From Paramacrobiotus metropolitanus (taxonomy: Eukaryota; Tardigrada; Eutardigrada; Parachela; Macrobiotidae), in the NCBI RefSeq assembly GCF_019649055.1, contig NW_026570261.1, forward strand, positions 1,099,330 to 1,163,329: a DNA stretch of 64,000 nt, given 5' to 3'. Within the stretch, counting starts at the first letter, position 1, and each line of letters opens with the position of its first letter. Below the pieces are notes generated by a model that did no database searches, was not told where the DNA came from, and worked only from the letters and a program-made list of their open reading frames with translations. A program made the position numbers and the translations under genes. Shown one piece after another: positions 1 to 64,000 of this stretch.

Positions 1-40
1 TCTTACCATGGAAGCAGTAACTGCGTTAGTGAGTGATAGC

Positions 41-869
41 AGGGTTGCCATCCCACCAAGGTTTTGGAGGTGGGATGGGATGGGAATGTGAACATGAAGT
101 GATGTGATTGGTGGCACAGACCGATAGATTGTTAATTTACTGATTAATTTCTTACATATTGTTAACAACAAAATTCTGAGCTTTTATGCTAGCTGTTTAC
201 AACAAAATCATTCGAAAAAAATGTAAGATGCAGGTCGAAAACAAAGGACGCAACTAATACACTACAGATACAACAAGTTGACATCTGCCCAAAGTTCCAA
301 ACTAAAAACTGCACGTAACGGAATCTGGTCTCGCAGTTTTGCAGCAGTTCACAAGAAGTAAAAAGCCTTTGACGAATTACGTACGTCAAGTACTGAATCC
401 TATCATAACCTTCCACACTGGTCAGTGGTCACTTCAGCGTCCGAATCTTCGGCCATTTTAGGAGATATTTCTGCAACATCAAAATGCCGCCAAATCACAA
501 TTCCTTAAACGTCTCCAAGTTTTCGGAAATATTTTTGCAATAAAATCAAATCATATAATAATTATGAAACAAGTCACTCAAAGTACACTTGTGTAAGTGA
601 CTTTGCAGCTTTACGTATTTCTTGATTTGGAAACTGCTCTATCCCAGAATTTGTTAGAGATGTATGCTTTGCCGATGCGCTATAGTTTAAGCACCTGGAT
701 TCTGACATTTCATTTTTAAAAAAATATTAATACAAATTCATCCCGTCACATCACCGTACCAATCAAACACCACATTTTGTCATCACTGCCGCAAATTTTC
801 GGCATGATGGGATTATGAGCAGGAAGAGGGCATGATAGTGGAATTGTGTGCCGACGTGATGACAACCCT
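41..869. mobile_element. Non-autonomous DNA element (MITE-like) with inverted ends
   Basis: The segment begins AGGGTTGCCATC and ends GATGACAACCCT, so its ends are inverted copies with one mismatch in 12. AGTGATA occurs just outside both ends (32-38 and 871-877), which is a possible target duplication with an offset of one to two bases. From about 186 onward it is a diverged relative of 57818-58511 and of the mirrored 50969-51664. The shared landmarks are TTTTATGCTAGCTGTTT, GTGAGCAGGAAGA-like and GACGTGATGRCAACCCT. It has no credible coding capacity; the 75-codon minus-strand frame at 189-416 has no recognisable domain. The superfamily cannot be assigned from the ends alone. Confidence 0.6.
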
Positions 870-889
870 AAGTGATAATGGGACAGCGT

Positions 890-2740
890 GAGTGTCAGCG
901 TGCCGGCAGGTCACACTTGGTTCTGTGGTGGTTCATTGGTGGTTCTATGTGGTTCTATAGGTTCACCTGGTTCACGGGGTAGGGTGGTAGTGTGACAGCG
1001 TGCCGGCAAGTGAGTGTGTGCTTGGTTCTGTGTTGGTTCATCGGTGGTTCTATGTGGTTCTACAGGTTCACCTGGTTCACAAGGTAGAGTGGTAGTGTGA
1101 CAGCGTGTCGGCAAGTGAGTGTGTGCTTGGTTCTGTGGTGGTTCATTGGTGGTTCTATGTGGTTCTATAGGTTCGCCTGGTTCACGGGGTAGAGTGGTAG
1201 TGTGACAGCGTGTCGGCAAGTGAGTGTGTTCTTGGTTCTGTGGTGGTTCATTGGTGGTTCTATGTGGTTCTATAGGTTCACCTGGTTCGCGGGGTAGAGT
1301 GGTAGTGTGACAGCGTGTCGGCAAGTGAGTGTGTTCTTGGTTCTGTGGTGGTTCATTGGTGGTTCTATGTGGTTCTATAGGTTCACCTGGTTCGCGGGGT
1401 AGAGTGGTAGTGTGACAGCGTGTCGGCAAGTGAGTGTGTGCTTGGTTCTGTGGTGGTTCATTGGTGGTTCTATGTGGTTCTATAGGTTCACCTGGTTCAC
1501 GGGGTAGAGTGGTAGTGTGACAGCGTGTCGGCAAGTGAGTGTGTGCTTGGTTCTGTGTTGGTTCATTGGTGGTTCTATGTGGTTCTATAGGTTCACCTGG
1601 TTCACGGGGTAGAGTGGTAGTGTGACAGCGTGTCGGCAAGTGAGTGTGTGCTTGGTTCTGTGGTGGTTCATTGGTGGTTCTATGTGGTTCTATAGGTTCA
1701 CCTGGTTCACGGGGTAGAGTGGTAGTGTGACAGCGTGCCGGCAAGTGAGTGTGTTCTTGGTTCTGTGGTGGTTCATTGGTGGTTCTATGTGGTTCTATAG
1801 GTTCACCTGGTTCGCGGGGTAGAGTGGTAGTGTGACAGCGTGTCGGCAAGTGAGTGTGTTCTTGGTTCTGTGGTGGTTCATTGGTGGTTCTATGTGGTTC
1901 TATAGGTTCACCTGGTTCACGGGGTAGAGTGGTAGTGTGACAGCGTGTCGGCAAGTGAGTGTGTGCTTGGTTCTGTGGTGGTTCATTGGTGGTTCTATGT
2001 GGTTCTATAGGTTCACCTGGTTCACGGGGTAGAGTGGTAGTGTGACAGCGTGCCGGCAAGTGAGTGTGTTCTTGGTTCTGTGGTGGTTCATTGGTGGTTC
2101 TATGTGGTTCTATAGGTTCACCTGGTCTGCGGGGTAGAGTGGTAGTGTGACAGCGTGTCGGCAAGTGAGTGTGTTCTTGGTTCTGTGGTGGTTCATTGGT
2201 GGTTCTATGTGGTTCTATAGGTTCACCTGGTTCGCGGGGTAGAGTGGTAGTGTGACAGCGTGTCGGCAAGTGAGTGTGTGCTTGGTTCTGTGGTGGTTCA
2301 TTGGTGGTTCTATGTGGTTCTATAGGTTCACCTGGTTCACGGGGTAGAGTGGTAGTGTGACAGCGTGTCGGCAAGTGAGTGTGTGCTTGGTTCTGTGGTG
2401 GTTCATTGGTGGTTCTATGTGGTTCTATAGGTTCACCTGGTTCACGGGGTAGAGTGGTAGTGTGACAGCGTGCCGGCAAGTGAGTGTGTGCTTGGTTCTG
2501 TGTTGGTTCATCGGTGGTTCTATGTGGTTCTACAGGTTCACCTGGTTCACAAGGTAGAGTGGTAGTGTGACAGCGTGTCGGCAAGTGAGTGTGTTCTTGG
2601 TTCTGTGGTGGTTCATTGGTGGTTCTATGTGGTTCTATAGGTTCACCTGGTTCGCGGGGTAGAGTGGTAGTGTTACAGCGTGCCGGCAAGTGAGTGTGTG
2701 TTTGGTACTGTGGTGGTTCTATAGGTTCAGGACCAGTGAA
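890..2740. repeat. 105-bp minisatellite, about 17 copies
   Basis: Tandem copies start at 996, 1101, 1206, 1311 and so on every 105 bp. A degenerate first copy lies before 996 and a partial last copy follows 2676. Each unit contains CAGCGTGYCGGCAAGTGAG and several TGGTTC sub-repeats. Copies differ at a few fixed sites (GTC/GCC, GTGCTT/GTTCTT, CACGG/CGCGG). The copies at 996 and 2466 share one distinctive variant set (TGTTGG, CATCGG, CTACAGG, CACAAGG). Because 105 is divisible by three, the minus strand stays open over 592 codons (911-2689), encoding a Pro/Thr/His-rich 35-residue repeat. No promoter, signal peptide or domain supports a gene, so I treat it as satellite DNA. Confidence 0.9.
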
Positions 2741-2948
2741 CCACTAGTGTCCTAACTTGGACATTCTCTCAAAATTTTTGACAGCTCGATTCCGTAACGC
2801 AAGTGGTGATGCATTATGCAATTATGAGTAATTTGTTAGAGTCCGGCAGCATAATCAGTACATGCGTTATTTAAAAGGTGTCATTTGATATATGCAGCGA
2901 GAAATGGCAAAGCTGTCGTGACATCGAGTGTCACAGATTTCTATCCCA

Positions 2949-3378
2949 TCAACCGTTTGTCCTGGAGCCACCTTCGGCATCAGAAACTTCCAAAGTTTCC
3001 AACAGTTTTGGACGATATTGTGTGCTATTGCGGCCTCTATAAACATAGACTCGATTATTTGCTACAAATCCACAGTGATTGAAGCGCGGCGTGCAAAGTC
3101 TGCCAATCGCTGTCCAGGTGCCCATTTCCATTGTCAGATCGAGACGGATGCAGGAGCTGGGGATTGGGTTCTCAGCAGTCCAACCTCCCAACACGTTCAA
3201 CTGGTTGTTCAGCGCAACCGTGGCAAACTGGCAACGTTCTTCCGGCAGATCAGGCAGTGCATCCCATAGGCCAGTTTTTGTATCGTAGCGCCTAACCCAT
3301 CGATGGCGACCTAAGCCTGATAGATAAATTATGGTATCCCCAGAACGCACTCCACATACTCCGCTTGCGCATTGTGAT
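2949..3378 (-). CDS. Kinase-kelch gene, 3' kelch-repeat exon
   Basis: Last recognisable exon of a minus-strand gene. Its translation shows kelch motifs: the GLGRHRWVRRYDTKTGLWDALPDLPE blade, a second blade with LNVLGGW, and a third with VYVYRGR followed by KLLETLEV. The exon starts after a TTGTAG acceptor, in phase with a donor near 3969. It is closely paralogous to 20842-21339, down to sequence after the stop codon. It contains only two to three blades, so it is short for a full six-blade propeller; the previous exon may add divergent blades. A role as a substrate-binding or scaffold module attached to the kinase is an inference. Confidence 0.7.
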
Positions 3379-3968
3379 CTACAATTAACCAAGACTAACA
3401 AACAGTCGATTTGCAACGGCTGTATTTAACCGACAGAAGCATTTGGATGAATAAGGTATATGCCGGAAGCATAAGCAAGTCCAGAATAACTTCCGTCGTG
3501 ACTTGCTCGCCCAGCAATTTTTTTTTTACGATACTACGAAAAGTCCGGATCAAAATTTTCACCCGGACGGTTTTGCCGAAGAAAAATGTGTCCTAAACCT
3601 GCCCATAAAAGAAAAAAGCTGAGCGGGCAAAATTAATGGAGCAGATAATTATTTTGTAGTGTATACGTACGTATGCGTGCGATGACGTGATGTAAACGTG
3701 CTTCCATGAAAATGCCTCGTGAATGTTGTGCACGTTGCAAATGGATAGTACAAATCCATGGTGTTGCTACGTAATCTAATTTAGTTGGTTGTGTGCTGCT
3801 TTCTTGACAGGATTTATACAAGATTACATGTATGCCGTTCGTTACATATCAGATTCTTATATGGAGTGACGTTCAGAATTTTCATGCGTTAGCTTTCGCT
3901 CAGTACCATCATTCTGCCGTACAAATGGTTGGGCAATACAATCCGTTTATGGTTGGGCAATGGGGCAC
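3379..3968 (-). other. Intron of the kinase-kelch gene
   Basis: A 590-bp stretch between the kelch exon and the kinase C-lobe exon. The donor side reads ACTGT/GTGCCC and the acceptor TTGTAG/A, which are in matching phase. It contains a short direct repeat (TTGCCCAACCATAAACGG then TTGCCCAACCA) just past the donor. I see no other feature. Confidence 0.5.
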
Positions 3969-4647
3969 ACAGTCCCGTCCGACAGATTCATCGCTTTGAA
4001 GGACAATGCGGAGTCATTCCCATCCCAGAAATAAACTTTTTTGTTGACTGCTACAGGACACCTTATCCAATGTGACGTGGACGGTGGAAGAGGGTAGTAC
4101 CATCGCGAATTTGCATCGTGCACGTAAGTCTCATTTTCTTTTGTGATAAGGTTTTTCGCTTGAATAACTATTAATCCGTCGGTGTAGTCGAGTTCACTCC
4201 AAAAAATCTTCTTCGCCAGCGCAAGAGTTATTGAGCAGTTCCAAATTTTTTTCTCAATGGGATCGACGACTTGCATACGGACGTCGGACCACTGATCTCT
4301 GGCGTGGAATACCATGGCACCTTGCCGCGGAAAACGGGATTTGGCATACTCCAGCCATTTGAACACCTCATCAGAGGACAGTCTCCTGGCGCTATCGGCA
4401 TCCAGGCAACCTTGAATGCAAACTGAGATGGCAGCCGGAGTGTGCGGATTTATCACGGGAATATATCCTTCAATGACTTGAGTAGCATAACGGTGATCGC
4501 TAAAGTCACAAGTGCACTCAACCGCTGTTTCTCCTCTTTGCAACCATTTCTTGGGATCACCTGTAATAAACTCGGACAGAACTAGCAAAATGCATCCGAA
4601 ACTCCACATATCCGTTTTCTTGTCAACCGTATGCGTGGACAAACATG
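3969..4647 (-). CDS. Kinase-kelch gene, kinase C-lobe and linker exon
   Basis: Encodes the end of a protein kinase catalytic domain. The segment DKKTDMWSFGCILL carries the subdomain IX aspartate and WSFG signature. RRLSSDEVFKW, near residue 95 of the segment, is the subdomain XI region with the conserved arginine. The following sequence (IWNCSITLALAKK to KVYFWDGNDSALSF) looks like a diverged beta-propeller blade leading into the kelch exon. The upstream acceptor is probably TTTGAAAG/CATG at about 4647. In the intact gene this exon should directly follow the activation-segment exon that now lies at 9392-9666. The LINE separates them by about 4.7 kb. Confidence 0.7.
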
Positions 4648-5049
4648 CTTTCAAACAAACATGGACAAACATCAGATACAATAATGCGTAAATCAGTCAG
4701 TTAATGTAGCGTAGATCTAACCTTCAAATTAATATAAACCGTGACCATATGTACAGCGAAGTTCTTGTAATGAATTGTAATATGTAACTGCAGACTGTGA
4801 CCGTGGCTCCGCCGCAAAACTTTGTGGCAACGGCGCCCTTTGACCGCGTACAAGGCTATCCAAGGACATTTAATTTGTGGAGGTCCTCCAGGGAATTCTG
4901 ACCTGGCCTTTCTTCAGCTTTTGAGCAGCTAGCATACGGATCTAACTTTTAACACACTCTAAAATCGTATCCTGGTTGACCTAGCTATAGCGAAACAACG
5001 GTGACCTTTTAATTTTTGCCTACTCCATTTGCTTGTGTAAATACTTAAC

Positions 5050-6177
5050 ATGGGTGATGATGATAATGAAGATGAAGATTTGTCTAATTTTACTTTCGTC
5101 GAGCTAACCGATGTGTTACACGGTATCTTGGATGAATTATTCGCTGTATCCAATGGAAACACCAAACTGGGAAAACTCTTGAACAGCCACAAAGACGCCC
5201 TGCTGCAGATTCCATCGCTGCTGAAAAATCACCACATTCGCATCCATGAAGTCGCGTTGAAAGCAGAAACAGAACTGAAGACGGAAAAAGAGAAGCTTGC
5301 GAAACTACTACTCGAGGTCGACCTCCCATCGACACTGGACCAAACCCTTTCCCATGTTCCTCAGCAACCTGAATCTCGTCATGCAAATCGGACCTATGCC
5401 GAAGCGGTTAACACCAAAGCTCCGCCACAGCCTGCAAATAAAAATGTCCTGCTGCTGAAACCGAAGACCATAGCGCCATCCAGCCGCGTCCGGAAATCTG
5501 CAACCGAGATGACGTCATTCTGTCAGACGCTCACCAACGTGCTCCCTGAAGGAATGGATTCTGCCAATATTACCCGCATCCGACCGGCATCCGGTAAGTC
5601 TGTACTTGTTGAGTTCAAAAGTAAAGAAGATGCTGAAAAAGGCGAAACCATGTTTAACCACCATGCCGATAAGCTAGAAATATCTGTTCAGAAACCAAAG
5701 CCGCGTAAGTTCAGGATGATTGTTCGGAGAGTACCACTTAGCATGACAACGGAATCTTTCATTAATGAACTGATCTCGAAAAACCTTTCCGATCACAGCG
5801 AGGTGAAAATTGTAACTACGCTGAAAAGTAGCAAAAAGGAACGCGAAACGTACGCTATTGTTATTGACGTTGATGAGTTTTCAAGAGCCGTTCTGAATGA
5901 GAAAAGGTCGATTAAATTGGGTTGGTTTCTGTGCCCTGTTATGGACCATTTTTATGTACCGCAGTGCCTAAAGTGCTGCGAATATTTCCATGTCGAGCGC
6001 ACCTGTAAGAACAAGCCGGTGTGTGCTTATTGTGCGAAAGATCACATTTCTTCCGAATGTCCTGAAAATGATCAGTTTGATTGCATTTGCATAAACTGTC
6101 AAAAAAATGAAAAATTCTCGCAGCAAAACCACATTCGGCCTTTGCCCATGATTGGTGTGACCTTTACGTTAATCTGA
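5050..6177 (+). CDS. LINE ORF1 (gag-like nucleic-acid-binding protein)
   Basis: A 375-residue protein starting at ATG 5050. The first quarter is acidic and helical. The middle (about residues 165-300) has the spacing of RRM-like or esterase-like ORF1 cores, with two beta-alpha-beta-type stretches. The C-terminus (about 310-365) has clustered Cys/His: CLKCCEYFHVERTC, then CAYCAKDHISSEC, then CICINC, which are CCHC-type knuckles as in many LINE ORF1 proteins. The family role is RNA binding and ribonucleoprotein formation. It ends 43 bp before ORF2. The frame is intact. Confidence 0.85.
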   Translation: MGDDDNEDEDLSNFTFVELTDVLHGILDELFAVSNGNTKLGKLLNSHKDALLQIPSLLKNHHIRIHEVALKAETELKTEKEKLAKLLLEVDLPSTLDQTLSHVPQQPESRHANRTYAEAVNTKAPPQPANKNVLLLKPKTIAPSSRVRKSATEMTSFCQTLTNVLPEGMDSANITRIRPASGKSVLVEFKSKEDAEKGETMFNHHADKLEISVQKPKPRKFRMIVRRVPLSMTTESFINELISKNLSDHSEVKIVTTLKSSKKERETYAIVIDVDEFSRAVLNEKRSIKLGWFLCPVMDHFYVPQCLKCCEYFHVERTCKNKPVCAYCAKDHISSECPENDQFDCICINCQKNEKFSQQNHIRPLPMIGVTFTLI

Positions 6178-6220
6178 AAGATTCGAGAACTTTTTACAAT
6201 TCTTATCGAAAAAACGGAGC

Positions 6221-8080
6221 ATGAACCCGGAACTAGAGAGAGTTCTTAGCGATACTACGAATGTTACTAATTTCCCAAACAACAGTGCATTTTTGAAAAA
6301 AAGTCGTGACCGTAATATAAAGATCCGTTTACGATGTTGTAACGTCAATAGCGTAAAAAATAAAAGAGCCCAGGTAAAATTGTTCTGTCGCGACAGTGAT
6401 GTAACCGTTTTAACCGAGACGTGGGACAAGTCATCTTACCCGGATGCATGGTTCGCTGACCTTCGGTCGTTTAATGTTTTTCGTCAGCCAAGAAAAGATG
6501 GTCATGGTGGTGTAGCAATTGTTGTTCGCAAATCGTTGAATGCTTTTCGTAGAACTGATCTGGAAGATTCTTCTCTTGAAATTGTTTGTGTTGAATCTGT
6601 AACCCTGAATATTTTTATTCTTGGTTTTTATGCTCCACCCTCCACTTGTAAATCTTCCGTTCGCACTTTAATTGAGCATTTACGTAAGCGCTTTTCGCCG
6701 GCAATGTTTGCTAGAACTATCATTATGGGTGACTTCAATCTACCTGATATAGATTGGCATAGCAAAACAGCAGCTATGCCAGTTAGTCGGGAACTGCTAC
6801 GCGCACTTAAAGAATTTAATTTGTCCCAGTTGATTAATTTTCCTACCAGGGAATCAAACTGTCTTGACCTTTGTTTGTTAAGTACTAGCTTCGTTTACGA
6901 GGCAGCCGTACCCATTTGTCCACCTTCTGTCACTAACGATCATATTGGATTTCAGTTTTGCTTAAGTGTAAAGCGTTTTAAGATAAAGATTCGATCGTTG
7001 GCAAAATGGAAAATAAACAGCGGCAACATAGCAGAGTTTACACATGCATTAACAGTACTCGATTGGGCAAAACTTTTTCAACATGCCAATGCCGACCAGC
7101 GTGCATCCATTTTTGAAGAAACGTTCTTGAGTGTTGCTAAAACATTTTTCAAATACGAAACTGTTAAAGTACGTGTTGGTTCACTTGAGTATCCTAAAAG
7201 TCTGAAAAAATTGCTAAGATCGCGCGATCGGGCTTTTAATCGCTACCGTAAATCCCATCGCTTTCAAGCTGAACTTAAAGAAAAGTGGAAGTCCCTGTCT
7301 AAAAAATGTGAAAAAATGACAAAACAATTTGAAAATCGAAAACTGTATGAAGTTGCAACGTCTCATCGTAATAATCCGTCCAAATTTTGGCAATTTCTGA
7401 AATCAACAAATGATCGCTCAGCTATGCCTCCGTTACAGCAACATACTGGTGCTTTAGCGACTAACGACGTCGATAAAGCCAATATGCTGAACAACCAGTA
7501 CTACGAGTCCCAGTCGAAGTGCGATGAACATTGCTTCAGAGCAGATACGGATTTATTGTGTTCAAATAATGACAGATGGGAAATTTCTGAGCAGTTAATT
7601 TTTGAACAATTGGCAACGCTGTCCACCAAAACGTCGAGCGGAAAATTTGAAATTACAAACTATTTACTAAAAATTGCAGCTAAGTCAATAATATTACCGC
7701 TTAAGCTTGTTTTCAACGCGGCTATTAACGAAGGTAAATTTCCTTCTGTGTGGAAGCTTTCCTTTATTACTCCTATCCTGAAATCCTCAGCCGATCGCAA
7801 ACTTCCAGCCAGCTACAGGCCCGTCTCGCTGTTGAATCCTGTCTCTAAGGTCTTTGAACGATGTTTAAGTCATTTGATGCGCGATCATTTGAGTAAAAAT
7901 CGCATTCTTAGAGACCATCAGTTCGCGTACCGAGAAAAAAGGTCAACAGAGTTGCAGTTGTTTATCTTCACAAAAATTATTAACGATTTCATAACAAACG
8001 GTATCGACGTCGACGCAGTGTTTTGGATTGTTCAAAAGCTTTCGATAAAGTTTCACACGCAAGCATACTGTCCGCTTTAA
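6221..8080 (+). CDS. LINE ORF2, endonuclease and first part of reverse transcriptase
   Basis: The N-terminal apurinic/apyrimidinic-type endonuclease shows NVNSVKNKR, LTETW, GHGGVAIVVR, GFYAPP and the catalytic MGDFNLPDIDWH, then NDHIGFQF. From about residue 500 the RT begins (SVWKLSFITPILKS, ASYRPVSLLNPVSKVFE). The frame is lost around 8025 at GTGTTTTGGATTG, where one base is missing from a T run relative to the downstream frame, so the product would stop at 8080 without the RT active site. The remaining RT continues in the next entry. Confidence 0.85.
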   Translation: MNPELERVLSDTTNVTNFPNNSAFLKKSRDRNIKIRLRCCNVNSVKNKRAQVKLFCRDSDVTVLTETWDKSSYPDAWFADLRSFNVFRQPRKDGHGGVAIVVRKSLNAFRRTDLEDSSLEIVCVESVTLNIFILGFYAPPSTCKSSVRTLIEHLRKRFSPAMFARTIIMGDFNLPDIDWHSKTAAMPVSRELLRALKEFNLSQLINFPTRESNCLDLCLLSTSFVYEAAVPICPPSVTNDHIGFQFCLSVKRFKIKIRSLAKWKINSGNIAEFTHALTVLDWAKLFQHANADQRASIFEETFLSVAKTFFKYETVKVRVGSLEYPKSLKKLLRSRDRAFNRYRKSHRFQAELKEKWKSLSKKCEKMTKQFENRKLYEVATSHRNNPSKFWQFLKSTNDRSAMPPLQQHTGALATNDVDKANMLNNQYYESQSKCDEHCFRADTDLLCSNNDRWEISEQLIFEQLATLSTKTSSGKFEITNYLLKIAAKSIILPLKLVFNAAINEGKFPSVWKLSFITPILKSSADRKLPASYRPVSLLNPVSKVFERCLSHLMRDHLSKNRILRDHQFAYREKRSTELQLFIFTKIINDFITNGIDVDAVFWIVQKLSIKFHTQAYCPL

Positions 8081-9192
8081 ATTCTATGAACTTTCCTAGC
8101 CAAATTGTTCATCTGATATCGGATTACCTAAAAGAACGTATGCAACGTGTTACGGTAGATAACGCAATTTCCGATTCAAAGCCCGTTCGCAGTGGTGTAC
8201 CGCAAGGGTCAGTTCTTGGCCCACTTCTGTTTATTTGTATATTAAACTTCATTCTTAAAGCGCTTAAAAACGGCAGTGGTCTTTTTGTCTTTGCTGATGA
8301 TGTAGTAATGTTCCGTCCCTTAGCAAAAAGCAATGATAGTGAACTCCTGCAGGAAGATCTAGTGTGTGTAAAAGACTGGCTTGACGAAAAACAGTTATCT
8401 CTGAACCCGGCAAAATCTGCTCACATCCGCTTTTCGAAAAAAACTTCTGTAAAATCGGCATTTCAGTATCAGCTTAACAGTGTACCAGTTCCTTTCAGTG
8501 AACACGTGAAATATTTGGGTGTTTATGTCGACCGAAAATTAAGCTGGAAAATTAACTGTGAAAATCTGGCGAAGAAATGTAATAAGAGAATCAGTTACCT
8601 AAACCATATTTTCAAATTCAGTGATGGTGGTGCCCGTATAAAGCTTTTCAAATCTCTCGTCCTCCCTATTGTTGATTACTGTTCGTCAGTGGCGTATTGT
8701 TATTTTAAAACATCAAATGACTTGCTTGAACGTTGCCAAAAACGGTTCACAAAATCGGTTCGATTGGGAAGTGATCTCTCTAGCTATTCTGAACGGCTAG
8801 CTGAACTAAACTGGGATAACTTAAGCAAGCGTCGCTTAAAAAAGGCCTTAGAATTTATTTATAAGCTTAAGTTCTGCAAAGTTCCACTTTGTGAGCTAAT
8901 GTTTGTTCCCTTGGAAATTCCCTTTTCTGCGCTTGAGTCTGTTTCAGGTCACACCCGTTCAACTGCCCGTCTCCACGACCATCCATGTCCCGTCAAACCG
9001 GCACCTACAACCATCTGCGGTACTACTGTTTTTTCGCGTTACGGATCACATGTGGACAGTCTAGCATCGATATGGAATGAATTGCGCCTTCCCCCCGAAG
9101 CTTACCTATCACTGACATCCTTTCAAGCTGCACTTCAGGATGTTGACTGGAGCAGTCTAACAGTGGCTAAACGACTGCTGGAGTTTAAATAA
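8023..9192 (+). CDS. LINE ORF2, reverse transcriptase remainder (other frame)
   Basis: Continues RT in another frame: DCSKAFDKVSH (motif A), SGVPQGSVLGPLLF (motif B) and FADDVVMF (motif C, catalytic FADD), followed by thumb sequence YLGVYVDRKLSWK and a C-terminal region typical of CR1/jockey-type elements, without RNase H. It overlaps the previous frame by 58 bp. The listed start is only where this frame opens, not a real initiation site. Either the copy is inactive or one T was lost in sequencing. Confidence 0.85.
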   Translation: MDCSKAFDKVSHASILSALNSMNFPSQIVHLISDYLKERMQRVTVDNAISDSKPVRSGVPQGSVLGPLLFICILNFILKALKNGSGLFVFADDVVMFRPLAKSNDSELLQEDLVCVKDWLDEKQLSLNPAKSAHIRFSKKTSVKSAFQYQLNSVPVPFSEHVKYLGVYVDRKLSWKINCENLAKKCNKRISYLNHIFKFSDGGARIKLFKSLVLPIVDYCSSVAYCYFKTSNDLLERCQKRFTKSVRLGSDLSSYSERLAELNWDNLSKRRLKKALEFIYKLKFCKVPLCELMFVPLEIPFSALESVSGHTRSTARLHDHPCPVKPAPTTICGTTVFSRYGSHVDSLASIWNELRLPPEAYLSLTSFQAALQDVDWSSLTVAKRLLEFK

Positions 9193-9391
9193 CTTTGTTC
9201 CTGTTTTTGCATTAAATTTTTGCTTTCTGTTTTAGATCGCTTCCGAATAAGACAATTTTTGTTCTTCGTTAGTTGTGTACGTACTGCATGTTTAAATAAC
9301 CCTCTTGCCGACCTACTGTCTGTTGCCTCGAGGGGGCTGTTCGCCCCGTTGCAAATGACATTAAAGCATTATTATTTTATTTCCATTTTAG

Positions 9392-9666
9392 CATCTCCGG
9401 TGATATAAAGCGTATAGTGCCGACGCAGTTTTTGACGTTCTCTTGCAAACTCATGCAATCATCTAAATCGGCAATTACCAGTTTATGTCCCTTCTCACAC
9501 CGCCGAAACAACAAATTTTCTGGCTTTAGGTCGCAATGAATAATACCCTGATGGTGCAGATATCGCAGACCGGAAGCAATATGTAGTGCACTTTCCGCAA
9601 TTCTGTGAGGTTCAAGTAAGATTCCTTGGTTTCGCAGTTCTTGCAAAGTCTGATTGAGATTTCCAC
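9392..9666 (-). CDS. Kinase-kelch gene, catalytic-loop exon (truncated by LINE)
   Basis: Follows a TTTTTTGTTTAG acceptor. It carries the catalytic loop HCDLKPENLLF, a divergent metal-binding DLD in place of DFG (LVIADLDDC), and GTIRFISPEML, equivalent to the GTxxYMAPE end of the activation segment. After SPEML the sequence runs into the LINE tail, with no GT donor visible. The LINE therefore seems to sit in or at the edge of coding sequence rather than deep in an intron. The asparagine and HRD-type aspartate are present, so the ancestor was probably catalytic. DLD instead of DFG is unusual. Confidence 0.75.
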
Positions 9667-10101
9667 CTAAACAAAAAACAGCAAGCATTACGAGAAAAGC
9701 TCACTGGACAACTTGAATAAGGTACAACGCATCACCATTTAAGATTGTCGATGACCATGGTATCCCTCACCAAAATAAGCGATTTGCCACCGCTGCGCTC
9801 GGCTTTGTGTGCAAGCGGTGCAGTCAGTCGCAAACCGAAATCCATGAAAACCACAATTAAATCGATTTTCAGTTTGTCTACGAATTTCTCATTTCCTTTG
9901 CTCAGAAAGCTGTACAAAATAACCGAAGTACATTTATACGAAGGTGTGCGATATCGCAGCAGTTACCATGAAAATTATTTCGCAGTTACACCTTTAGAAA
10001 TTTCCACTGTTTATTAGTCGTATTACTCGTCGGCTGTCAAAAAAATTTTTTTGAACACATGAAAAGGCCGTTCGTGCAACTTTGCTTTGGAGTTTACAGA
10101 C
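9667..10101 (-). other. Intron of the kinase-kelch gene
   Basis: Between the donor CTA/GTCTGT after MEFCDGTL and the acceptor TTGTTTAG. It is 435 bp long and I see no gene in it. Part of it reads open in both strands but has no domain. Confidence 0.5.
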
Positions 10102-10442
10102 TAGCGTACCGTCGCAGAATTCCATTACAAAAAATTCCTTCTGTGATTGTCCGCTTGTCGTCATAAGAAGGACAGTCTGGTAATACGGCAGCACATTTTC
10201 GTGCGAAAGGCTCAGCAGTCTTGATAGCTGCTTTTGTCGGTCGGCAAAGTCTTCCTCCTCATTCAGAGTCACGAGTTTTATTGCTACACAGCCGAGTATT
10301 GCTCCTTCACCGTTATCGTCACTTCCTATAGCCTCTGCAAGGTAAACAACCAAACCGGCCTCGACCAATACAGGAGTATGATCGATACCAGATGTTTTGT
10401 TCCTTATCCCGCAACTCGAGTACGGGTTTTTCGTTCTCCATT
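10102..10442 (-). CDS. Kinase-kelch gene, kinase N-lobe exon (frame broken at the P-loop)
   Basis: Encodes the ATP-binding lobe: the glycine-rich loop IGRGRFG, the lysine motif CVAIKLV, an alpha-C region and the hinge FFVMEFCDGTL. The glycine loop is in one frame, and YLAEAIG through the hinge is in another. The break is a one-base shift at GGTTGTTTAC, around 10345. A plausible start ATG lies at 10440-10442 (MENEKPV), but an upstream exon cannot be excluded. The break, together with the LINE insertion, makes a pseudogene likely unless the base is a sequencing error. Confidence 0.65.
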
Positions 10443-10763
10443 TGTACAAGGTTAACGTTAAGCTGCCAAACCCTCTGTAGTAAAGTAGAAAAGCCAACAG
10501 AAAGATATTCAGTGTACAGATAGATGTCGTTTACTAACGTACGCAGTAGTTGCACACTTATCACATACCAAAGATATAGCCTGCTTGCATGTCATAAAGC
10601 CTGACAAATAAAGTGGAAACGGAAACCAACATTCTATACGATAAGATTAGACTAAATTTCCGCGATACATCCTTCGGCTGACTCATTTATGTGCGATGCT
10701 ACAAACATACGTCAGTTCATTTCTCAGTGGCAACCCGTGACATCGAAGTAGCATCAACAACAT
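10443..10763. other. Intergenic interval
   Basis: Lies between the 5' end of the kinase-kelch gene and the receptor fragment, both on the minus strand. It may hold the kinase promoter. I see no recognisable gene or repeat. Confidence 0.4.
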
Positions 10764-11381
10764 TCATGGTTGGTCGCGAAACATACATGCGCCACAGTCG
10801 CCGGGTGCTGTCTTGCCAGTAGCGATGGTCAAGCAGAACAGTATGGGATCCAGTATCGGCAGCAGAGAATACGCTGTCGCTTGGAATTGCCGAAACACCG
10901 GATATGCATAAGGCATCGATTCCGTCATCAAATAGAATATCGGCGTCGGTAACCAGCACACCGTGAATGCCACTGTAAACATGGTAGTAACCAAAAACGG
11001 CTGCCCTGCCTTTTTCCGCAGCTGCTACACCAGCGCGGCATTATTTCCGGCTGCTCTTTTACTTCCACTTCCGTAAATAGTGCTTTACTTCCGTAAATAG
11101 TACTTCAACAGCAGGAACGGATAACACAACGGTATGAAAAACGTCAGAGCGGTTTGTGTCCAGTTTTGCAGAGGGCGTAAACCGGCATGGCGGCGCGATT
11201 TAACGAGCAGCCCTTTTCCGGACTCAGGCGATAATACAGAGCGTCCAGTATCACACCGGGTAGCTGCCACGCATGGACATAAAATACCGTAATACTGATA
11301 GAGTCTAACAATGTTGTTGTCAAACGACGCTACCAGCAGCGCAGTCACCACCATGGGAAGATACCATGGTCCCGTGTCCAC
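10764..11381 (-). pseudogene. Class A GPCR fragment
   Basis: The minus-strand translation shows a transmembrane stretch with TALTFFIPLCYPFLLLKYY (TM5-like). After two in-frame stops it shows AFTVCWLPTPIFYLM (TM6 with the CWLP signature) and LLPILDPILFCL (TM7, DPxxF in place of NPxxY). Both halves are in the same frame, yet TAA and TAG lie between them (11085-11010), and no phase-compatible intron removes them. A 20-bp tandem duplication (CTTTACTTCCGTAAATAGT, about 11068-11106) sits at the break. TM1 and TM2 are not visible. It overlaps the forkhead 5' end by 16 bp on the other strand, so it is a remnant rather than a working gene. Confidence 0.6.
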
Positions 11382-13658
11382 AGAGCTCGGTTGTCAAGTC
11401 AACATTGAACGGGATTTCCAGCGAGGCAACAGCTCGTTCGGATTTGTTCTTACTGGATGAACTTATAACTGCGCTAAGTTCGGCACTTGAGCAAGGACAC
11501 ACGACAGCTGTTGTTAGCGCAACGGTAGCCAGATCGTTGCTCCCGGTTGATGAATCCAGCCCGATGAGTGTCGTTCAAGCCAAGAAAGACAAGCGGGTAC
11601 TCATGAGCTACGTGGCCATGATTTTCAAAGCCATCATCGAATCACCGTTGCAGCAGCTGACTTTAAGCGAAATCTATACACAGATGCTCAAGCAGTATCC
11701 GGCGTTCTGCGCCAGCAAGAAAGGATGGCAGGTAATGTAGGCGCTTGCTGAAGTTCTTAAGATCTTGTTCAACAACAACAACTGATATGTATGATTTTCT
11801 CAAATGTCGTAACAAAGCACAGGTTTGGTGGTATGTAATTATGACTGAACTAGTGGACCCCGCGCAAACTGCGCGGAGTAAATGAGCGATGGGTTACAAA
11901 ATGTGAAAGATACAAACTCACGAATACAAAATTATTTTCTAACTGGCAGGCTCCGCGGGAGTCGCGCCGAACAAATCAGCTGTAAGTAAACTGTGTTAAG
12001 TATTGTTTCCAGACCACACCGGTATGCAATGACAGTCGAAGCTAAATTTATGTACGTTCTGTATCTGTACAAGGGTAATATGGTATTATAGTGTACAACA
12101 CTTCTACTGTCATCGAATGTTTTTTCTGCAGAAATAAAACTATACCGCACGATATCGATGTTACGTATTCCGCAAACCCGTGCACAGAATGTGCAACGGC
12201 TCACAGTTTCCAACTCGTGACTAAGGCGCTTTCGTCACTGAGTTTTTCACGAGGCCTTTGCGTAAAAACGGTTCAAGATATTTTATAAATTTCGAGTGCT
12301 CTGTGATGGGTATGTCCTGCTTAACCGGTTAAGAAGCGACGGAATTCGGTTTGGGAAATTAAATATTAAATATGGTTCACCTGAACAACCGTATGACTAC
12401 CAGTAGTGACGAAGACGCATCTCATTATTCCCATCACATAAACGCGCTCACGCTGTTCATGGAGTCCAAGAAAAGCTCCGTTCATGGACTCAACAAAAAT
12501 GTGCTTAAATAAAAATTTGAATATATATTTGTGATGAATGATGTACCTGTAGACCTCTACTGATAAATTACATATATTCGTGAAAACGCTAAATCAAGCA
12601 AAAAATGCCTGATGACCTGTTTGTGTGTGCAAAAGTTATGATCATGCCAAAGACGGTTATAATGAGGAAAAGATTGAAGGACACGAGAAAAAAACGTGAC
12701 ATGACATTGGCATTACATTGGCGTGACATTACATTGGCTGTGTCTCTGTGATACCACTAAAATTTGGAATCAGGTGTCTCTGATCTGCACTAAAGGCAGT
12801 ATGCTTTTTCGTTTCTTAAAACTTAATGTCTTGCAAAACCAAGTCCGCTATAATCTCAGTATCAACCACTGCTTCGTGAAAATCCCGCGGATCCCTGGCG
12901 CGAAAAATGGCAAAGGTGCGTATCAGCAATACTAAATTACTAAGAGACTTAACGTTAGAAAATTTATCCGCATCTTTAGAACTTTTTGCACTGACTGAGT
13001 TCAGATGGTAGAAGCAGGTGAAGGTACCCCGTACTTAACGTTATGTTGACTCGGGTTAGAGCATTAACAAAATGCCCAAAGCCCTTATGCAAATGGCTTT
13101 TACAAAAGCACTTAGCGATGGTTCGTAGGCTCCTGCTGGACCATTGATCCGGTTGCCATTGACACGTACAAAGACGGTTACAGTCAGCGACGACGACGGC
13201 CAGTGAAGCCAGGCAGCTACCGGAGGAGCCTACCTAAAGTTCCGACGTCCTCCATGAACATCTGCGACAACGTGAATTTCTCGCGGCCGTCCAACACTTG
13301 GCTGCAGCGCACAGAGTGGCCAATGAACCCAACCCAGTTGGCATATCGTTCATCCGCTTATCCAAGCTCTGCTAATTTTCCCCTGCATCCAGGAACATCC
13401 TTCCCGCAGAGCACCGCTGGGGCCCGGCATCCGTCCTTTATGATCAGCTTTCCACCGTTTCCCAGTGGTTTCACACGTCCCTGCATGCCTAGCGCTGGCT
13501 GTACGGTCCAGAATGCCGCCAGTACGGGGAACGAAGTACCGGCGGGGACGGGATCATTCCCGAGGCAGCCATCTATTAGACCTTTCCCGAGTTTCCTCAG
13601 TCTCTATTCCGGGCATTTCGATGACAACGGGTGGACAGAGGAGCCTGGCACTATCTAA
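11366..13658 (+). CDS. Forkhead-box transcription factor (3 exons)
   Basis: Exons are 11366-11731, 12837-12915 and 13129-13658, about 324 residues. The forkhead domain runs across all three. Exon 1 ends with SYVAMIFKAIIESPLQQLTL, SEIYTQMLKQYPAF and KKGWQ. Exon 2 gives NQVRYNLSINHCFVKIPR (recognition helix) and KNGKG. Exon 3 gives SCWTIDPVA and a basic RRRRP tail. The rest of exon 3 is Pro/Ser-rich. Phases agree (0, then 1). Donors are CAG/GTAATG and AAAG/GTGCG, and the exon 3 acceptor is TTCGTAG. The exon 2 acceptor is anomalous: the intron would end in TTGCAA rather than AG. The start ATG 11366 is the first in frame; an out-of-frame ATG with good context lies at 11353. The subclass is not assigned. 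Confidence 0.82.
11732..12836 (+). other. Forkhead intron 1
   Basis: A 1.1-kb A/T-rich intron. It contains a short G/C hairpin (CCGCGCAAACTGCGCGG, about 11864-11880) and no gene that I can recognise. Confidence 0.55.
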
Positions 13659-14103
13659 TTGCGCTATGTGGTTCGACCATCCAGTTGCAGATAACAGAAC
13701 TAGCCAAACTGACATACAAGATGCGGATGAAGATTTATTTGGGTGAATCGGATAAGTGAAGAAGTGGTTGGCATACAGGTTTATGCAGTTACAGTACATA
13801 ACCATCGAAAAAGAGATTGGAGAAGGGGAAAGAATGGCGGTGTACAAGCAGGTCACAGAAAACTTCGATGCTAAATATTAATCTCGTTCAACGCGTTGTA
13901 CTGATAGATATACAGCGTTCTCATTATTGCCTGTACGGTTGTACTACAATTTTTGACAACAACGATTTTTAATAGTGAGGGAATTTCTGTAATCAAATTT
14001 TCTGAACACGAAAATATACATACATACAACCAGATATAATGGCGGGCAGTTACGATGACTAAGCCAGATTATTGGTAATTATCTCAAATGATTCACAAGG
14101 CAG
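13659..14103. other. Interval between forkhead and VWA-CUB-ZP genes
   Basis: A/T-rich. I searched it for the start of a VWA domain (the DxSxS metal-site exon) and did not find one, so the first exon of the next gene is missing, highly diverged or elsewhere. Confidence 0.4.
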
Positions 14104-16075
14104 AACTTTGCGGAGCAATGAAGGCGGTTTTCTTACAGGTCATCAGCCGACTGAATATCGGACCGACCAGTAATCCGGTGGCACTGGTGCAGTATTCCGA
14201 TTACGCCGGTGTTGAGTTCTTTCTAAATACGTTCCGCACGAAAGACGAGGTAGAGTGTGCTCTTAAGGAAAAATTCTTAGTGATAATTAGATCGTTCGGG
14301 CAAATCACCATGTCACATAATAAAAGGAATGCGTAATTACTAATAAGGCCATTTCTTCGTCGACATGAACACTCACAGATTCTGCAGCGATCTTATAGAA
14401 ATGCCTACTGCTGTACATCTCATATGAGTTGATACAACTGACAGTTTTTCAGGTACTGCATAGAATCGTCTCTGGGATAACTTATCAGAACCAGGAAACA
14501 GCCACCGATTTGGCTCTACTTGCGCTTCACCAAGACGTTTTCACACTGAGCAACGGCGCCCGCGCCCACAACGCCATACCGCAGCTAGGTACGCAGAACT
14601 CGATCTGCAAATTAAATATTTATCATACTGATTTAAATGAATTGTAAATATCATCATATTAAGTTTTAGTAATAAGCAATACTAAAACACTTTCTGCTGG
14701 CAGCGGTACTGTTTACCGATGGATACGCCAACAACGGCGACTCTGCATTGTACCAAGCCGCTGAGGTGCATGCCAGAAACATCACCCTGATTTCCGTCGG
14801 TATTGGCAGCGGCATTAACGATCAGGAACTGATTGGTTATGCTTCACATCCGCGTAAGGAACCCTTTTACATTGATGAATGTTACTTACTGCGCAGTCAC
14901 GATATGATGTGCTGTATCCAGGGCTTCTCCGAAATGGCGGAAGCATTCGCCTTCGAACTAGAACAACGCAGTTGTACCGGTAAACGATATTGATAATTTG
15001 ATGAAAGTATCTCGGTAATCTGCAGTGAACTCGGATCTTCCCATTCGGAACACGGAAATGTTGTACTGGTTCCGGAGGATCCGGAAACCGGCGAACTACC
15101 GCCGCCCATTTCCATCATCCTGCAACCCGGACAGGAACAGTACATCTGCTTCCTCGTCCAGGTCTCCAGCGGCGCCACCATTATTCTCAACGGCACAACG
15201 GGCATGTTGACCGCGTTTATCTCCTTTTCCGTCACGCAACCGAGCGAAGAGAACTTCGACCAAAAGATATCCGCAGCGGCTGGACAGATGGTAAATCTTG
15301 CTGGCCGAATTACCAGAATTCTGATTAGGGAGTATCGATACTGTAGGAAACCTTGTACCTGACTCCGACGATCATCTCTTCTTATGCCGGACCCATTGTC
15401 GAGCAAGTACAGATTTGTGTGACATTGGCTGTTGGTTCCGCTGTCAATGGTACCGAGGGCGCGACCGGAGAGACGACCTTCGTCGAAGGGCCCGTGGAAT
15501 GCGGCGCCGAAGAGCGTGACATGCAGGACAACGATGTGCTGACCATCACCAGCCCGCGCTTCAACACCGTGACCAATCAACCAGCCGGGTACCGCGGGGG
15601 CCTCAACTGTGTCTGGAAGATCAACACGCCAGCATGGACAACACTCGAACTGACCTTCAACTACTTTAATCTCCGTGAGAACTTTGATGAAGAACCCGGT
15701 TGGAACTGCCACGCACAGGATAAACTCACGGTGGCCAGTCAGGGCGCCGTGGAACCCGGCGGGTACTTGTGCGCCCAGCGACCCAACGGATATCGGTTCC
15801 CGGTCACACGGGCGTTGAACCACACGTTCATCACGTTCACTAGTTTGGAAGCCGCGACCAAAGAGTTTGGGTTCAGTGTGACGATCAGGGCTATTGGACG
15901 GCATCGGCTGGATTGCGAGGTGACGGAGATCCAGCTGCAGATGCATAGGAAGTACCTTCCACGACAGATGCCGGTTAATCGGTATCACCTGCTGGATACC
16001 ACATGTCGGGCAACCGATAAGGGTGCACTGATTCAGATGGTCACCGGTTATTATCAGTGCGGAACTATTCGCAGT
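14104..16075 (+). CDS. VWA-CUB-ZP extracellular protein, 5' exons (VWA, CUB, ZP-N start)
   Basis: Exons: 14104-14279, 14453-14588, 14704-14979, about 15026-15290 and 15347-16075. The first three give the VWA domain: NPVALVQYSDYAGVEFFLN, NGARAHNAIPQL, AVLFTDGYANNG and LISVGIGSGIN. The N-terminal strand with the DxSxS metal site was not found. Exon 4, which has no ATG of its own, encodes PPISIILQPGQEQYICFLV, probably a beta-sandwich. Exon 5 is a CUB domain (ITSPRF, PAGYRGGLNCVWKI, FGFSVTI) followed by the start of a ZP domain (DCEVTEIQLQMHRKY, LLDTTCRA, YYQCGTIRS). Donor AGT/GTAAGA. Exon 3 ends in phase 1 while exon 4 seems to need phase 2, a one-base discrepancy. VWA, CUB and ZP domains together indicate a secreted or surface matrix protein. 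Confidence 0.82.
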
Positions 16076-16175
16076 GTAAGACCAGAAAATTGGAGAACAT
16101 TAGTAAATGAAAAACACGAATGTAACTATTCCTACTGGCTACGTAAATAATCGATAAATTAATACAAATGTTCTA

Positions 16176-16187
16176 TCTATTGACACA
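16176..16187. repeat. Target-site duplication, left copy
   Basis: TCTATTGACACA occurs at 16176-16187 and again at 19499-19510, bracketing the LINE exactly. A 12-bp perfect match at these two places is best read as the host site duplicated on insertion. Confidence 0.8.
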
Positions 16188-16535
16188 TGCAAATTGTATT
16201 ATCCATATATCGAACAACTTGTTCGCGCAGCGGCTTATTACCGCGCTCTATTGATTTTGCTGGGTTAACCGAAATCCAATCCTGTATTAAGCAACGAATT
16301 CAGAAATAATAACTTCCCATGATTTGGTGGATTTTATGGATTGACAATTAGCACGGACTGTTTTGTGGATTGACAATATCGACGTCGGAATGACAATTGG
16401 GCTGTTGCACAGATTACTTGGGGGAAACTTTTGTGAACCCCAGGTAATGCGGGTATGTCGTTTCACATCGTTAAACGGCACTCGTTTTCTCTGCTCTGTT
16501 TGCTGGCTTGCGGACTTCTTTTGTAGCTTCTAACT

Positions 16536-18740
16536 ATGCCAGGAGACCAGCCAAAAGAGCCTTGCCACATATGTGGAAAGCCCTTCACTAAAGGCGCTGG
16601 GCTCTCCAACCATGTTAAAGCCTGCGCCAAGAAAGCACCTACACAAGCTCCTGGTTCCACGTCCTCTCCACCCGACCAACAACCCCTTCAATCCTTTTTG
16701 GCCGGGAAGCATTACGCCGTCCCTAAAAGAGTGCCGAAGTCTGTCCGACGCCTGTGTGCTCAGTCCCTGACAGAAGTCCTCCGTACATGCATCAGAGAAA
16801 ACACATCGGCGAGCTGGGCTGATTTGCTGTTGTTTGGATCAAGAGCCCTCTGCTTGCCCGCCACCAAAACCCTCCGCAAAGAATCCCTGTCCTCCATAAT
16901 ACGCAAAAATTTGTCGGATTTGTCTCGCCATCAACATCCTCCACGTCAACATGCTCCTCCACGAACTCAGCAGGGTGAGCTATCGAGCGAGCGCATGTCA
17001 GCCCTTGCCACATCGATGTTGCAGGACAACAACATCAGACGCGCCATTGGGCTGGTAATGGGCGACGATTCAGTAGCGCCAGTAAATGCTGAAACCCTTA
17101 AAGAGCTGCGCAACAAACACCCTTGCGAACCAGCGGATAGTTTGTATCCCCCTCCTCCCGACCAGTCTAACGTACCGCCCTTAGTAGCACCTGCCGAAGT
17201 GCTACAAGCAGTCATGAGCTTCCCTTCGGGTTCTACCGGTGGCTTTTCGGATCTACGCCCACAACATCTGAAAGACCTCCTAGGCGGCCCGCAAGCCGAA
17301 GAAAGCGAGTTGTGCTGTGTTCTGGCTGATTTTGTTAATCATGTTTTGCAGAGAGGCGTTCCAGAGGACATTAGACCGTTTTTCTTTGGAGCAAGGCTAA
17401 TCCCCCTTGCCAAAAAAGACGGAGGAATTCGGCCAATTGCAGTTGGGGAAACGTTTCGCCGTTTGGTCTCTAAAATAATAACCCAGCGTTGTTCTGACAA
17501 GATGAAGGAGTTATGCGGCACTGTGCAGTATGGCTGTGGCACGAAAGGCGGAGCCGAAGCAATTATCCACGGGGTCCGCTCGTACCTGGAAGCTACACAC
17601 GACGGAGAGCGAGTACTGGTAAAGCTGGATTTTAAAAACGCATTTAACCTTCTGAGACGGGACGCGTTATTGGAAGCCGTAAAACAGCATTTTCCCAGTT
17701 ATTACGGCTATTTCTGGCAATCTTATCGTTACGCGAGCCATTTGGTTTGTGGGGAAGAAGTCTTGTCGTCCGCCCGGGGGGTGCAGCAGGGCGATCCAAG
17801 TGGCCCCTTCGGCTACAGCCTCACATCGCTACCGCTCTTCGATGGACTGGATTGCGATCTGTTTCTGGGCTTTCTTGATGATGTTACTCTGGCCGGTACC
17901 ATGGAGAAAGTGATCGCCGCGATAAAAAATATTGAAGAAAAAGGGAAGAAGATGGGCCTTGAATTGAATTTCAACAAATGCGAGTTCTACCTCATCAATT
18001 CAGCTGCGGATGCGGGTAAGCCTTTGTTGGAAATATGGCCAACAATGATCCAGTTGAATCCAGATAATCTTTTCCTGTTGGGCGCACCTTTACAACCAGC
18101 CGGTTGTGCGAAATTTCTGAAGGAAAAGAAAGATCACCTATGCAAGTTTGTTCAGCGGCTCACGAAGCTACCTGCACATTACAGTCTTTTTCTTTTAAAA
18201 AATTGCCTTAGCATCCCCAAGGTTTTATATGGCCTACGCACTGCCCGATGCTATGAATTTCCAGAGCTGTTGAAAGATTATGACAAACAACTGTGGAATG
18301 GTGTGGAACAGCTGACCAACGTAAGCATAACAGAAGCCCAATGGATGCAGATGGCTTTACCAGTTCGGCGTGGTGGATTGGGAACGCGGCGCATAGAGTC
18401 ACTAGCTATTTGTGCCTTTTTGGCATCGGTGTACGCTGTGCAGCCTCTCGTTTCCAAATTTTACGCGCCAGCTGGTGAACATATGACGCAATCGGCTGTA
18501 GAAAACTGGCTTCAGGTGACACACTGCTCGCTACCAGAAGATTGTGTGCGGAAGTTTCAGTACGTGTGGGATGTACCGATGATTGACAGGGATGTATCAA
18601 AACTGATGTTATCAACGGTTGGTAATGAGCGCGCAAGAGCCGTATTGTTGGCTGCATTTAGCAGAGATTCTGGGGCCTGGCTGAATGCATTACCGGCGCC
18701 TTGTCTTGGAACGTTTTTACGAGATGAAGAGTCAGAGTAG
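16536..18740 (+). CDS. R2-group LINE ORF, zinc finger and reverse transcriptase
   Basis: A 734-residue frame from ATG 16536. Residues 9-30 form a zinc finger (CHICGKPFTKGAGL with later H and C, CX2CX12HX4C). RT motifs: ARLIPLAKKDGGIRPIAVGE, VLVKLDFKNAFNLLRRD (motif A), ARGVQQGDPSGPFGYS (motif B) and FLGFLDDVTLAG (motif C, catalytic LDD). A thumb-like region follows. The frame ends at TAG 18738-18740 just where the sequence should lead into the nuclease domain, which continues in another frame two bases on. The copy is therefore broken at this point, or carries an indel error there. Confidence 0.88.
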   Translation: MPGDQPKEPCHICGKPFTKGAGLSNHVKACAKKAPTQAPGSTSSPPDQQPLQSFLAGKHYAVPKRVPKSVRRLCAQSLTEVLRTCIRENTSASWADLLLFGSRALCLPATKTLRKESLSSIIRKNLSDLSRHQHPPRQHAPPRTQQGELSSERMSALATSMLQDNNIRRAIGLVMGDDSVAPVNAETLKELRNKHPCEPADSLYPPPPDQSNVPPLVAPAEVLQAVMSFPSGSTGGFSDLRPQHLKDLLGGPQAEESELCCVLADFVNHVLQRGVPEDIRPFFFGARLIPLAKKDGGIRPIAVGETFRRLVSKIITQRCSDKMKELCGTVQYGCGTKGGAEAIIHGVRSYLEATHDGERVLVKLDFKNAFNLLRRDALLEAVKQHFPSYYGYFWQSYRYASHLVCGEEVLSSARGVQQGDPSGPFGYSLTSLPLFDGLDCDLFLGFLDDVTLAGTMEKVIAAIKNIEEKGKKMGLELNFNKCEFYLINSAADAGKPLLEIWPTMIQLNPDNLFLLGAPLQPAGCAKFLKEKKDHLCKFVQRLTKLPAHYSLFLLKNCLSIPKVLYGLRTARCYEFPELLKDYDKQLWNGVEQLTNVSITEAQWMQMALPVRRGGLGTRRIESLAICAFLASVYAVQPLVSKFYAPAGEHMTQSAVENWLQVTHCSLPEDCVRKFQYVWDVPMIDRDVSKLMLSTVGNERARAVLLAAFSRDSGAWLNALPAPCLGTFLRDEESE

Positions 18741-18742
18741 GA

Positions 18743-19378
18743 GTGGCATTACGTTTTGGATTGCCCGTAGTGACAGCTCATAACTGCGGGGCATGCGGCA
18801 AATTAGTGGAGACGAATGGCCATCACGGGCTTTCCTGCAATAAATCAACGAAAGGGCGATGGGCCAGACATGGAGAAATGAACAGTATCGCCAAAAACTG
18901 TTGCGAGAGTGCAGGATTCCCATGTCAACTGGAACCGACAGGCCTATCACCAAGTGCGGCGATTCGACCTGACGGCATGACCCTTATTCCAGTCCGTCAA
19001 GGAAAGTCTGTTGTATGGGATGTCACAAGTTGGTGTACAGTAGCCGATTCCCATGTTCACGGAAGTTCGAAGAAGGCAGGAAGTGTGGCTCACCTGGCAG
19101 AAAATGAGAAGCGACGGAAGTACTCTCCACTGGAAAGTAGACACCTTTTCTATCCCTTAGTTGTTGAAACGTTCGGTGTCTTTGGCCTAGCTTTAAGTGA
19201 ATTTGTACATTTTATGGGCCGTAAAACTCGTGAATTAACTGGAGAAGCGCGTTCTACTGCTTTTATGAAGCAACGTTTTAGTTTGGCTGTCATTAAGGGA
19301 AATGCTACTGCTGTGTTAAGTACGTTGCCTTTTAACCCGCGGGCGGATAGAGATTTTGGTTGTTTTTTTAATGTTTAA
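18743..19378 (+). CDS. R2-group LINE ORF, CCHC and restriction-like endonuclease part
   Basis: A frame continuing the element's polyprotein, about 211 residues. It starts with VALRFGLPVV, then CGACGKLVETNGHHGLSC (CX2CX8HX4C knuckle), then RPDGMTLIPVRQGKSVVWDV, in which RPD and the downstream WDV aspartate match the PD-(D/E)XK restriction-like nuclease of R2-type LINEs. The listed start is not a true initiator, because the region was originally fused to the RT frame. It ends at TAA 19376-19378, about 120 bp before the element's 3' end. Confidence 0.85.
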   Translation: MALRFGLPVVTAHNCGACGKLVETNGHHGLSCNKSTKGRWARHGEMNSIAKNCCESAGFPCQLEPTGLSPSAAIRPDGMTLIPVRQGKSVVWDVTSWCTVADSHVHGSSKKAGSVAHLAENEKRRKYSPLESRHLFYPLVVETFGVFGLALSEFVHFMGRKTRELTGEARSTAFMKQRFSLAVIKGNATAVLSTLPFNPRADRDFGCFFNV

Positions 19379-19498
19379 ATTTTAACTGTAAAGTAGTGTG
19401 CCCGCGCTTGCACTTTTGTTGTTATGGCGGCTATTGCCCAATAAACACATCGATAAATAAATTAGACAGCAAGCACCGCAAATAAAAAAGCACGCCCT

Positions 19499-19510
19499 TC
19501 TATTGACACA
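19499..19510. repeat. Target-site duplication, right copy
   Basis: Second copy of TCTATTGACACA, matching 16176-16187. It lies 60 bp before the intron's 3' splice site at 19569. Confidence 0.8.
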
Positions 19511-19569
19511 ATATTAGTCTGCACATTAAAAAAGTAAAATCTCCAAAATTGTGGTATTTCTGTGAACAG

Positions 19570-20497
19570 GGGAATGACGAAAACCTTTATTTTATTAACC
19601 AAGCCAGCGCACCTGGTTTCCAAACCTGCTCCGGCTCTGCAGCCTGCATCAACGTACCGGAAGTTGGCGTGCCATTCCGTTGCAAACTCGAACGCAGAGT
19701 GAAACCGTTGAGTGGCGTGTATAACCGTCTGCCAGGGTCCCGCAATCTTTTCGACCTACCGTTCTTGGAGGGCGAAATCAGCATCGGCGTAAAGTGAGTC
19801 AACTGACCGCTTAGCAATTTTCAGCTTTCAGCACATACTGTGGTCTTGTTGTTGCAGGATGATGTTGGCTCGCGATCTGAATTTCGCTCCTGTTGAGACA
19901 GAGAACTCGGATTTCCTGGATTTCGATTTTCAGGGACAGCGGGTATACTTTAAAGTAGAGGCGCGACGCAAGCGCGGCAGCGCTGTGGCATTTGTCGTAC
20001 AGGCTGATCAGTGCTGGAGTACTCCGACACCGGACTGGAACGACAAGCGCCGATTTGATATCGTTCTTAACGGGTACGTCGAATAGCAGAGCATCGTTTA
20101 GCGCATTCGGTAACCTGTAGCCGGTTAAGTGCACAAAGCTTTAATTATGTATGTGTTGCATGTGTGTTATAGTTGCCCAGTGCATTACGACGACATTGAC
20201 CTGGGCTTCGAGCGCCACTACTCTCAGGCCCACGAGGACGTGTTCAGCGTCCTAGCCGTCTATTTCAACGAGACGGAGGCGCGGGATCTGCATTTCCACT
20301 GCATTGCACGGGTTTGCAGCGTCGGTGTGGATGAGTATTTGTGCAGCAAAGACTGCGTGTGGCCCCCTGATTTCTCTGTACTACGGCAGAGTGGTCCAGT
20401 TCTGGCACAGAAAACCGAAGCTGCTATGCAACGGACGGCACAGCTGGGCCATGTGCGCTTCCACGGCCGGCACCGACATACTCAGGACGCAATATGA
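19570..20497 (+). CDS. VWA-CUB-ZP extracellular protein, 3' exons (rest of ZP domain)
   Basis: Exons 19570-19793, 19858-20073 and 20173-20497, with matching phases (0, 2, 2). The 3.5-kb intron ends TTCTGTGAACAG. The translation completes the ZP module: the end of ZP-N (NDENLYFINQAS, FRCKLERRV), then ZP-C with VYFKVEARRKRG, FVVQADQCWSTPTPDW, CPVHYDDIDLGF, FSVLAVYFNE and HFHCIARVCSV, where the Cys pattern and the Q(A)DxCW(S/A)TP segment are typical. The tail is short (ends TQDAI) with no obvious transmembrane helix, so the product may be secreted. Stop TGA lies at 20495-20497. Confidence 0.85.
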
Positions 20498-20841
20498 CCG
20501 CTATTTCCGGACAACAATTGTTGTATTCGCAGCTGAGTTGTTTATTTACGAAATTGTATGCGTGAGCTGACCTTCCTCTTTATAGCTAATTACGTCACCA
20601 TGTGTTACTTATTTTATTGAACTACATTTTTCTATGTTTCCGAAGTGCAACCAAAATCGCGCTCTCTTTTGCTCGTAAACTCGCTCGTATTTCAAATTGT
20701 GCTAGCAAATTTCTGCAAGACATGAATCAGCGATGAGCAAATCGTTTTCCGTCGGAATTATGGAAAAGCGTAACGATATTCAGTTCAATAAACCAGGCAG
20801 AAAATTCCATGTGAAAGCAAATTTTAACTGCTTGAAAGGAG
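20498..20841. other. Interval between ZP gene and kelch exon
   Basis: Convergent intergenic region of 344 bp holding the 3' ends of the plus-strand ZP gene and the minus-strand kelch gene. I see nothing else recognisable. Confidence 0.4.
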
Positions 20842-21339
20842 TCATTCGTATATCGAGCGAGAAATTGCAAAGTCATCGTTGCAACGCGTGTCACAATTTT
20901 CGATCCCATGTACTTGCGTCCATGCATTACGTTCGGTGTCGTACATCTCTAACGTTTCCAACAATTTACCACGGTTCTTCGTGTTACTACGTCCGCCGTA
21001 AACATACAGTTGCGATTCGGCAACGAAAGCACAATGATTCCAGCGTGGCGTGCGCAGTGTGTCTAACGTTTCCCAGGCATGCGTTCCAAAATCATCCGCC
21101 AGGTTAAGACGGATGCATGAGTTCGGCAGTGCAGTTTTATTCGTCCATCCGCCAATGACATACAACTGAGAATCTAGTGCCACCATTGCAAATCCATGCC
21201 GGTTTTCTGGCAAGTCAGGCAGTGAATCCCACGCATCGGTTTTCGTGTCGTAGCGTGTGACCCATCGGTGGCGACCCAAGCCGGTCATGAAAATTATAGT
21301 GTCACCGCAACGCGCTCCAGCGCTGACGTGCCGTATTCT
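20842..21339 (-). CDS. Second kinase-kelch paralogue, 3' kelch exon
   Basis: The translation carries three kelch-type blades: GLGRHRWVTRYDTKTDAWDS with LPDLPENRHGFAM, SQLYVIGGWTN, and WNHCAFVAESQLYVYGGRSN, then KLLETLEMYDTERNAW. It begins after a TTACAG acceptor at 21340 in the same phase as the equivalent exon at 3378. The paralogy to 2949-3378 is obvious at both protein and DNA level. Here the blade glycines (GGW, YGGR) are better preserved, so this may be the more functional copy. The upstream exons expected to the right (kinase lobes) are absent: 400 bp on, the LTR element begins. Confidence 0.75.
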   Translation of the reverse strand, partial: RIRHVSAGARCGDTIIFMTGLGRHRWVTRYDTKTDAWDSLPDLPENRHGFAMVALDSQLYVIGGWTNKTALPNSCIRLNLADDFGTHAWETLDTLRTPRWNHCAFVAESQLYVYGGRSNTKNRGKLLETLEMYDTERNAWTQVHGIENCDTRCNDDFAISRSIYE

Positions 21340-21735
21340 GTAAGCAATGCATCATCACACATTAAAAAGCAGTTCTGTGTCGGACTAAGCACATACGGAC
21401 TGCTAATTCAAGTAAAAAGGTGGCTGTAGCAAACTGGATGCATTCCAAACTGGGAACAAAATCGGGAACAACTGTCTGGTTAAAATCAACGCTCGCACAT
21501 AAGTGCCGTCGAAGAACTTAGTCCGAATATTATGTGGCTAACACTTTGGACATAAAAATGTGGACGACATTCCCTTGCCGTGAATTATTACTCCTATAGT
21601 CTGTTTAATTAATCATGAGCAAGTCATTCTGCTTCCATAAGCATACGCATGTCAAGGTCAATGCAACCCATGCGACCGAAATATGGGTCGGTTTACCATC
21701 GATGGATTGCGCTATTAGAGAACAATAAACGTTAG
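21340..21735. other. Interval between kelch exon and LTR element
   Basis: About 400 bp, probably part of the intron upstream of the kelch exon. I see no exon of the kinase domain in it and no match to the receptor sequence lying beyond the other LTR. Confidence 0.4.
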
Positions 21736-22126
21736 TGTCAGATATGACACAGAAGCAGATGAAAAATGGGGCAAATATCGCCTTTATTGGTACAATAAAG
21801 CAACAACAACAACACAAAAACCAACAGAAAACCCAATGAGGGAAAAGCTGGAAAAAGTGCCTGCAGTGCGCTGGTGGGGAATCGTGATTAATGATTCCGC
21901 GTGCTGCGGGTGTGCAACAGCTGATGCTGCAAAGCATGGAATCGCCCGTAGGCGCAGGGCTCCACCCCCAAGAGTGCAGAGAAATGCGCTGATTGGTCAG
22001 CGTGGACAAAGTATACGCTGAGTAAGCAGCGTAATAGCGCGGCACGAATGGAGTAGCCATGTGCGGGCGGGCGACAGAGCAAAGCCACAAGAGGTGTCTA
22101 CCGCCTCGAGTGAGCGGTCTCTGACA
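21736..22126 (-). repeat. 3' LTR of the giant element
   Basis: 391 bp. It differs from the LTR at 46035 by one A/G at about 22089 and by one missing T at CCGCCTCGAG. On the coding strand it carries a CCAAT-type box (GACCAATCAGC), a G-rich GGGGGTGGAG box and AATAAA about 50 bp before its end. Host flank on the left is GTTAG. Confidence 0.92.
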
Positions 22127-24150
22127 TGCCTCTGGGCGGGAGTGGGAGCTCCTGCGAGCACCTTCCGACTCTGCCCCTGGCCAACCCGGTAGGGTGCCAG
22201 GATCCGATACCCGGTAGGGCCGGATGCCACTTTGTCTCTAAACCCGGTAGGGTCGCTTCCTCCAGACCCGCGGTGCAGTGCACCGAACGGCCGAAATCTG
22301 GAGTGCACTCTGGTTGCTGGGGGTTCCAGTGGGGTTTGAAGGCTTGGTTGGTCGAACAAGTAAAAAATAAAGTTTATAAGGCTCGTAGGTTAAACATCGA
22401 AATAAAAAAGATCACAATTCCGGTGAGAATTAAAGAAAGATCATAGTTAGAGATCCCAAAGCCAATTCCTTTGGTTAAATGGCTAAATAAAAACATCAAT
22501 TTCTTTGGTTATTAAAGTCTAGAAAAACCAGGTGTGGTTAAAAAACTAGACGAAACAAAAGGCTTATTCCGACTAGGTATACCACAGGGCCGCTTTTGTC
22601 CACAGGGGTCCTAGTCAACGGTCTGCTTTATCCGGTAGGATATGTCTGGTCCTGTGAATCCGGGGCGACGGTTCCCAGAGGTGTCCACAAGGATCCAGTG
22701 AAGTAATTCCAGCGGAGTTGTATGAGGAAGGCACGGTTGCATGCGCAAGGACAGGTTGTCCCCTTCCTGATTGTGGTGGACCAAGCCCGGTTGGGCGGTC
22801 CTAAAGGCTCTCGAATAACGCCTCTGAGCGGGAGGGGTGCTCCTGCTATCCAAAATGGTATGCTTGGACCGATTCCGTTTGGATGGCCCATATGGGTCTC
22901 TAACTTGGACCGGTTTTGGCCTTGCATGCCGGTTTGGTCATGCGCCTAGGTCCAAAATCTTCTAAGTCCAGGAGGGCCAACATGGAAAAATTTCTAAGTC
23001 CGAGGACCAAGTGGTGTAATGGGCCAAACCCGTTGGGGCGGTCCAAACTCGGTCTCTGACATGCTCTGGACCGGGATACAGGGTTCTGGAATGGTTTGGC
23101 CTTGATTGCAGCCTTTGGAGGGGAGTGGGTCCTGCATAACCGGTTTTGGCTCTCCGATTTGGACTTAGTCGTTTTTCGATGAGCCACGTCATTGGACGGG
23201 CCAAAAGACTTAGTCGATTTTCCAGTGGCCACGTCGTTGGACGGGCCAAAAGACTTAGAAAATTTTCGGTGGGCCACGTCATTGGACGGGCCAAAAGACT
23301 TAGTCGATTTTTCGACAGTCCAAAGTTGATGGCGGGCCAAAGTTGGTCCGTCTCACTGGCCGTGGGCCATGAGTTGGCTACCATGTCCGATGTGTCAGGT
23401 AGGTTTCCCTGAGACCGTGGCCATAACAAAATTAAGTGGCGTCTGATGAAAACATCAGGTTGGCCGGGCCAAACTCCAAAAAAATTAAGTTGTGGGCGCC
23501 GGTAGGCGTTTTCCACAAGGGAGTCGGTCTGCTGACTAGAAGCATCCTCTTTTGGCCTCGGGCGGTGCATCTTTTAGATGGGCCTCTGGGCGGTCCGTGG
23601 TGAGGATGATGGACATGGCATGCAAAATGGGTATACCACAACTTCTATGTGGCTCCCAAACTCCCTTGTCCCAGTTGCCTGGTATGGCAACTAAACTCGT
23701 GAACCATCTATGGTCGGTTAGACCCATAGTGGGCCTGGTCCAACTTCTATGGGCCAGGACTTGGCCTTGGCTTGTCGCAACTTCTATGCGGGCCAGGCTG
23801 ATCCACGGCTTGTCGCAACTTCTATGCGGGCCGTCGCCACATTCTGGGCGCTGGATCCTTTCCATGCCGGTGAACTTAGGCGTTGTGCCAAGTTCGGTCC
23901 GGTGGACTCCGTCGGATGGTCTGGGATGGCTGAGCCAAATTCATGGTCCCAGCCGCTAAGCCAGAGCCTATCCGGGGAATCCGGTTAAGATCCAGGGATT
24001 TAGGTCCGGTAAGGTAGACGGTACATGGCCGTAAGCCACGTTTGTTAGACGAGGGTAACAACCGTTAGATTGCACCCATCATGATATTCAAGTCCGATCC
24101 AGCTAATGTTGGTCCCTGTTTAGGGCCAACATGCAGGAATGGCCGTTGGC
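22127..24150 (-). other. 3' non-coding region of the giant element, with internal repeats
   Basis: Two kilobases with no convincing reading frame between the last ORF and the 3' LTR. It holds three tandem 45-bp units with ACGTCRTTGGACGGGCC followed by AAAAGACTTAG (starts about 23183, 23228 and 23273). It also holds repeated CAACTTCTATG blocks (about 23640-23830, including two copies of GCTTGTCGCAACTTCTATGC) and several CCCGGTAGGG boxes. A purine run is not found directly before the LTR on the coding strand, so the polypurine tract is not identified. Confidence 0.6.
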
Positions 24151-24880
24151 CTATCCCTGCCCTCCTTGTCCCGCTTGGTCGCCATCGCCCAACCCGGGGT
24201 TGAGTGGGTCGATGACGCTTTCCTCCATGTCCGCCAACTCCTGTTCGGTCTGGTTTGCTTGTTGTTGGCTGGAGGTGCTGGTCGGCTGAGCTTCTTGGCC
24301 AGGTTGTGTGGCCAGGGTTTGGACGTGTGCGGACGATCCTGTTGAGGATCGTTGGGTACGGAACTTCGTTGGAAGTTTCCTGGTCGCCGTTCGGTTAACG
24401 AACGCTTCCGCACCGTCATCGAAGTCCGATGGCTGTTTATAGCGGTAATCTTTAGCGCGACTCCTGTAAATGTTCAGGGCGCTTTGGATCTTGACTCCCG
24501 CTTCGATCTCGTGGATCTGGTTTCCCAGGAGAGCCACTTGGGTCAATAGCCGAGGGACGATTTTCCCTTGCCGGTAGGCAACTTCCAGTTCCCAATGGCA
24601 GTGTAAGTGGCCAAGTCTGGCGGCAAAGATGCGTATCAGCGTGCCATTGTAGGAATAGGTTTGTGTCGCTGGGTCGTCCTTGTGATCGGCTGGCTTGCAT
24701 GGGATTTCTATAGCCGCTCTGCAAGCTGCAATAATAAAACTGGCGTTCGCGTCCGGTAGGACAAACTGGGCCAGATATTTGACGACGTCAAGTTGGTCGT
24801 CCTTAATGTGCAATTGGCACAAGTCATTCCAGTCCGGTCTGGTGATGGGCTGTCCAAGTAAGTCACGTCCGTGATGCTCG
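24151..24880 (-). CDS. Accessory ORF D, C-terminal part (other frame)
   Basis: A frame of at least 223 residues, open upstream of its nominal start. The sequence upstream (LGQPITRPDWNDLC) reads more protein-like than the overlapping end of the preceding frame. This suggests one protein of about 660 residues interrupted by a one-base shift around 24855-24870. The first 130 residues are a globular, helix-rich segment (DDQLDVVKYLAQFVLPD, SFIIAACRAAIEIPC). The tail is Gln/Ser-rich and acidic. I do not recognise a family. Confidence 0.6.
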
Positions 24881-26114
24881 ATAGAGCATTGTCACGGACC
24901 ATTGGGTAGCCTTCTCGGTTTTCAATGTGGTCCTTCATGTTAAAGTCGCGGGGCCACTCTTTCCTCTGCATTTCCATTTCGAGGCCGGACCGGGTGACGA
25001 AGGTTTGCAGATTTTGGACCATGGCGTCAACTTGGGCCCATTTGTCCCTGGGGTATGGGATGGCACCCATGATGTAATCCGTCACAACCCGGTGGGGAAG
25101 TGGCCGGATGTTAATGCCCTGGTCCTCAGCATACTTGTAAGGATCAAAGTCCGAAGTGCTGCCAGATGTTGCAGGCTGGACCGGTAGGTCCGCCGCTGTC
25201 AATGTGGCCTCAGTCTCCATTGGTATTTGGATACTGATGTTGTGGGCCACTGAGCTGACACTTCGTTCTGGTCGCTTGGTGGACTGCGCGACAACCAGGC
25301 TGGACTCAGTTTCGTTCCGTTTCCCGGGTGATGTGCGCGGTTGGCGCTCGGGCTGGCTACGGCTTTGGCGTCCACTTTGGTCCTGGTTACGGCTCTGGAT
25401 CTGGTGACGTAAGTCATCTGGGTTCCGCGGTAGCGGTGCCAGTGGCGTGCGCTGTTCAGTGCGCGCTGGCTGGTATTGGCCTATTAAGGCGTCCAGCAGT
25501 CCACCTTCCATCAGCTGTCGGGCCACCTGGTCAACCATAGCTTTGTTGATGTTTTCCAGGATCGTTTTTTCGAACCCCTGGTTGTATTCCATGGGTATGG
25601 GCAACTCGTGTCCGTAGGATCGAGAGCCTGATGATGGCCGCTGATGGTCGTAATTTCTCGGGTCGGCCGTTGGGCCACGCCCTGAGGACTGGTCAGATCC
25701 TGAGTTGCGGGATCGACGTTCCCGGTCCCGCTCGTCCTTCCGTTCTCGAGCCGATTGGCTGAGTGGAGGAATCGGAGTTCCGGTACTGCACCAGCCAGGT
25801 TGTCGGGCGCCACTACGTTGCATGTAGAGATCGTAGATCTCTATCTGCTCATGATCCCTCAGTAGGGGAATCAGGTGGCTTCCGTCGCGGCTGGTCATAT
25901 GTATGTATGCGTCGAAGTTGCCTCTAACCACTTCAAGGTAGAAGCAGTAGGCTCTTTCGTTCTCGTCGCGGAAGCCCGGCCGCAGGTGGTATGCGCAGGG
26001 GAACAACTCCCGTGAGGAATTGTCCCGGCGGTGAGGATGTGTCATGCTATCGCCGCTGTTGCGTCTGCAGTCCGAGCATCGCGGTTCGTATTTCTGCTGC
26101 GGTGTAAGTCCCAT
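24708..26114 (-). CDS. Accessory ORF D, N-terminal part
   Basis: 468 residues in this frame. An N-terminal segment has paired cysteines (RCSDCRRN) and an aromatic globular stretch (CAYHLRPGFRDENERAYCFY, FDAYIHMTSRDG). A low-complexity Arg/Ser/Gln/Pro region follows at about residues 130-330. A second structured part then begins (YKYAEDQGINIRPLPHRVV, GAIPYPRDKWAQVDAMVQNL) and runs on in the next frame. Unrecognised family. No signal peptide or transmembrane helix, so it is not an envelope protein in any ordinary form. It starts about 190 bp after ORF C ends. Confidence 0.65.
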   Translation of the reverse strand: MGLTPQQKYEPRCSDCRRNSGDSMTHPHRRDNSSRELFPCAYHLRPGFRDENERAYCFYLEVVRGNFDAYIHMTSRDGSHLIPLLRDHEQIEIYDLYMQRSGARQPGWCSTGTPIPPLSQSARERKDERDRERRSRNSGSDQSSGRGPTADPRNYDHQRPSSGSRSYGHELPIPMEYNQGFEKTILENINKAMVDQVARQLMEGGLLDALIGQYQPARTEQRTPLAPLPRNPDDLRHQIQSRNQDQSGRQSRSQPERQPRTSPGKRNETESSLVVAQSTKRPERSVSSVAHNISIQIPMETEATLTAADLPVQPATSGSTSDFDPYKYAEDQGINIRPLPHRVVTDYIMGAIPYPRDKWAQVDAMVQNLQTFVTRSGLEMEMQRKEWPRDFNMKDHIENREGYPMVRDNALSSITDVTYLDSPSPDRTGMTCANCTLRTTNLTSSNIWPSLSYRTRTPVLLLQLAERL

Positions 26115-26304
26115 TCTCTGTGGTAACAGAAATGAAACTTGCAGAATGAGGTTAAGTCCGCTTTCTATGACGGGTCCCTATGATAATTACGCCCTATGTT
26201 TTACGTCCCTATGATTTTACATGTGATTTGTTAACTAGGCTTTTCTTGCCCGGTGAATTATTTCGGGATCACCCCCTAGACCCTATGCGAATTCTACGCC
26301 TAGG

Positions 26305-29300
26305 TCACTGATGGTAGGTACGCCGCTTCTTCTTGGACTTGGTTGAGGCCAAGGAGTCGGATTCGGTGGGACGAGGGCCGTAACGATCCGGTGGGATGTT
26401 ATGTTGTCTGTACCGCTGCTGGGCCTCGGGCTCGTCAACAGTTTGCTCGAGCCATCCTTCGTTTAACATCTTCCGTACGACGTATCTGACGTCCTCGCAA
26501 ATAGGGTACAACCCGCTAGGGCGGCCCTGGTTCGGCATATATGCTATCCCATCGATAAGTTGTGGATGGTGCGAGATGACGTTCAGATCGTATCGGCCCA
26601 GGAGCTGGTTGGCTATTTCGCCTTGTGTGAGGCCTAATGGGTGCTGAGTGGTGGTCAGCACTGTAAGGACGGCGTTACGCCATTCCCAATAGCCTTGAGG
26701 AGCTTTATCCACTTTTTCCGGTGGGAAAGTGTAGAAGATCTGCGTGTTAGGCAGATGCGTCCGTAGAATAGCTCCTTCGTTGTAAGCCATATATATGTAC
26801 TTCATCACTTTGGACTTGGACAGCGGTGGGCCATTCCATTTCTTGATGAGTTGGTAGGCCAAGCCCCCTGTAGCAAGGGTTGTACCCGTTTGGGACAACG
26901 CCTTTAGGGCCGCCTTAATGTATGCCCATCGCTTGTCAGAATTGGAGATCCTTGGCTTTTTAGAAGGGTCTCCGCCAGGCCATTTCCTGGCCACCTTTGG
27001 TGTTGGTGGCGAGACGTAATCAATCCGCGGTATGGCCGGGCACGGGTCAGGTAAAGTCCATGGAATCTCGCCATCATCTGATTCTGGTGAGGTCGAGTCG
27101 CGCATCCTTTCCCGTTCGGGCGATGCAGCGCTTCCACTTGGCTCAGCGTTGTCTACGCTGGCCGGACTTTCTTGGCTAGCGCCTTCTGCGCTGCCGTGTT
27201 CCTGGTTGGCACCTTCTGCGCCACCCTGGTCTTCCATGTCTTGGTCACCGCTAGGTGGCTGGTTCTCGTCACCGGGTGGTATTTCCATGTCATGGTCCGG
27301 TGGGAGGTCCATGGTAAGTTTACCAGGGCTTTGGTCATCATCATCGTCTGAGTCGGACTTTTGGGACTCCATGGTTTGGTCCTGGTCCGGCTCTTCTTGT
27401 TCGTCCTCCTCTGAGTCCTCCGGTTGTGAGTCCTCAGAGTCCGAATCACTTGGCTGCGGTGAGGGATCTTTTTTCCCTCTTTTCTTTGTGGCCGTGGCCT
27501 TTCGGCTCTTTGTGGATGTGGCCGATAAGGCTGGCGAAGGAGGTCTGGACCGGCCAGCTGCGTTAGGCAGTGACACAGTGTCCCTGGGCACAGGCCGAAT
27601 TCCGGCTGCGCGCATCTCGTCTTCCGCTTCTTGGCGTGCAGCCAGCTCTCGTCTTGTGACGGATGGTCGAGGAGGCTTCTCTACCGGCAACTTCTTTGGA
27701 CCAGGCAGTTTGGCCACTTGGGAGATCAAGTATGCCTCCTTGGCTCTGCCGGTCAACTTGTCTTTCGGCGGTCCAGCCGCTTTCTTTCTGTCCGGATCCC
27801 ATTTTGTGCCCACGTCGTGTGACACATACAGAGACCGTTGGGTCTTCTGCGGGATGAACCCAGGAATAGTGAAGCGGATCGGCTCCGCCCGGTAGGCGTT
27901 AGTTGTTTCTAAAGTTCCGTCCTTGACCAACGCTAACAACTCGTCAAGTATGACCTTTTCCAGTTTCTCCAGGTCCTCTTCTCCTTTGTAATAGAGAGCA
28001 TTAAGGGTCCTGACAATGTCGACCAAGTTGGAGCCTCTTGGGTTGTGCAGGTAAGCGATGGTCCTGCATATCTGGTGAAAGGCGTAATCCCGGCTACGGG
28101 AAAGCCCTGCTGGCCGATGAGGCACGTGAAGCTCCATCATGCTGGTCCAGTCACGGTGCGTGCGGACCAGAAGTCCCATGTCCAGGATGAGAGTTACTAC
28201 ACGCCGCGTGAAGGGTGCCGTCAGTACACGGTCCGCTGGCGGTAGCCCTCTGAATTCTTCTCCATGTGCCATTCTGGCTCGGAGAACTCGGACGAGACAT
28301 TGGTACATGTCTCTTCCTGTTGTGCGTCTCATGATCCTGGCCGCTGCCACCCATTGGCGCACATATGGACCCGTTGGGATCTCAATGTGCGTGGCCTCCG
28401 GTCCGGGGTCCGGGAGCTCAGCTTCGTCGTCCGCCGGCGCGGGGAGCATTGTTTCCTCCGAAGGCGGTTCACCGTCGGGAACTGGCTCAAATTCCTCTTC
28501 TTGCCATGGACGATATTGTGGTGACTCTTGTGACTTGCCCATACTGTCCGATAGGACTTGGACGTCTTCATCGCCTGACAGCCGTTTTTCGAGCTGGGCG
28601 ATCTTGGCCTCTTGACTTTTCTTGTCTTTGGCCGCTTGTTTCTTCTGGCGGTTCCGTTCGGCCTCTGGATTAGATGTTGGCCGTGATACGGTCGCCTGAC
28701 TTCCACTCGGTTGAGGGGAGTTTGGACGAGTGGCCGGTTTGGCCCTCGGTTGTGGGGAAGTTGGACGAGAGGCCGGTTTGGCCCTCTCTGGGTTTTTGGC
28801 TTTTCTCGGCTGCTTGCTCCGTTGGGAGTTAGCTGAGTGAATCACACCCAGGCCGAGTGCAAAATTCTCCATTGTCCCTGTTGCAGGGAATGTAACTGGA
28901 CGGCCAAAAGGTATATCGTCGATGCTGGCTGGCATGTTCGTCAAGTTTATCGGAGCAGCGGCCGTTGGCCCTGTTCCGGACTGACTTTGGCCTGCCGATT
29001 CTTGTGCCGACGAAGTGGCCTTCGGTGGCTCCTCCGGTTGGGCTGGTTCTGGCTGTGGTGCTGTGGCCACAGGTCCAGACGGAGAAGTGTCCATTGGCTC
29101 TGAAGCCGCTGGTGGTTGTGCCTGCGTCTTTGGCGGTACCACAGTTGGTGGCGCATTTGACGACAGGGTTTCAGCCATTCTAAAGTCTTCCTCCGGTGGG
29201 GGGAAGGCTTTCTGGTTGCGACGGCGCCGGTAATCATCTATCATCCGTAGGACCAAGGATCGGAGCATTTCGGTTATCATGTCGTATTCTTCCATACGAT

Positions 29301-31221
29301 TCTGCTCCTTGGCCTCCTGTCTCATTGTGAGCAGGAACGGATATTGCCGGCGCTCATTATGGTCAGCATGGATCAGTAAGTGTCTCTGCTCGATAGGAGT
29401 GAGAGCACTCATGGGCATCAAGGCCGCGTCAGCTTCCATTTCTTGGGCCGAGACAGCCGGAGTTATCCGCACCGTCGTTCTGGCCGATTGTGCGACCACT
29501 GGTGCAGGAGTCCTAACCGTGACCGTTACTGGTTCAAGTGTTGAATCTGCAGACACCGTAGGTGCTGCGATTCGTTCCACAGTAATGGTCATCGTTGGCT
29601 CTGGAGGAGGTGTTGTATCCATCCTCTCTTTGGTTGGGGACTTGCCTGGCCGGCTCGGTGTGAACCTGGCGGGCGCCGGTTCGATGGCCGGCATACTGGG
29701 CATTCGCGCCGGGGTTGATGTGGCGCGTCCATGAGAAGTCCGTTTTGATGGAGATCGACTTTGGCGTGGCGATTCCTTCGTTGAAGGTAGCCGGACCTGA
29801 CTGGTCTCATATAACGCCCTTTGGACGTTTTCGTCCAAGTCTTCCTCGATCTCCGACTCCTCGCTGGAGGAGACGCCCCAGAAGGCCGCTGGCAGTTGAG
29901 GACGTTCGTCCTCACTTTCTGCTTCTTCCGGTGGAAGTTCGTCTTCCACTGGCTGGCCTGGTCGTGGGCGGGGTTCAACTGTCCATGCCCTTGGGTTAAT
30001 GTGAGGGCCACGGATGTAGATGGCATGCTCGATGATTTCGCTAGGCAACTTGCGTTGGCGAAGTGCCTGGCTCTTGCTTCGCATAGCCATCAGTTTTCTG
30101 ATGAGGATTGTACGTCCTTGGACCATCTGTTGACAGCCGCGGTTGATGCGGTCAATCTCTCGGTCCGTTAGTGTAGGATCGCCGGCGCGTAGTCGCTGGC
30201 GCATATCTTCCTCAGTCAAATTTAAGCGTAGATCAAGTTCTATGATCTCGCTTACAAGCCGGTTATGCGGGTCATCCCATGACTCCGTTTGAGTCAATCG
30301 GATACGATGCCTCGTTGGAGGTTCGTCCCGCAATGGCTGTGTCGTTCCTGACGGAATCTTTGGTGCTTCCGGTGGGGAGAGCACGTGTCCCTTGCCAGGA
30401 AAAGTCTTTGGCGGCGACTTCTTCTTGGTCGGTAGACCGCGAAGTACTAAAGTCGGTGGTTCCGCCTTCTTTGGTTTAAGTATGGACCGGCCTGGCCTGG
30501 TAGGGCCAGGAACATCTGTGTCCGTTGGCGGGCCACTCCGCTCTGGTAGAGTGGGCCTTGTTGGGCGGTTCGACTCCAAGTTTTCTCTTGGCCCTCGCCA
30601 AGGTGGGAGTGACCGTTGTGAAGGAGGCTCTTCCGCTTCCGGGGGAGTCCTCTTCTTCTTCTTAAATCTAGGCGACTGTGGGCCACTTGTTGTGGCAGGA
30701 GTGGCCGGTTCTGGCCGTCCTCCTGTCGATTTCCTAGGCGTTGGCCGGACAACGAGGGTGCCACTTGATGTGTCGCCTTCAATTGGCTTCGGTGTAGGCT
30801 GTGATGACACCGTTGGTGCATCAACAGCCATTGGGCTTGTCGGTTCACCAGCCAGTTGGACTGGTGTTGGCTCCGTTTCGGCCGACTTCTCTGGCGAGAG
30901 TTCCAGAGTTTTGTCCTGCAGGACTACGTCCATTTCGACGTCCTGCTGTTGGACTTCTGTACTGTTGCCCGCTATAGCGGTTCCAGAAGTGTCCATAAGT
31001 TGGTCAGATGTTGGACCAGGCACCGTTAGGGCCTGGGCCAATTCAGCTGGAGTTGGTTGTCCAACTGATGTTGAGGCGGCCGGTACATATGTCAGGGCCA
31101 GAGGTGTTGGCGCAGACACCGGTGATGGTCGCCATTCGTTTACTGGATCGAAGTCACTGAGCGTGCCGCCGTTGGCGGACGTGGGACTTTCCAGTAATCT
31201 TCGATAAATTCTCGGATCCAT
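26305..31221 (-). CDS. Accessory ORF C (1638 residues)
   Basis: The longest frame in the window, intact. The first 1000 residues are mostly disordered (Pro, Ser, Thr, Glu, Arg), with some helical stretches (EDMRQRLRAGDPTLTDREID; EQRHLLIHADHNERRQYPFL). Two compact segments stand out: about residues 985-1150 (VRQWVAAARIMRRTTGRDM to EPIRFTIPGFIP), and the C-terminal 190 residues (KRWAYIKAALKALSQTGTTL, GLTQGEIANQLLGRYD, YVVRKMLNEGWLEQTV), whose pattern suggests tandem winged helices (my inference). An acidic tract precedes the latter. ATG 31221 overlaps the end of ORF B by 82 bp. No known family recognised. Confidence 0.7.
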   Translation of the reverse strand: MDPRIYRRLLESPTSANGGTLSDFDPVNEWRPSPVSAPTPLALTYVPAASTSVGQPTPAELAQALTVPGPTSDQLMDTSGTAIAGNSTEVQQQDVEMDVVLQDKTLELSPEKSAETEPTPVQLAGEPTSPMAVDAPTVSSQPTPKPIEGDTSSGTLVVRPTPRKSTGGRPEPATPATTSGPQSPRFKKKKRTPPEAEEPPSQRSLPPWRGPRENLESNRPTRPTLPERSGPPTDTDVPGPTRPGRSILKPKKAEPPTLVLRGLPTKKKSPPKTFPGKGHVLSPPEAPKIPSGTTQPLRDEPPTRHRIRLTQTESWDDPHNRLVSEIIELDLRLNLTEEDMRQRLRAGDPTLTDREIDRINRGCQQMVQGRTILIRKLMAMRSKSQALRQRKLPSEIIEHAIYIRGPHINPRAWTVEPRPRPGQPVEDELPPEEAESEDERPQLPAAFWGVSSSEESEIEEDLDENVQRALYETSQVRLPSTKESPRQSRSPSKRTSHGRATSTPARMPSMPAIEPAPARFTPSRPGKSPTKERMDTTPPPEPTMTITVERIAAPTVSADSTLEPVTVTVRTPAPVVAQSARTTVRITPAVSAQEMEADAALMPMSALTPIEQRHLLIHADHNERRQYPFLLTMRQEAKEQNRMEEYDMITEMLRSLVLRMIDDYRRRRNQKAFPPPEEDFRMAETLSSNAPPTVVPPKTQAQPPAASEPMDTSPSGPVATAPQPEPAQPEEPPKATSSAQESAGQSQSGTGPTAAAPINLTNMPASIDDIPFGRPVTFPATGTMENFALGLGVIHSANSQRSKQPRKAKNPERAKPASRPTSPQPRAKPATRPNSPQPSGSQATVSRPTSNPEAERNRQKKQAAKDKKSQEAKIAQLEKRLSGDEDVQVLSDSMGKSQESPQYRPWQEEEFEPVPDGEPPSEETMLPAPADDEAELPDPGPEATHIEIPTGPYVRQWVAAARIMRRTTGRDMYQCLVRVLRARMAHGEEFRGLPPADRVLTAPFTRRVVTLILDMGLLVRTHRDWTSMMELHVPHRPAGLSRSRDYAFHQICRTIAYLHNPRGSNLVDIVRTLNALYYKGEEDLEKLEKVILDELLALVKDGTLETTNAYRAEPIRFTIPGFIPQKTQRSLYVSHDVGTKWDPDRKKAAGPPKDKLTGRAKEAYLISQVAKLPGPKKLPVEKPPRPSVTRRELAARQEAEDEMRAAGIRPVPRDTVSLPNAAGRSRPPSPALSATSTKSRKATATKKRGKKDPSPQPSDSDSEDSQPEDSEEDEQEEPDQDQTMESQKSDSDDDDDQSPGKLTMDLPPDHDMEIPPGDENQPPSGDQDMEDQGGAEGANQEHGSAEGASQESPASVDNAEPSGSAASPERERMRDSTSPESDDGEIPWTLPDPCPAIPRIDYVSPPTPKVARKWPGGDPSKKPRISNSDKRWAYIKAALKALSQTGTTLATGGLAYQLIKKWNGPPLSKSKVMKYIYMAYNEGAILRTHLPNTQIFYTFPPEKVDKAPQGYWEWRNAVLTVLTTTQHPLGLTQGEIANQLLGRYDLNVISHHPQLIDGIAYMPNQGRPSGLYPICEDVRYVVRKMLNEGWLEQTVDEPEAQQRYRQHNIPPDRYGPRPTESDSLASTKSKKKRRTYHQ

Positions 31222-33917
31222 TTTGTGGTGTGGTCCATAACCGTTAACGATGGACCGGTAGGCATCGTATGGTTAGAAGTAAGACCTTTAAGCAGAGCCA
31301 CCCGTTGGGCCAAGCTCTGTTGCTGTTCCGTCAGCCTGACCGCTTCTGGGTCAAACGGGCTGAGTTCTTGGATCCGGTTGGTTATGCGGCGTTCGACATC
31401 TCCAGCATCGCTGATAAGGTGCCGAATGCTCAGTGCTTGGACAACCGTCATTTGCATGGGCCCAGTGTCAGCTTCGCGTAACCGTTGGTTCGCTGCTGCC
31501 TGTTCATCATCCCATTGCTGACGTAAAGTCCGAGGGGCCGGTCGATTGTCGTCATCCGGCTGGTTTAGTAGCGGGAAGTCGTCCGCGTAGGCCGTTCTGC
31601 CTCGCGTAACGTTGCCCCTCATGATCAGTTCCAGGCGTTCCGCTATGGCTGGTGGTGGCGCCAGTGAAGTTGGCCTCGGGTGGACTTGTCGTTCTGGCGC
31701 GACCAGGTGATCAGGCGGAGCTGTTAAGCCTGGTACTGGGATTGGGTCTGGCATGTCGAACCACTCAATGTCGCTGTCGGTTTCTGTGTCCGACGCGCTG
31801 GCTGGTCGACTTAGTGCTGGTCCGGCTGCAAATCGTTCAGCCGAGATCCGCATAATTCTCGAGACTCGCATCCTCAATTCTTCTGCCGGTTGGCGTGTTG
31901 AGGACCGTGTCGGTATGAGAAGTCCGGTTTGTCCGACGCGTGTTGGCTGCCCCGGTCGGGGTTTGGGTAACACGCGCCTAAGTGCTTCGTCGATCAGGCC
32001 AAGCTGGTATTGCCGGTTACGGAAATCGCGCAATGATGGTGCGTCGTTGGCCGTATCCAACGGCTTATCCATAAACCGAAGCATGGCCCGTCTAATCCTG
32101 GTTATGTATTCCAGGACGCGTTGGAATTCCAGGTCCAACGCGACTTTTCTCCGTAAGGTGGCAATATCCACTCCCTTCAGGCTACTGATAACCTTACGGA
32201 TTTCCTCTTCGAGGCGTTCCGCGGCGTGGAGTTCACGCTCCAAGGGAGGTATGTCTGGGTAAGCCCTTAGGTCATACGGAGAAGATGCTGGTTCTCGCGG
32301 TTCCAATCCAGTGGCCGTCAGCATTGCCTCGTCGGTAGACGTAGGCTGGGCCACTGGTGGCGCGGAAGATTCCCCTGTCGTAGCGGTAACTACGACTGTT
32401 GGGTTCAATGGTGGAGGTGGTGCTGATGGTGCTGGTGGCGGACGTGTTGGTGCTGCGGATCCTTCGGTCCTCAGCTGTCTTTCCGTCCGATACTGTTCCA
32501 GCTGGTCTCTCAGCCTGCGAGATGCCGCCAACAGTGCCTGACCAGTTTGGTCATGCAAAGGAAATATCTCGTTTTGAGCTTGGCGGGTCGCTATTTCCTC
32601 GCTAAGTTCATGAGCGAGACGCCGGAATTCATCTTGATCGAGAATGATGCGCTGAGCCATCTCACGGTAGTGAGGGCTGCGGCTGTCCAATTCTCGAATC
32701 ATGGCCTCCAATTCTTGGATGGCGTTCTCTACTTCCTTCAGATTGTCCTGAAGTTGGTAGAGTGGAGTCCGGCCGTCGGCCAGAGGTTCAGTGGGGGATT
32801 CAATCCGCAATGGTGGGGTAGTTGGGTCCCATTGGACGTCCCCTTCGTCTTCCGGCTCTGGCGAAGACACAGATTCTGTCGGTGGGACAGTCTGGTCACG
32901 CCTTATTACACACACTGGATTCAGTGGTGGTTGTGCTGCCGGTGCCGGTTCGGTTAGGCCATGTTGGGCCGCCAGTTCCGGTGGAACCTCTTCTGGCCGG
33001 TTATATATGGTGAGCCGTCCATTCACAAATACCCGTAATGGGTAATCACTTGGCTCGTTGAGCTGTGATGTGCTTGGCTGGGTTTCCGGCGGCGCTGGAG
33101 TTTGGTAGGCTTCCGGTCCCGCTCGTGGAGGCTCAATGGATGAATCAGACGGCGCCTGGCCCGTAGGGTCAGGTTGTGCCGCTGAAGGTGGGCTATACGG
33201 CGGTTGGCCGTATGCTCCATATCCGCCATAAGGCGGTGGATATCCATAAGGTGTAGGCGGATACATCCACGGTGGTGGGTATCGCCACTGATTCGGATCC
33301 GGCTGCGGCTGGTTTGAAGGTCCAGGCGCAGGGTATGGTGGATATCCATAGTAAGGGTTATGGTATGGAGGCGGAGTGTACTGTGGCCGCGGTCCAGTAT
33401 GGACCGGTGTAGTCGTGACCGTTGGCCCGACTGCCGCAGTGGTGAAAACTGGCTGACTCGCCGAAGTGGTCGGTAGGCCACCATACCGAATTGGTTGATG
33501 TGAGCCGGTACGGCCGTGAGGATAATGTCGGATCGTTTGGTCCGATGTTGAGCTTGGCTGGCTTCCGGCTACTGCCGCGTTGACCAAGAGTCCAGTACCG
33601 TCAGAAAATGTCCCTGGCGGGCAAAGTTGTGGCGGAATGGCTCGAGGTGGCAGAGGCTGTGACCGCGGTAGCGGTGTGTCGGCCCGTGAACTGGGGCCGA
33701 CTGACATAGTTGCCAGCTGCTCGGCGGTTAGGTTGGCCCTAATATTAGGTACCTGTACACTCGGAGGCCGGTTAGACGACCGAGTGGAAGATCCGCCCGA
33801 CCGGGATTCCGGTCGTGAGTATGGATGTGTGCGGTTACTGCGGTCGGAGTCATCAGAGCGATCAGTGCGTCGGCGTCCGTCCATCGTTGAATGGGGCGCT
33901 GTCACGAGACGAATCAC
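31140..33917 (-). CDS. Accessory ORF B (925 residues), Pro/Tyr-rich
   Basis: Intact frame. The N-terminus is Arg/Ser-rich. Residues about 190-270 are a Pro/Tyr/Gly low-complexity region with PPPY (twice) and PPYSPP, which resemble PPxY motifs that bind WW domains. A helical, probably coiled-coil region follows (LQDNLKEVENAIQELEAMIR), and later helical blocks of similar type recur (LERELHAAERLEEEIRKVI; RRITNRIQELSPFDPEAV). Recurring helix plus Pro-rich spacer gives a structural-protein look. No enzyme motif, signal peptide or membrane segment. A 160-bp gap separates it from the preceding ORF. Confidence 0.7.
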   Translation of the reverse strand: MIRLVTAPHSTMDGRRRTDRSDDSDRSNRTHPYSRPESRSGGSSTRSSNRPPSVQVPNIRANLTAEQLATMSVGPSSRADTPLPRSQPLPPRAIPPQLCPPGTFSDGTGLLVNAAVAGSQPSSTSDQTIRHYPHGRTGSHQPIRYGGLPTTSASQPVFTTAAVGPTVTTTPVHTGPRPQYTPPPYHNPYYGYPPYPAPGPSNQPQPDPNQWRYPPPWMYPPTPYGYPPPYGGYGAYGQPPYSPPSAAQPDPTGQAPSDSSIEPPRAGPEAYQTPAPPETQPSTSQLNEPSDYPLRVFVNGRLTIYNRPEEVPPELAAQHGLTEPAPAAQPPLNPVCVIRRDQTVPPTESVSSPEPEDEGDVQWDPTTPPLRIESPTEPLADGRTPLYQLQDNLKEVENAIQELEAMIRELDSRSPHYREMAQRIILDQDEFRRLAHELSEEIATRQAQNEIFPLHDQTGQALLAASRRLRDQLEQYRTERQLRTEGSAAPTRPPPAPSAPPPPLNPTVVVTATTGESSAPPVAQPTSTDEAMLTATGLEPREPASSPYDLRAYPDIPPLERELHAAERLEEEIRKVISSLKGVDIATLRRKVALDLEFQRVLEYITRIRRAMLRFMDKPLDTANDAPSLRDFRNRQYQLGLIDEALRRVLPKPRPGQPTRVGQTGLLIPTRSSTRQPAEELRMRVSRIMRISAERFAAGPALSRPASASDTETDSDIEWFDMPDPIPVPGLTAPPDHLVAPERQVHPRPTSLAPPPAIAERLELIMRGNVTRGRTAYADDFPLLNQPDDDNRPAPRTLRQQWDDEQAAANQRLREADTGPMQMTVVQALSIRHLISDAGDVERRITNRIQELSPFDPEAVRLTEQQQSLAQRVALLKGLTSNHTMPTGPSLTVMDHTTKWIREFIEDYWKVPRPPTAARSVTSIQ

Positions 33918-34109
33918 GCGGTGTTAGACTCCTACCTACTGTGTTAGTTCAAAGTACGGCTAGCTAATTCTTAAGCTACCATGTCAGACCAACTTAGGCT
34001 ACTTTTAGGCTACTGGTTAGTTAATTTTAGGTTAGTTAATTTCGGTAGCAGCTCACGAAGATGATCGTGGGACTTTAGGTTAGTTAGACTAATTCTAAGT
34101 CTGAATTAA
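33918..34109 (-). other. Short spacer with TTAGGTTAGTTA-type repeats
   Basis: 190 bp between accessory frames, with repeated TTAGGTTAGTTA/TAGGCTAC-like stretches (about 33985-34095). It is A/T-rich in contrast to the G/C-rich coding blocks on both sides. It could hold an internal promoter or splice signal, but I cannot tell. Confidence 0.35.
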
Positions 34110-34559
34110 TTATGCGTCCTTCTGTCCAGCCTGATGAGCCGCCTTGTCCAGTACATCCGGTGGGACTGTACTGGACTTGTCCGATACGTCCGGTAGGACC
34201 GTATTGGACTTCTGCTTTTTGCCCTTTGAGACTTTCTCTGATTTTTCCCGTCCTGTGGTTATGCGGGTGAGCAAGTCTTTTTCCGCCTCATCTTCAGCAA
34301 CTACGTCCTCTTCCAGGACTTGCTGGGCCGTAAGGGTTGCCTTAGGCTTCTTGGGCGTCTTTGGTTTCTTGGGCTTTTCCTTGGGCGCCGGGGCCACCTT
34401 TGGCCCTTCGGTCGCCGCTGGCTTGTCCGTAGCGGATGTTCCTTTTTCTGGTTCCGCCGGGGCCAAAGTCGGGTCAATAGCGGCCAATGGCTGGTTTTGG
34501 AGTTTTGAAGCGCCGGTGTCTCGAAACTGGTTTGGCCTTTCGAGGTCGGCCTGGGCCAC
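34110..34559 (-). CDS. Accessory ORF A (149 residues), Lys/Pro-rich
   Basis: Overlaps the last 86 bp of the integrase frame. It has a Pro/Ala/Lys tract (PKEKPKKPKTPKKPK), an acidic helical part (VLEEDVVAEDEAEKDLL) and a C-terminal pair of similar segments (TVLPDVSDKS, TVPPDVLDKA). It may be a separate protein or a frame-shifted extension of the pol C-terminus; both frames look coding-like near the overlap. Function unknown. Confidence 0.45.
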   Translation of the reverse strand: MAQADLERPNQFRDTGASKLQNQPLAAIDPTLAPAEPEKGTSATDKPAATEGPKVAPAPKEKPKKPKTPKKPKATLTAQQVLEEDVVAEDEAEKDLLTRITTGREKSEKVSKGKKQKSNTVLPDVSDKSSTVPPDVLDKAAHQAGQKDA

Positions 34560-36759
34560 GCTTTACTGGTGGCTCTGGGTCTGATGTCTTTGAGTCAGGT
34601 GGGCCATAGCCAGGGATTCGCAAAGTCTTTTGTTGCTCCGCCACAAGTTTCTTGGACGGGCCCTTTCCGGGCTTCTGCTTTTTCAGCAGCGTCTCAAGTT
34701 TGCTCTGGGCATGTGGGAGCTCTGCATCTTGTCCTGGCTCTGCCTTGTTATTGCACCTTTCCGACTCTGTGGGTTCAGGTTCCGCGTCGCCGCTCTTCTT
34801 CTTGGATGAGCGTGTTATTCTGCGACTCGGGCCGTCCGGGTTAAGGTACGGCTTAAGGCGATCGACACATACAGTGTGTTCTACACCGGTGTCCCGCTCT
34901 CGGATCCAGTAAGTGTTCGGCTTAGGTATGCCGATGATGGTGTAGACGCCTTCGAACTTGTTTGGATTAGTCGGGTCGTCTACCATGTTCTTTAGGGTGA
35001 CCAAGTCCCGTTTCTTGAACTCGGCCTGCGACTTCTTCTTGTTATAGATGGCCGCATCCCGTAGGAACCCTTCTTCGATCCGCGTTTTGGCAATTTCATG
35101 CGCCCGGTTCAGGCGCTGCTGCATCCTCTTGACATAACGTTCGTTAGTCGTAAAAGTTTCTGGGACGTTGGTCCCAGCGAGGACGTCTTGTGGTATGGTC
35201 ATTTCTCGTCCAAACAACATGTGGTATGGCGAGAATCCAGTGGTTGCGTGAACGGCACGGTTCATGCCGGAGATCACGTACGGTAGGGCCCGGTGCCAAC
35301 GATGTTCATCGCCGGCGCCGCCAAAGTTTCGAATTCCGTCCCAGATGGTTTGCATCTGGCGTTCGACTTGGCCTTGGCCCTCAGGATGATACGCGGATCC
35401 GAAGGTCTGCTCAATGCCGAAGATTTTCGCCACTTTGGCGAAAGATTTTGCCGTGAAATGCGTGCCCCGGTCGGAGTGCATTGTGTGTGGCATGCCGTAC
35501 TTTAGTACGACTTCTTCGACAAAGAACTTCTCAAATTCCTTGGCCGAGTTTGTCTTGGTCGGCCGGGCTATGGTGAACTTCGTCATTTGATCAACCACCA
35601 CAGCAATGTACCGGTATTTCTTTGTTTGTGTTACCGGTAGAGGTCCTTTGAAGTCGGCGAAGACGCGATACCATGGCGCAACAGCTTCAGTCGGCTGCAG
35701 CATACCGTAGGTAGCTCGCCGCGGTACTTTGCCGAAAATGCACGTCTGACATCGGTCGATGTAGTCGTGTATGTCGCAGCTCATGCGGTCCCAGTAGTAC
35801 CGGAGTTTGGCTGCTTCAATGGTCTTGCGGTATCCAAAATGATTCCCTGTTTTGCCATCATGGAGGGACTGGATAATGTTCTTCCGCATGAACAGAGGGA
35901 CAACGAATCTCCTTTCGAGTTTCGCATTGATGTCGGTGAGTCGGTAGAGCACACCTTTGTCCATCTGATAATGTTCAGGTAATTTGGACCTCTTGTCCAT
36001 TTCGCTTTGATGTTCCAACTCATGGATTTTCTTGGCCAGAGTTGGATCACGGTGTTGCATCCGTCGCAGTTCTTGCGCGGTGCGGTCCGTGACTTTTTCT
36101 GGACACGGTGGGACTTTGGGCTCTGGCTCTCCCGGTGTGGGCGCCGGTACATTGATCACCCTTATGTCCGCCGTGCTGAATTGATCCCAATCTGTTATTG
36201 CGTTGCAATCGGGAAGGAGAGGCTTATCCCATTCGGTTGCGGGGTCCTCGTCCGTGACTTGCAGCCTGCGCACCTTTATGATGCGTGCTGGAATCTCGTC
36301 CTTATAATCCTCGAAGTTAGGGACTTGGTCCAACTCTTCGTGTGGGCCTTTGTCGTCGTCCCGTTCGAGTGGCCATCTGGACAATGCATCAGCATTGTCA
36401 CAGAATGTGCCTGGCTTGTACTCAATGGTGATGTCCCTTCCCTGTAAGGCGAGGGCCCATCGAGTAAGACGAGGATTGATGCCGGGCCGGTTAGACTCGC
36501 ATCTGAGCAGATTGGTTAGGGCTCTGTGGTCCGTCCTTACTGTGAAAGGTCCGTGGTCAATATAGTGCTTGAACTTTTGGACGGCCCACACTACGGCTAA
36601 ACATTCCCATTCGGTCACGCCGTAGTTTTTCTCAGCTCCATGTAGGACACGGCTTGCGTAGGCAATTGGCCTCGAGTCCTGGCTGAGTATGGCTCCGATG
36701 CCAGCGCCACTTGCATCACATTCGATGGTGGTCTGTTTGGTCGCATCGAATTTGGCCAA
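34474..36759 (-). CDS. pol: pol: RNase H and integrase
   Basis: 761 residues. RNase H acidic residues are visible in IECDASGAG (about D15), TEWECLAV (E50 or E52) and VRTDHRAL (D77). Integrase has a zinc-binding HHCC (H300, H307, C337, C340) and the catalytic triad D369 (FADFKG), D430 (HSDRGTHF), E466 (GQVERQ), with exactly 35 residues between the last two. A GPY/F-like tail (KFEGVYTIIG) follows, then a long basic C-terminus with an AT-hook-like RGPGRPRK. The product would be cut from a polyprotein. The frame opens near 36759, because a one-base shift in an A run (about 36785) separates it from RT. Confidence 0.93.
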   Translation of the reverse strand: MAKFDATKQTTIECDASGAGIGAILSQDSRPIAYASRVLHGAEKNYGVTEWECLAVVWAVQKFKHYIDHGPFTVRTDHRALTNLLRCESNRPGINPRLTRWALALQGRDITIEYKPGTFCDNADALSRWPLERDDDKGPHEELDQVPNFEDYKDEIPARIIKVRRLQVTDEDPATEWDKPLLPDCNAITDWDQFSTADIRVINVPAPTPGEPEPKVPPCPEKVTDRTAQELRRMQHRDPTLAKKIHELEHQSEMDKRSKLPEHYQMDKGVLYRLTDINAKLERRFVVPLFMRKNIIQSLHDGKTGNHFGYRKTIEAAKLRYYWDRMSCDIHDYIDRCQTCIFGKVPRRATYGMLQPTEAVAPWYRVFADFKGPLPVTQTKKYRYIAVVVDQMTKFTIARPTKTNSAKEFEKFFVEEVVLKYGMPHTMHSDRGTHFTAKSFAKVAKIFGIEQTFGSAYHPEGQGQVERQMQTIWDGIRNFGGAGDEHRWHRALPYVISGMNRAVHATTGFSPYHMLFGREMTIPQDVLAGTNVPETFTTNERYVKRMQQRLNRAHEIAKTRIEEGFLRDAAIYNKKKSQAEFKKRDLVTLKNMVDDPTNPNKFEGVYTIIGIPKPNTYWIRERDTGVEHTVCVDRLKPYLNPDGPSRRITRSSKKKSGDAEPEPTESERCNNKAEPGQDAELPHAQSKLETLLKKQKPGKGPSKKLVAEQQKTLRIPGYGPPDSKTSDPEPPVKRGPGRPRKAKPVSRHRRFKTPKPAIGRY

Positions 36760-38446
36760 TATTGGGGCTTCCGTTAGGGCCTTTTTTGATTTCGTTGAAC
36801 TCAGCGGTGTGGGCGTCGGTCCAGTCGTTTTTCACTGAACTTTCCTTCCGCAGGAGTTCATACATCTTGGAAGTCTTCTGGGCGTAGCCCAGAATGAACT
36901 TCCGGTAGTAGTTAGCGAGTCCAAGAAACGAGCGAAGTTGACGCTCGGTCTTGGGCGGTAGTTTCTCGGCGATGGCCGCTACCTTCTCGGGATCGGTATG
37001 GACACCGTCCTTGCTAAGGATGTGTCCAAGGAATTGGAGTTTTTCCATTCCAAATTCGCATTTCGACGGTTTTATCGTGAATCCGGCGTCTCTGAGGCAC
37101 AGGAGCGTGTTTCTGAACGCCTTCCTGAATTCCTCGAATGTTTTGCCGAAGAATATCACGTCGTCGATGTATGCGAAGACGCCGCCTTGTTTGCGTGCTG
37201 GCGCCATAATCTTGTCCATTGTCATTTGGAATGTGGCTGGCCCGTTGCAGACGCCAAACGGCATTCGTTTGAACCGGAACATCCCTTCTGGAGTCACGAA
37301 GGTAGTGTAGTCCATCGACGCTGGATCCATGGGGATTTGCCAGAATCCGGACTGACAATCTACCTTGCCGTAATAGGCGTTGCCTGCACATTGATCCAGG
37401 AGTTCGTCTGGATTGGGCAATGGATAGTTGTTCTTCTTGGTCACCGAGTTCAGCTTTATGTAATTTATGCAGAACCGGGTGCCCATGGTCCCGTCGCCGT
37501 TTTTCTTCGAGGCGAGGACCACTGGAAAACTCCACGCTGCCATGGACGGTTCAATCACGCCTTGGTCCAACATTTCTTGGACGTGCTTATTAATGAACTC
37601 TCGTCCCTTCCAACTCGTTCGGGTTGGGTTCATTTTAATTGGTGCAGCGTCGCCAACTTCTATGACGTGGGTCACTCCTTTAACGTCGCCGTAAGGCTTT
37701 TTGGACGTCGGGAATATGGCCCGGAGTTCCCATAAGTCCTGACGGAGTAGAGCGGTCTGCTCTTCGGTCAGGTGATCGCCAAAATGTGCGTTGGCGATGT
37801 GGGCGCGGATTTCGCGTTCCACTTCAGGATCTTCCTCTCCGGTTTGGAGGGAATTGATCTTGGCATAATCTTCATCCGAGATTTCCTCGTATGGCTCCAC
37901 TTGGCCCATGTTAACTCCTTTCCGGAGTATATGGGGCTCTTTGGAGTAGTTTGACACCAATATGGTGAAACTATTGCCATCATGCTGGACTGGTCCGTCG
38001 AGCATGGCCAGACTCCGTTTGGTGTCTTGGCTTCCGAGGTACATAAGTTTCTGTCTCGGATCGACAGGATAATCAATGCTGACTTGGACCGGGGTAATGG
38101 ACTCCGGTGGGAGTTCCACTTTTACAGTTGCCCGGACCATAGCATGGTCGTTAATGGTGCGGTACCGATTTGGATTGTTCCCCGCCGCTTTTGGCCATGG
38201 TAAGGCGTCGGCGTTGGGAATTGACCAATCTACGCCGTCCTCCTTGATGTCTGGCTCGTATATGTCACTGTAGTACATATGGCCAACTTTTGCACCTTTG
38301 CGGAGGATTTGGTCGCGTCGGGACTTATTTTGGACCTGAATCCACGCGTGTTCGCTGTTTCGAGTTTGGACCTCTGCTTCGATCGGTATGACCAAGCGGT
38401 GTGGTCGTCTCAGCGATTTAAAGTGGATTGGCCGTCCCGGGTCCAT
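36716..38446 (-). CDS. pol: pol: reverse transcriptase
   Basis: 576 residues. RT core: PVVLASKKNGDGTMGTRFC, NYPLPNPDELL, YGKVDCQSGFWQIPM (motif A, D363), FRFKRMPFGVCNGPATFQ (motif B), YIDDVIFF (motif C, residues 426-429), then FLGHILSKDGVHTDP and LRSFLGLANYYRKFI of the connection region. All catalytic aspartates are present. The last 20 or so codons are out of frame relative to RNase H. The 5' end overlaps the protease frame by 37 bp in another frame, and the listed ATG (MDPGRP) may not be used, since that frame is open upstream. Confidence 0.93.
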   Translation of the reverse strand: MDPGRPIHFKSLRRPHRLVIPIEAEVQTRNSEHAWIQVQNKSRRDQILRKGAKVGHMYYSDIYEPDIKEDGVDWSIPNADALPWPKAAGNNPNRYRTINDHAMVRATVKVELPPESITPVQVSIDYPVDPRQKLMYLGSQDTKRSLAMLDGPVQHDGNSFTILVSNYSKEPHILRKGVNMGQVEPYEEISDEDYAKINSLQTGEEDPEVEREIRAHIANAHFGDHLTEEQTALLRQDLWELRAIFPTSKKPYGDVKGVTHVIEVGDAAPIKMNPTRTSWKGREFINKHVQEMLDQGVIEPSMAAWSFPVVLASKKNGDGTMGTRFCINYIKLNSVTKKNNYPLPNPDELLDQCAGNAYYGKVDCQSGFWQIPMDPASMDYTTFVTPEGMFRFKRMPFGVCNGPATFQMTMDKIMAPARKQGGVFAYIDDVIFFGKTFEEFRKAFRNTLLCLRDAGFTIKPSKCEFGMEKLQFLGHILSKDGVHTDPEKVAAIAEKLPPKTERQLRSFLGLANYYRKFILGYAQKTSKMYELLRKESSVKNDWTDAHTAEFNEIKKGPNGSPNIGQIRCDQTDHHRM

Positions 38447-40299
38447 AGTCCGATAGGACCGGACCTTAATCCAGCAGGTTGAGTAAGCTGGTAAGGTGTA
38501 CCGCTGATGAACGAAAACGACTTCTTTCTTGGACGTTCGGTCCGCAATTTGCGGATTACCGGTGCTTCGGCTCGGAGTTGAAGAATTTCTGTGTCCTCTT
38601 CGTCATCACTCGACTCCTCCGATGATTGGTTATCGGAGTCCGTGTCCGGTGAGTCGCTTGAGCTTTGGACGTCCGAATCGGTAGACTCGGGTTTGTCGTC
38701 CTGCACTTGTTTTGGCTCGCCTTTATCCTCGTTAGAGGTTGGCGGCCCGCCGGCCACTGTTGGTGCCGGTTTGGTCACGAGATCCATTTCTTGGATCTCT
38801 GGCGCTCCGGTTGCGATTTCCTGTTTTTCAGGTTCGTCCGGTTCCGCCAAAGTGGTTGGACGGCTCCCGTTAGGGAGTGGCGAGGCTGGTCGGCCTTTTG
38901 CCCAACGTTGAGTCGAACGGGTTTGTATGGCCCGTATTACCGCTTCAACGCCGTCTCCACATAGAGGACAAGTCAACTGGACTTCCTCTGATGAAGGGTC
39001 CTGCTCATTCTGGCTGGTGTCCCTTCGATGGCCTCCCTGTTCTCGGTGTGGGCCATCATTGAAGCGCACTTTTGTCGCTATATGCGGTGCAGCTTCTGGC
39101 AATGGTTCCGGTATGGTCCTGACGTTAGTCAGGCTCAGGTCATACTTTGGCCATATGCTGACGGTTAAGCCAGGGTGTTGGGCCACTTGTCTTCGAAGTT
39201 TTATGATGTCATCGAAGAGATCCGTGCACATCTTTTGGAGTGCTTTCGGCATTTCCATGTGGTACTCCCTGTATTCCCACACTAGGGCTAGACGTTCGTC
39301 CTCCCATAATGCTCCTTCCTGAACCAAATCGTCCAGTTCTTGGGCGAATGGTCCGTATTGTGCGGCGATTTGCGGCCACGTTAGTGGTTCGCCTTTTTCT
39401 TCAAGCCAGCCCTCTTCTTGGGCAAGGAGTAGGTTAGCGCGGTATTCCAGGAAGTTTCTGACTCCTGTGAACCAAGTTTTATAGCGCTGGACCAGGTTCT
39501 CCTTGATTTCTCTGTCGGGCACCGGCCGTTGGCCCGGTGCCTCTGGTATCGGGATAGTCTTTACTATCCCGTGATTTGGCTTGAGTATGCCTGCACGGAA
39601 TTGAGTCATATACCGCTCGATTGCGTTATGGACGCGCAGCTCCCATATGAGGCTTTCAATGGTGTCCAGGCATTCCCAGCAGGTAGAAGGAGAACCTTTC
39701 GGGTGATCAAGCCGATTTACTCTCACTTCATCATCGGGTCCCGGTGCCTCTGGTATCGGGATAGACTTTACCGCGTCCCAAACGATTTCTTCATTTGGTT
39801 TAAGGATGAAGGTGAACTTGGAGTGGAGATAGTCACATCCAAGTAGTACGTGCACGTCCGTTAACGTCGGTTGGACGAAGAACGTGTGGTGGCTCTTGTA
39901 TCCCTGCAGTGTCACCGGTACGGTGCAGCAGTGGGAGACCACGAAGGCGGTTTGTCCGCCAACACCAAGGATTTTGGTGTTCCGTCCTAATGGCTCTGTT
40001 TTGATGCCATTGGCGGTGCAGAATTGCTGGCTGATGAGGGATGTCTCCGCTCCAGTGTCCAGCATAGCGAGCGTGTGGACTGGTCCAATTTGGACTTTGT
40101 GTGTCCATGCTCTGACGGTCTTTGGTTTGCGGTTTTCATCAAGGCCAACTGTCACTTCCCGCATCACCGGTACAATGGGGATTAGCGACACTGGTCCTGG
40201 ATCGTCAGGAGCATACTGGGGTGATAGAGGCTCCTTCTGGACAGACTCTTCCTGTGGTGGTGTTTCCGCAACCCGTAGGGTGGAAACATACTTTTGGTG
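38410..40299 (-). CDS. pol: pol: aspartic protease plus long C-terminal extension
   Basis: The frame is open from 40299; a GTG at 40191 is only a nominal start. Retropepsin motifs, numbered from 40191: LAMLDTGAETSLI (catalytic D45), flap-like ILGVGGQTAF and VLLGCDYL. A 350-residue extension unusual for a protease follows, with an internal duplication: IPIPEAPG occurs twice, and the DNA at 39530-39560 repeats at 39738-39778. It then has a helical region, CPLCGDG, and an acidic Ser/Asp tract. The frame preceding it (40182-40760) seems to have fed into it before a one-base shift in CACCAAAAGTATG (about 40295). Confidence 0.88.
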   Translation of the reverse strand, partial: HQKYVSTLRVAETPPQEESVQKEPLSPQYAPDDPGPVSLIPIVPVMREVTVGLDENRKPKTVRAWTHKVQIGPVHTLAMLDTGAETSLISQQFCTANGIKTEPLGRNTKILGVGGQTAFVVSHCCTVPVTLQGYKSHHTFFVQPTLTDVHVLLGCDYLHSKFTFILKPNEEIVWDAVKSIPIPEAPGPDDEVRVNRLDHPKGSPSTCWECLDTIESLIWELRVHNAIERYMTQFRAGILKPNHGIVKTIPIPEAPGQRPVPDREIKENLVQRYKTWFTGVRNFLEYRANLLLAQEEGWLEEKGEPLTWPQIAAQYGPFAQELDDLVQEGALWEDERLALVWEYREYHMEMPKALQKMCTDLFDDIIKLRRQVAQHPGLTVSIWPKYDLSLTNVRTIPEPLPEAAPHIATKVRFNDGPHREQGGHRRDTSQNEQDPSSEEVQLTCPLCGDGVEAVIRAIQTRSTQRWAKGRPASPLPNGSRPTTLAEPDEPEKQEIATGAPEIQEMDLVTKPAPTVAGGPPTSNEDKGEPKQVQDDKPESTDSDVQSSSDSPDTDSDNQSSEESSDDEEDTEILQLRAEAPVIRKLRTERPRKKSFSFISGTPYQLTQPAGLRSGPIGLWTRDGQSTLNR

Positions 40300-40760
40300 T
40301 TAAGGAAGGTCCGTGAGCTTTTTATGGTTCGCACCGTTGGTGTGGTGCCGAGGGGTTGTCCACCGATCTGGGGCCAGCAGGTACGGGGACTTGACGCCTC
40401 AAGAGGTTCGGTTGTCCAGTCTTTTAGGGATCCGACCTCACTGTCCGTATCTTGTACGGACCATCCTTCCGTTGCGCTGTCGGAGGATGTGTCTGACGCC
40501 GATTGTGGATACGTCATATTCGTGGTGCGACGTCTCGCTTTGCCACGTGTTCGGTTGGCCTTTGGGTTGGTTGAGGCTCCGAGTTTTGGTGATCGGTTGG
40601 CCTTAGGGTTAGTTGAGGCTCCGAAAATCGACTTGGTCGCCAGCTGGACGACTGTCGGCCTGGCATCACTTTTAGAGCCAGGTGGCTCAAGCGCTGGTTT
40701 GCCGCTGAGCCTGGATCCACTGGTGGGCTGTTGAGCCATAGGGGTTAGTTTGGGATCCAT
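40182..40760 (-). CDS. pol: pol: N-terminal segment
   Basis: 192 residues from ATG 40760, 90 bp after the gag stop. Basic and low-complexity, with a repeated GASTNPKANR segment (DNA repeat at about 40545-40620). Its last 35 or so codons run in a frame different from the protease frame. The shift lies at an A run near 40295, where a -1 slip or an indel would join them. Gag and pol are thus separated by a stop and a new ATG rather than overlapping as in most Ty3 elements. Confidence 0.6.
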   Translation of the reverse strand: MDPKLTPMAQQPTSGSRLSGKPALEPPGSKSDARPTVVQLATKSIFGASTNPKANRSPKLGASTNPKANRTRGKARRRTTNMTYPQSASDTSSDSATEGWSVQDTDSEVGSLKDWTTEPLEASSPRTCWPQIGGQPLGTTPTVRTIKSSRTFLNTKSMFPPYGLRKHHHRKSLSRRSLYHPSMLLTIQDQCR

Positions 40761-40849
40761 GTAGGGATTAGTTAAGTACGGATTATGGGTTATGTCCGGC
40801 GGTTTCGGTTCCGGTCTTAGGTCGGGTGAGTTGCCGATACTCCCCGACC

Positions 40850-43800
40850 TTAAGCGTTTCCCGCGGTTGGGCTGACCCGGCTAGGGCCGCCGCCGCCATT
40901 GCCATTTGGCTTCACCAGCTGGTCCGGTATGGGTGGTAGCGCTGCCCTTTCGTTGGCTGGCGTCTGGTATCCCTGCTTTGGACCATTTTGCCGGTTGCCG
41001 CCACTCGACCCACTTCCTGAGCCGGTGGACTGCCTTCGGCTGCCGGTCCCCCCACTACCACGTGGTGGTCTGGGTTGTTTGGGTGGCACTAAGCCGAGGC
41101 GGTTAGGATTGGCTGACCCGGTAGGGTAGCCTTTCTGATAGCGATTTCGCCAATCCAAATACCATTTCCGGTTTGGATTTTCGCCATATGGCCTGTTTGC
41201 GTAGCCACAGCCCTCGGTTGGGTGGTTTCCCCACAGGCAGTGGTTGCAGGTGATTATCCCGTCTTTGGCCCATCGTTCGAACATGCGCTCGACTCTGTCG
41301 ATATACATGTCTTCTTGTCTGCGGGCCTCTTCGGGGCTCAGAGTCTGGCGTTGGCCGCTCTGGCCTCCTGGGCTTCGGTTTTGTCCCCCACGGCTGTTGC
41401 CGCTTTGGTTTCCGTTAAAGCTGGCGTTATTGCCCTTGGAAAACTTGCCCTTTGGTCCTCCGCCGCTGTTGCCCTGGCCGTAGCTATAGTTGCCCTGGTT
41501 TCGGGCCTGGCTATAGCCGCCACTACCGCCGTTAGGTGGTGTAGACCCACGTTGTGGGGAGGCTAAGTTCAAGGCCGCGATGGCGGCGTATGTTGCCTCT
41601 ATTTGGGCTTGTGTAGCCTGCGGGGGATAAAGTGCCGGTTGTTGCGGTACGACTTGGGCTTGTGGCGTTTGTATGGCCGTTCGGATGGTTGGGTATCCGC
41701 GGCCCGCCTTCCCTTCGTACTCCGGCTTTCCCATTGTGTATTGCCGGACGTAGTCCCGGAATTCTGCCGGTGACTTCGGTATCCGGATGTCCAGAGCGCG
41801 GCGCAGTTCTGGCTCTTTGACGTTCTCCCTCAGGAAGTGGAGGGTCATTGTGTCGTCCAAGCCAGCGCGCGTCTGGAGAGTCAGCATGGCGTCGTAATAC
41901 TGCTCTGGGGTTTCGGTCAGGTGCTGGTAGTACCGATGTGTGATTTCTCCCATGGCAGTGGCCTGCTGATTATCGTCGCCATATCGAGTGGCAAACTTTT
42001 GGAGCCACTCTTCCACTGGCCAGCCGTCCTCGTCTTCGCGATTGGCTTGGCCAGTGTACCATTCTTTTACAGGGTCCGATAGGGCCATGTAAATGCGGCT
42101 CATAAAGTCCGGATCTGGTTTGTTCAGATCGGACGACTGCTTACAGATCCGTCGGACCTGTGCAAGCCATCCTTTTACCATTGTCTTGTTGCCGTCGAAT
42201 TTTGGCAACTCGGTGCGGACTTGAGCTCTCGCGTTTGCTTTTCCCATCTCTTGGGCCATTTCTTTGATTTGCTCTCTGGTTGAGAGAGCTGGGCTGGCCG
42301 GTGGTGATGGGGCAGGTGTTGGCTGCTGTGGTATCAGCGGCACCTGTTGAGGTTGGGCCCACATTGGTTGGCCCGGTACGATCTGGATGGCTCCGTTGGA
42401 CGCCATCCATCCGTATGCTCCATTCGGGAGCTGGACCAACATGGGCGCATTTTGGCCCTGGCCTGGTTGGGCTGCTGGTCCTGGTGGCATGGCCGCTGTT
42501 GGCGGTATGCCTGATGGTTGGGGCACGTTTTGGCCCGTGGGCGTGGTTTGGCCCATCTGTGGCTGAGCTTGGCCCGTTGGGGCTGCCGCCGAGATAGGAG
42601 GGCCAAATAGGCTTAGTTGGCCTACTAGTGGTGGTTGCACCGTTGGTGTACCACTTTGGCCTCCCATCTGTCCTTGTGTGGCCGATGGCCCGAACATAAG
42701 GCTCGGCTGGCTGGTCCTGGTTGGATCCATGCTGCTAATGTGAGCCTGGCTTGTGGCCGGTTGTGGACTGAAGTTGAAGTCCATGTTCGGGAATATTGAC
42801 GGGTACAAGGACGGGTACGATGGCTTTGATCCGAAATAACTGTGGCTGGGTGTTGCCTGGCTCGGGTCAAAGCCTAGCCCGCTTGACGTAGACGGATGAG
42901 TCTGCGTTGCGGGCGTCACTATTGTCGTTGGACCAATAGTGGCAGTTGTGGTGACCGGGACTGGTGGTGGCGGCAGTGTTACTGTCGCCGTTGATGTTCC
43001 ACGGTCCACCGGGCTGGGAGGCGCAGGTATGGTTGGCCCCTTTGGCGGATCTCCAACCGATGGTCCTTCCACAGCCATGTTGACTTGGTAATTTTGGTGA
43101 TGATACACTGGCTCGCGGTAGAAGCGTTGGCCCTGCCGCAGAGCCTCGTCGACTTTTTCTTGTCGGCGTTGTGTATCCGAGTCTGGGAAGGTATGGTAAG
43201 ACGGTGGTTCTGCGGACAACTCGGAGTTGATGTCTACGAGATGTGATTTCTCCGCATCTAAGCAGGCGTTTTCCGTGCTTAGCCTTTCCAGTTCCTCGTT
43301 GAGTTCGGTGATACGCTGGGTGGCCGCCTGGTAGTCTTTGACCAGGCCGGCATTATTGGCCTCCAATGCGATGATCCGGTCATGTTGGCCCTGGATCACC
43401 TGTTTGGCTTGGTTGAAGGCCTGCTCCAATTGGACGAAGTTTTGATGTCCAATGGCGCTGTTTTGCTCAAGTTGAACCCGAATGGTTGCTTCGGTGTTGA
43501 GCTGGCTCTGGAGGGCAACGATCTGTTGCTGGAGTTGCACATTCTGTGCCTCCTTCTGCTGAACCGTTTGGCTCATCAGTCCTCCTTGTTGGATAGTCTT
43601 CATGAGATTCTGGTGGCTCTCATAAAGAAGATTGTAGCCGTTCCGCAGGCGGTTGATTTCGTCCTGCAGGTTGGCCAAGTCTTCGGTGAGACGCTCGTTT
43701 TCTCTCTGTAGGCGGTCCGCCTCAGAGTCGGTGTCGTCAATGGTGGTCCGGGCCGCAGCCAAGTCATCCTTGGCTTTGGCCAGCTCAGTCCTCGTAGAGG

Positions 43801-45019
43801 TGAGCAGGGCTTCGAGGCCCGCCACAGCCGTTTCCAGGCTGTGGATTGTCCTGTTGAGCTGGTCTCGCTCAGCATTGGGACATGGTGACAACTTGAGTTG
43901 GGTTAGCTCAAGTTGGGTCTGAGCCAGTATGGCCGAGACGCGTTTGGCCTCTGCGTCCGATTGGACCGCAAAGTTTTTGTGCCTGCAGATCTCGTCCTGC
44001 ATCCAACGTTCGGATAGCAGGGTTGCTTCTGCAATATCCGCCAGCTGTTTGGTCAGGTCCCGTACTGTGGTCCTGAGTTGGTCGATTTCGTCGAGCTCCT
44101 CAGGCCGGGTTGCCTGGATCAGTTTCAGCGGGCTGACGTTGGCGCTGCTTGTGTCCCAGGAGGGCTGGTTAAGGTCCATCCTGGCTGTGGCCCTGCTAAG
44201 TTGTGCCAGGTCCACAATTGGCTCTCCGTCCGGTTTGGACGGGCCAGACGCGCCGATGACGTCATTGGTTGGCGATGGCGTTGTATTGGTTGAGCCATCA
44301 ACTTCAAACATGATGGGCGACTGACTCACGGGCTGTTGGCCCTGGTCATGTGCCTTTGGACCAGCCTTTTTGGCTTGGCCCTTGGCCTTGCGTCCACCTT
44401 TGGCCGCCGTTGGCGCCTCAGGTTGGATCTGGTCCGAGCCTGATAGGGCTGGACGTGCTGTCAGATCCTGGACATCAAGGTTGGACCGGGCCAGGTTGTT
44501 TGGCTCTGGTCCATCGGTGCGTGTCTTGTCCTCACCTGTGGCCGCCGTTGGCGCCGCAGGTTGGACTTGGCCCGGACCAGGTATGGCCGGTTGGTGCGCC
44601 AAGTCCCGAGGGACACTGTTGGCCTGGGCCGTCCTATCGGCGCCAGGTTGGCTGTCCAGAGGCTGGTTGGCCTCGGACAGTTCGTCGGATGCCTCCTGGA
44701 ATGTGTCGTCCCGGGTGGCGTCCAGACTTTCGTCGCTGGTTTCCAGGTCAGCCGGCAGGATTTGTTTGTCCCGCCTGGCTTTGGCCTCGACCGAACTCGT
44801 TGAGCCGGCCGAGTTTGGCTCGTCTGGTTCAGAACCGCTCTGTTTGGCCCTGCGGAAACCGTATGTTCCCGGTGGGTCGCGTGTAGCATAGTTCTTCCCC
44901 AGTTGCTTTTTGTATTCGTTGGGTTGGCGCCTGTCCATTGGACTGAGCAATCTCCGTTGGAGTTGCTCATGGCTGGTGTATGGCATCACCTTGGCCAAGG
45001 CGCTTTCGGTTTGGCCCAT
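40850..45019 (-). CDS. gag: gag: very large Gag protein
   Basis: 1389 residues, intact, about three times the usual Ty3 size. It starts MGQTES, a good N-myristoylation context like that of some retroviral Gags. Residues about 310-640 are a long coiled coil (LRTTVRDLTKQLADI; DLANLQDEINRLRNGYNLL). A Pro/Gln/Gly-rich linker follows (about 660-950). Then comes a retrotransposon Gag capsid-like domain (about 960-1150: LPKFDGNKTMVKGWLAQV, PVKEWYTGQ, RYYQHLTETPEQYYDAML, VKEPELRRAL). Near residue 1258 there is a CX2CX4HX4C zinc knuckle (CNHCLWGNHPTEGC). The C-terminus is Gly/Arg/Pro-rich. It should assemble capsids and bind genomic RNA. Confidence 0.92.
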   Translation of the reverse strand: MGQTESALAKVMPYTSHEQLQRRLLSPMDRRQPNEYKKQLGKNYATRDPPGTYGFRRAKQSGSEPDEPNSAGSTSSVEAKARRDKQILPADLETSDESLDATRDDTFQEASDELSEANQPLDSQPGADRTAQANSVPRDLAHQPAIPGPGQVQPAAPTAATGEDKTRTDGPEPNNLARSNLDVQDLTARPALSGSDQIQPEAPTAAKGGRKAKGQAKKAGPKAHDQGQQPVSQSPIMFEVDGSTNTTPSPTNDVIGASGPSKPDGEPIVDLAQLSRATARMDLNQPSWDTSSANVSPLKLIQATRPEELDEIDQLRTTVRDLTKQLADIAEATLLSERWMQDEICRHKNFAVQSDAEAKRVSAILAQTQLELTQLKLSPCPNAERDQLNRTIHSLETAVAGLEALLTSTRTELAKAKDDLAAARTTIDDTDSEADRLQRENERLTEDLANLQDEINRLRNGYNLLYESHQNLMKTIQQGGLMSQTVQQKEAQNVQLQQQIVALQSQLNTEATIRVQLEQNSAIGHQNFVQLEQAFNQAKQVIQGQHDRIIALEANNAGLVKDYQAATQRITELNEELERLSTENACLDAEKSHLVDINSELSAEPPSYHTFPDSDTQRRQEKVDEALRQGQRFYREPVYHHQNYQVNMAVEGPSVGDPPKGPTIPAPPSPVDRGTSTATVTLPPPPVPVTTTATIGPTTIVTPATQTHPSTSSGLGFDPSQATPSHSYFGSKPSYPSLYPSIFPNMDFNFSPQPATSQAHISSMDPTRTSQPSLMFGPSATQGQMGGQSGTPTVQPPLVGQLSLFGPPISAAAPTGQAQPQMGQTTPTGQNVPQPSGIPPTAAMPPGPAAQPGQGQNAPMLVQLPNGAYGWMASNGAIQIVPGQPMWAQPQQVPLIPQQPTPAPSPPASPALSTREQIKEMAQEMGKANARAQVRTELPKFDGNKTMVKGWLAQVRRICKQSSDLNKPDPDFMSRIYMALSDPVKEWYTGQANREDEDGWPVEEWLQKFATRYGDDNQQATAMGEITHRYYQHLTETPEQYYDAMLTLQTRAGLDDTMTLHFLRENVKEPELRRALDIRIPKSPAEFRDYVRQYTMGKPEYEGKAGRGYPTIRTAIQTPQAQVVPQQPALYPPQATQAQIEATYAAIAALNLASPQRGSTPPNGGSGGYSQARNQGNYSYGQGNSGGGPKGKFSKGNNASFNGNQSGNSRGGQNRSPGGQSGQRQTLSPEEARRQEDMYIDRVERMFERWAKDGIITCNHCLWGNHPTEGCGYANRPYGENPNRKWYLDWRNRYQKGYPTGSANPNRLGLVPPKQPRPPRGSGGTGSRRQSTGSGSGSSGGNRQNGPKQGYQTPANERAALPPIPDQLVKPNGNGGGGPSRVSPTAGNA

Positions 45020-46016
45020 GGTAGTGGGACTTGAGAAGTGTCTTTGGTCTTGGTCCGGACCGGAACGTTGAGTTGGCTGTCGCGGGTTGGTGCTGGTCAG
45101 GTACGCTAGAGCTCAGGTTTACCGTTAGCTTCCTATGGCCCTATGTTACGTTACTGACCAGTGTGACGTCACGTACGAAATGGTCTTGCAAAAAGCTCTA
45201 CGTCACGAGTAGCGTGCCGTGAGCAAAATTCAAAAAACAATATGACTCACTACGAGTCTTATAGCACGGGGAAGTTTCCCACGTGTTCTGATTGGTCAGA
45301 ATTTTATGGAAAATAACCACGCTGACGTCACGCGACTTTTCGCAAAATTTTCCGGCTGGACAAAATGGCGGTTGTTTTTCGCCGATAATTCGGTAAAAAT
45401 CAAGGAAAATTTTCTCGAGAGTTCTGTTTTATTTTTCTTATACAGAATTTCACGAGGAATCCAAAAATGCTAATTTCAAGCAAATCGGATGGACGGTAAA
45501 AAAGTTATGAAGGTTTTTAGTTAGGTTCTACGCAGAAACCTCGAAATTTCAAAAAGTTCCACGGAAACCTACGACGCCACAGCAGGTCTTACCGGTCGGT
45601 GATCGTTCCAAACTGCTGCTCCGTCGTTCCCCTTCACCCTTTTCTACCGTAAGGGCCGCAGCGCACCCGATAGGGCGTAATGGTGTAACAGGACCGTACC
45701 GAGCGCAGTTTTTGCGCCGGGAGCCAAAGCTGCGGGAGGCCTACTTTTAGGCGCTGACCCGTATCAACGCAACCCGGTAGGGCGCTTAATTGGACAACTG
45801 GGACGTACCGAACGCAGTTTTTGCGCCGGGAGCCAAAGCTGCGGGGGACCTACTTTTAGGCGCCGACCCGTATGTAATCCGTCGCGCTGCGGATCTCCAG
45901 TGAGATCCGTATGATGCAGGAGATGGTCGCGGGGTTGCTGGCCTACTTATAGGCGATCAGCGTAGTTCGACCGATTATGCCTTCACTGGGAGATCAGAGG
46001 TTCCAGGAAAGAAAAC
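45020..46016 (-). promoter_or_regulatory. 5' leader of the giant element with duplicated stem-loop unit
   Basis: One kilobase of untranslated leader between the primer-binding site and gag. A 109-bp unit is duplicated (about 45666-45774 and 45775-45875). Each copy has CCCGRTAGGGCG, then GTACCGARCGCAGTTTTTGC and GCCGGGAGCC, then TACTTTTAGGCG. GCGCAGTTTTTGCGC in the first copy can fold into a perfect five-base-pair stem. The position suits a dimerisation or packaging signal, or a ribosome landing structure, but this is inference. Confidence 0.5.
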
Positions 46017-46034
46017 CGAACGATAATGCTACCA
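46017..46034 (-). promoter_or_regulatory. Primer-binding site
   Basis: Directly inside the 5' LTR the coding strand reads TGGTAGCATTATCGTTCG. The leading TGG pairs with the CCA end of a tRNA. The first eight bases (TGGTAGCA) match the complement of animal initiator-methionine tRNA ends; the rest does not, so the tRNA remains unassigned. The position fixes the transcription direction as minus. Confidence 0.75.
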
Positions 46035-46426
46035 TGTCAGATATGACACAGAAGCAGATGAAAAATGGGGCAAATATCGCCTTTATTGGTACAATAAAGC
46101 AACAACAACAACACAAAAACCAACAGAAAACCCAATGAGGGAAAAGCTGGAAAAAGTGCCTGCAGTGCGCTGGTGGGGAATCGTGATTAATGATTCCGCG
46201 TGCTGCGGGTGTGCAACAGCTGATGCTGCAAAGCATGGAATCGCCCGTAGGCGCAGGGCTCCACCCCCAAGAGTGCAGAGAAATGCGCTGATTGGTCAGC
46301 GTGGACAAAGTATACGCTGAGTAAGCAGCGTAATAGCGCGGCACGAATGGAGTAGCCATGTGCGGGCGGGCGACAGAGCAAAGCCACGAGAGGTGTCTAC
46401 CGCCTTCGAGTGAGCGGTCTCTGACA
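46035..46426 (-). repeat. 5' LTR of the giant element
   Basis: 392 bp, beginning TGTCAGAGACC on the coding strand and ending TCATATCTGACA. It has the same CCAAT, G-rich and AATAAA elements as the other LTR. It abuts receptor coding sequence at 46427 (flank AGAAA), which does not match the flank GTTAG at the other end. Confidence 0.92.
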
Positions 46427-46859
46427 AGAAACAGGAAACGGTTACGGAACGCATATTATGACGCCTCCGATAAACATGCGGATAGGTTACCACCACCCAC
46501 CGATTAATGGTGATTAAAAGATGGGAATTGGCCACAACGGCGAACAACACCCAGCTGGCAAACGTATAGAAGGCGCATTGACCAACCGTCAAATAGTCGT
46601 CTGGTAGGATGTTAACCAGATCCAAGGGGATGACAGTGACACTGGCCACAATATTGATGGCGAAAAGATGGAGCAGATAAATACCAAAGTATGCAGAGCG
46701 GTCACTTTTGGTTTGGTATACGGAAAATGCGGCCAGGGCGTTTAGGATTACAATGGAGACCAGAAAGACAGCGTAGACAGCAGCAGCGACTGTTCGACCA
46801 CCGACAGATTTCAGAAAAATGTTGCCGAGATGGGATGTTGAATTATTCGTGCTTGCCAT
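46427..46859 (-). pseudogene. Class A GPCR, 5' half, truncated by the LTR
   Basis: ATG 46857-46859 (MASTNNSTSHLGN, an N-glycosylation-type NNS/NST start). It has TM1 (AVYAVFLVSIVILNALAAF), TM2 (FAINIVASVTVIPLDLVNI), TM3 (WVLFAVVANSHLLITINRW) and the start of TM4 (MRSVTVSCF), then runs into LTR sequence. The remaining half, which the copy at 62606-63567 retains, is not found at the left flank of the retroelement. The initial codons are in frame here, unlike in the mirror copy. Confidence 0.85.
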
Positions 46860-48151
46860 TTGTGCAAGCCTCGCTGTTATGTAATGATAGGTAGCACAGC
46901 GAAAACAAACATTTTAGTCCCATATGAATAACGCTTTCAACACTTGGCCACAGTTGTTCTAAATCATTTGATCGGTAGTTCACTTCGAGAAAATTAAAAT
47001 TGCTGAATAAAATCCGTTGGTATCGGGTTATTATTCCACTGACTTAAGCCAAACGTCCGAACTACCATTTATACCACCTTAAAATGCTTGGGCGCATCCA
47101 CACGGAATCTACGCCGTTTATGTAAAAAAAAAGCTACGGCTACGATAAGCTTCCCGGGACAGCGACAGTCGATGCGTGTAACAAATCAGTCCATGGAAAC
47201 GTGAATCACAAACTTTTCGTATCGGCTTTCTGGTGAGAACACAATATTCTGGATAAATCTGATCGGCAGGATGCACGATGCGGCGTTACGTAGTGCAAGA
47301 AATGCACGACCTATACCCGTACTGTTTCCACTAACAAAATTAAACTGAAGGCGTATAAGGTCCAGCTCAATAATGCAGCACCGGCAGAGCGTGACGGGGC
47401 AGTTTGCGAGCATGAACTGTAAGAGCGTTCAGCGAACGGTTACGTGTGCCAAATAAACGGCACAGCACGTGTCGCTGTAATCTGGCTAAAATCTCTGTAA
47501 AAAGGTTCACTTTGGAGAAACAAAGTGTATCAGAGACGGTTAGAACGACGGTAGGGCAAAAACAAAAAAAAAACAATAGCAAAGGGAAAATTAAAACATA
47601 GATTCATGCAGGACAGTCTGAAATGTCAAATGATCACACGTATAATTTGCTGATTATTTATTTACCCTGGTACTGAAACGCACTCTAAAGTGCTATAAGC
47701 GATACTACGTTGTCTTGCTGCATGTTTAACATGAACGTATGTATCTGTATTCTGTACGTTGACTTCTGGGTTTAAACTTTCAGATCTGTACTTACATACA
47801 GTTGTGATCGCTTATAAAGCTTTTATCAAATTCAGAAATATACATCAGCTTCCTAAATGGACCGTGACACCATCGTGTCATATTTAAACATCGACTACCA
47901 AGAAGAAACGCGTTTTTATTGGGTTATTCAAATTAAAAATTGCGAAGTGTCTCGGGGCAACGGTTTTTATTGGAACTGCAGTACTTTCTACTGGTATTGT
48001 TGCCTGGAAATGGAATTCCAGCAATAGAAACACAATATAGCGGAAATCGAAAAATTAAAGATTTTTTTTTACCTTTCCTGAAATATGAATGGCCCCTTGG
48101 GGGCCGGGGGTATCTTCAAAGCTTTACTTAGTTTGTTCCGCAGAACATTTT

Positions 48152-48312
48152 ATAATTCAAACTGCATTGCTATTCTGGGTCCCAGTTTTGCTCTACTAGC
48201 ACTAGTAGTACAAAATTTGCCATGAGGAGGTACAATTCAGATTGCATTGCTATTCTGGGTCCCAGTTTTGCTCTACTACCCTAGTACTAGTACGGTAGTA
48301 CAAAATTTGCCA
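48152..48312. repeat. Two direct copies of an 80-bp unit
   Basis: GCATTGCTATTCTGGGTCCC plus AGTTTTGCTCTACTA and GTACAAAATTTGCCA occur twice, about 80 bp apart. Between them are CACTAGTAGTAC-type palindromic strings (CCTAGTACTAGTACGG). The mirror image lies at 61152-61312 in the right arm. Confidence 0.8.
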
Positions 48313-49122
48313 ACATTCTTCGGCGTAATGCACGTTTGCAGACTTCAAGTAACTTATTTACTTGCAACTTGCAGGTACTTGATTTGAAGAAAAAAACCGT
48401 AATAAGAACGATAACAATTAGATTAATGAGAAGGTGACCGTGACCTGCTTTCCTTTTTACTGTATTTTATGCTTTTATTGTAATTTTCGAGAAATTCTCA
48501 TAAAAACTATAGCGTTTGCAACTCATAAAAACGTCTAATAAAACTATAGCGTTTCCTTTTTGGTGTGGTCCTGTTAATGATAGGACAGGCTCGTATTCTT
48601 AAATTTAAATACATGTGGCTTTAGTTTAAAACTTTTTTAGATGGGCATCTTTACGGCGGTTCAGTATCTGTACTTGTAAATTGAAATCAGTAACAGCACT
48701 TCTGTACAGTAAGTATTTGAATCGCAAGTTATTTTAAAGTGTATTTATTACTTACTGTAATGAATAGTAAAAACAATAGTAATGTAGTCGTGCTGATTTA
48801 TTTCAGCTGCACGTTTAGTTTCCATGACAATGGCCGTCACACACATCAAAATTAATTAATTAATTTATTAATTACTTAATTAAATGTGAACACAAGTAAG
48901 TACAGTACTCAGTGCTGTACCTGTACATGTACTGAGTATTGCACTGTAATTCATATACCGCCATACAGTGCGGCACGAAAAGGTGTACAGGTTCAGGAAC
49001 AGCGCAGGGCATACATTTTAAATCCTTAAAATTCGAGAGAACGAATTTCAAGGAGTTTCGGTGCGGAAATGAATAATTTTATTGAACTTATTTTTAAGGA
49101 ATTTAGTTTATTTTAAGGAAAT

Positions 49123-49854
49123 CACTATAGGCACCCCCTTACACCCTCGTTTATTATAGGCACCCCTTCTCGCACCCCGTAATTTATAGACACCCTTTTC
49201 TGTTTACTAAATAGAAACACCCTGTCAGTGTATTTTATAGACACCCTTTTATAGCATTTTTCGGGTACAGAATTCGAAAATGATTTCATGTACTGTACGT
49301 GCGTCAGTCTCATACAGATACTCGCATACAGACAGAATCAGGCTCTCCATCCGATTATCGGGCGGTGAGGCTGATCTGCTAACTTAGATCTAATGAGGAT
49401 GGAATCGTCGGCGGTAATTTTGATGTTTCGTTTCGCATTTGTAATTTCGGATGCCGGTTTTCTGTCGGTTCTTTACGGACACCGGGTGGCCTTCTTGGGT
49501 TGTTTTCGGACACCAAAGTTTTTCCTTACCCCCAGTCTTTGTGGCAGTTTTTAAAGGCGGTGAAAAACGCGTCGATATAGTGGTTCCTTTTATATGACAT
49601 AAAACAAAGTGCAACTGATCGACCTTTCCCGTGACGATCTTGTACAACAACAGCATACAAGCAGTAGTTTTCTACATTACCGTATCTAGGTTCTAACACT
49701 ACAATTACAGTATAATATGCTAAAGTTTCATAAGGGTGCCTATAAAAACAGGGTGCCCGAAAGAATCAATTAATAAGATAAGGGTGCCTTTAATTAACGG
49801 GGTGCGCGGAAAGGGGTGCCTATAGTAAACGGGGGTTTTGGGGTGCCTATAGTG
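49123..49854. mobile_element. DNA element with TATAGRCACCC-array ends (left arm)
   Basis: Inverted ends of about 75 bp: the left begins CACTATAGGCACCCCC and the right end read inward is CACTATAGGCACCCCAAAA. Each end is a run of three to five 25-30-bp units containing TATAGRCACCC. TTATTTTAAGGA flanks it at 49108-49119 and 49861-49872, a possible 12-bp target duplication, although similar strings are common nearby. It holds a frame of 88 codons (49390-49656, minus) without a recognisable transposase domain. Probably non-autonomous. Confidence 0.7.
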
Positions 49855-50968
49855 TCACCCTTATTTTAAGGACTTACTATTAAGAACTTCCAGTGGACCC
49901 GCCCGCTGTGACACCATGATTTGGCTCACATTGCGAAAACTTGCGAAATCTCCTGATTTTTATTTTTGTCCAAAGCAGTGACTACATATGTGCACCTTTG
50001 GTTAAACAATAAAAAAATAAATCGAATAGTTAAAAAATTACGGTACCCGTATTCCTTTTAAGTTTTAGATGTACCGTCTCGAACCAGATTTGTGCTAGTT
50101 CCAATACAAAGGAGCATTCTGCCTGTGCGACGCACAGTAAAAATCTTGAGTTGAGTGAGAAATTGCGCGGAAACAGTAGTGGACAGAAAGATCATTAATT
50201 AAAAAAACCTTTCCACACTGAAAAATGAAAATCAATGAAAATCACACTGTTTTGCCGAAATGCCGATCTCCAGATGGCTTAAATCATTCTAAAGATATAT
50301 TTTTGAGGCTCTTAAAATTCATATAAGTCTTTTCATATCGGCTGTCTGTGTCATGGACTGCTTTTTAATGGAAGTGTGCCGAATCACCAAAACATGGCAA
50401 CAGAATTCTTGAAATCTGCACTTTTACGAAACCTTTTGCTTTCGCGCACTCCCAGCACTCCTTTGCAATGTTTTATGGCATTTAGGTAATAGCCTAATTT
50501 TTTGTATACAGTTTGTTTTGTTATTTGTACATGAAACATTCTGTTGAGAATGTCCTTTATGCGCGGAACATATCCGGTTGGGAATATTGGGGAACTAAAT
50601 TTCTAAAAGGCTAAACACGCACAAAGGTGTTCAAGTCTCATTATTGACCGATACTCTTCAAATTTTGCATGAAAACGCATGTTACCATGCAGATCGTTTT
50701 TACACCGAATCGGTTTCCAGTTTCCACTATGTTTTCCAAATTTTAAAATAAATGTCAAACATTTAAAAATTATTTTAAAATTAAAATGTGGTAGGAAGCT
50801 GACTCGTTGTTCATGAAAAAGGTCCACTGGGTGGGTCTTGAATGTTTGGTCACTGTTTTCTTTAAAAGGCGAAGCGTTCATTCTCCAGCTTTTACTACCT
50901 TCGGTTTATTTTATTAATAAAAACTAAGTGTCGAACCTTAGCATACCACTTCTATAACACGCTACGAG

Positions 50969-51664
50969 TAGGGTTGCCATCACGTCGTCACACACTTTCA
51001 CAATCACGCCGTCTTCCTGCTCACAATTTTATCACACCGAACAATTGTGGCGTGATAAAAAAATGTGATGAGAGATGGGACGGTCAAGGGATGGGATAAA
51101 TTCGTATTGTTAGAAATCAAAGGTCAAACGCCGGGCACGTGAACCATAATGCATTGCGCACCGTCAGTGCACGAGTTTCTAATAAATTTCGTGGTAGAGC
51201 AGTTCCAGAATAATCGAAAAATGCGGTAAGTTGCAGTCATTAGCAAATATACTTTGAACATTGAAGGACTTGGTTCACCTGATTTGGTTGCAAAAATGTT
51301 TGAAAAGACTCGTAGCGATTTAATGTCGACACTGTAATTTGGCGCTCTTTGACCTTGTAAAATTTTCTGTCAAAATAGACGGGAGACTGGAATGCTGAAG
51401 TGGCCAATGTGGCAGATTATGATAAGATACTGTACATACAGTACTAGTACTTGACGTAATCCGTTTTGACTTTGACCATTTACTTCTTGAAACTACTGCA
51501 AATTTCGAAACTGTGAAAACCATCAGATTTTGTTGCGGGCAGTTTATGGATTTCAGCTGCAGTTTACTTGTTATACAGATATTTTACAAGTTGCGTCGGT
51601 TACTTAATTATCTTACTGCTTACATGTTTTCGAAAAAACGTTTCTGATGCAAACAGCTAGCATA
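50969..51664. mobile_element. Partial relative of the element at 41-869 (left arm)
   Basis: Begins AGGGTTGCCATCACGTCG and runs inward in the reverse sense of 186-869, ending around the shared GCTAGC landmark. The second inverted end is missing; a TATAG-array element adjoins it instead. The mirror copy is 57818-58511. Confidence 0.6.
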
Positions 51665-51865
51665 AAAATATCGCCAACAGAGTTGCTAAACGAAATTCGC
51701 ATTGACGCCCGAACGTTTTTTTGTCATATGGCTTGCCCTGCTCGATCAGAAGGTCACGAAATTCAATATAAATACTGTATCTCGAGATGCAAAATAATAC
51801 AGAGTACGGGTATCATTGAAATCGCATCACACGAATGTTTTTATAGATATAAAATTAAAAGGGTG

Positions 51866-53165
51866 CACCATAGTCACCCCTAACACCCCGGTTTCTATAG
51901 CCACTCCCTTTTCGCACCCCGTTAATTATAGACACCCTTTTTTAATTGATTTATTTGTTTTAAGACACCCTGGGCCTTTATAAGCACTTTTTTTTGCAGT
52001 TATGTAAGTGAGTTTTGCGCAGTTCGTGAAAAGAATTAAGTACTTATTATTATGCATTATGATGCAAGGTTAACAACAAAGTATTGTACTTTTCTCGTAT
52101 ACTGTACTGTACTGACTGAAAGGTATATAGGTATTAGGTACAGAGTACTGAACTAAAAGTACAGCACTAAACAAACTTTAATATAATAATACTGATTTAG
52201 TTAGGTATCAGGTACAGGAGATATGACGTATAATTTGTTGTAGAATGCTGCAATAATACAGCCTGGTCACGCCAAGTTCGGACACTTTTCCCAAAAATTA
52301 CCACAAGTCACCCGTCTAGAATTAAAACCGTATTTTATTTTAGTATAATCAGCGTATGTGTCCAGCAACTTTTCCATGCAAAGTTTGTACGCTGAAAGCA
52401 TGTCCAGAATTAGAGTGAGACTGAAACTGGATCGGAACAGCATCGAAAGGCGACTCGACCCATCTGTTCTGGGATGCAGCTCCCATTTCACAATTCGTTT
52501 AAAAATTCCACAACTTTCCTTGTCTAGCCTAATTAAATTCATGGTATTGGCCAACCAATTCTCGTCCGGACGTGACCTTTGCAGCCCTCCTGCGGGCACC
52601 TCGAAAATGTAGGATGACCTTTTTCGGGCGCTCGCCGTACAGCTGTGAGCGGTCGTGAGCGCGTCTGATCGTGATCAAATCTTATTATATATGTACAGAA
52701 GATGACTATGCGTCTACCCTTTGTTTTTCCATTCCCACAAAAATCCCGATCCGTTTCGTACTAACGAATTCCGATTACGGTTTTGGTATCGCTAGATCCG
52801 CAATAAAAATTTACACTAGAAAAATGTTTAAAAAGAAACATAATTACGAACGAAAGTATTTATGCACCTGTCCAAACTTAGCGTGGCCAGGCTGTATCTG
52901 CGAATTGCCCACCTGTAGTAGCTCAAAGCGGCACAATATTATAGACATTCTTTATATGATACTCGTATCTCCTCTAATCCATCCTGCAGTAAAACCTGCT
53001 GAGTTGTACATGAATGCGTACCTATCAGAAAAGTAAAATGGGTCCCTATTAAAACGAACAATAATGTGTATTTACTCAGTTATTAATATATAAGGTGCCT
53101 ATAAAACACAGTGTGTTAAAAGGGTGGCTGTAAAAAACGAAGGTGAAAAAGGGTGGCTGTAACGG
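51866..53165. mobile_element. TATAG-array element carrying a nested mariner MITE (left arm)
   Basis: The left end reads CATAGTCACCCCTAACACCC with units at TATAGCCACTCCC, TATAGACACCC and TAAGACACCC. The right end read inward has TTACAGCCACCC (twice) and TATAGGCACC. The organisation is the same as at 49123-49854, with more decay. Into it a 636-bp TA-flanked element has inserted. The mirror image is at about 56316-57617. Confidence 0.55.
52259..52894. mobile_element. Tc1/mariner-like MITE with TA duplications (left arm)
   Basis: The ends are CAGCCTGGTCACGCCAAG and, inverted, CAGCCTGGCCACGCTAAG. The repeats extend to about 27 bp with few mismatches, with TA immediately outside each end (52257-52258 and 52895-52896). 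At 636 bp it is far too short for a transposase, and the 110-codon frame inside has no DDE/D motif. The mirror copy is 56587-57222. Confidence 0.8.
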
Positions 53166-53681
53166 TTTCCAAATTAAAATGGGTCAGACTGCAAAATATT
53201 TAGTAAATATTTAGCAATTAATTAGCAATTTATTAATTAGTTTATTTTGTTTTTTGGTGATGAAAGAAGCAGTACCCGACTACTGATATCGAAGGACCTG
53301 AATTTCTGAGTAAATCTAACAGGAGAGCCATCATACGTTAAATGTCATCGATGAATGTTCGGTAAATCGCGTGACAAACGCATGTGGCAAAACAAAGATT
53401 TTGTGACTTTTTGTTGGCAACAATGAAGACTGCTAATTGCTGTTGAAGGTTTTACGAATAATTCATGCAAAAATTAAAATTAATATTGTAAAAATGTCCT
53501 TTTATGTTGCAAAAATAATTAATAACCTTTTCATTATAGTACCCGGACCTTTTTATAATTAATTGGGTTGTTCTTATTACTATTACTAATATTACAGAGT
53601 ACCTTGTGGCTTGTGTGTTACTTACTACGTAGTAGCGAATTACATATACCTTTTATTAATTTACAAATTAATAGTTTGATA

Positions 53682-53940
53682 GTGACGTAACATGAATAGG
53701 CGGGGCTGTCACACCGTCACCGAAATTCTACCACAATAGGAAAATATTAATTTAAAAAATAAAATCTAAAAATAAATATTTTCTGACGTAACATGAATAG
53801 GCGGGGCTGTCACACTGTCACCGAAATTCTACCACAAGAGGAAAATATTAATTTAAAAATAAAATCTAAAAATAAATATTTTATGACGTAACATGAATAG
53901 GCGGGGCTGTCACACTGTCACCAAATTCTACCACAAAGTG
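53682..53940. repeat. About 100-bp tandem repeat, three copies (left arm)
   Basis: TGACGTAACATGAATAGGCG followed by GGGCTGTCACACYGTCACC and TTCTACCACA recurs at 53683, 53785 and 53884, separated by A/T-rich filler. The mirror image at about 55553-55808 has the same copy number. Confidence 0.85.
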
Positions 53941-54269
53941 CGCAATATAAAAACTTAAAAATAAATTGAAATATGATCATATTTCAAATCAATATTAATA
54001 ACCATATTAAATGAATATGAAAATTATATTCAAATTATTATTTTTAAAAAATAAGGAAAATAAAATGTTTTTAGAAACATCCAATTCCATTAAGCAAAAC
54101 TCCATGAAAAACGAAAACTGCTGCCCCGAGACTTGAGCTTAAAATTGTCAAACAAAAAATTGCGCGTTACATTATTTCAGCACATAATACACTTCATTGT
54201 CGTTTTCTGAGTGCGAGACCACTCGTTGAGCGATTTGTGAAGTCGGGGTCACCTATGTCACGGTGTGCA

Positions 54270-54928
54270 CGAAACGACTACCTTCTATACGCTCGTTAAC
54301 TGGGTCTTATTCGCCGTTGTGGCCAATTCCCATTTTATAATCACCATCAACCGGTTGGTGGCGGTGATGTATCCACATTTTTATCGCAAGCGTCATAATA
54401 TGCGCTCAGTAATCGCTTCTTGCGTCATAACTTGGGTATACGTTTTGATTTGGATGCTGTCAGTTTACGTTTACCGGATCGCCAGAAGCAATAGCTACTG
54501 CCTATTAGATATCATTGATATTCCTTCGGCAGCCAGTACGTCCATTATTGCGTGGGAAATGATGACCTTTCTTGCCATCTTCGTCCTTCCGGTGGTTGCC
54601 GTTATCGTGCTGTATCCCGTGATTGAATGGCACCGTCGCCAGCAAGTCTTGTCACGGGTCCATTATTTTACTGGAGATGCCAGTAAAATAATCCGATCAG
54701 CCAGTACTGCGGATCCCAGGACATTCCACATCCTGATTGCCCTCACCTGTAGTCTGGCCTTTTTCCTGGCTGCCACAGCTGCTGTGGGAATTTATCCAGT
54801 ACCGGGTGCAAACCAGTACGGCGGCGGCGACCTTTACCATAGCTGATCTGGTTTTTGATGTGTTCTGGATCGCACAAGCCCTACTGGATCCGGTCCTTTT
54901 TATTTTTGTGGTGAGTGTGATGACTTAA
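54270..54928 (+). pseudogene. Class A GPCR copy in the palindrome spacer, 5'-truncated
   Basis: Homologous to the receptor at 62606-63567 from TM3 to TM7: WVLFAVVANSHFIITINRL, WVYVLIWMLSVYVYRIARS (TM4), TFLAIFVLPVVAVIVLYP (TM5), TFHILIALTCSLAF (TM6), then after a one-base gain in a T run (about 54763) FDVFWIAQALLDPVLFIFV (TM7). TM1 and TM2 are missing, cut off exactly at the arm edge. Protein divergence from the flanking receptors is clear, so this is an older paralogue than the two arm copies. Confidence 0.8.
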
Positions 54929-55223
54929 GGAAAAATCGTACAGGCAGCGAGGCCATCTCAGTTACATCTTACACATGTGACTCACCCATAGCTTCCGCGT
55001 AGGAGCGGCAACGAGGACAGCTATGCCACAATATCGACTGAAAGACCAAAATCACGCGAGGGGCAGTAGAGAAGTATTCCTGTGTAACAACCCATTCAAC
55101 CCAGAACATTCGGCGGACGCATCGAATATCTGTTGAAGGGCGAAGAGAATGGACACAGGTGCAGGGTGTCGACCGTGAGCGGTATGCTCCGCAGCTCCGG
55201 TGTGGAAGATTCTCAGCTGGAAC
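54929..55223. other. Right part of the palindrome spacer
   Basis: 295 bp of unique sequence between the receptor remnant and the right arm. A minus-strand frame (54969-55361) crosses into the arm, but I recognise no domain. Confidence 0.4.
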
Positions 55224-56586
55224 TGCACACCGTGACATAGGTGACCCCGACTTCACAAATCGCTCAACGAGTGGTCTCGCACTCAGAAAACGACAATGAA
55301 GTGTATTATGTGCTGAAATAATGTAACGCGCAATTTTTTGTTTGACAATTTTTAAGCTCAAGTCTCGGGGCAGCAGTTTTCGTTTTTCATGGAGTTTTGC
55401 TTAATGGAATTGGATGTTTCTAAAAACATTTTATTTTCCTTATTTTTTAAAAATAATAATTTGAATATAATTTTCATATTCATTTAATATGGTTATTAAT
55501 ATTGATTTGAAATATGATCATATTTCAATTTATTTTTAAGTTTTATATTGCACTTTGTGGTAGAATTTGGTGACAGTGTGACAGCCCGCCTATTCATGTT
55601 ACGTCATAAAATATTTATTTTTAGATTTTATTTTTAAATTAATATTTTCCTCTTGTGGTAGAATTTCGGTGACAGTGTGACAGCCCCGCCTATTCATGTT
55701 ACGTCAGAAAATATTTATTTTTAGATTTTATTTTTTAAATTAATATTTTCCTATTGTGGTAGAATTTCGGTGACGGTGTGACAGCCCCGCCTATTCATGT
55801 TACGTCACTATCAAACTATTAATTTGTAAATTAATAAAAGGTATATGTAATTCGCTACTACGTAGTAAGTAACACAAGCCACAAGGTACTCTGTAATATT
55901 AGTAATAGTAATAAGAACAACCCAATTAATTATAAAAGGTCCGGGTACTATAATGAAAAGGTTATTAATTATTTTGCAACATAAAGGACATTTTACAATA
56001 TTAATTTTAATTTTTGCATGAATTATTCGTAAAACCTTCAACAGCAATTAGCAGTCTTCATTGTTGCCAACAAAAGTCACAAAATCTTTGTTTTGCCACA
56101 TGCGTTTGTCACGCGATTTACCGAACATTCATCGATGACATTTAACGTATGATGGCTCTCCTGTTAGATTTACTCAGAAATTCAGGTCCTTCGATATCAG
56201 TAGTCGGGTACTGCTTCTTTCATCACCAAAAAACAAAATAAACTAATTAATAAATTGCTAATTAATTGCTAAATATTTACTAAATATTTTGCAGTCTGAC
56301 CATTTTAATTTGGAAACCGTTACAGCCACCCTTTTTCACCTTCGTTTTTACAGCCACCCTTTTAACACACTGTGTTTTATAGGCACCTTATATATTAATA
56401 ACTGAGTAAATACACATTATTGTTCGTTTTAATAGGGACCCATTTTACTTTTCTGATAGGTACGCATTCATGTACAACTCAGCAGGTTTTACTGCAGGAT
56501 GGATTAGAGGAGATACGAGTATCATATAAAGAATGTCTATAATATTGTGCCGCTTTGAGCTACTACAGGTGGGCAATTCGCAGATA

Positions 56587-57222
56587 CAGCCTGGCCACGC
56601 TAAGTTTGGACAGGTGCATAAATACTTTCGTTCGTAATTATGTTTCTTTTTAAACATTTTTCTAGTGTAAATTTTTATTGCGGATCTAGCGATACCAAAA
56701 CCGTAATCGGAATTCGTTAGTACGAAACGGATCGGGATTTTTGTGGGAATGGAAAAACAAAGGGTAGACGCATAGTCATCTTCTGTACATATATAATAAG
56801 ATTTGATCACGATCAGACGCGCTCACGACCGCTCACAGCTGTACGGCGAGCGCCCGAAAAAGGTCATCCTACATTTTCGAGGTGCCCGCAGGAGGGCTGC
56901 AAAGGTCACGTCCGGACGAGAATTGGTTGGCCAATACCATGAATTTAATTAGGCTAGACAAGGAAAGTTGTGGAATTTTTAAACGAATTGTGAAATGGGA
57001 GCTGCATCCCAGAACAGATGGGTCGAGTCGCCTTTCGATGCTGTTCCGATCCAGTTTCAGTCTCACTCTAATTCTGGACATGCTTTCAGCGTACAAACTT
57101 TGCATGGAAAAGTTGCTGGACACATACGCTGATTATACTAAAATAAAATACGGTTTTAATTCTAGACGGGTGACTTGTGGTAATTTTTGGGAAAAGTGTC
57201 CGAACTTGGCGTGACCAGGCTG
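56587..57222. mobile_element. Tc1/mariner-like MITE (right arm mirror copy)
   Basis: Starts CAGCCTGGCCACGCTAAG and ends in CTTGGCGTGACCAGGCTG, with TA on both sides. It is the mirror copy of 52259-52894, so its presence predates the arm duplication. Confidence 0.8.
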
Positions 57223-57817
57223 TATTATTGCAGCATTCTACAACAAATTATACGTCATATCTCCTGTACCTGATACCTAACTAAATCAGTATTATTATAT
57301 TAAAGTTTGTTTAGTGCTGTACTTTTAGTTCAGTACTCTGTACCTAATACCTATATACCTTTCAGTCAGTACAGTACAGTATACGAGAAAAAGTACAATA
57401 CTTTGTTGTTAACCTTGCATCATAATGCATAATAATAAGTACTTAATTCTTTTCACGAACTGCGCAAAACTCACTTACATAACTGCAAAAAAAAGTGCTT
57501 ATAAAGGCCCAGGGTGTCTTAAAACAAATAAATCAATTAAAAAAGGGTGTCTATAATTAACGGGGTGCGAAAAGGGAGTGGCTATAGAAACCGGGGTGTT
57601 AGGGGTGACTATGGTGCACCCTTTTAATTTTATATCTATAAAAACATTCGTGTGATGCGATTTCAATGATACCCGTACTCTGTATTATTTTGCATCTCGA
57701 GATACAGTATTTATATTGAATTTCGTGACCTTCTGATCGAGCAGGGCAAGCCATATGACAAAAAAACGTTCGGGCGTCAATGCGAATTTCGTTTAGCAAC
57801 TCTGTTGGCGATATTTT

Positions 57818-58511
57818 TTATGCTAGCTGTTTGCATCAGAAACGTTTTTTTCGAAAAACATGTAAGCAGTAAGATAATTAAGTAACCGACGCAACTTGTA
57901 AAATATCTGTATAACAAGTAAACTGCAGCTGAAATCCATAAACTGCCCGCAACAAAATCTGATGGTTTTCACAGTTTCGAAATTTGCAGTAGTTTCAAGA
58001 AGTAAATGGTCAAAGTCAAAACGGATTACGTCAAGTACTAGTACTGTATGTACAGTATCTTATCATAATCTGCCACATTGGCCACTTCAGCATTCCAGTC
58101 TCCCGTCTATTTTGACAGAAAATTTTACAAGGTCAAAGAGCGCCAAATTACAGTGTCGACATTAAATCGCTACGAGCCTTTTCAAACATTTTTGCAACCA
58201 AATCAGGTGAACCAAGTCCTTCAATGTTCAAAGTATATTTGCTAATGACTGCAACTTACCGCATTTTTCGATTATTCTGGAACTGCTCTACCACGAAATT
58301 TATTAGAAACGCGTGCACTGACGGTGCGCAATGCATTATGGTTCACGTGCCCGGCGTTTGACCTTTGATTTCTAACAATACGAATTTATCCCATCCCTTC
58401 ACCGTCCCATCTCTCATCACATTTTTTATCACGCCACAATTGTTCGGTGTGATAAAATTGTGAGCAGGAAGACGGCGTGATTGTGAAAGTGTGTGACGAC
58501 GTGATGGCAAC
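57818..58511. mobile_element. Partial relative of the element at 41-869 (right arm)
   Basis: Same orientation as 186-869, ending GACGTGATGGCAACCCT. It mirrors 50969-51664. Confidence 0.6.
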
Positions 58512-59617
58512 CCTACTCGTAGCGTGTTATAGAAGTGGTATGCTAAGGTTCGACACTTAGTTTTTATTAATAAAATAAACCGAAGGTAGTAAAAGCTGGA
58601 GAATGAACGCTTCGCCTTTTAAAGAAAACAGTGACCAAACATTCAAGACCCACCCAGTGGACCTTTTTCATGAACAACGAGTCAGCTTCCTACCACATTT
58701 TAATTTTAAAATAATTTTTAAATGTTTGACATTTATTTTAAAATTTGGAAAACATAGTGGAAACTGGAAACCGATTCGGTGTAAAAACGATCTGCATGGT
58801 AACATGCGTTTTCATGCAAAATTTGAAGAGTATCGGTCAATAATGAGACTTGAACACCTTTGTGCGTGTTTAGCCTTTTAGAAATTTAGTTCCCCAATAT
58901 TCCCAACCGGATATGTTCCGCGCATAAAGGACATTCTCAACAGAATGTTTCGCGTACAAATAACAAACAAACTGTATACAAAAAATTAGGCTATTACCTA
59001 AATGCCATAAAACATTGCAAAGGAGTGCTGGGAGTGCGCGAAAGCAAAAGGTTTCGTAAAAGTGCAGATTTCAAGAATTCTGTTGCCATGTTTTGGTGAT
59101 TCGGCACACTTCCATTAAAAAGCAGTCCATGACACAGACAGCCGATATGAAAAGACTTATATGAATTTTAAGAGCCTCAAAAATATATCTTTAGAATGAT
59201 TTAAGCCATCTGGAGATCGGCATTTCGGCAAAACAGTGTGATTTTCATTGACCAGTCGGAAAGGTTTTTTTAATTAATGATCTTTCTGTCCACTACTGTT
59301 TCCGCGCAATTTCTCACTCAACTCAAGATTTTTACTGTGCGTCGCACAGGCAGAATGCTCCTTTGTATTGGAACTAGCACAAATCTGGTTCGAGACAGTA
59401 CATTTACAACTTAAATGGGCTACGAGTACCGTAATTATTTAATTATTCGATTGTTTTTTTTTATTGTTTAACCAAAGATGTACACATGTAGCCACTGCTT
59501 CGGACGAAAATAAAAATCAGGAGATTTCGAAAGATTTCTCAATGTGAACCAAATCATGGTGTCACAGCGGGCGGTCCACCGGAAGTTCTTAATATTTAGT
59601 CTTTAAAATAAGGGTGA

Positions 59618-60348
59618 CACTATAGGCACCCCAAAAACCCCCGTTTACTATAGGCACCCCTTTTCCGCGCACCCCGTTAATTAAAGGCACCCTTATCTTA
59701 TTAATTGATTCTTTCGGGCACCCTGTTTTTATAGGCACCCTTATGAAACTTTAGCATATTATACTGTAATTGTAGTGTTAGAACCTAGATACGGTAATGT
59801 AGAAAACTACTGCTTGTATGCTGTTGTTGTACAAGATCGTCACGGGAAAGGTCGATCAGTTGCACTTTGTTTTATGTCATATAAAAGGAACCACTATATC
59901 GACGCGTTTTTCACCGCCTTTAAAAACTGCCACAAAGACTGGGGTAAGGAAAAACTTTGGTGTCCGAAAACAACCCAAGAAGGCCACCCGGTGTCCGTAA
60001 AGAACCGACAGAAAACCGGCATCCGAAATTACAAATGCGAAACGAAACATCAAAATTACCGCCGACGATTCCATCCTCATTAGATCTGTTAGCAGATCAG
60101 CCTCACCGCCCGATAATCGGATGGAGAGCCTGATTCTGTCTGTATGCGAGTATCTGTATGAGACTGACGCACGTACAGTACATGAAATCATTTTCGAATT
60201 CTGTACCCGAAAAATGCTATAAAAGGGTGTCTATAAAATACACTGACAGGGTGTTTCTATTTAGTAAACAGAAAAGGGTGTCTATAAATTACGGGGTGCG
60301 AGAAGGGGTGCCTATAATAAACGAGGGTGTAAGGGGGTGCCTATAGTG
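59618..60348. mobile_element. TATAGRCACCC-array element (right arm mirror copy)
   Basis: Starts CACTATAGGCACCCCAAAAA and ends GGGGGTGCCTATAGTG. It is the mirror of 49123-49854 with the same inverted array ends and a slightly altered central frame (59775-60083, 102 codons). Confidence 0.7.
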
Positions 60349-62605
60349 ATTTCCTTAAAATAAACTAAATTCCTTAAAAATAAGTTCAATAAAATTATTC
60401 ATTTCCGCACCGAAACTCCTTGAAATTCGTTCTCTCGAATTTTAAGGATTTAAAATGTATGCCCTGCGCTGTTCCTGAACCTGTACACCTTTTCGTGCCG
60501 CACTGTATGGCGGTATATGAATTACAGTGCAATACTCAGTACATGTACAGGTACAGCACTGAGTACTGTACTTACTTGTGTTCACATTTAATTAAGTAAT
60601 TAATAAATTAATTAATTAATTTTGATGTGTGTGACGGCCATTGTCATGGAAACTAAACGTGCAGCTGAAATAAATCAGCACGACTACATTACTATTGTTT
60701 TTACTATTCATTACAGTAAGTAATAAATACACTTTAAAATAACTTGCGATTCAAATACTTACTGTACAGAAGTGCTGTTACTGATTTCAATTTACAAGTA
60801 CAGATACTGAACCGCCGTAAAAGATGCCCATCTAAAAAAGTTTTAAACTAAAGCCACATGTATTTAAATTTAAGAATACGAGCCTGTCCTATCATTAACA
60901 GGACCACACCAAAAAGGAAACGCTATAGTTTTATTAGACGTTTTTATGAGTTGCAAACGCTATAGTTTTTATGAGAATTTCTCGAAAATTACAATAAAAG
61001 CATAAAATACAGTAAAAAGGAAAGCAGGTCACGGTCACCTTCTCATTAATCTAATTGTTATCGTTCTTATTACGGTTTTTTTCTTCAAATCAAGTACCTG
61101 CAAGTTGCAAGTAAATAAGTTACTTGAAGTCTGCAAACGTGCATTACGCCGAAGAATGTTGACAAATTTTGTACTACCGTACTAGTACTAGGGTAGTAGA
61201 GCAAAACTGGGACCCAGAATAGCAATGCAATCTGAATTGTACCTCCTCATGGCAAATTTTGTACTACTAGTGCTAGTAGAGCAAAACTGGGACCCAGAAT
61301 AGCAATGCAGTTTGAATTATAAAATGTTCTGCGGAACAAACTAAGTAAAGCTTTGAAGATACCCCCGGCCCCCAAGGGGCCATTCATATTTCAGGAAAGG
61401 TAAAAAAAAATCTTTAATTTTTCGATTTCCGCTATATTGTGTTTCTATTGCTGGAATTCCATTTCCAGGCAACAATACCAGTAGAAAGTACTGCAGTTCC
61501 AATAAAAACCGTTGCCCCGAGACACTTCGCAATATTAATTTGAATAACCCAATAAAAACGCGTTTCTTCTTGAGTCGATGTTTTAATGGCCGATGGTGTC
61601 TGGTCCATTGAAGGCTGATGTATATTTCTGGAATTTGATAAAAAAGCTTTATAAGCGATCACAACTGTATGTAGTGAGATCTGAAAGTTTAAACCCAGAA
61701 GTCAACGTACAGAATACAGATACATACGTTCATGTTAAACCTGCAGCAAAGACAACGTAGTATCAACATAGCACTTTAGAGTGCGTTTCAGTACCAGGGT
61801 AAATAAATAATCAGCAAATTATACGTGTGATCATTTGACATTTCAGACTGTCCTGCATGAATCTATGTTTTAATTTTCCCTTTGCTATTGTTTTTTTTTG
61901 TTTTTTTGCCCTACCGTCGTTCTAACCGTCTCTGATACACTTTGTTTCTCCAAAGTGAACCTTTTTACAGAGATTTTAGCCAGATTACAGCGACACGTGC
62001 TGTGCCGTTTATTTGGCACACGTAACCGTTCGCTGAACGCTCTTACAGTTCATGCTCGCAAACTGCCCCGTCACGCTCTGCCGGTGCTGCATTATTGAGC
62101 TGGACCTTATACGCCTTCAGTTTAATTTTGTTAGTGGAAACAGTACGGGTATAGGTCGTGCATTTCTTGCACTACGTAACGCCGCATCGTGCATCCTGCC
62201 GATCAGATTTATCCAGAATATTGTGTTCTCACCAGAAAGCCGATACGAAAAGTTTGTGATTCACGTTTCCATGGACTGATTTGTTACACGCATCGACTGT
62301 CGCTGTCCCGGGAAGCTTATCGTAGCCGTAGCTTTTTTTTTTATCGCGGCGTAGATTCCGTGTGGATGCGCCCATTTTAAATTAGTAGAGTATAAATGTG
62401 GTAGTTCGGACGTTTGGCTTAAGTCAGTGGAATAATAACTTGATACCAACAGTTTTTATTCAGCAATTTTAATTTTCTCGAAGTGAACTACCGATCAAAT
62501 GATTTAGAACAACTGTGGCCCAGATGTTGAAAGCGTTATTCATATGGGACTAAAATGTTTGTTTTCGCTGTACTCTATCATTACATAACAGCGAGGCTTG
62601 CACAA

Positions 62606-63567
62606 ATGGCAAGCACGACAATTCAACATCCCATCTCGGCAACATTTTTCTGAAATCTGTCGGTGGTCGAACAGTCGCTGCTGCTGTCTACGCTGTCTTT
62701 CTGGTCTCCATTGTAATCCTAAACGCCCTGGCCGCATTTTCCGTATACCAAACCAAAAGTGACCGCTCTGCATACTTTGGTATTTATCTGCTCCATCTTT
62801 TCGCCATCAATATTGTGGCCAGTGTCACTGTCATCCCCTTGGATCTGGTTAACATCCTACCAGACGACTATTTGACGGTTGGTCAATGCGCCTTCTATAC
62901 GTTTGCCAGCTGGGTGTTGTTCGCCGTTGTGGCCAATTCCCATCTTTTAATCACCATTAATCGGTGGGTGGTGGTAACCTATCCGCATGTTTATCGGAGG
63001 CGTCATAATATGCGTTCCGTAACCGTTTCCTGTTTCTCAATCTGGATATATGTGTTGGTGTGGATGCTCCCGATTTACGTCTACCGGATCGCCAGAAGCA
63101 ATACATACTGTTTGTTAGATGTCATCGACATTCCATCGGCAGCGAGTAACTCTATTATCGCGTGGGAGATGGTAACCTATCTGGCCGTCTTCGTCATGCC
63201 GATAATTACCGTGATTGTATTGTACCCTGTGATTGAGTGGCGACGTCACCAACAGGCACTATCGCGGGTCCGGCCAGTGACCGCTAAACCTGGTTCTTCG
63301 GTGGCTAATGCCCTTCAAGAAAGTGCGAGCAGGAGAATCCGCTCAGTCAGCGCAGCGGACCAGAAGACCTTCCGCATTCTGATGGTACTCACTTGCAGTC
63401 TGGCTTTTTCCTGGATACCGCAGCTGGTGTGGGGGTTTATCGAGTTCCCGGTGCAGAACAGCGTGTCTCCTGCAGTGTATGACATTGTCGATCTCATTTT
63501 TGATGTGTATTGGATGGTTCAAGCTTTACTGGATCCGGTGCTTTTTATATTTGTTCTGAAAATTTAA
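62606..63567 (+). CDS. Class A (rhodopsin-like) GPCR, nearly full length
   Basis: About 320 residues. Seven membrane segments can be followed: AVYAVFLVSIVILNAL (TM1), FAINIVASVTVIPLDL (TM2), WVLFAVVANSHLLITINRW (TM3, with NRW where DRY is usual), IWIYVLVWMLPIYVYRI (TM4), TYLAVFVMPIITVIVLYP (TM5), SLAFSWIPQLVWGFI (TM6) and VQALLDPVLFIFV (TM7, DPxxF in place of NPxxY). The cytoplasmic loop 3 is Ser/Arg-rich. From the ATG at 62606 the frame is off by one base until about codon 5 (ACGACAATTC versus ACGAATAATTC in the mirror copy), so this copy lacks a usable start unless initiation is internal (ATG 62815) or a base is missing. Ligand unknown. Confidence 0.82.
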
Positions 63568-64000
63568 TGATGTTCGCAAAAAAATGGACAAAAAAAACAT
63601 TATGGAGGCAAAAGCACTCACGCATTATTTTCTTTAATATGCCTGACCGTTCTGTCTCTTGGTATGTTACTCTGTTGGAATGGTTTTGCGACAGTCTTGT
63701 AGTATGTAGCGATAAAAGTACGTATTTGTAGTTTCCCGAAACAAATCGTTCTGTCAGCTTTATACGGTTCAGACAACGCAGACTGTATACGAGCGCCCTT
63801 CAAGTAAGTACGACTGAGGTTCTGAACCGTTCCAAAAATCACTCGAACTATTTACCTGAATTAGCCAGTCGAAAGATTCAAAAATGGTGGGAAGTCAGTA
63901 CAACGTCTCTTCATTGAATTGCTTACTGTCAGCCGCAAATCTGAACAGCATTTTACTTGCAGCATTACGAAGAGTAAATGACAAGGTTCAATTAGGTCCA
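63568..64000. other. Downstream flank of the right receptor
   Basis: 433 bp beyond the receptor stop codon and outside the detectable inverted repeat. I see no gene. Confidence 0.4.

Follow-up and report, generated by a model that had tools for sequence, protein, structure and literature searches.

The window, the whole 64-kb stretch of Paramacrobiotus metropolitanus DNA that was analysed, contains a minus-strand Ty3/gypsy element of 24.7 kb. Listed from the 5' to the 3' LTR, its features are the following.

46035-46426, minus strand: 5' LTR, 392 bp, a direct repeat of 21736-22126
46017-46034, minus strand: presumed primer-binding site, starting with TGG directly after the LTR
40850-45019, minus strand: Gag, 1389 aa, an ORF of its own in other copies, with an N-myristoylation-like start, a coiled coil and one CX2CX4HX4C knuckle
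40856-40862, minus strand: GGGAAAC, read in the phase G GGA AAC, a candidate site of -1 frameshifting shortly ahead of the gag stop
40182-40760, minus strand: opening part of the Pol frame (first piece in the broken window copy), in one frame with the protease in L047, L048 and L052
38410-40191, minus strand: Pol piece, aspartic protease (Pfam RVP and gag-asp_proteas above cut-off)
36716-38446, minus strand: Pol piece, reverse transcriptase (RT; Pfam RVT_1, 5e-28)
34474-36759, minus strand: Pol piece, RNase H and integrase (Pfam RT_RNaseH, Integrase_H2C2 and rve)
34110-34559, minus strand: ORF A, C-terminal tail of Pol
31140-33917, minus strand: ORF B, which forms the N-terminal part of ORF2 and is rich in Pro and Tyr; it has two PPPY motifs and helical-looking parts
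26305-31221, minus strand: ORF C, remainder of ORF2
27622-28464, minus strand: conserved middle region of ORF2, at least 141 matches in the own genome, down to 31% identity
26308-26964, minus strand: conserved C-terminal region of ORF2, at least 152 matches in the own genome, down to 33% identity
24708-26114, minus strand: ORF D, first piece of ORF3 (open frames of 700-830 aa in relatives)
24151-24822, minus strand: second piece of ORF3, frame broken in the window copy
22127-24150, minus strand: 3' stretch without an assigned gene, holding a 45-bp triple repeat at 23162-23311
21736-22126, minus strand: 3' LTR, 391 bp

The LTR ends are of the TG...CA type (TGTCAG...CTGACA). The Pol domains follow each other on the minus strand in the order protease, RT, RNase H and integrase (Pfam), with both the zinc-binding and the core domain of the integrase inside 34474-36759, and the best solved relatives of the RT and the integrase are the Ty3 enzymes (3e-47 and 2.6e-40, respectively). 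By domain order, LTR ends and best solved relatives, the element is classified from its sequence as a member of Ty3/gypsy (Metaviridae). RT frames of 3,500 codons, considered as further members of the family, were rejected as they were absent from the family's Pol and RT match lists. A 15-base pattern, the complement of the presumed primer-binding site, occurs exactly in two places of the genome, the window and C7:2622476, the latter just past a gag match of the same family; an exact 15-mer search of the own genome found no tRNA with a fitting 3' end. Target-site duplication is a mark of insertion that is often lost and is not decisive for the family; no flanking direct repeat was found at the window copy, where the left flank ends with GTTAG and the right one begins with AGAAA. 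The GC content of the element is 52-57% versus 35-49% in the flanks, and long antisense frames are present in it too.

All eight gag copies fetched, the window copy included, have the MGQ[TI][EQ]S start and the knuckle, one knuckle holding a stop, and all eight carry GGGAAAC in the frameshift phase; in six of them the -1 frame opens 28 nt ahead of the gag stop codon. The predicted coiled coil of Gag rests on weak BRE1/SMC matches. The window copy is broken: Pol is distributed over five frames, ORF2 over two and ORF3 over two. The first-pass annotation had described LTRs differing at two positions and four accessory frames after the integrase, two of them fully open. The LTR differences were seen as described (a single substitution plus a length difference of 1 base), and so were the minus-strand frames (149, 925, 1638 and 468 + 223 codons). 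They correspond, however, to two accessory proteins, ORF2 and ORF3, plus the Pol tail. The shortest, ORF A, is in the Pol frame in 27 of 29 copies and leaves it only in the window copy and in C110; it is the tail of Pol and not a separate gene. The two long frames, B and C, are not two intact genes but belong to a single one, which a frameshift interrupts in the window copy. They form a single frame in L039, L040 and L041 (2540, 2559 and 2542 codons, respectively) and are in one frame in all 18 other copies whose B match extends to the end of B; since this holds for the other testable copies, B and C together represent one ORF2 of ~2,540 codons. ORF2 is open over 2,540-2,559 codons in five copies (C110, C6 twice, C21 and C23), three of which were translated, and the codon values agree between two match lists; C257 was left out of this count (2,532 in one listing, 2,212 in two). 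ORF B alone has 55 matches in the own genome. Similarly, D and the frame at 24151-24822 are one ORF3, because they are continuous in the sister element L053. Open frames of 700-830 aa surround the ORF3 domain in 65 of the 150 relatives listed, three with a stop inside the match. Members of the family are thus laid out as LTR - Gag - (-1 frameshift) - Pol - ORF2 - ORF3 - LTR, with an ORF3 of about 0.7k aa.

ORFs A, B, C, D and D2 gave no Pfam match above cut-off. No relatives outside the own species were among the matches listed from the protein database and viral contigs: the ORF3 domain obtained 0 of 814 candidates in the former, and the C-terminal region of ORF2 had no relatives among the matches listed in the latter. 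PDB sequence searches yielded 0 matches with ORF C, D and the ORF3 domain and a single one (E 1.3) with the capsid region of Gag. NCBIfam gave solely coiled-coil and other below-cut-off matches, and the PHROGs search nothing useful. Below the Pfam cut-off, the C-terminal region of ORF2 matched RPA_C in four of seven members (best E 0.0011) and, on a second scan, in two of five A2 members. The middle region matched linker histone in three of seven members (best E 0.14; absent from the window's own sequence) and MarR (E 0.45). The RPA_C model had four matches over the own genome, with no ORF2 places among them, and profile comparison revealed no significant likeness between the middle and the C-terminal region. 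The sub-threshold matches weakly suggest winged helices in the two regions and so lend weak support to the tandem winged helices initially proposed; the results of the RPA_C genome search and of the profile comparison count against this reading.

Taking these matches at face value, ORF2 could act in the nucleus or on chromatin, where it would steer integration or shield the element from silencing together with an AT-hook Pol tail. The basic stretch in which the C-terminal region of ORF2 ends (7/7 alignment rows) would fit such a role, as would the AT-hook-like KRGPGRPRK near the end of the RNase H/integrase piece of Pol, a motif found in 25 of 27 copies. On the other hand, every match to a curated family was below cut-off, and Pfam detected no chromodomain in 34474-36759 at E up to 0.1 or in 34110-34559 at E up to 1. 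We consider this role the less likely one. A scaffold that perhaps binds nucleic acid appears to us the better description of the module, its function being suggested by the weak winged-helix matches, the basic C-terminus and the lack of a hydrophobic segment.

The latter was assessed by a simple, untrained Kyte-Doolittle scan, in which no 19-residue window above 1.6 was present in any element ORF. This agrees with the absence of env features remarked on at first, and ORF2 and ORF3 were rejected as env genes on this hydropathy criterion. On the same scale a neighbouring GPCR-like fragment reaches 2.51. Env-less LTR elements of the MDG1 group move between cells through an accessory protein, and their sORF2 is a short transmembrane protein (PMC11952523). 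Like the MDG1 group, the tardigrade elements are env-less and have a conserved accessory gene. If ORF2 and ORF3 replaced the envelope in a comparable way, transmission from cell to cell would be env-independent, and myristoylated Gag together with PPxY motifs would draw in the budding machinery. The Gag start conserved in eight of eight copies (see above) would be in line with this, and so would the two PPPY motifs, which are found in ORF2 of 27/27 copies, equally spaced in 26. Their number is not above the composition level, however (2, where 0.84 are expected; two or more occur in 20% of shuffles). Moreover, unlike the MDG1 factor, ORF2 has ~2,540 aa and no hydrophobic segment, and among element ORFs of at least 110 codons the hydropathy scan found no short transmembrane protein of the sORF2 type. 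We regard replacement of the envelope as improbable.

Of 59 Pol matches, 40 had the ORF2 domain downstream in the same orientation (two controls: 1 and 1; 8 fragment rows of 67 dropped), and the domain lay 1.3-1.7 kb upstream of 65 of the 150 ORF3 matches listed (controls: 0 and 0). Counts for the C-terminal region of ORF2 refer to 144 rows listed of 152 matches. When RT copies were taken as the starting point, a module domain followed downstream in 31/47 core copies (controls: 2 and 2), and an ORF2 or ORF3 domain in 22/29 sister copies with 63-66% identity (controls: 0 and 1). For RT matches of other families the figure was 1/150 (same strand, within 25 kb). In the core and sister count 3 fragment rows of 79 were dropped, and for the middle region of ORF2, 54 of 141 rows were used (those below 45% identity, one core fragment omitted). 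Among the matches listed, which include many partial copies, seven of the 29 sister and 16 of the 47 core RT copies had no module domain. Because the spacing between RT and ORF3 is too short for ORF2 in four of the 29 sister copies, an element may be able to do without ORF2 in cis or may obtain it from others. ORF2 and ORF3 are inherited element parts common to a clade of diverged families.

The median dN/dS values between copies were 0.191 (gag), 0.166 (C-terminal part of Pol), 0.223 (B), 0.245 (C) and 0.213 (D, from 15 pairs of 6 copies), in contrast to 1.03-1.48 in the +1-frame control. With ORF B all 435 pairs (30 copies) fell between 0.10 and 0.42, and with ORF C every 100-codon bin scored was between 0.12 and 0.41. 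Selection was looser on the Pol tail A (median 0.258, 331 of 400 pairs below 0.5). Pairs with dS outside 0.03-2 and matches of less than 100 residues or less than 45% identity were excluded, and copies fetched twice were counted once. Purifying selection acts on both ORF2 and ORF3. The first-pass annotation had argued for selection on coding and had named two outcomes that would refute it, frames without purifying selection between copies and capture in this one copy only; neither was seen, as the dN/dS values bear out selection, and the module, linked to Pol in core and sister families and recurring across them, is real and not confined to one copy. That the extra sequence was captured from the host or from an adjacent transposon and is decaying in the window copy alone might be suggested by the broken frames of this copy and by a public gene model, labelled titin-like, that is a piece of ORF2, but it is refuted by dN/dS of ~0.2 between copies and the linkage to Pol, and no host homologue was among the matches listed in the Pfam and protein searches; we regard it as very improbable. 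The notion that the frames are by-products of GC-rich composition, for which the GC difference and the antisense frames (see above) could be invoked, is refuted by the dN/dS values of all ORF B pairs versus the shifted-frame medians and by the recurrence of 2,540-2,559-codon frames in five copies, and can practically be dismissed.

As they show no membrane segment and are linked to Pol throughout the clade, ORF2 and ORF3 are, among the matches listed, unlike envelope or captured host genes. Most likely the two form an accessory module of a giant retroelement that lacks env, a module that is old and spread across the clade. Since selection has kept both across many copies, the element appears to depend on them at some step that has yet to be described. 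The window element is a broken member of a family of giant Ty3/gypsy retrotransposons, and we think it probable that ORF2 is an oligomerising scaffold and ORF3 its partner. In this mechanism the Pro/Tyr-rich, helical N-terminal half of the large ORF2 scaffold would meet other particle or cell proteins, its conserved C-terminal regions would bind nucleic acid or chromatin, and ORF2 together with its partner ORF3 would serve the 24-kb RNA/cDNA during assembly, during transport or in the nucleus. More tentatively, the two may constitute an undescribed two-protein system, neither envelope nor enzyme, for a step that smaller Ty3 elements skip, the candidates being particle enlargement, genome packaging, and nuclear or chromatin handling. 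If so, the sister copies without ORF2 would be parasites of the system.

The length limit of retrotransposons was traditionally placed near 10 kb, and the Burro elements of planarians, giant gypsy-like LTR retrotransposons, exceed 30 kb, with an internal region of up to 25 kb; they carry extra BIR, MATH_TRAF_C, BCL2-like, ankyrin and env-like domains in a 4,873-aa polyprotein, the env-like sequence lying between gag and pol (PMC6431247). The tardigrade element resembles Burro in being an animal Ty3/gypsy-type element of more than 20 kb with many copies and large extra coding of mostly unknown function. It differs from the Burro polyprotein in that Gag and Pol are in separate frames and the extra genes follow the integrase, and also in its LTRs of 0.39 kb. 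Membership in Burro, which was compared by its description, was rejected since Pfam found no BIR, MATH_TRAF_C, BCL2-like, ankyrin or env-like domain. The ORF3s of bdelloid rotifer LTR retrotransposons encode GDSL esterases, DEDDy exonucleases, and env-like or small transmembrane proteins (PMC5408684); there, too, a varied extra ORF that is not always env exists besides gag and pol, whereas no such domain was found in the tardigrade ORFs, which are far larger. In plant LTR retrotransposons an additional ORF, often of unknown role, lies between pol and the 3' LTR and is kept in most copies (PMC7264820); unlike these elements, compared here by description, the tardigrade ORFs match none of the named families (Pfam, NCBIfam).

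A clade whose coding sequence amounts to ~20 kb, almost half of which is under selection and belongs to no known family, makes it possible to test directly what allows retroelements to grow. Gene catalogues are affected as well, the titin-like public gene model being a case in point.

The minus strand of the window carries an LTR retrotransposon of 24.7 kb, the LTRs of which (391 and 392 bp, with the ends TGTCAG...CTGACA) are identical except for one substitution and one indel. The first-pass annotation had described four frames beyond integrase, ORFs A to D. From 5' to 3' the gene sequence is Gag, Pol, B, C, D:

21736-46426, minus strand, complete element
40850-45019, minus strand, Gag, 1389 aa
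34110-40760, minus strand, Pol, five overlapping pieces in the window copy
31140-33917, minus strand, ORF B
26305-31221, minus strand, ORF C
24708-26114 plus 24151-24822, minus strand, ORF D

Pfam domains for protease, RT, RNase H and integrase are arranged in Ty3 order, and for both RT and integrase the closest relative with a solved structure is the Ty3 protein; judged by its predicted Pol, the element is Ty3/gypsy. No target-site duplication was found at the window copy. A GPCR-like frame (46427-46859; 7tm_1, E 9e-7, just under the Pfam cut-off) ends at the 5' LTR, and the element abuts or interrupts this frame, for which the opposite flank holds no obvious continuation. The sequence adjoining the 3' LTR (~20900-21400, minus strand), read by eye, presumably encodes a Kelch-like repeat protein. 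The element's 3' part contains a 45-bp unit repeated three times in tandem (23162-23311).

In three relatives fetched across the region B and C form one frame of 2,540, 2,559 and 2,542 codons, and among the 19 copies, window included, whose B match extends to residue 914 or further, C begins in the frame of B in 18, the sole exception being the window copy. Of 30 loci, 29 allowed both ORF A and Pol to be placed; the two share a frame in 27 of these copies, 23 of them stop-free, but not in the window or in a copy on contig C110. D and the following frame are uninterrupted in one element (L053) of the sister family, diverged relatives in the same genome, and gag retains a separate stop codon. 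Thus, the layout of the family is Gag, Pol, ORF2 (B plus C), ORF3 (D plus the next frame), with ORF A as the tail of Pol: the extra coding capacity noted at first pass stands, but its division into four accessory proteins does not. Six frame breaks interrupt the window copy, of which four are in Pol and one each in ORF2 and ORF3; each consists of two long overlapping frames, and leftover assembly indels would also fit these.

The heptamer GGGAAAC (gag phase G GGA AAC) is found immediately 5' of the gag stop in all eight gag copies examined, and the -1 frame is open from 28 nt 5' of the stop codon in six of the eight loci, L050 and L051 breaking later. By the heptamer rule for -1 frameshift sites, it is a candidate for a working frameshift site.

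Selection was assessed by Nei-Gojobori dN/dS over pairs of copies, which share ancestry and hence are non-independent.

Median dN/dS per gene; pairs used / pairs of at least 100 codons; copies; pairs below 0.5
gag: 0.191; 28/28; 8; 28
Pol C-terminal part: 0.166; 347/347; 27; 346
ORF A: 0.258; 400/406; 29; 331
ORF B: 0.223; 435/435; 30; 435 (range 0.10-0.42)
ORF C: 0.245; 413/416; 30; 404
ORF D: 0.213; 15/15; 6; 14

The same alignments shifted by one base gave medians of 1.03-1.48, compared with 0.213-0.245 for B, C and D, which supports the proposed selection on the accessory coding sequence. In 100-codon bins of B plus C, values were 0.12-0.50 in every bin with usable pairs, which leaves aside the short bins at the end. 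Divergence is faster in ORF B than in Pol: between the copy on contig C168 and the window the RNase H-integrase part is 92%, ORF B 65% identical. We regard the anatomy of the element and the selection on it as very probable.

At least 152 places in the genome match the ORF2 C-terminal region (26308-26964; lowest identity 33%; 150 of 276 candidates scored), at least 141 match the middle region (27622-28464; 31%; 139 of 393) and at least 150 the ORF3 domain (150 of 496). The C-terminal region lies downstream of Pol, on the same strand and within 20 kb, in at least 40 of the 59 Pol matches listed (other strand 1, upstream 1), at 7.35-7.83 kb in 30 of the 37 linked matches listed for the core, the window's own family. 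It lies 1.3-1.7 kb upstream of at least 65 of the 150 ORF3 matches listed (controls 0 and 0), and ORF3 is downstream of at least 65 of the 74 listed ORF2 matches with less than 45% identity. An ORF2 or ORF3 domain follows RT within 25 kb in at least 31 of 47 core copies (controls 2 and 2) and at least 22 of 29 sister copies (RT identity 63-66%; controls 0 and 1), so the module extends beyond one captured copy. In a third Pol branch the C-terminal region was present in C50 and C4 (58-59%) and absent from C58 (55%) among the matches listed. Among 150 listed RT matches of other families, sharing no entry with the core and sister list when compared by eye, one was followed by it within 25 kb on the same strand, and three more had it nearby on the opposite strand. 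The ORF2/ORF3 module thus travels with one Pol clade, these counts being lower bounds.

Of the 20 sister copies with ORF3 listed, 13 have an RT-to-ORF3 spacing of 12.7-14.6 kb. In C42 (which includes L053), C19, C163 and C37, with long Pol frames, the spacing is just 3.6-4.2 kb, so ORF2 cannot fit; these are possibly a non-autonomous form.

In ORF2 and ORF3 no hydrophobic segment was seen and no recognised enzyme domain was found with Pfam. Among the best 7,999 candidates by shared words, the only protein-database relatives of ORF B/C were two P. metropolitanus gene models; the one annotated as titin-like (P0001) is a misannotated piece of ORF2. The matches listed from protein and viral collections included no relatives of ORF2 or ORF3 beyond this species.

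ORF C had been read as ending in tandem winged helices. RPA_C, linker histone and MarR are winged-helix families; RPA_C matched the C-terminal region in four of seven members (best E 0.0011, under the cut-off), and the middle region matched linker histone in three of seven (best E 0.14) and MarR (E 0.45). Against this reading, profile comparison of the two regions gave no significant likeness, RPA_C on rescan matched two of five members, and its model run over the genome listed four matches, none at ORF2 places. Support for the tandem arrangement is weak.

Gag has a zinc knuckle and, by the N-myristoylation rule, a myristoylation-like start in 8/8 copies; the Pol C-terminal end has an AT-hook-like motif in 25/27, and ORF2 two PPPY motifs in 27/27, with no excess over composition. 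Tentatively, the most likely role of ORF2 and ORF3 would be a nucleic-acid- or chromatin-binding scaffold, which we consider possible rather than probable; anatomy, selection and scaffold taken as one statement appear moderately probable.

Judged from the available parts of their descriptions, plant LTR retrotransposons with additional ORFs (PMC7264820) and bdelloid rotifer LTR retrotransposons with ORF3 (PMC5408684) likewise have extra genes 3' of pol, and Burro (PMC6431247) is of comparable scale, but the features that mark Burro were not found in this element. Nor were those of env-carrying elements or, as far as their available description goes, of sORF2 elements. Among the titles and abstracts listed from the mostly non-subscription literature on tardigrade or Paramacrobiotus LTR elements, none describes this giant family; the available part of a tardigrade repeat curation (PMC11071193) concerns Hypsibius and Ramazzottius, with no mention of Paramacrobiotus.

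A further set of giant polyproteins in the same genome belongs to other RT families, in which a single frame stays open over 3,517-3,610 codons (C78:477360, C76:464689, C13:640823, C52:901114). On the plus strand of the window there are a LINE-like element with endonuclease and reverse transcriptase domains in two overlapping frames (6221-9192), another reverse transcriptase domain (16536-18740) and, close to the contig end, a clear GPCR frame (62815-63567; 7tm_1, E 1.5e-16).
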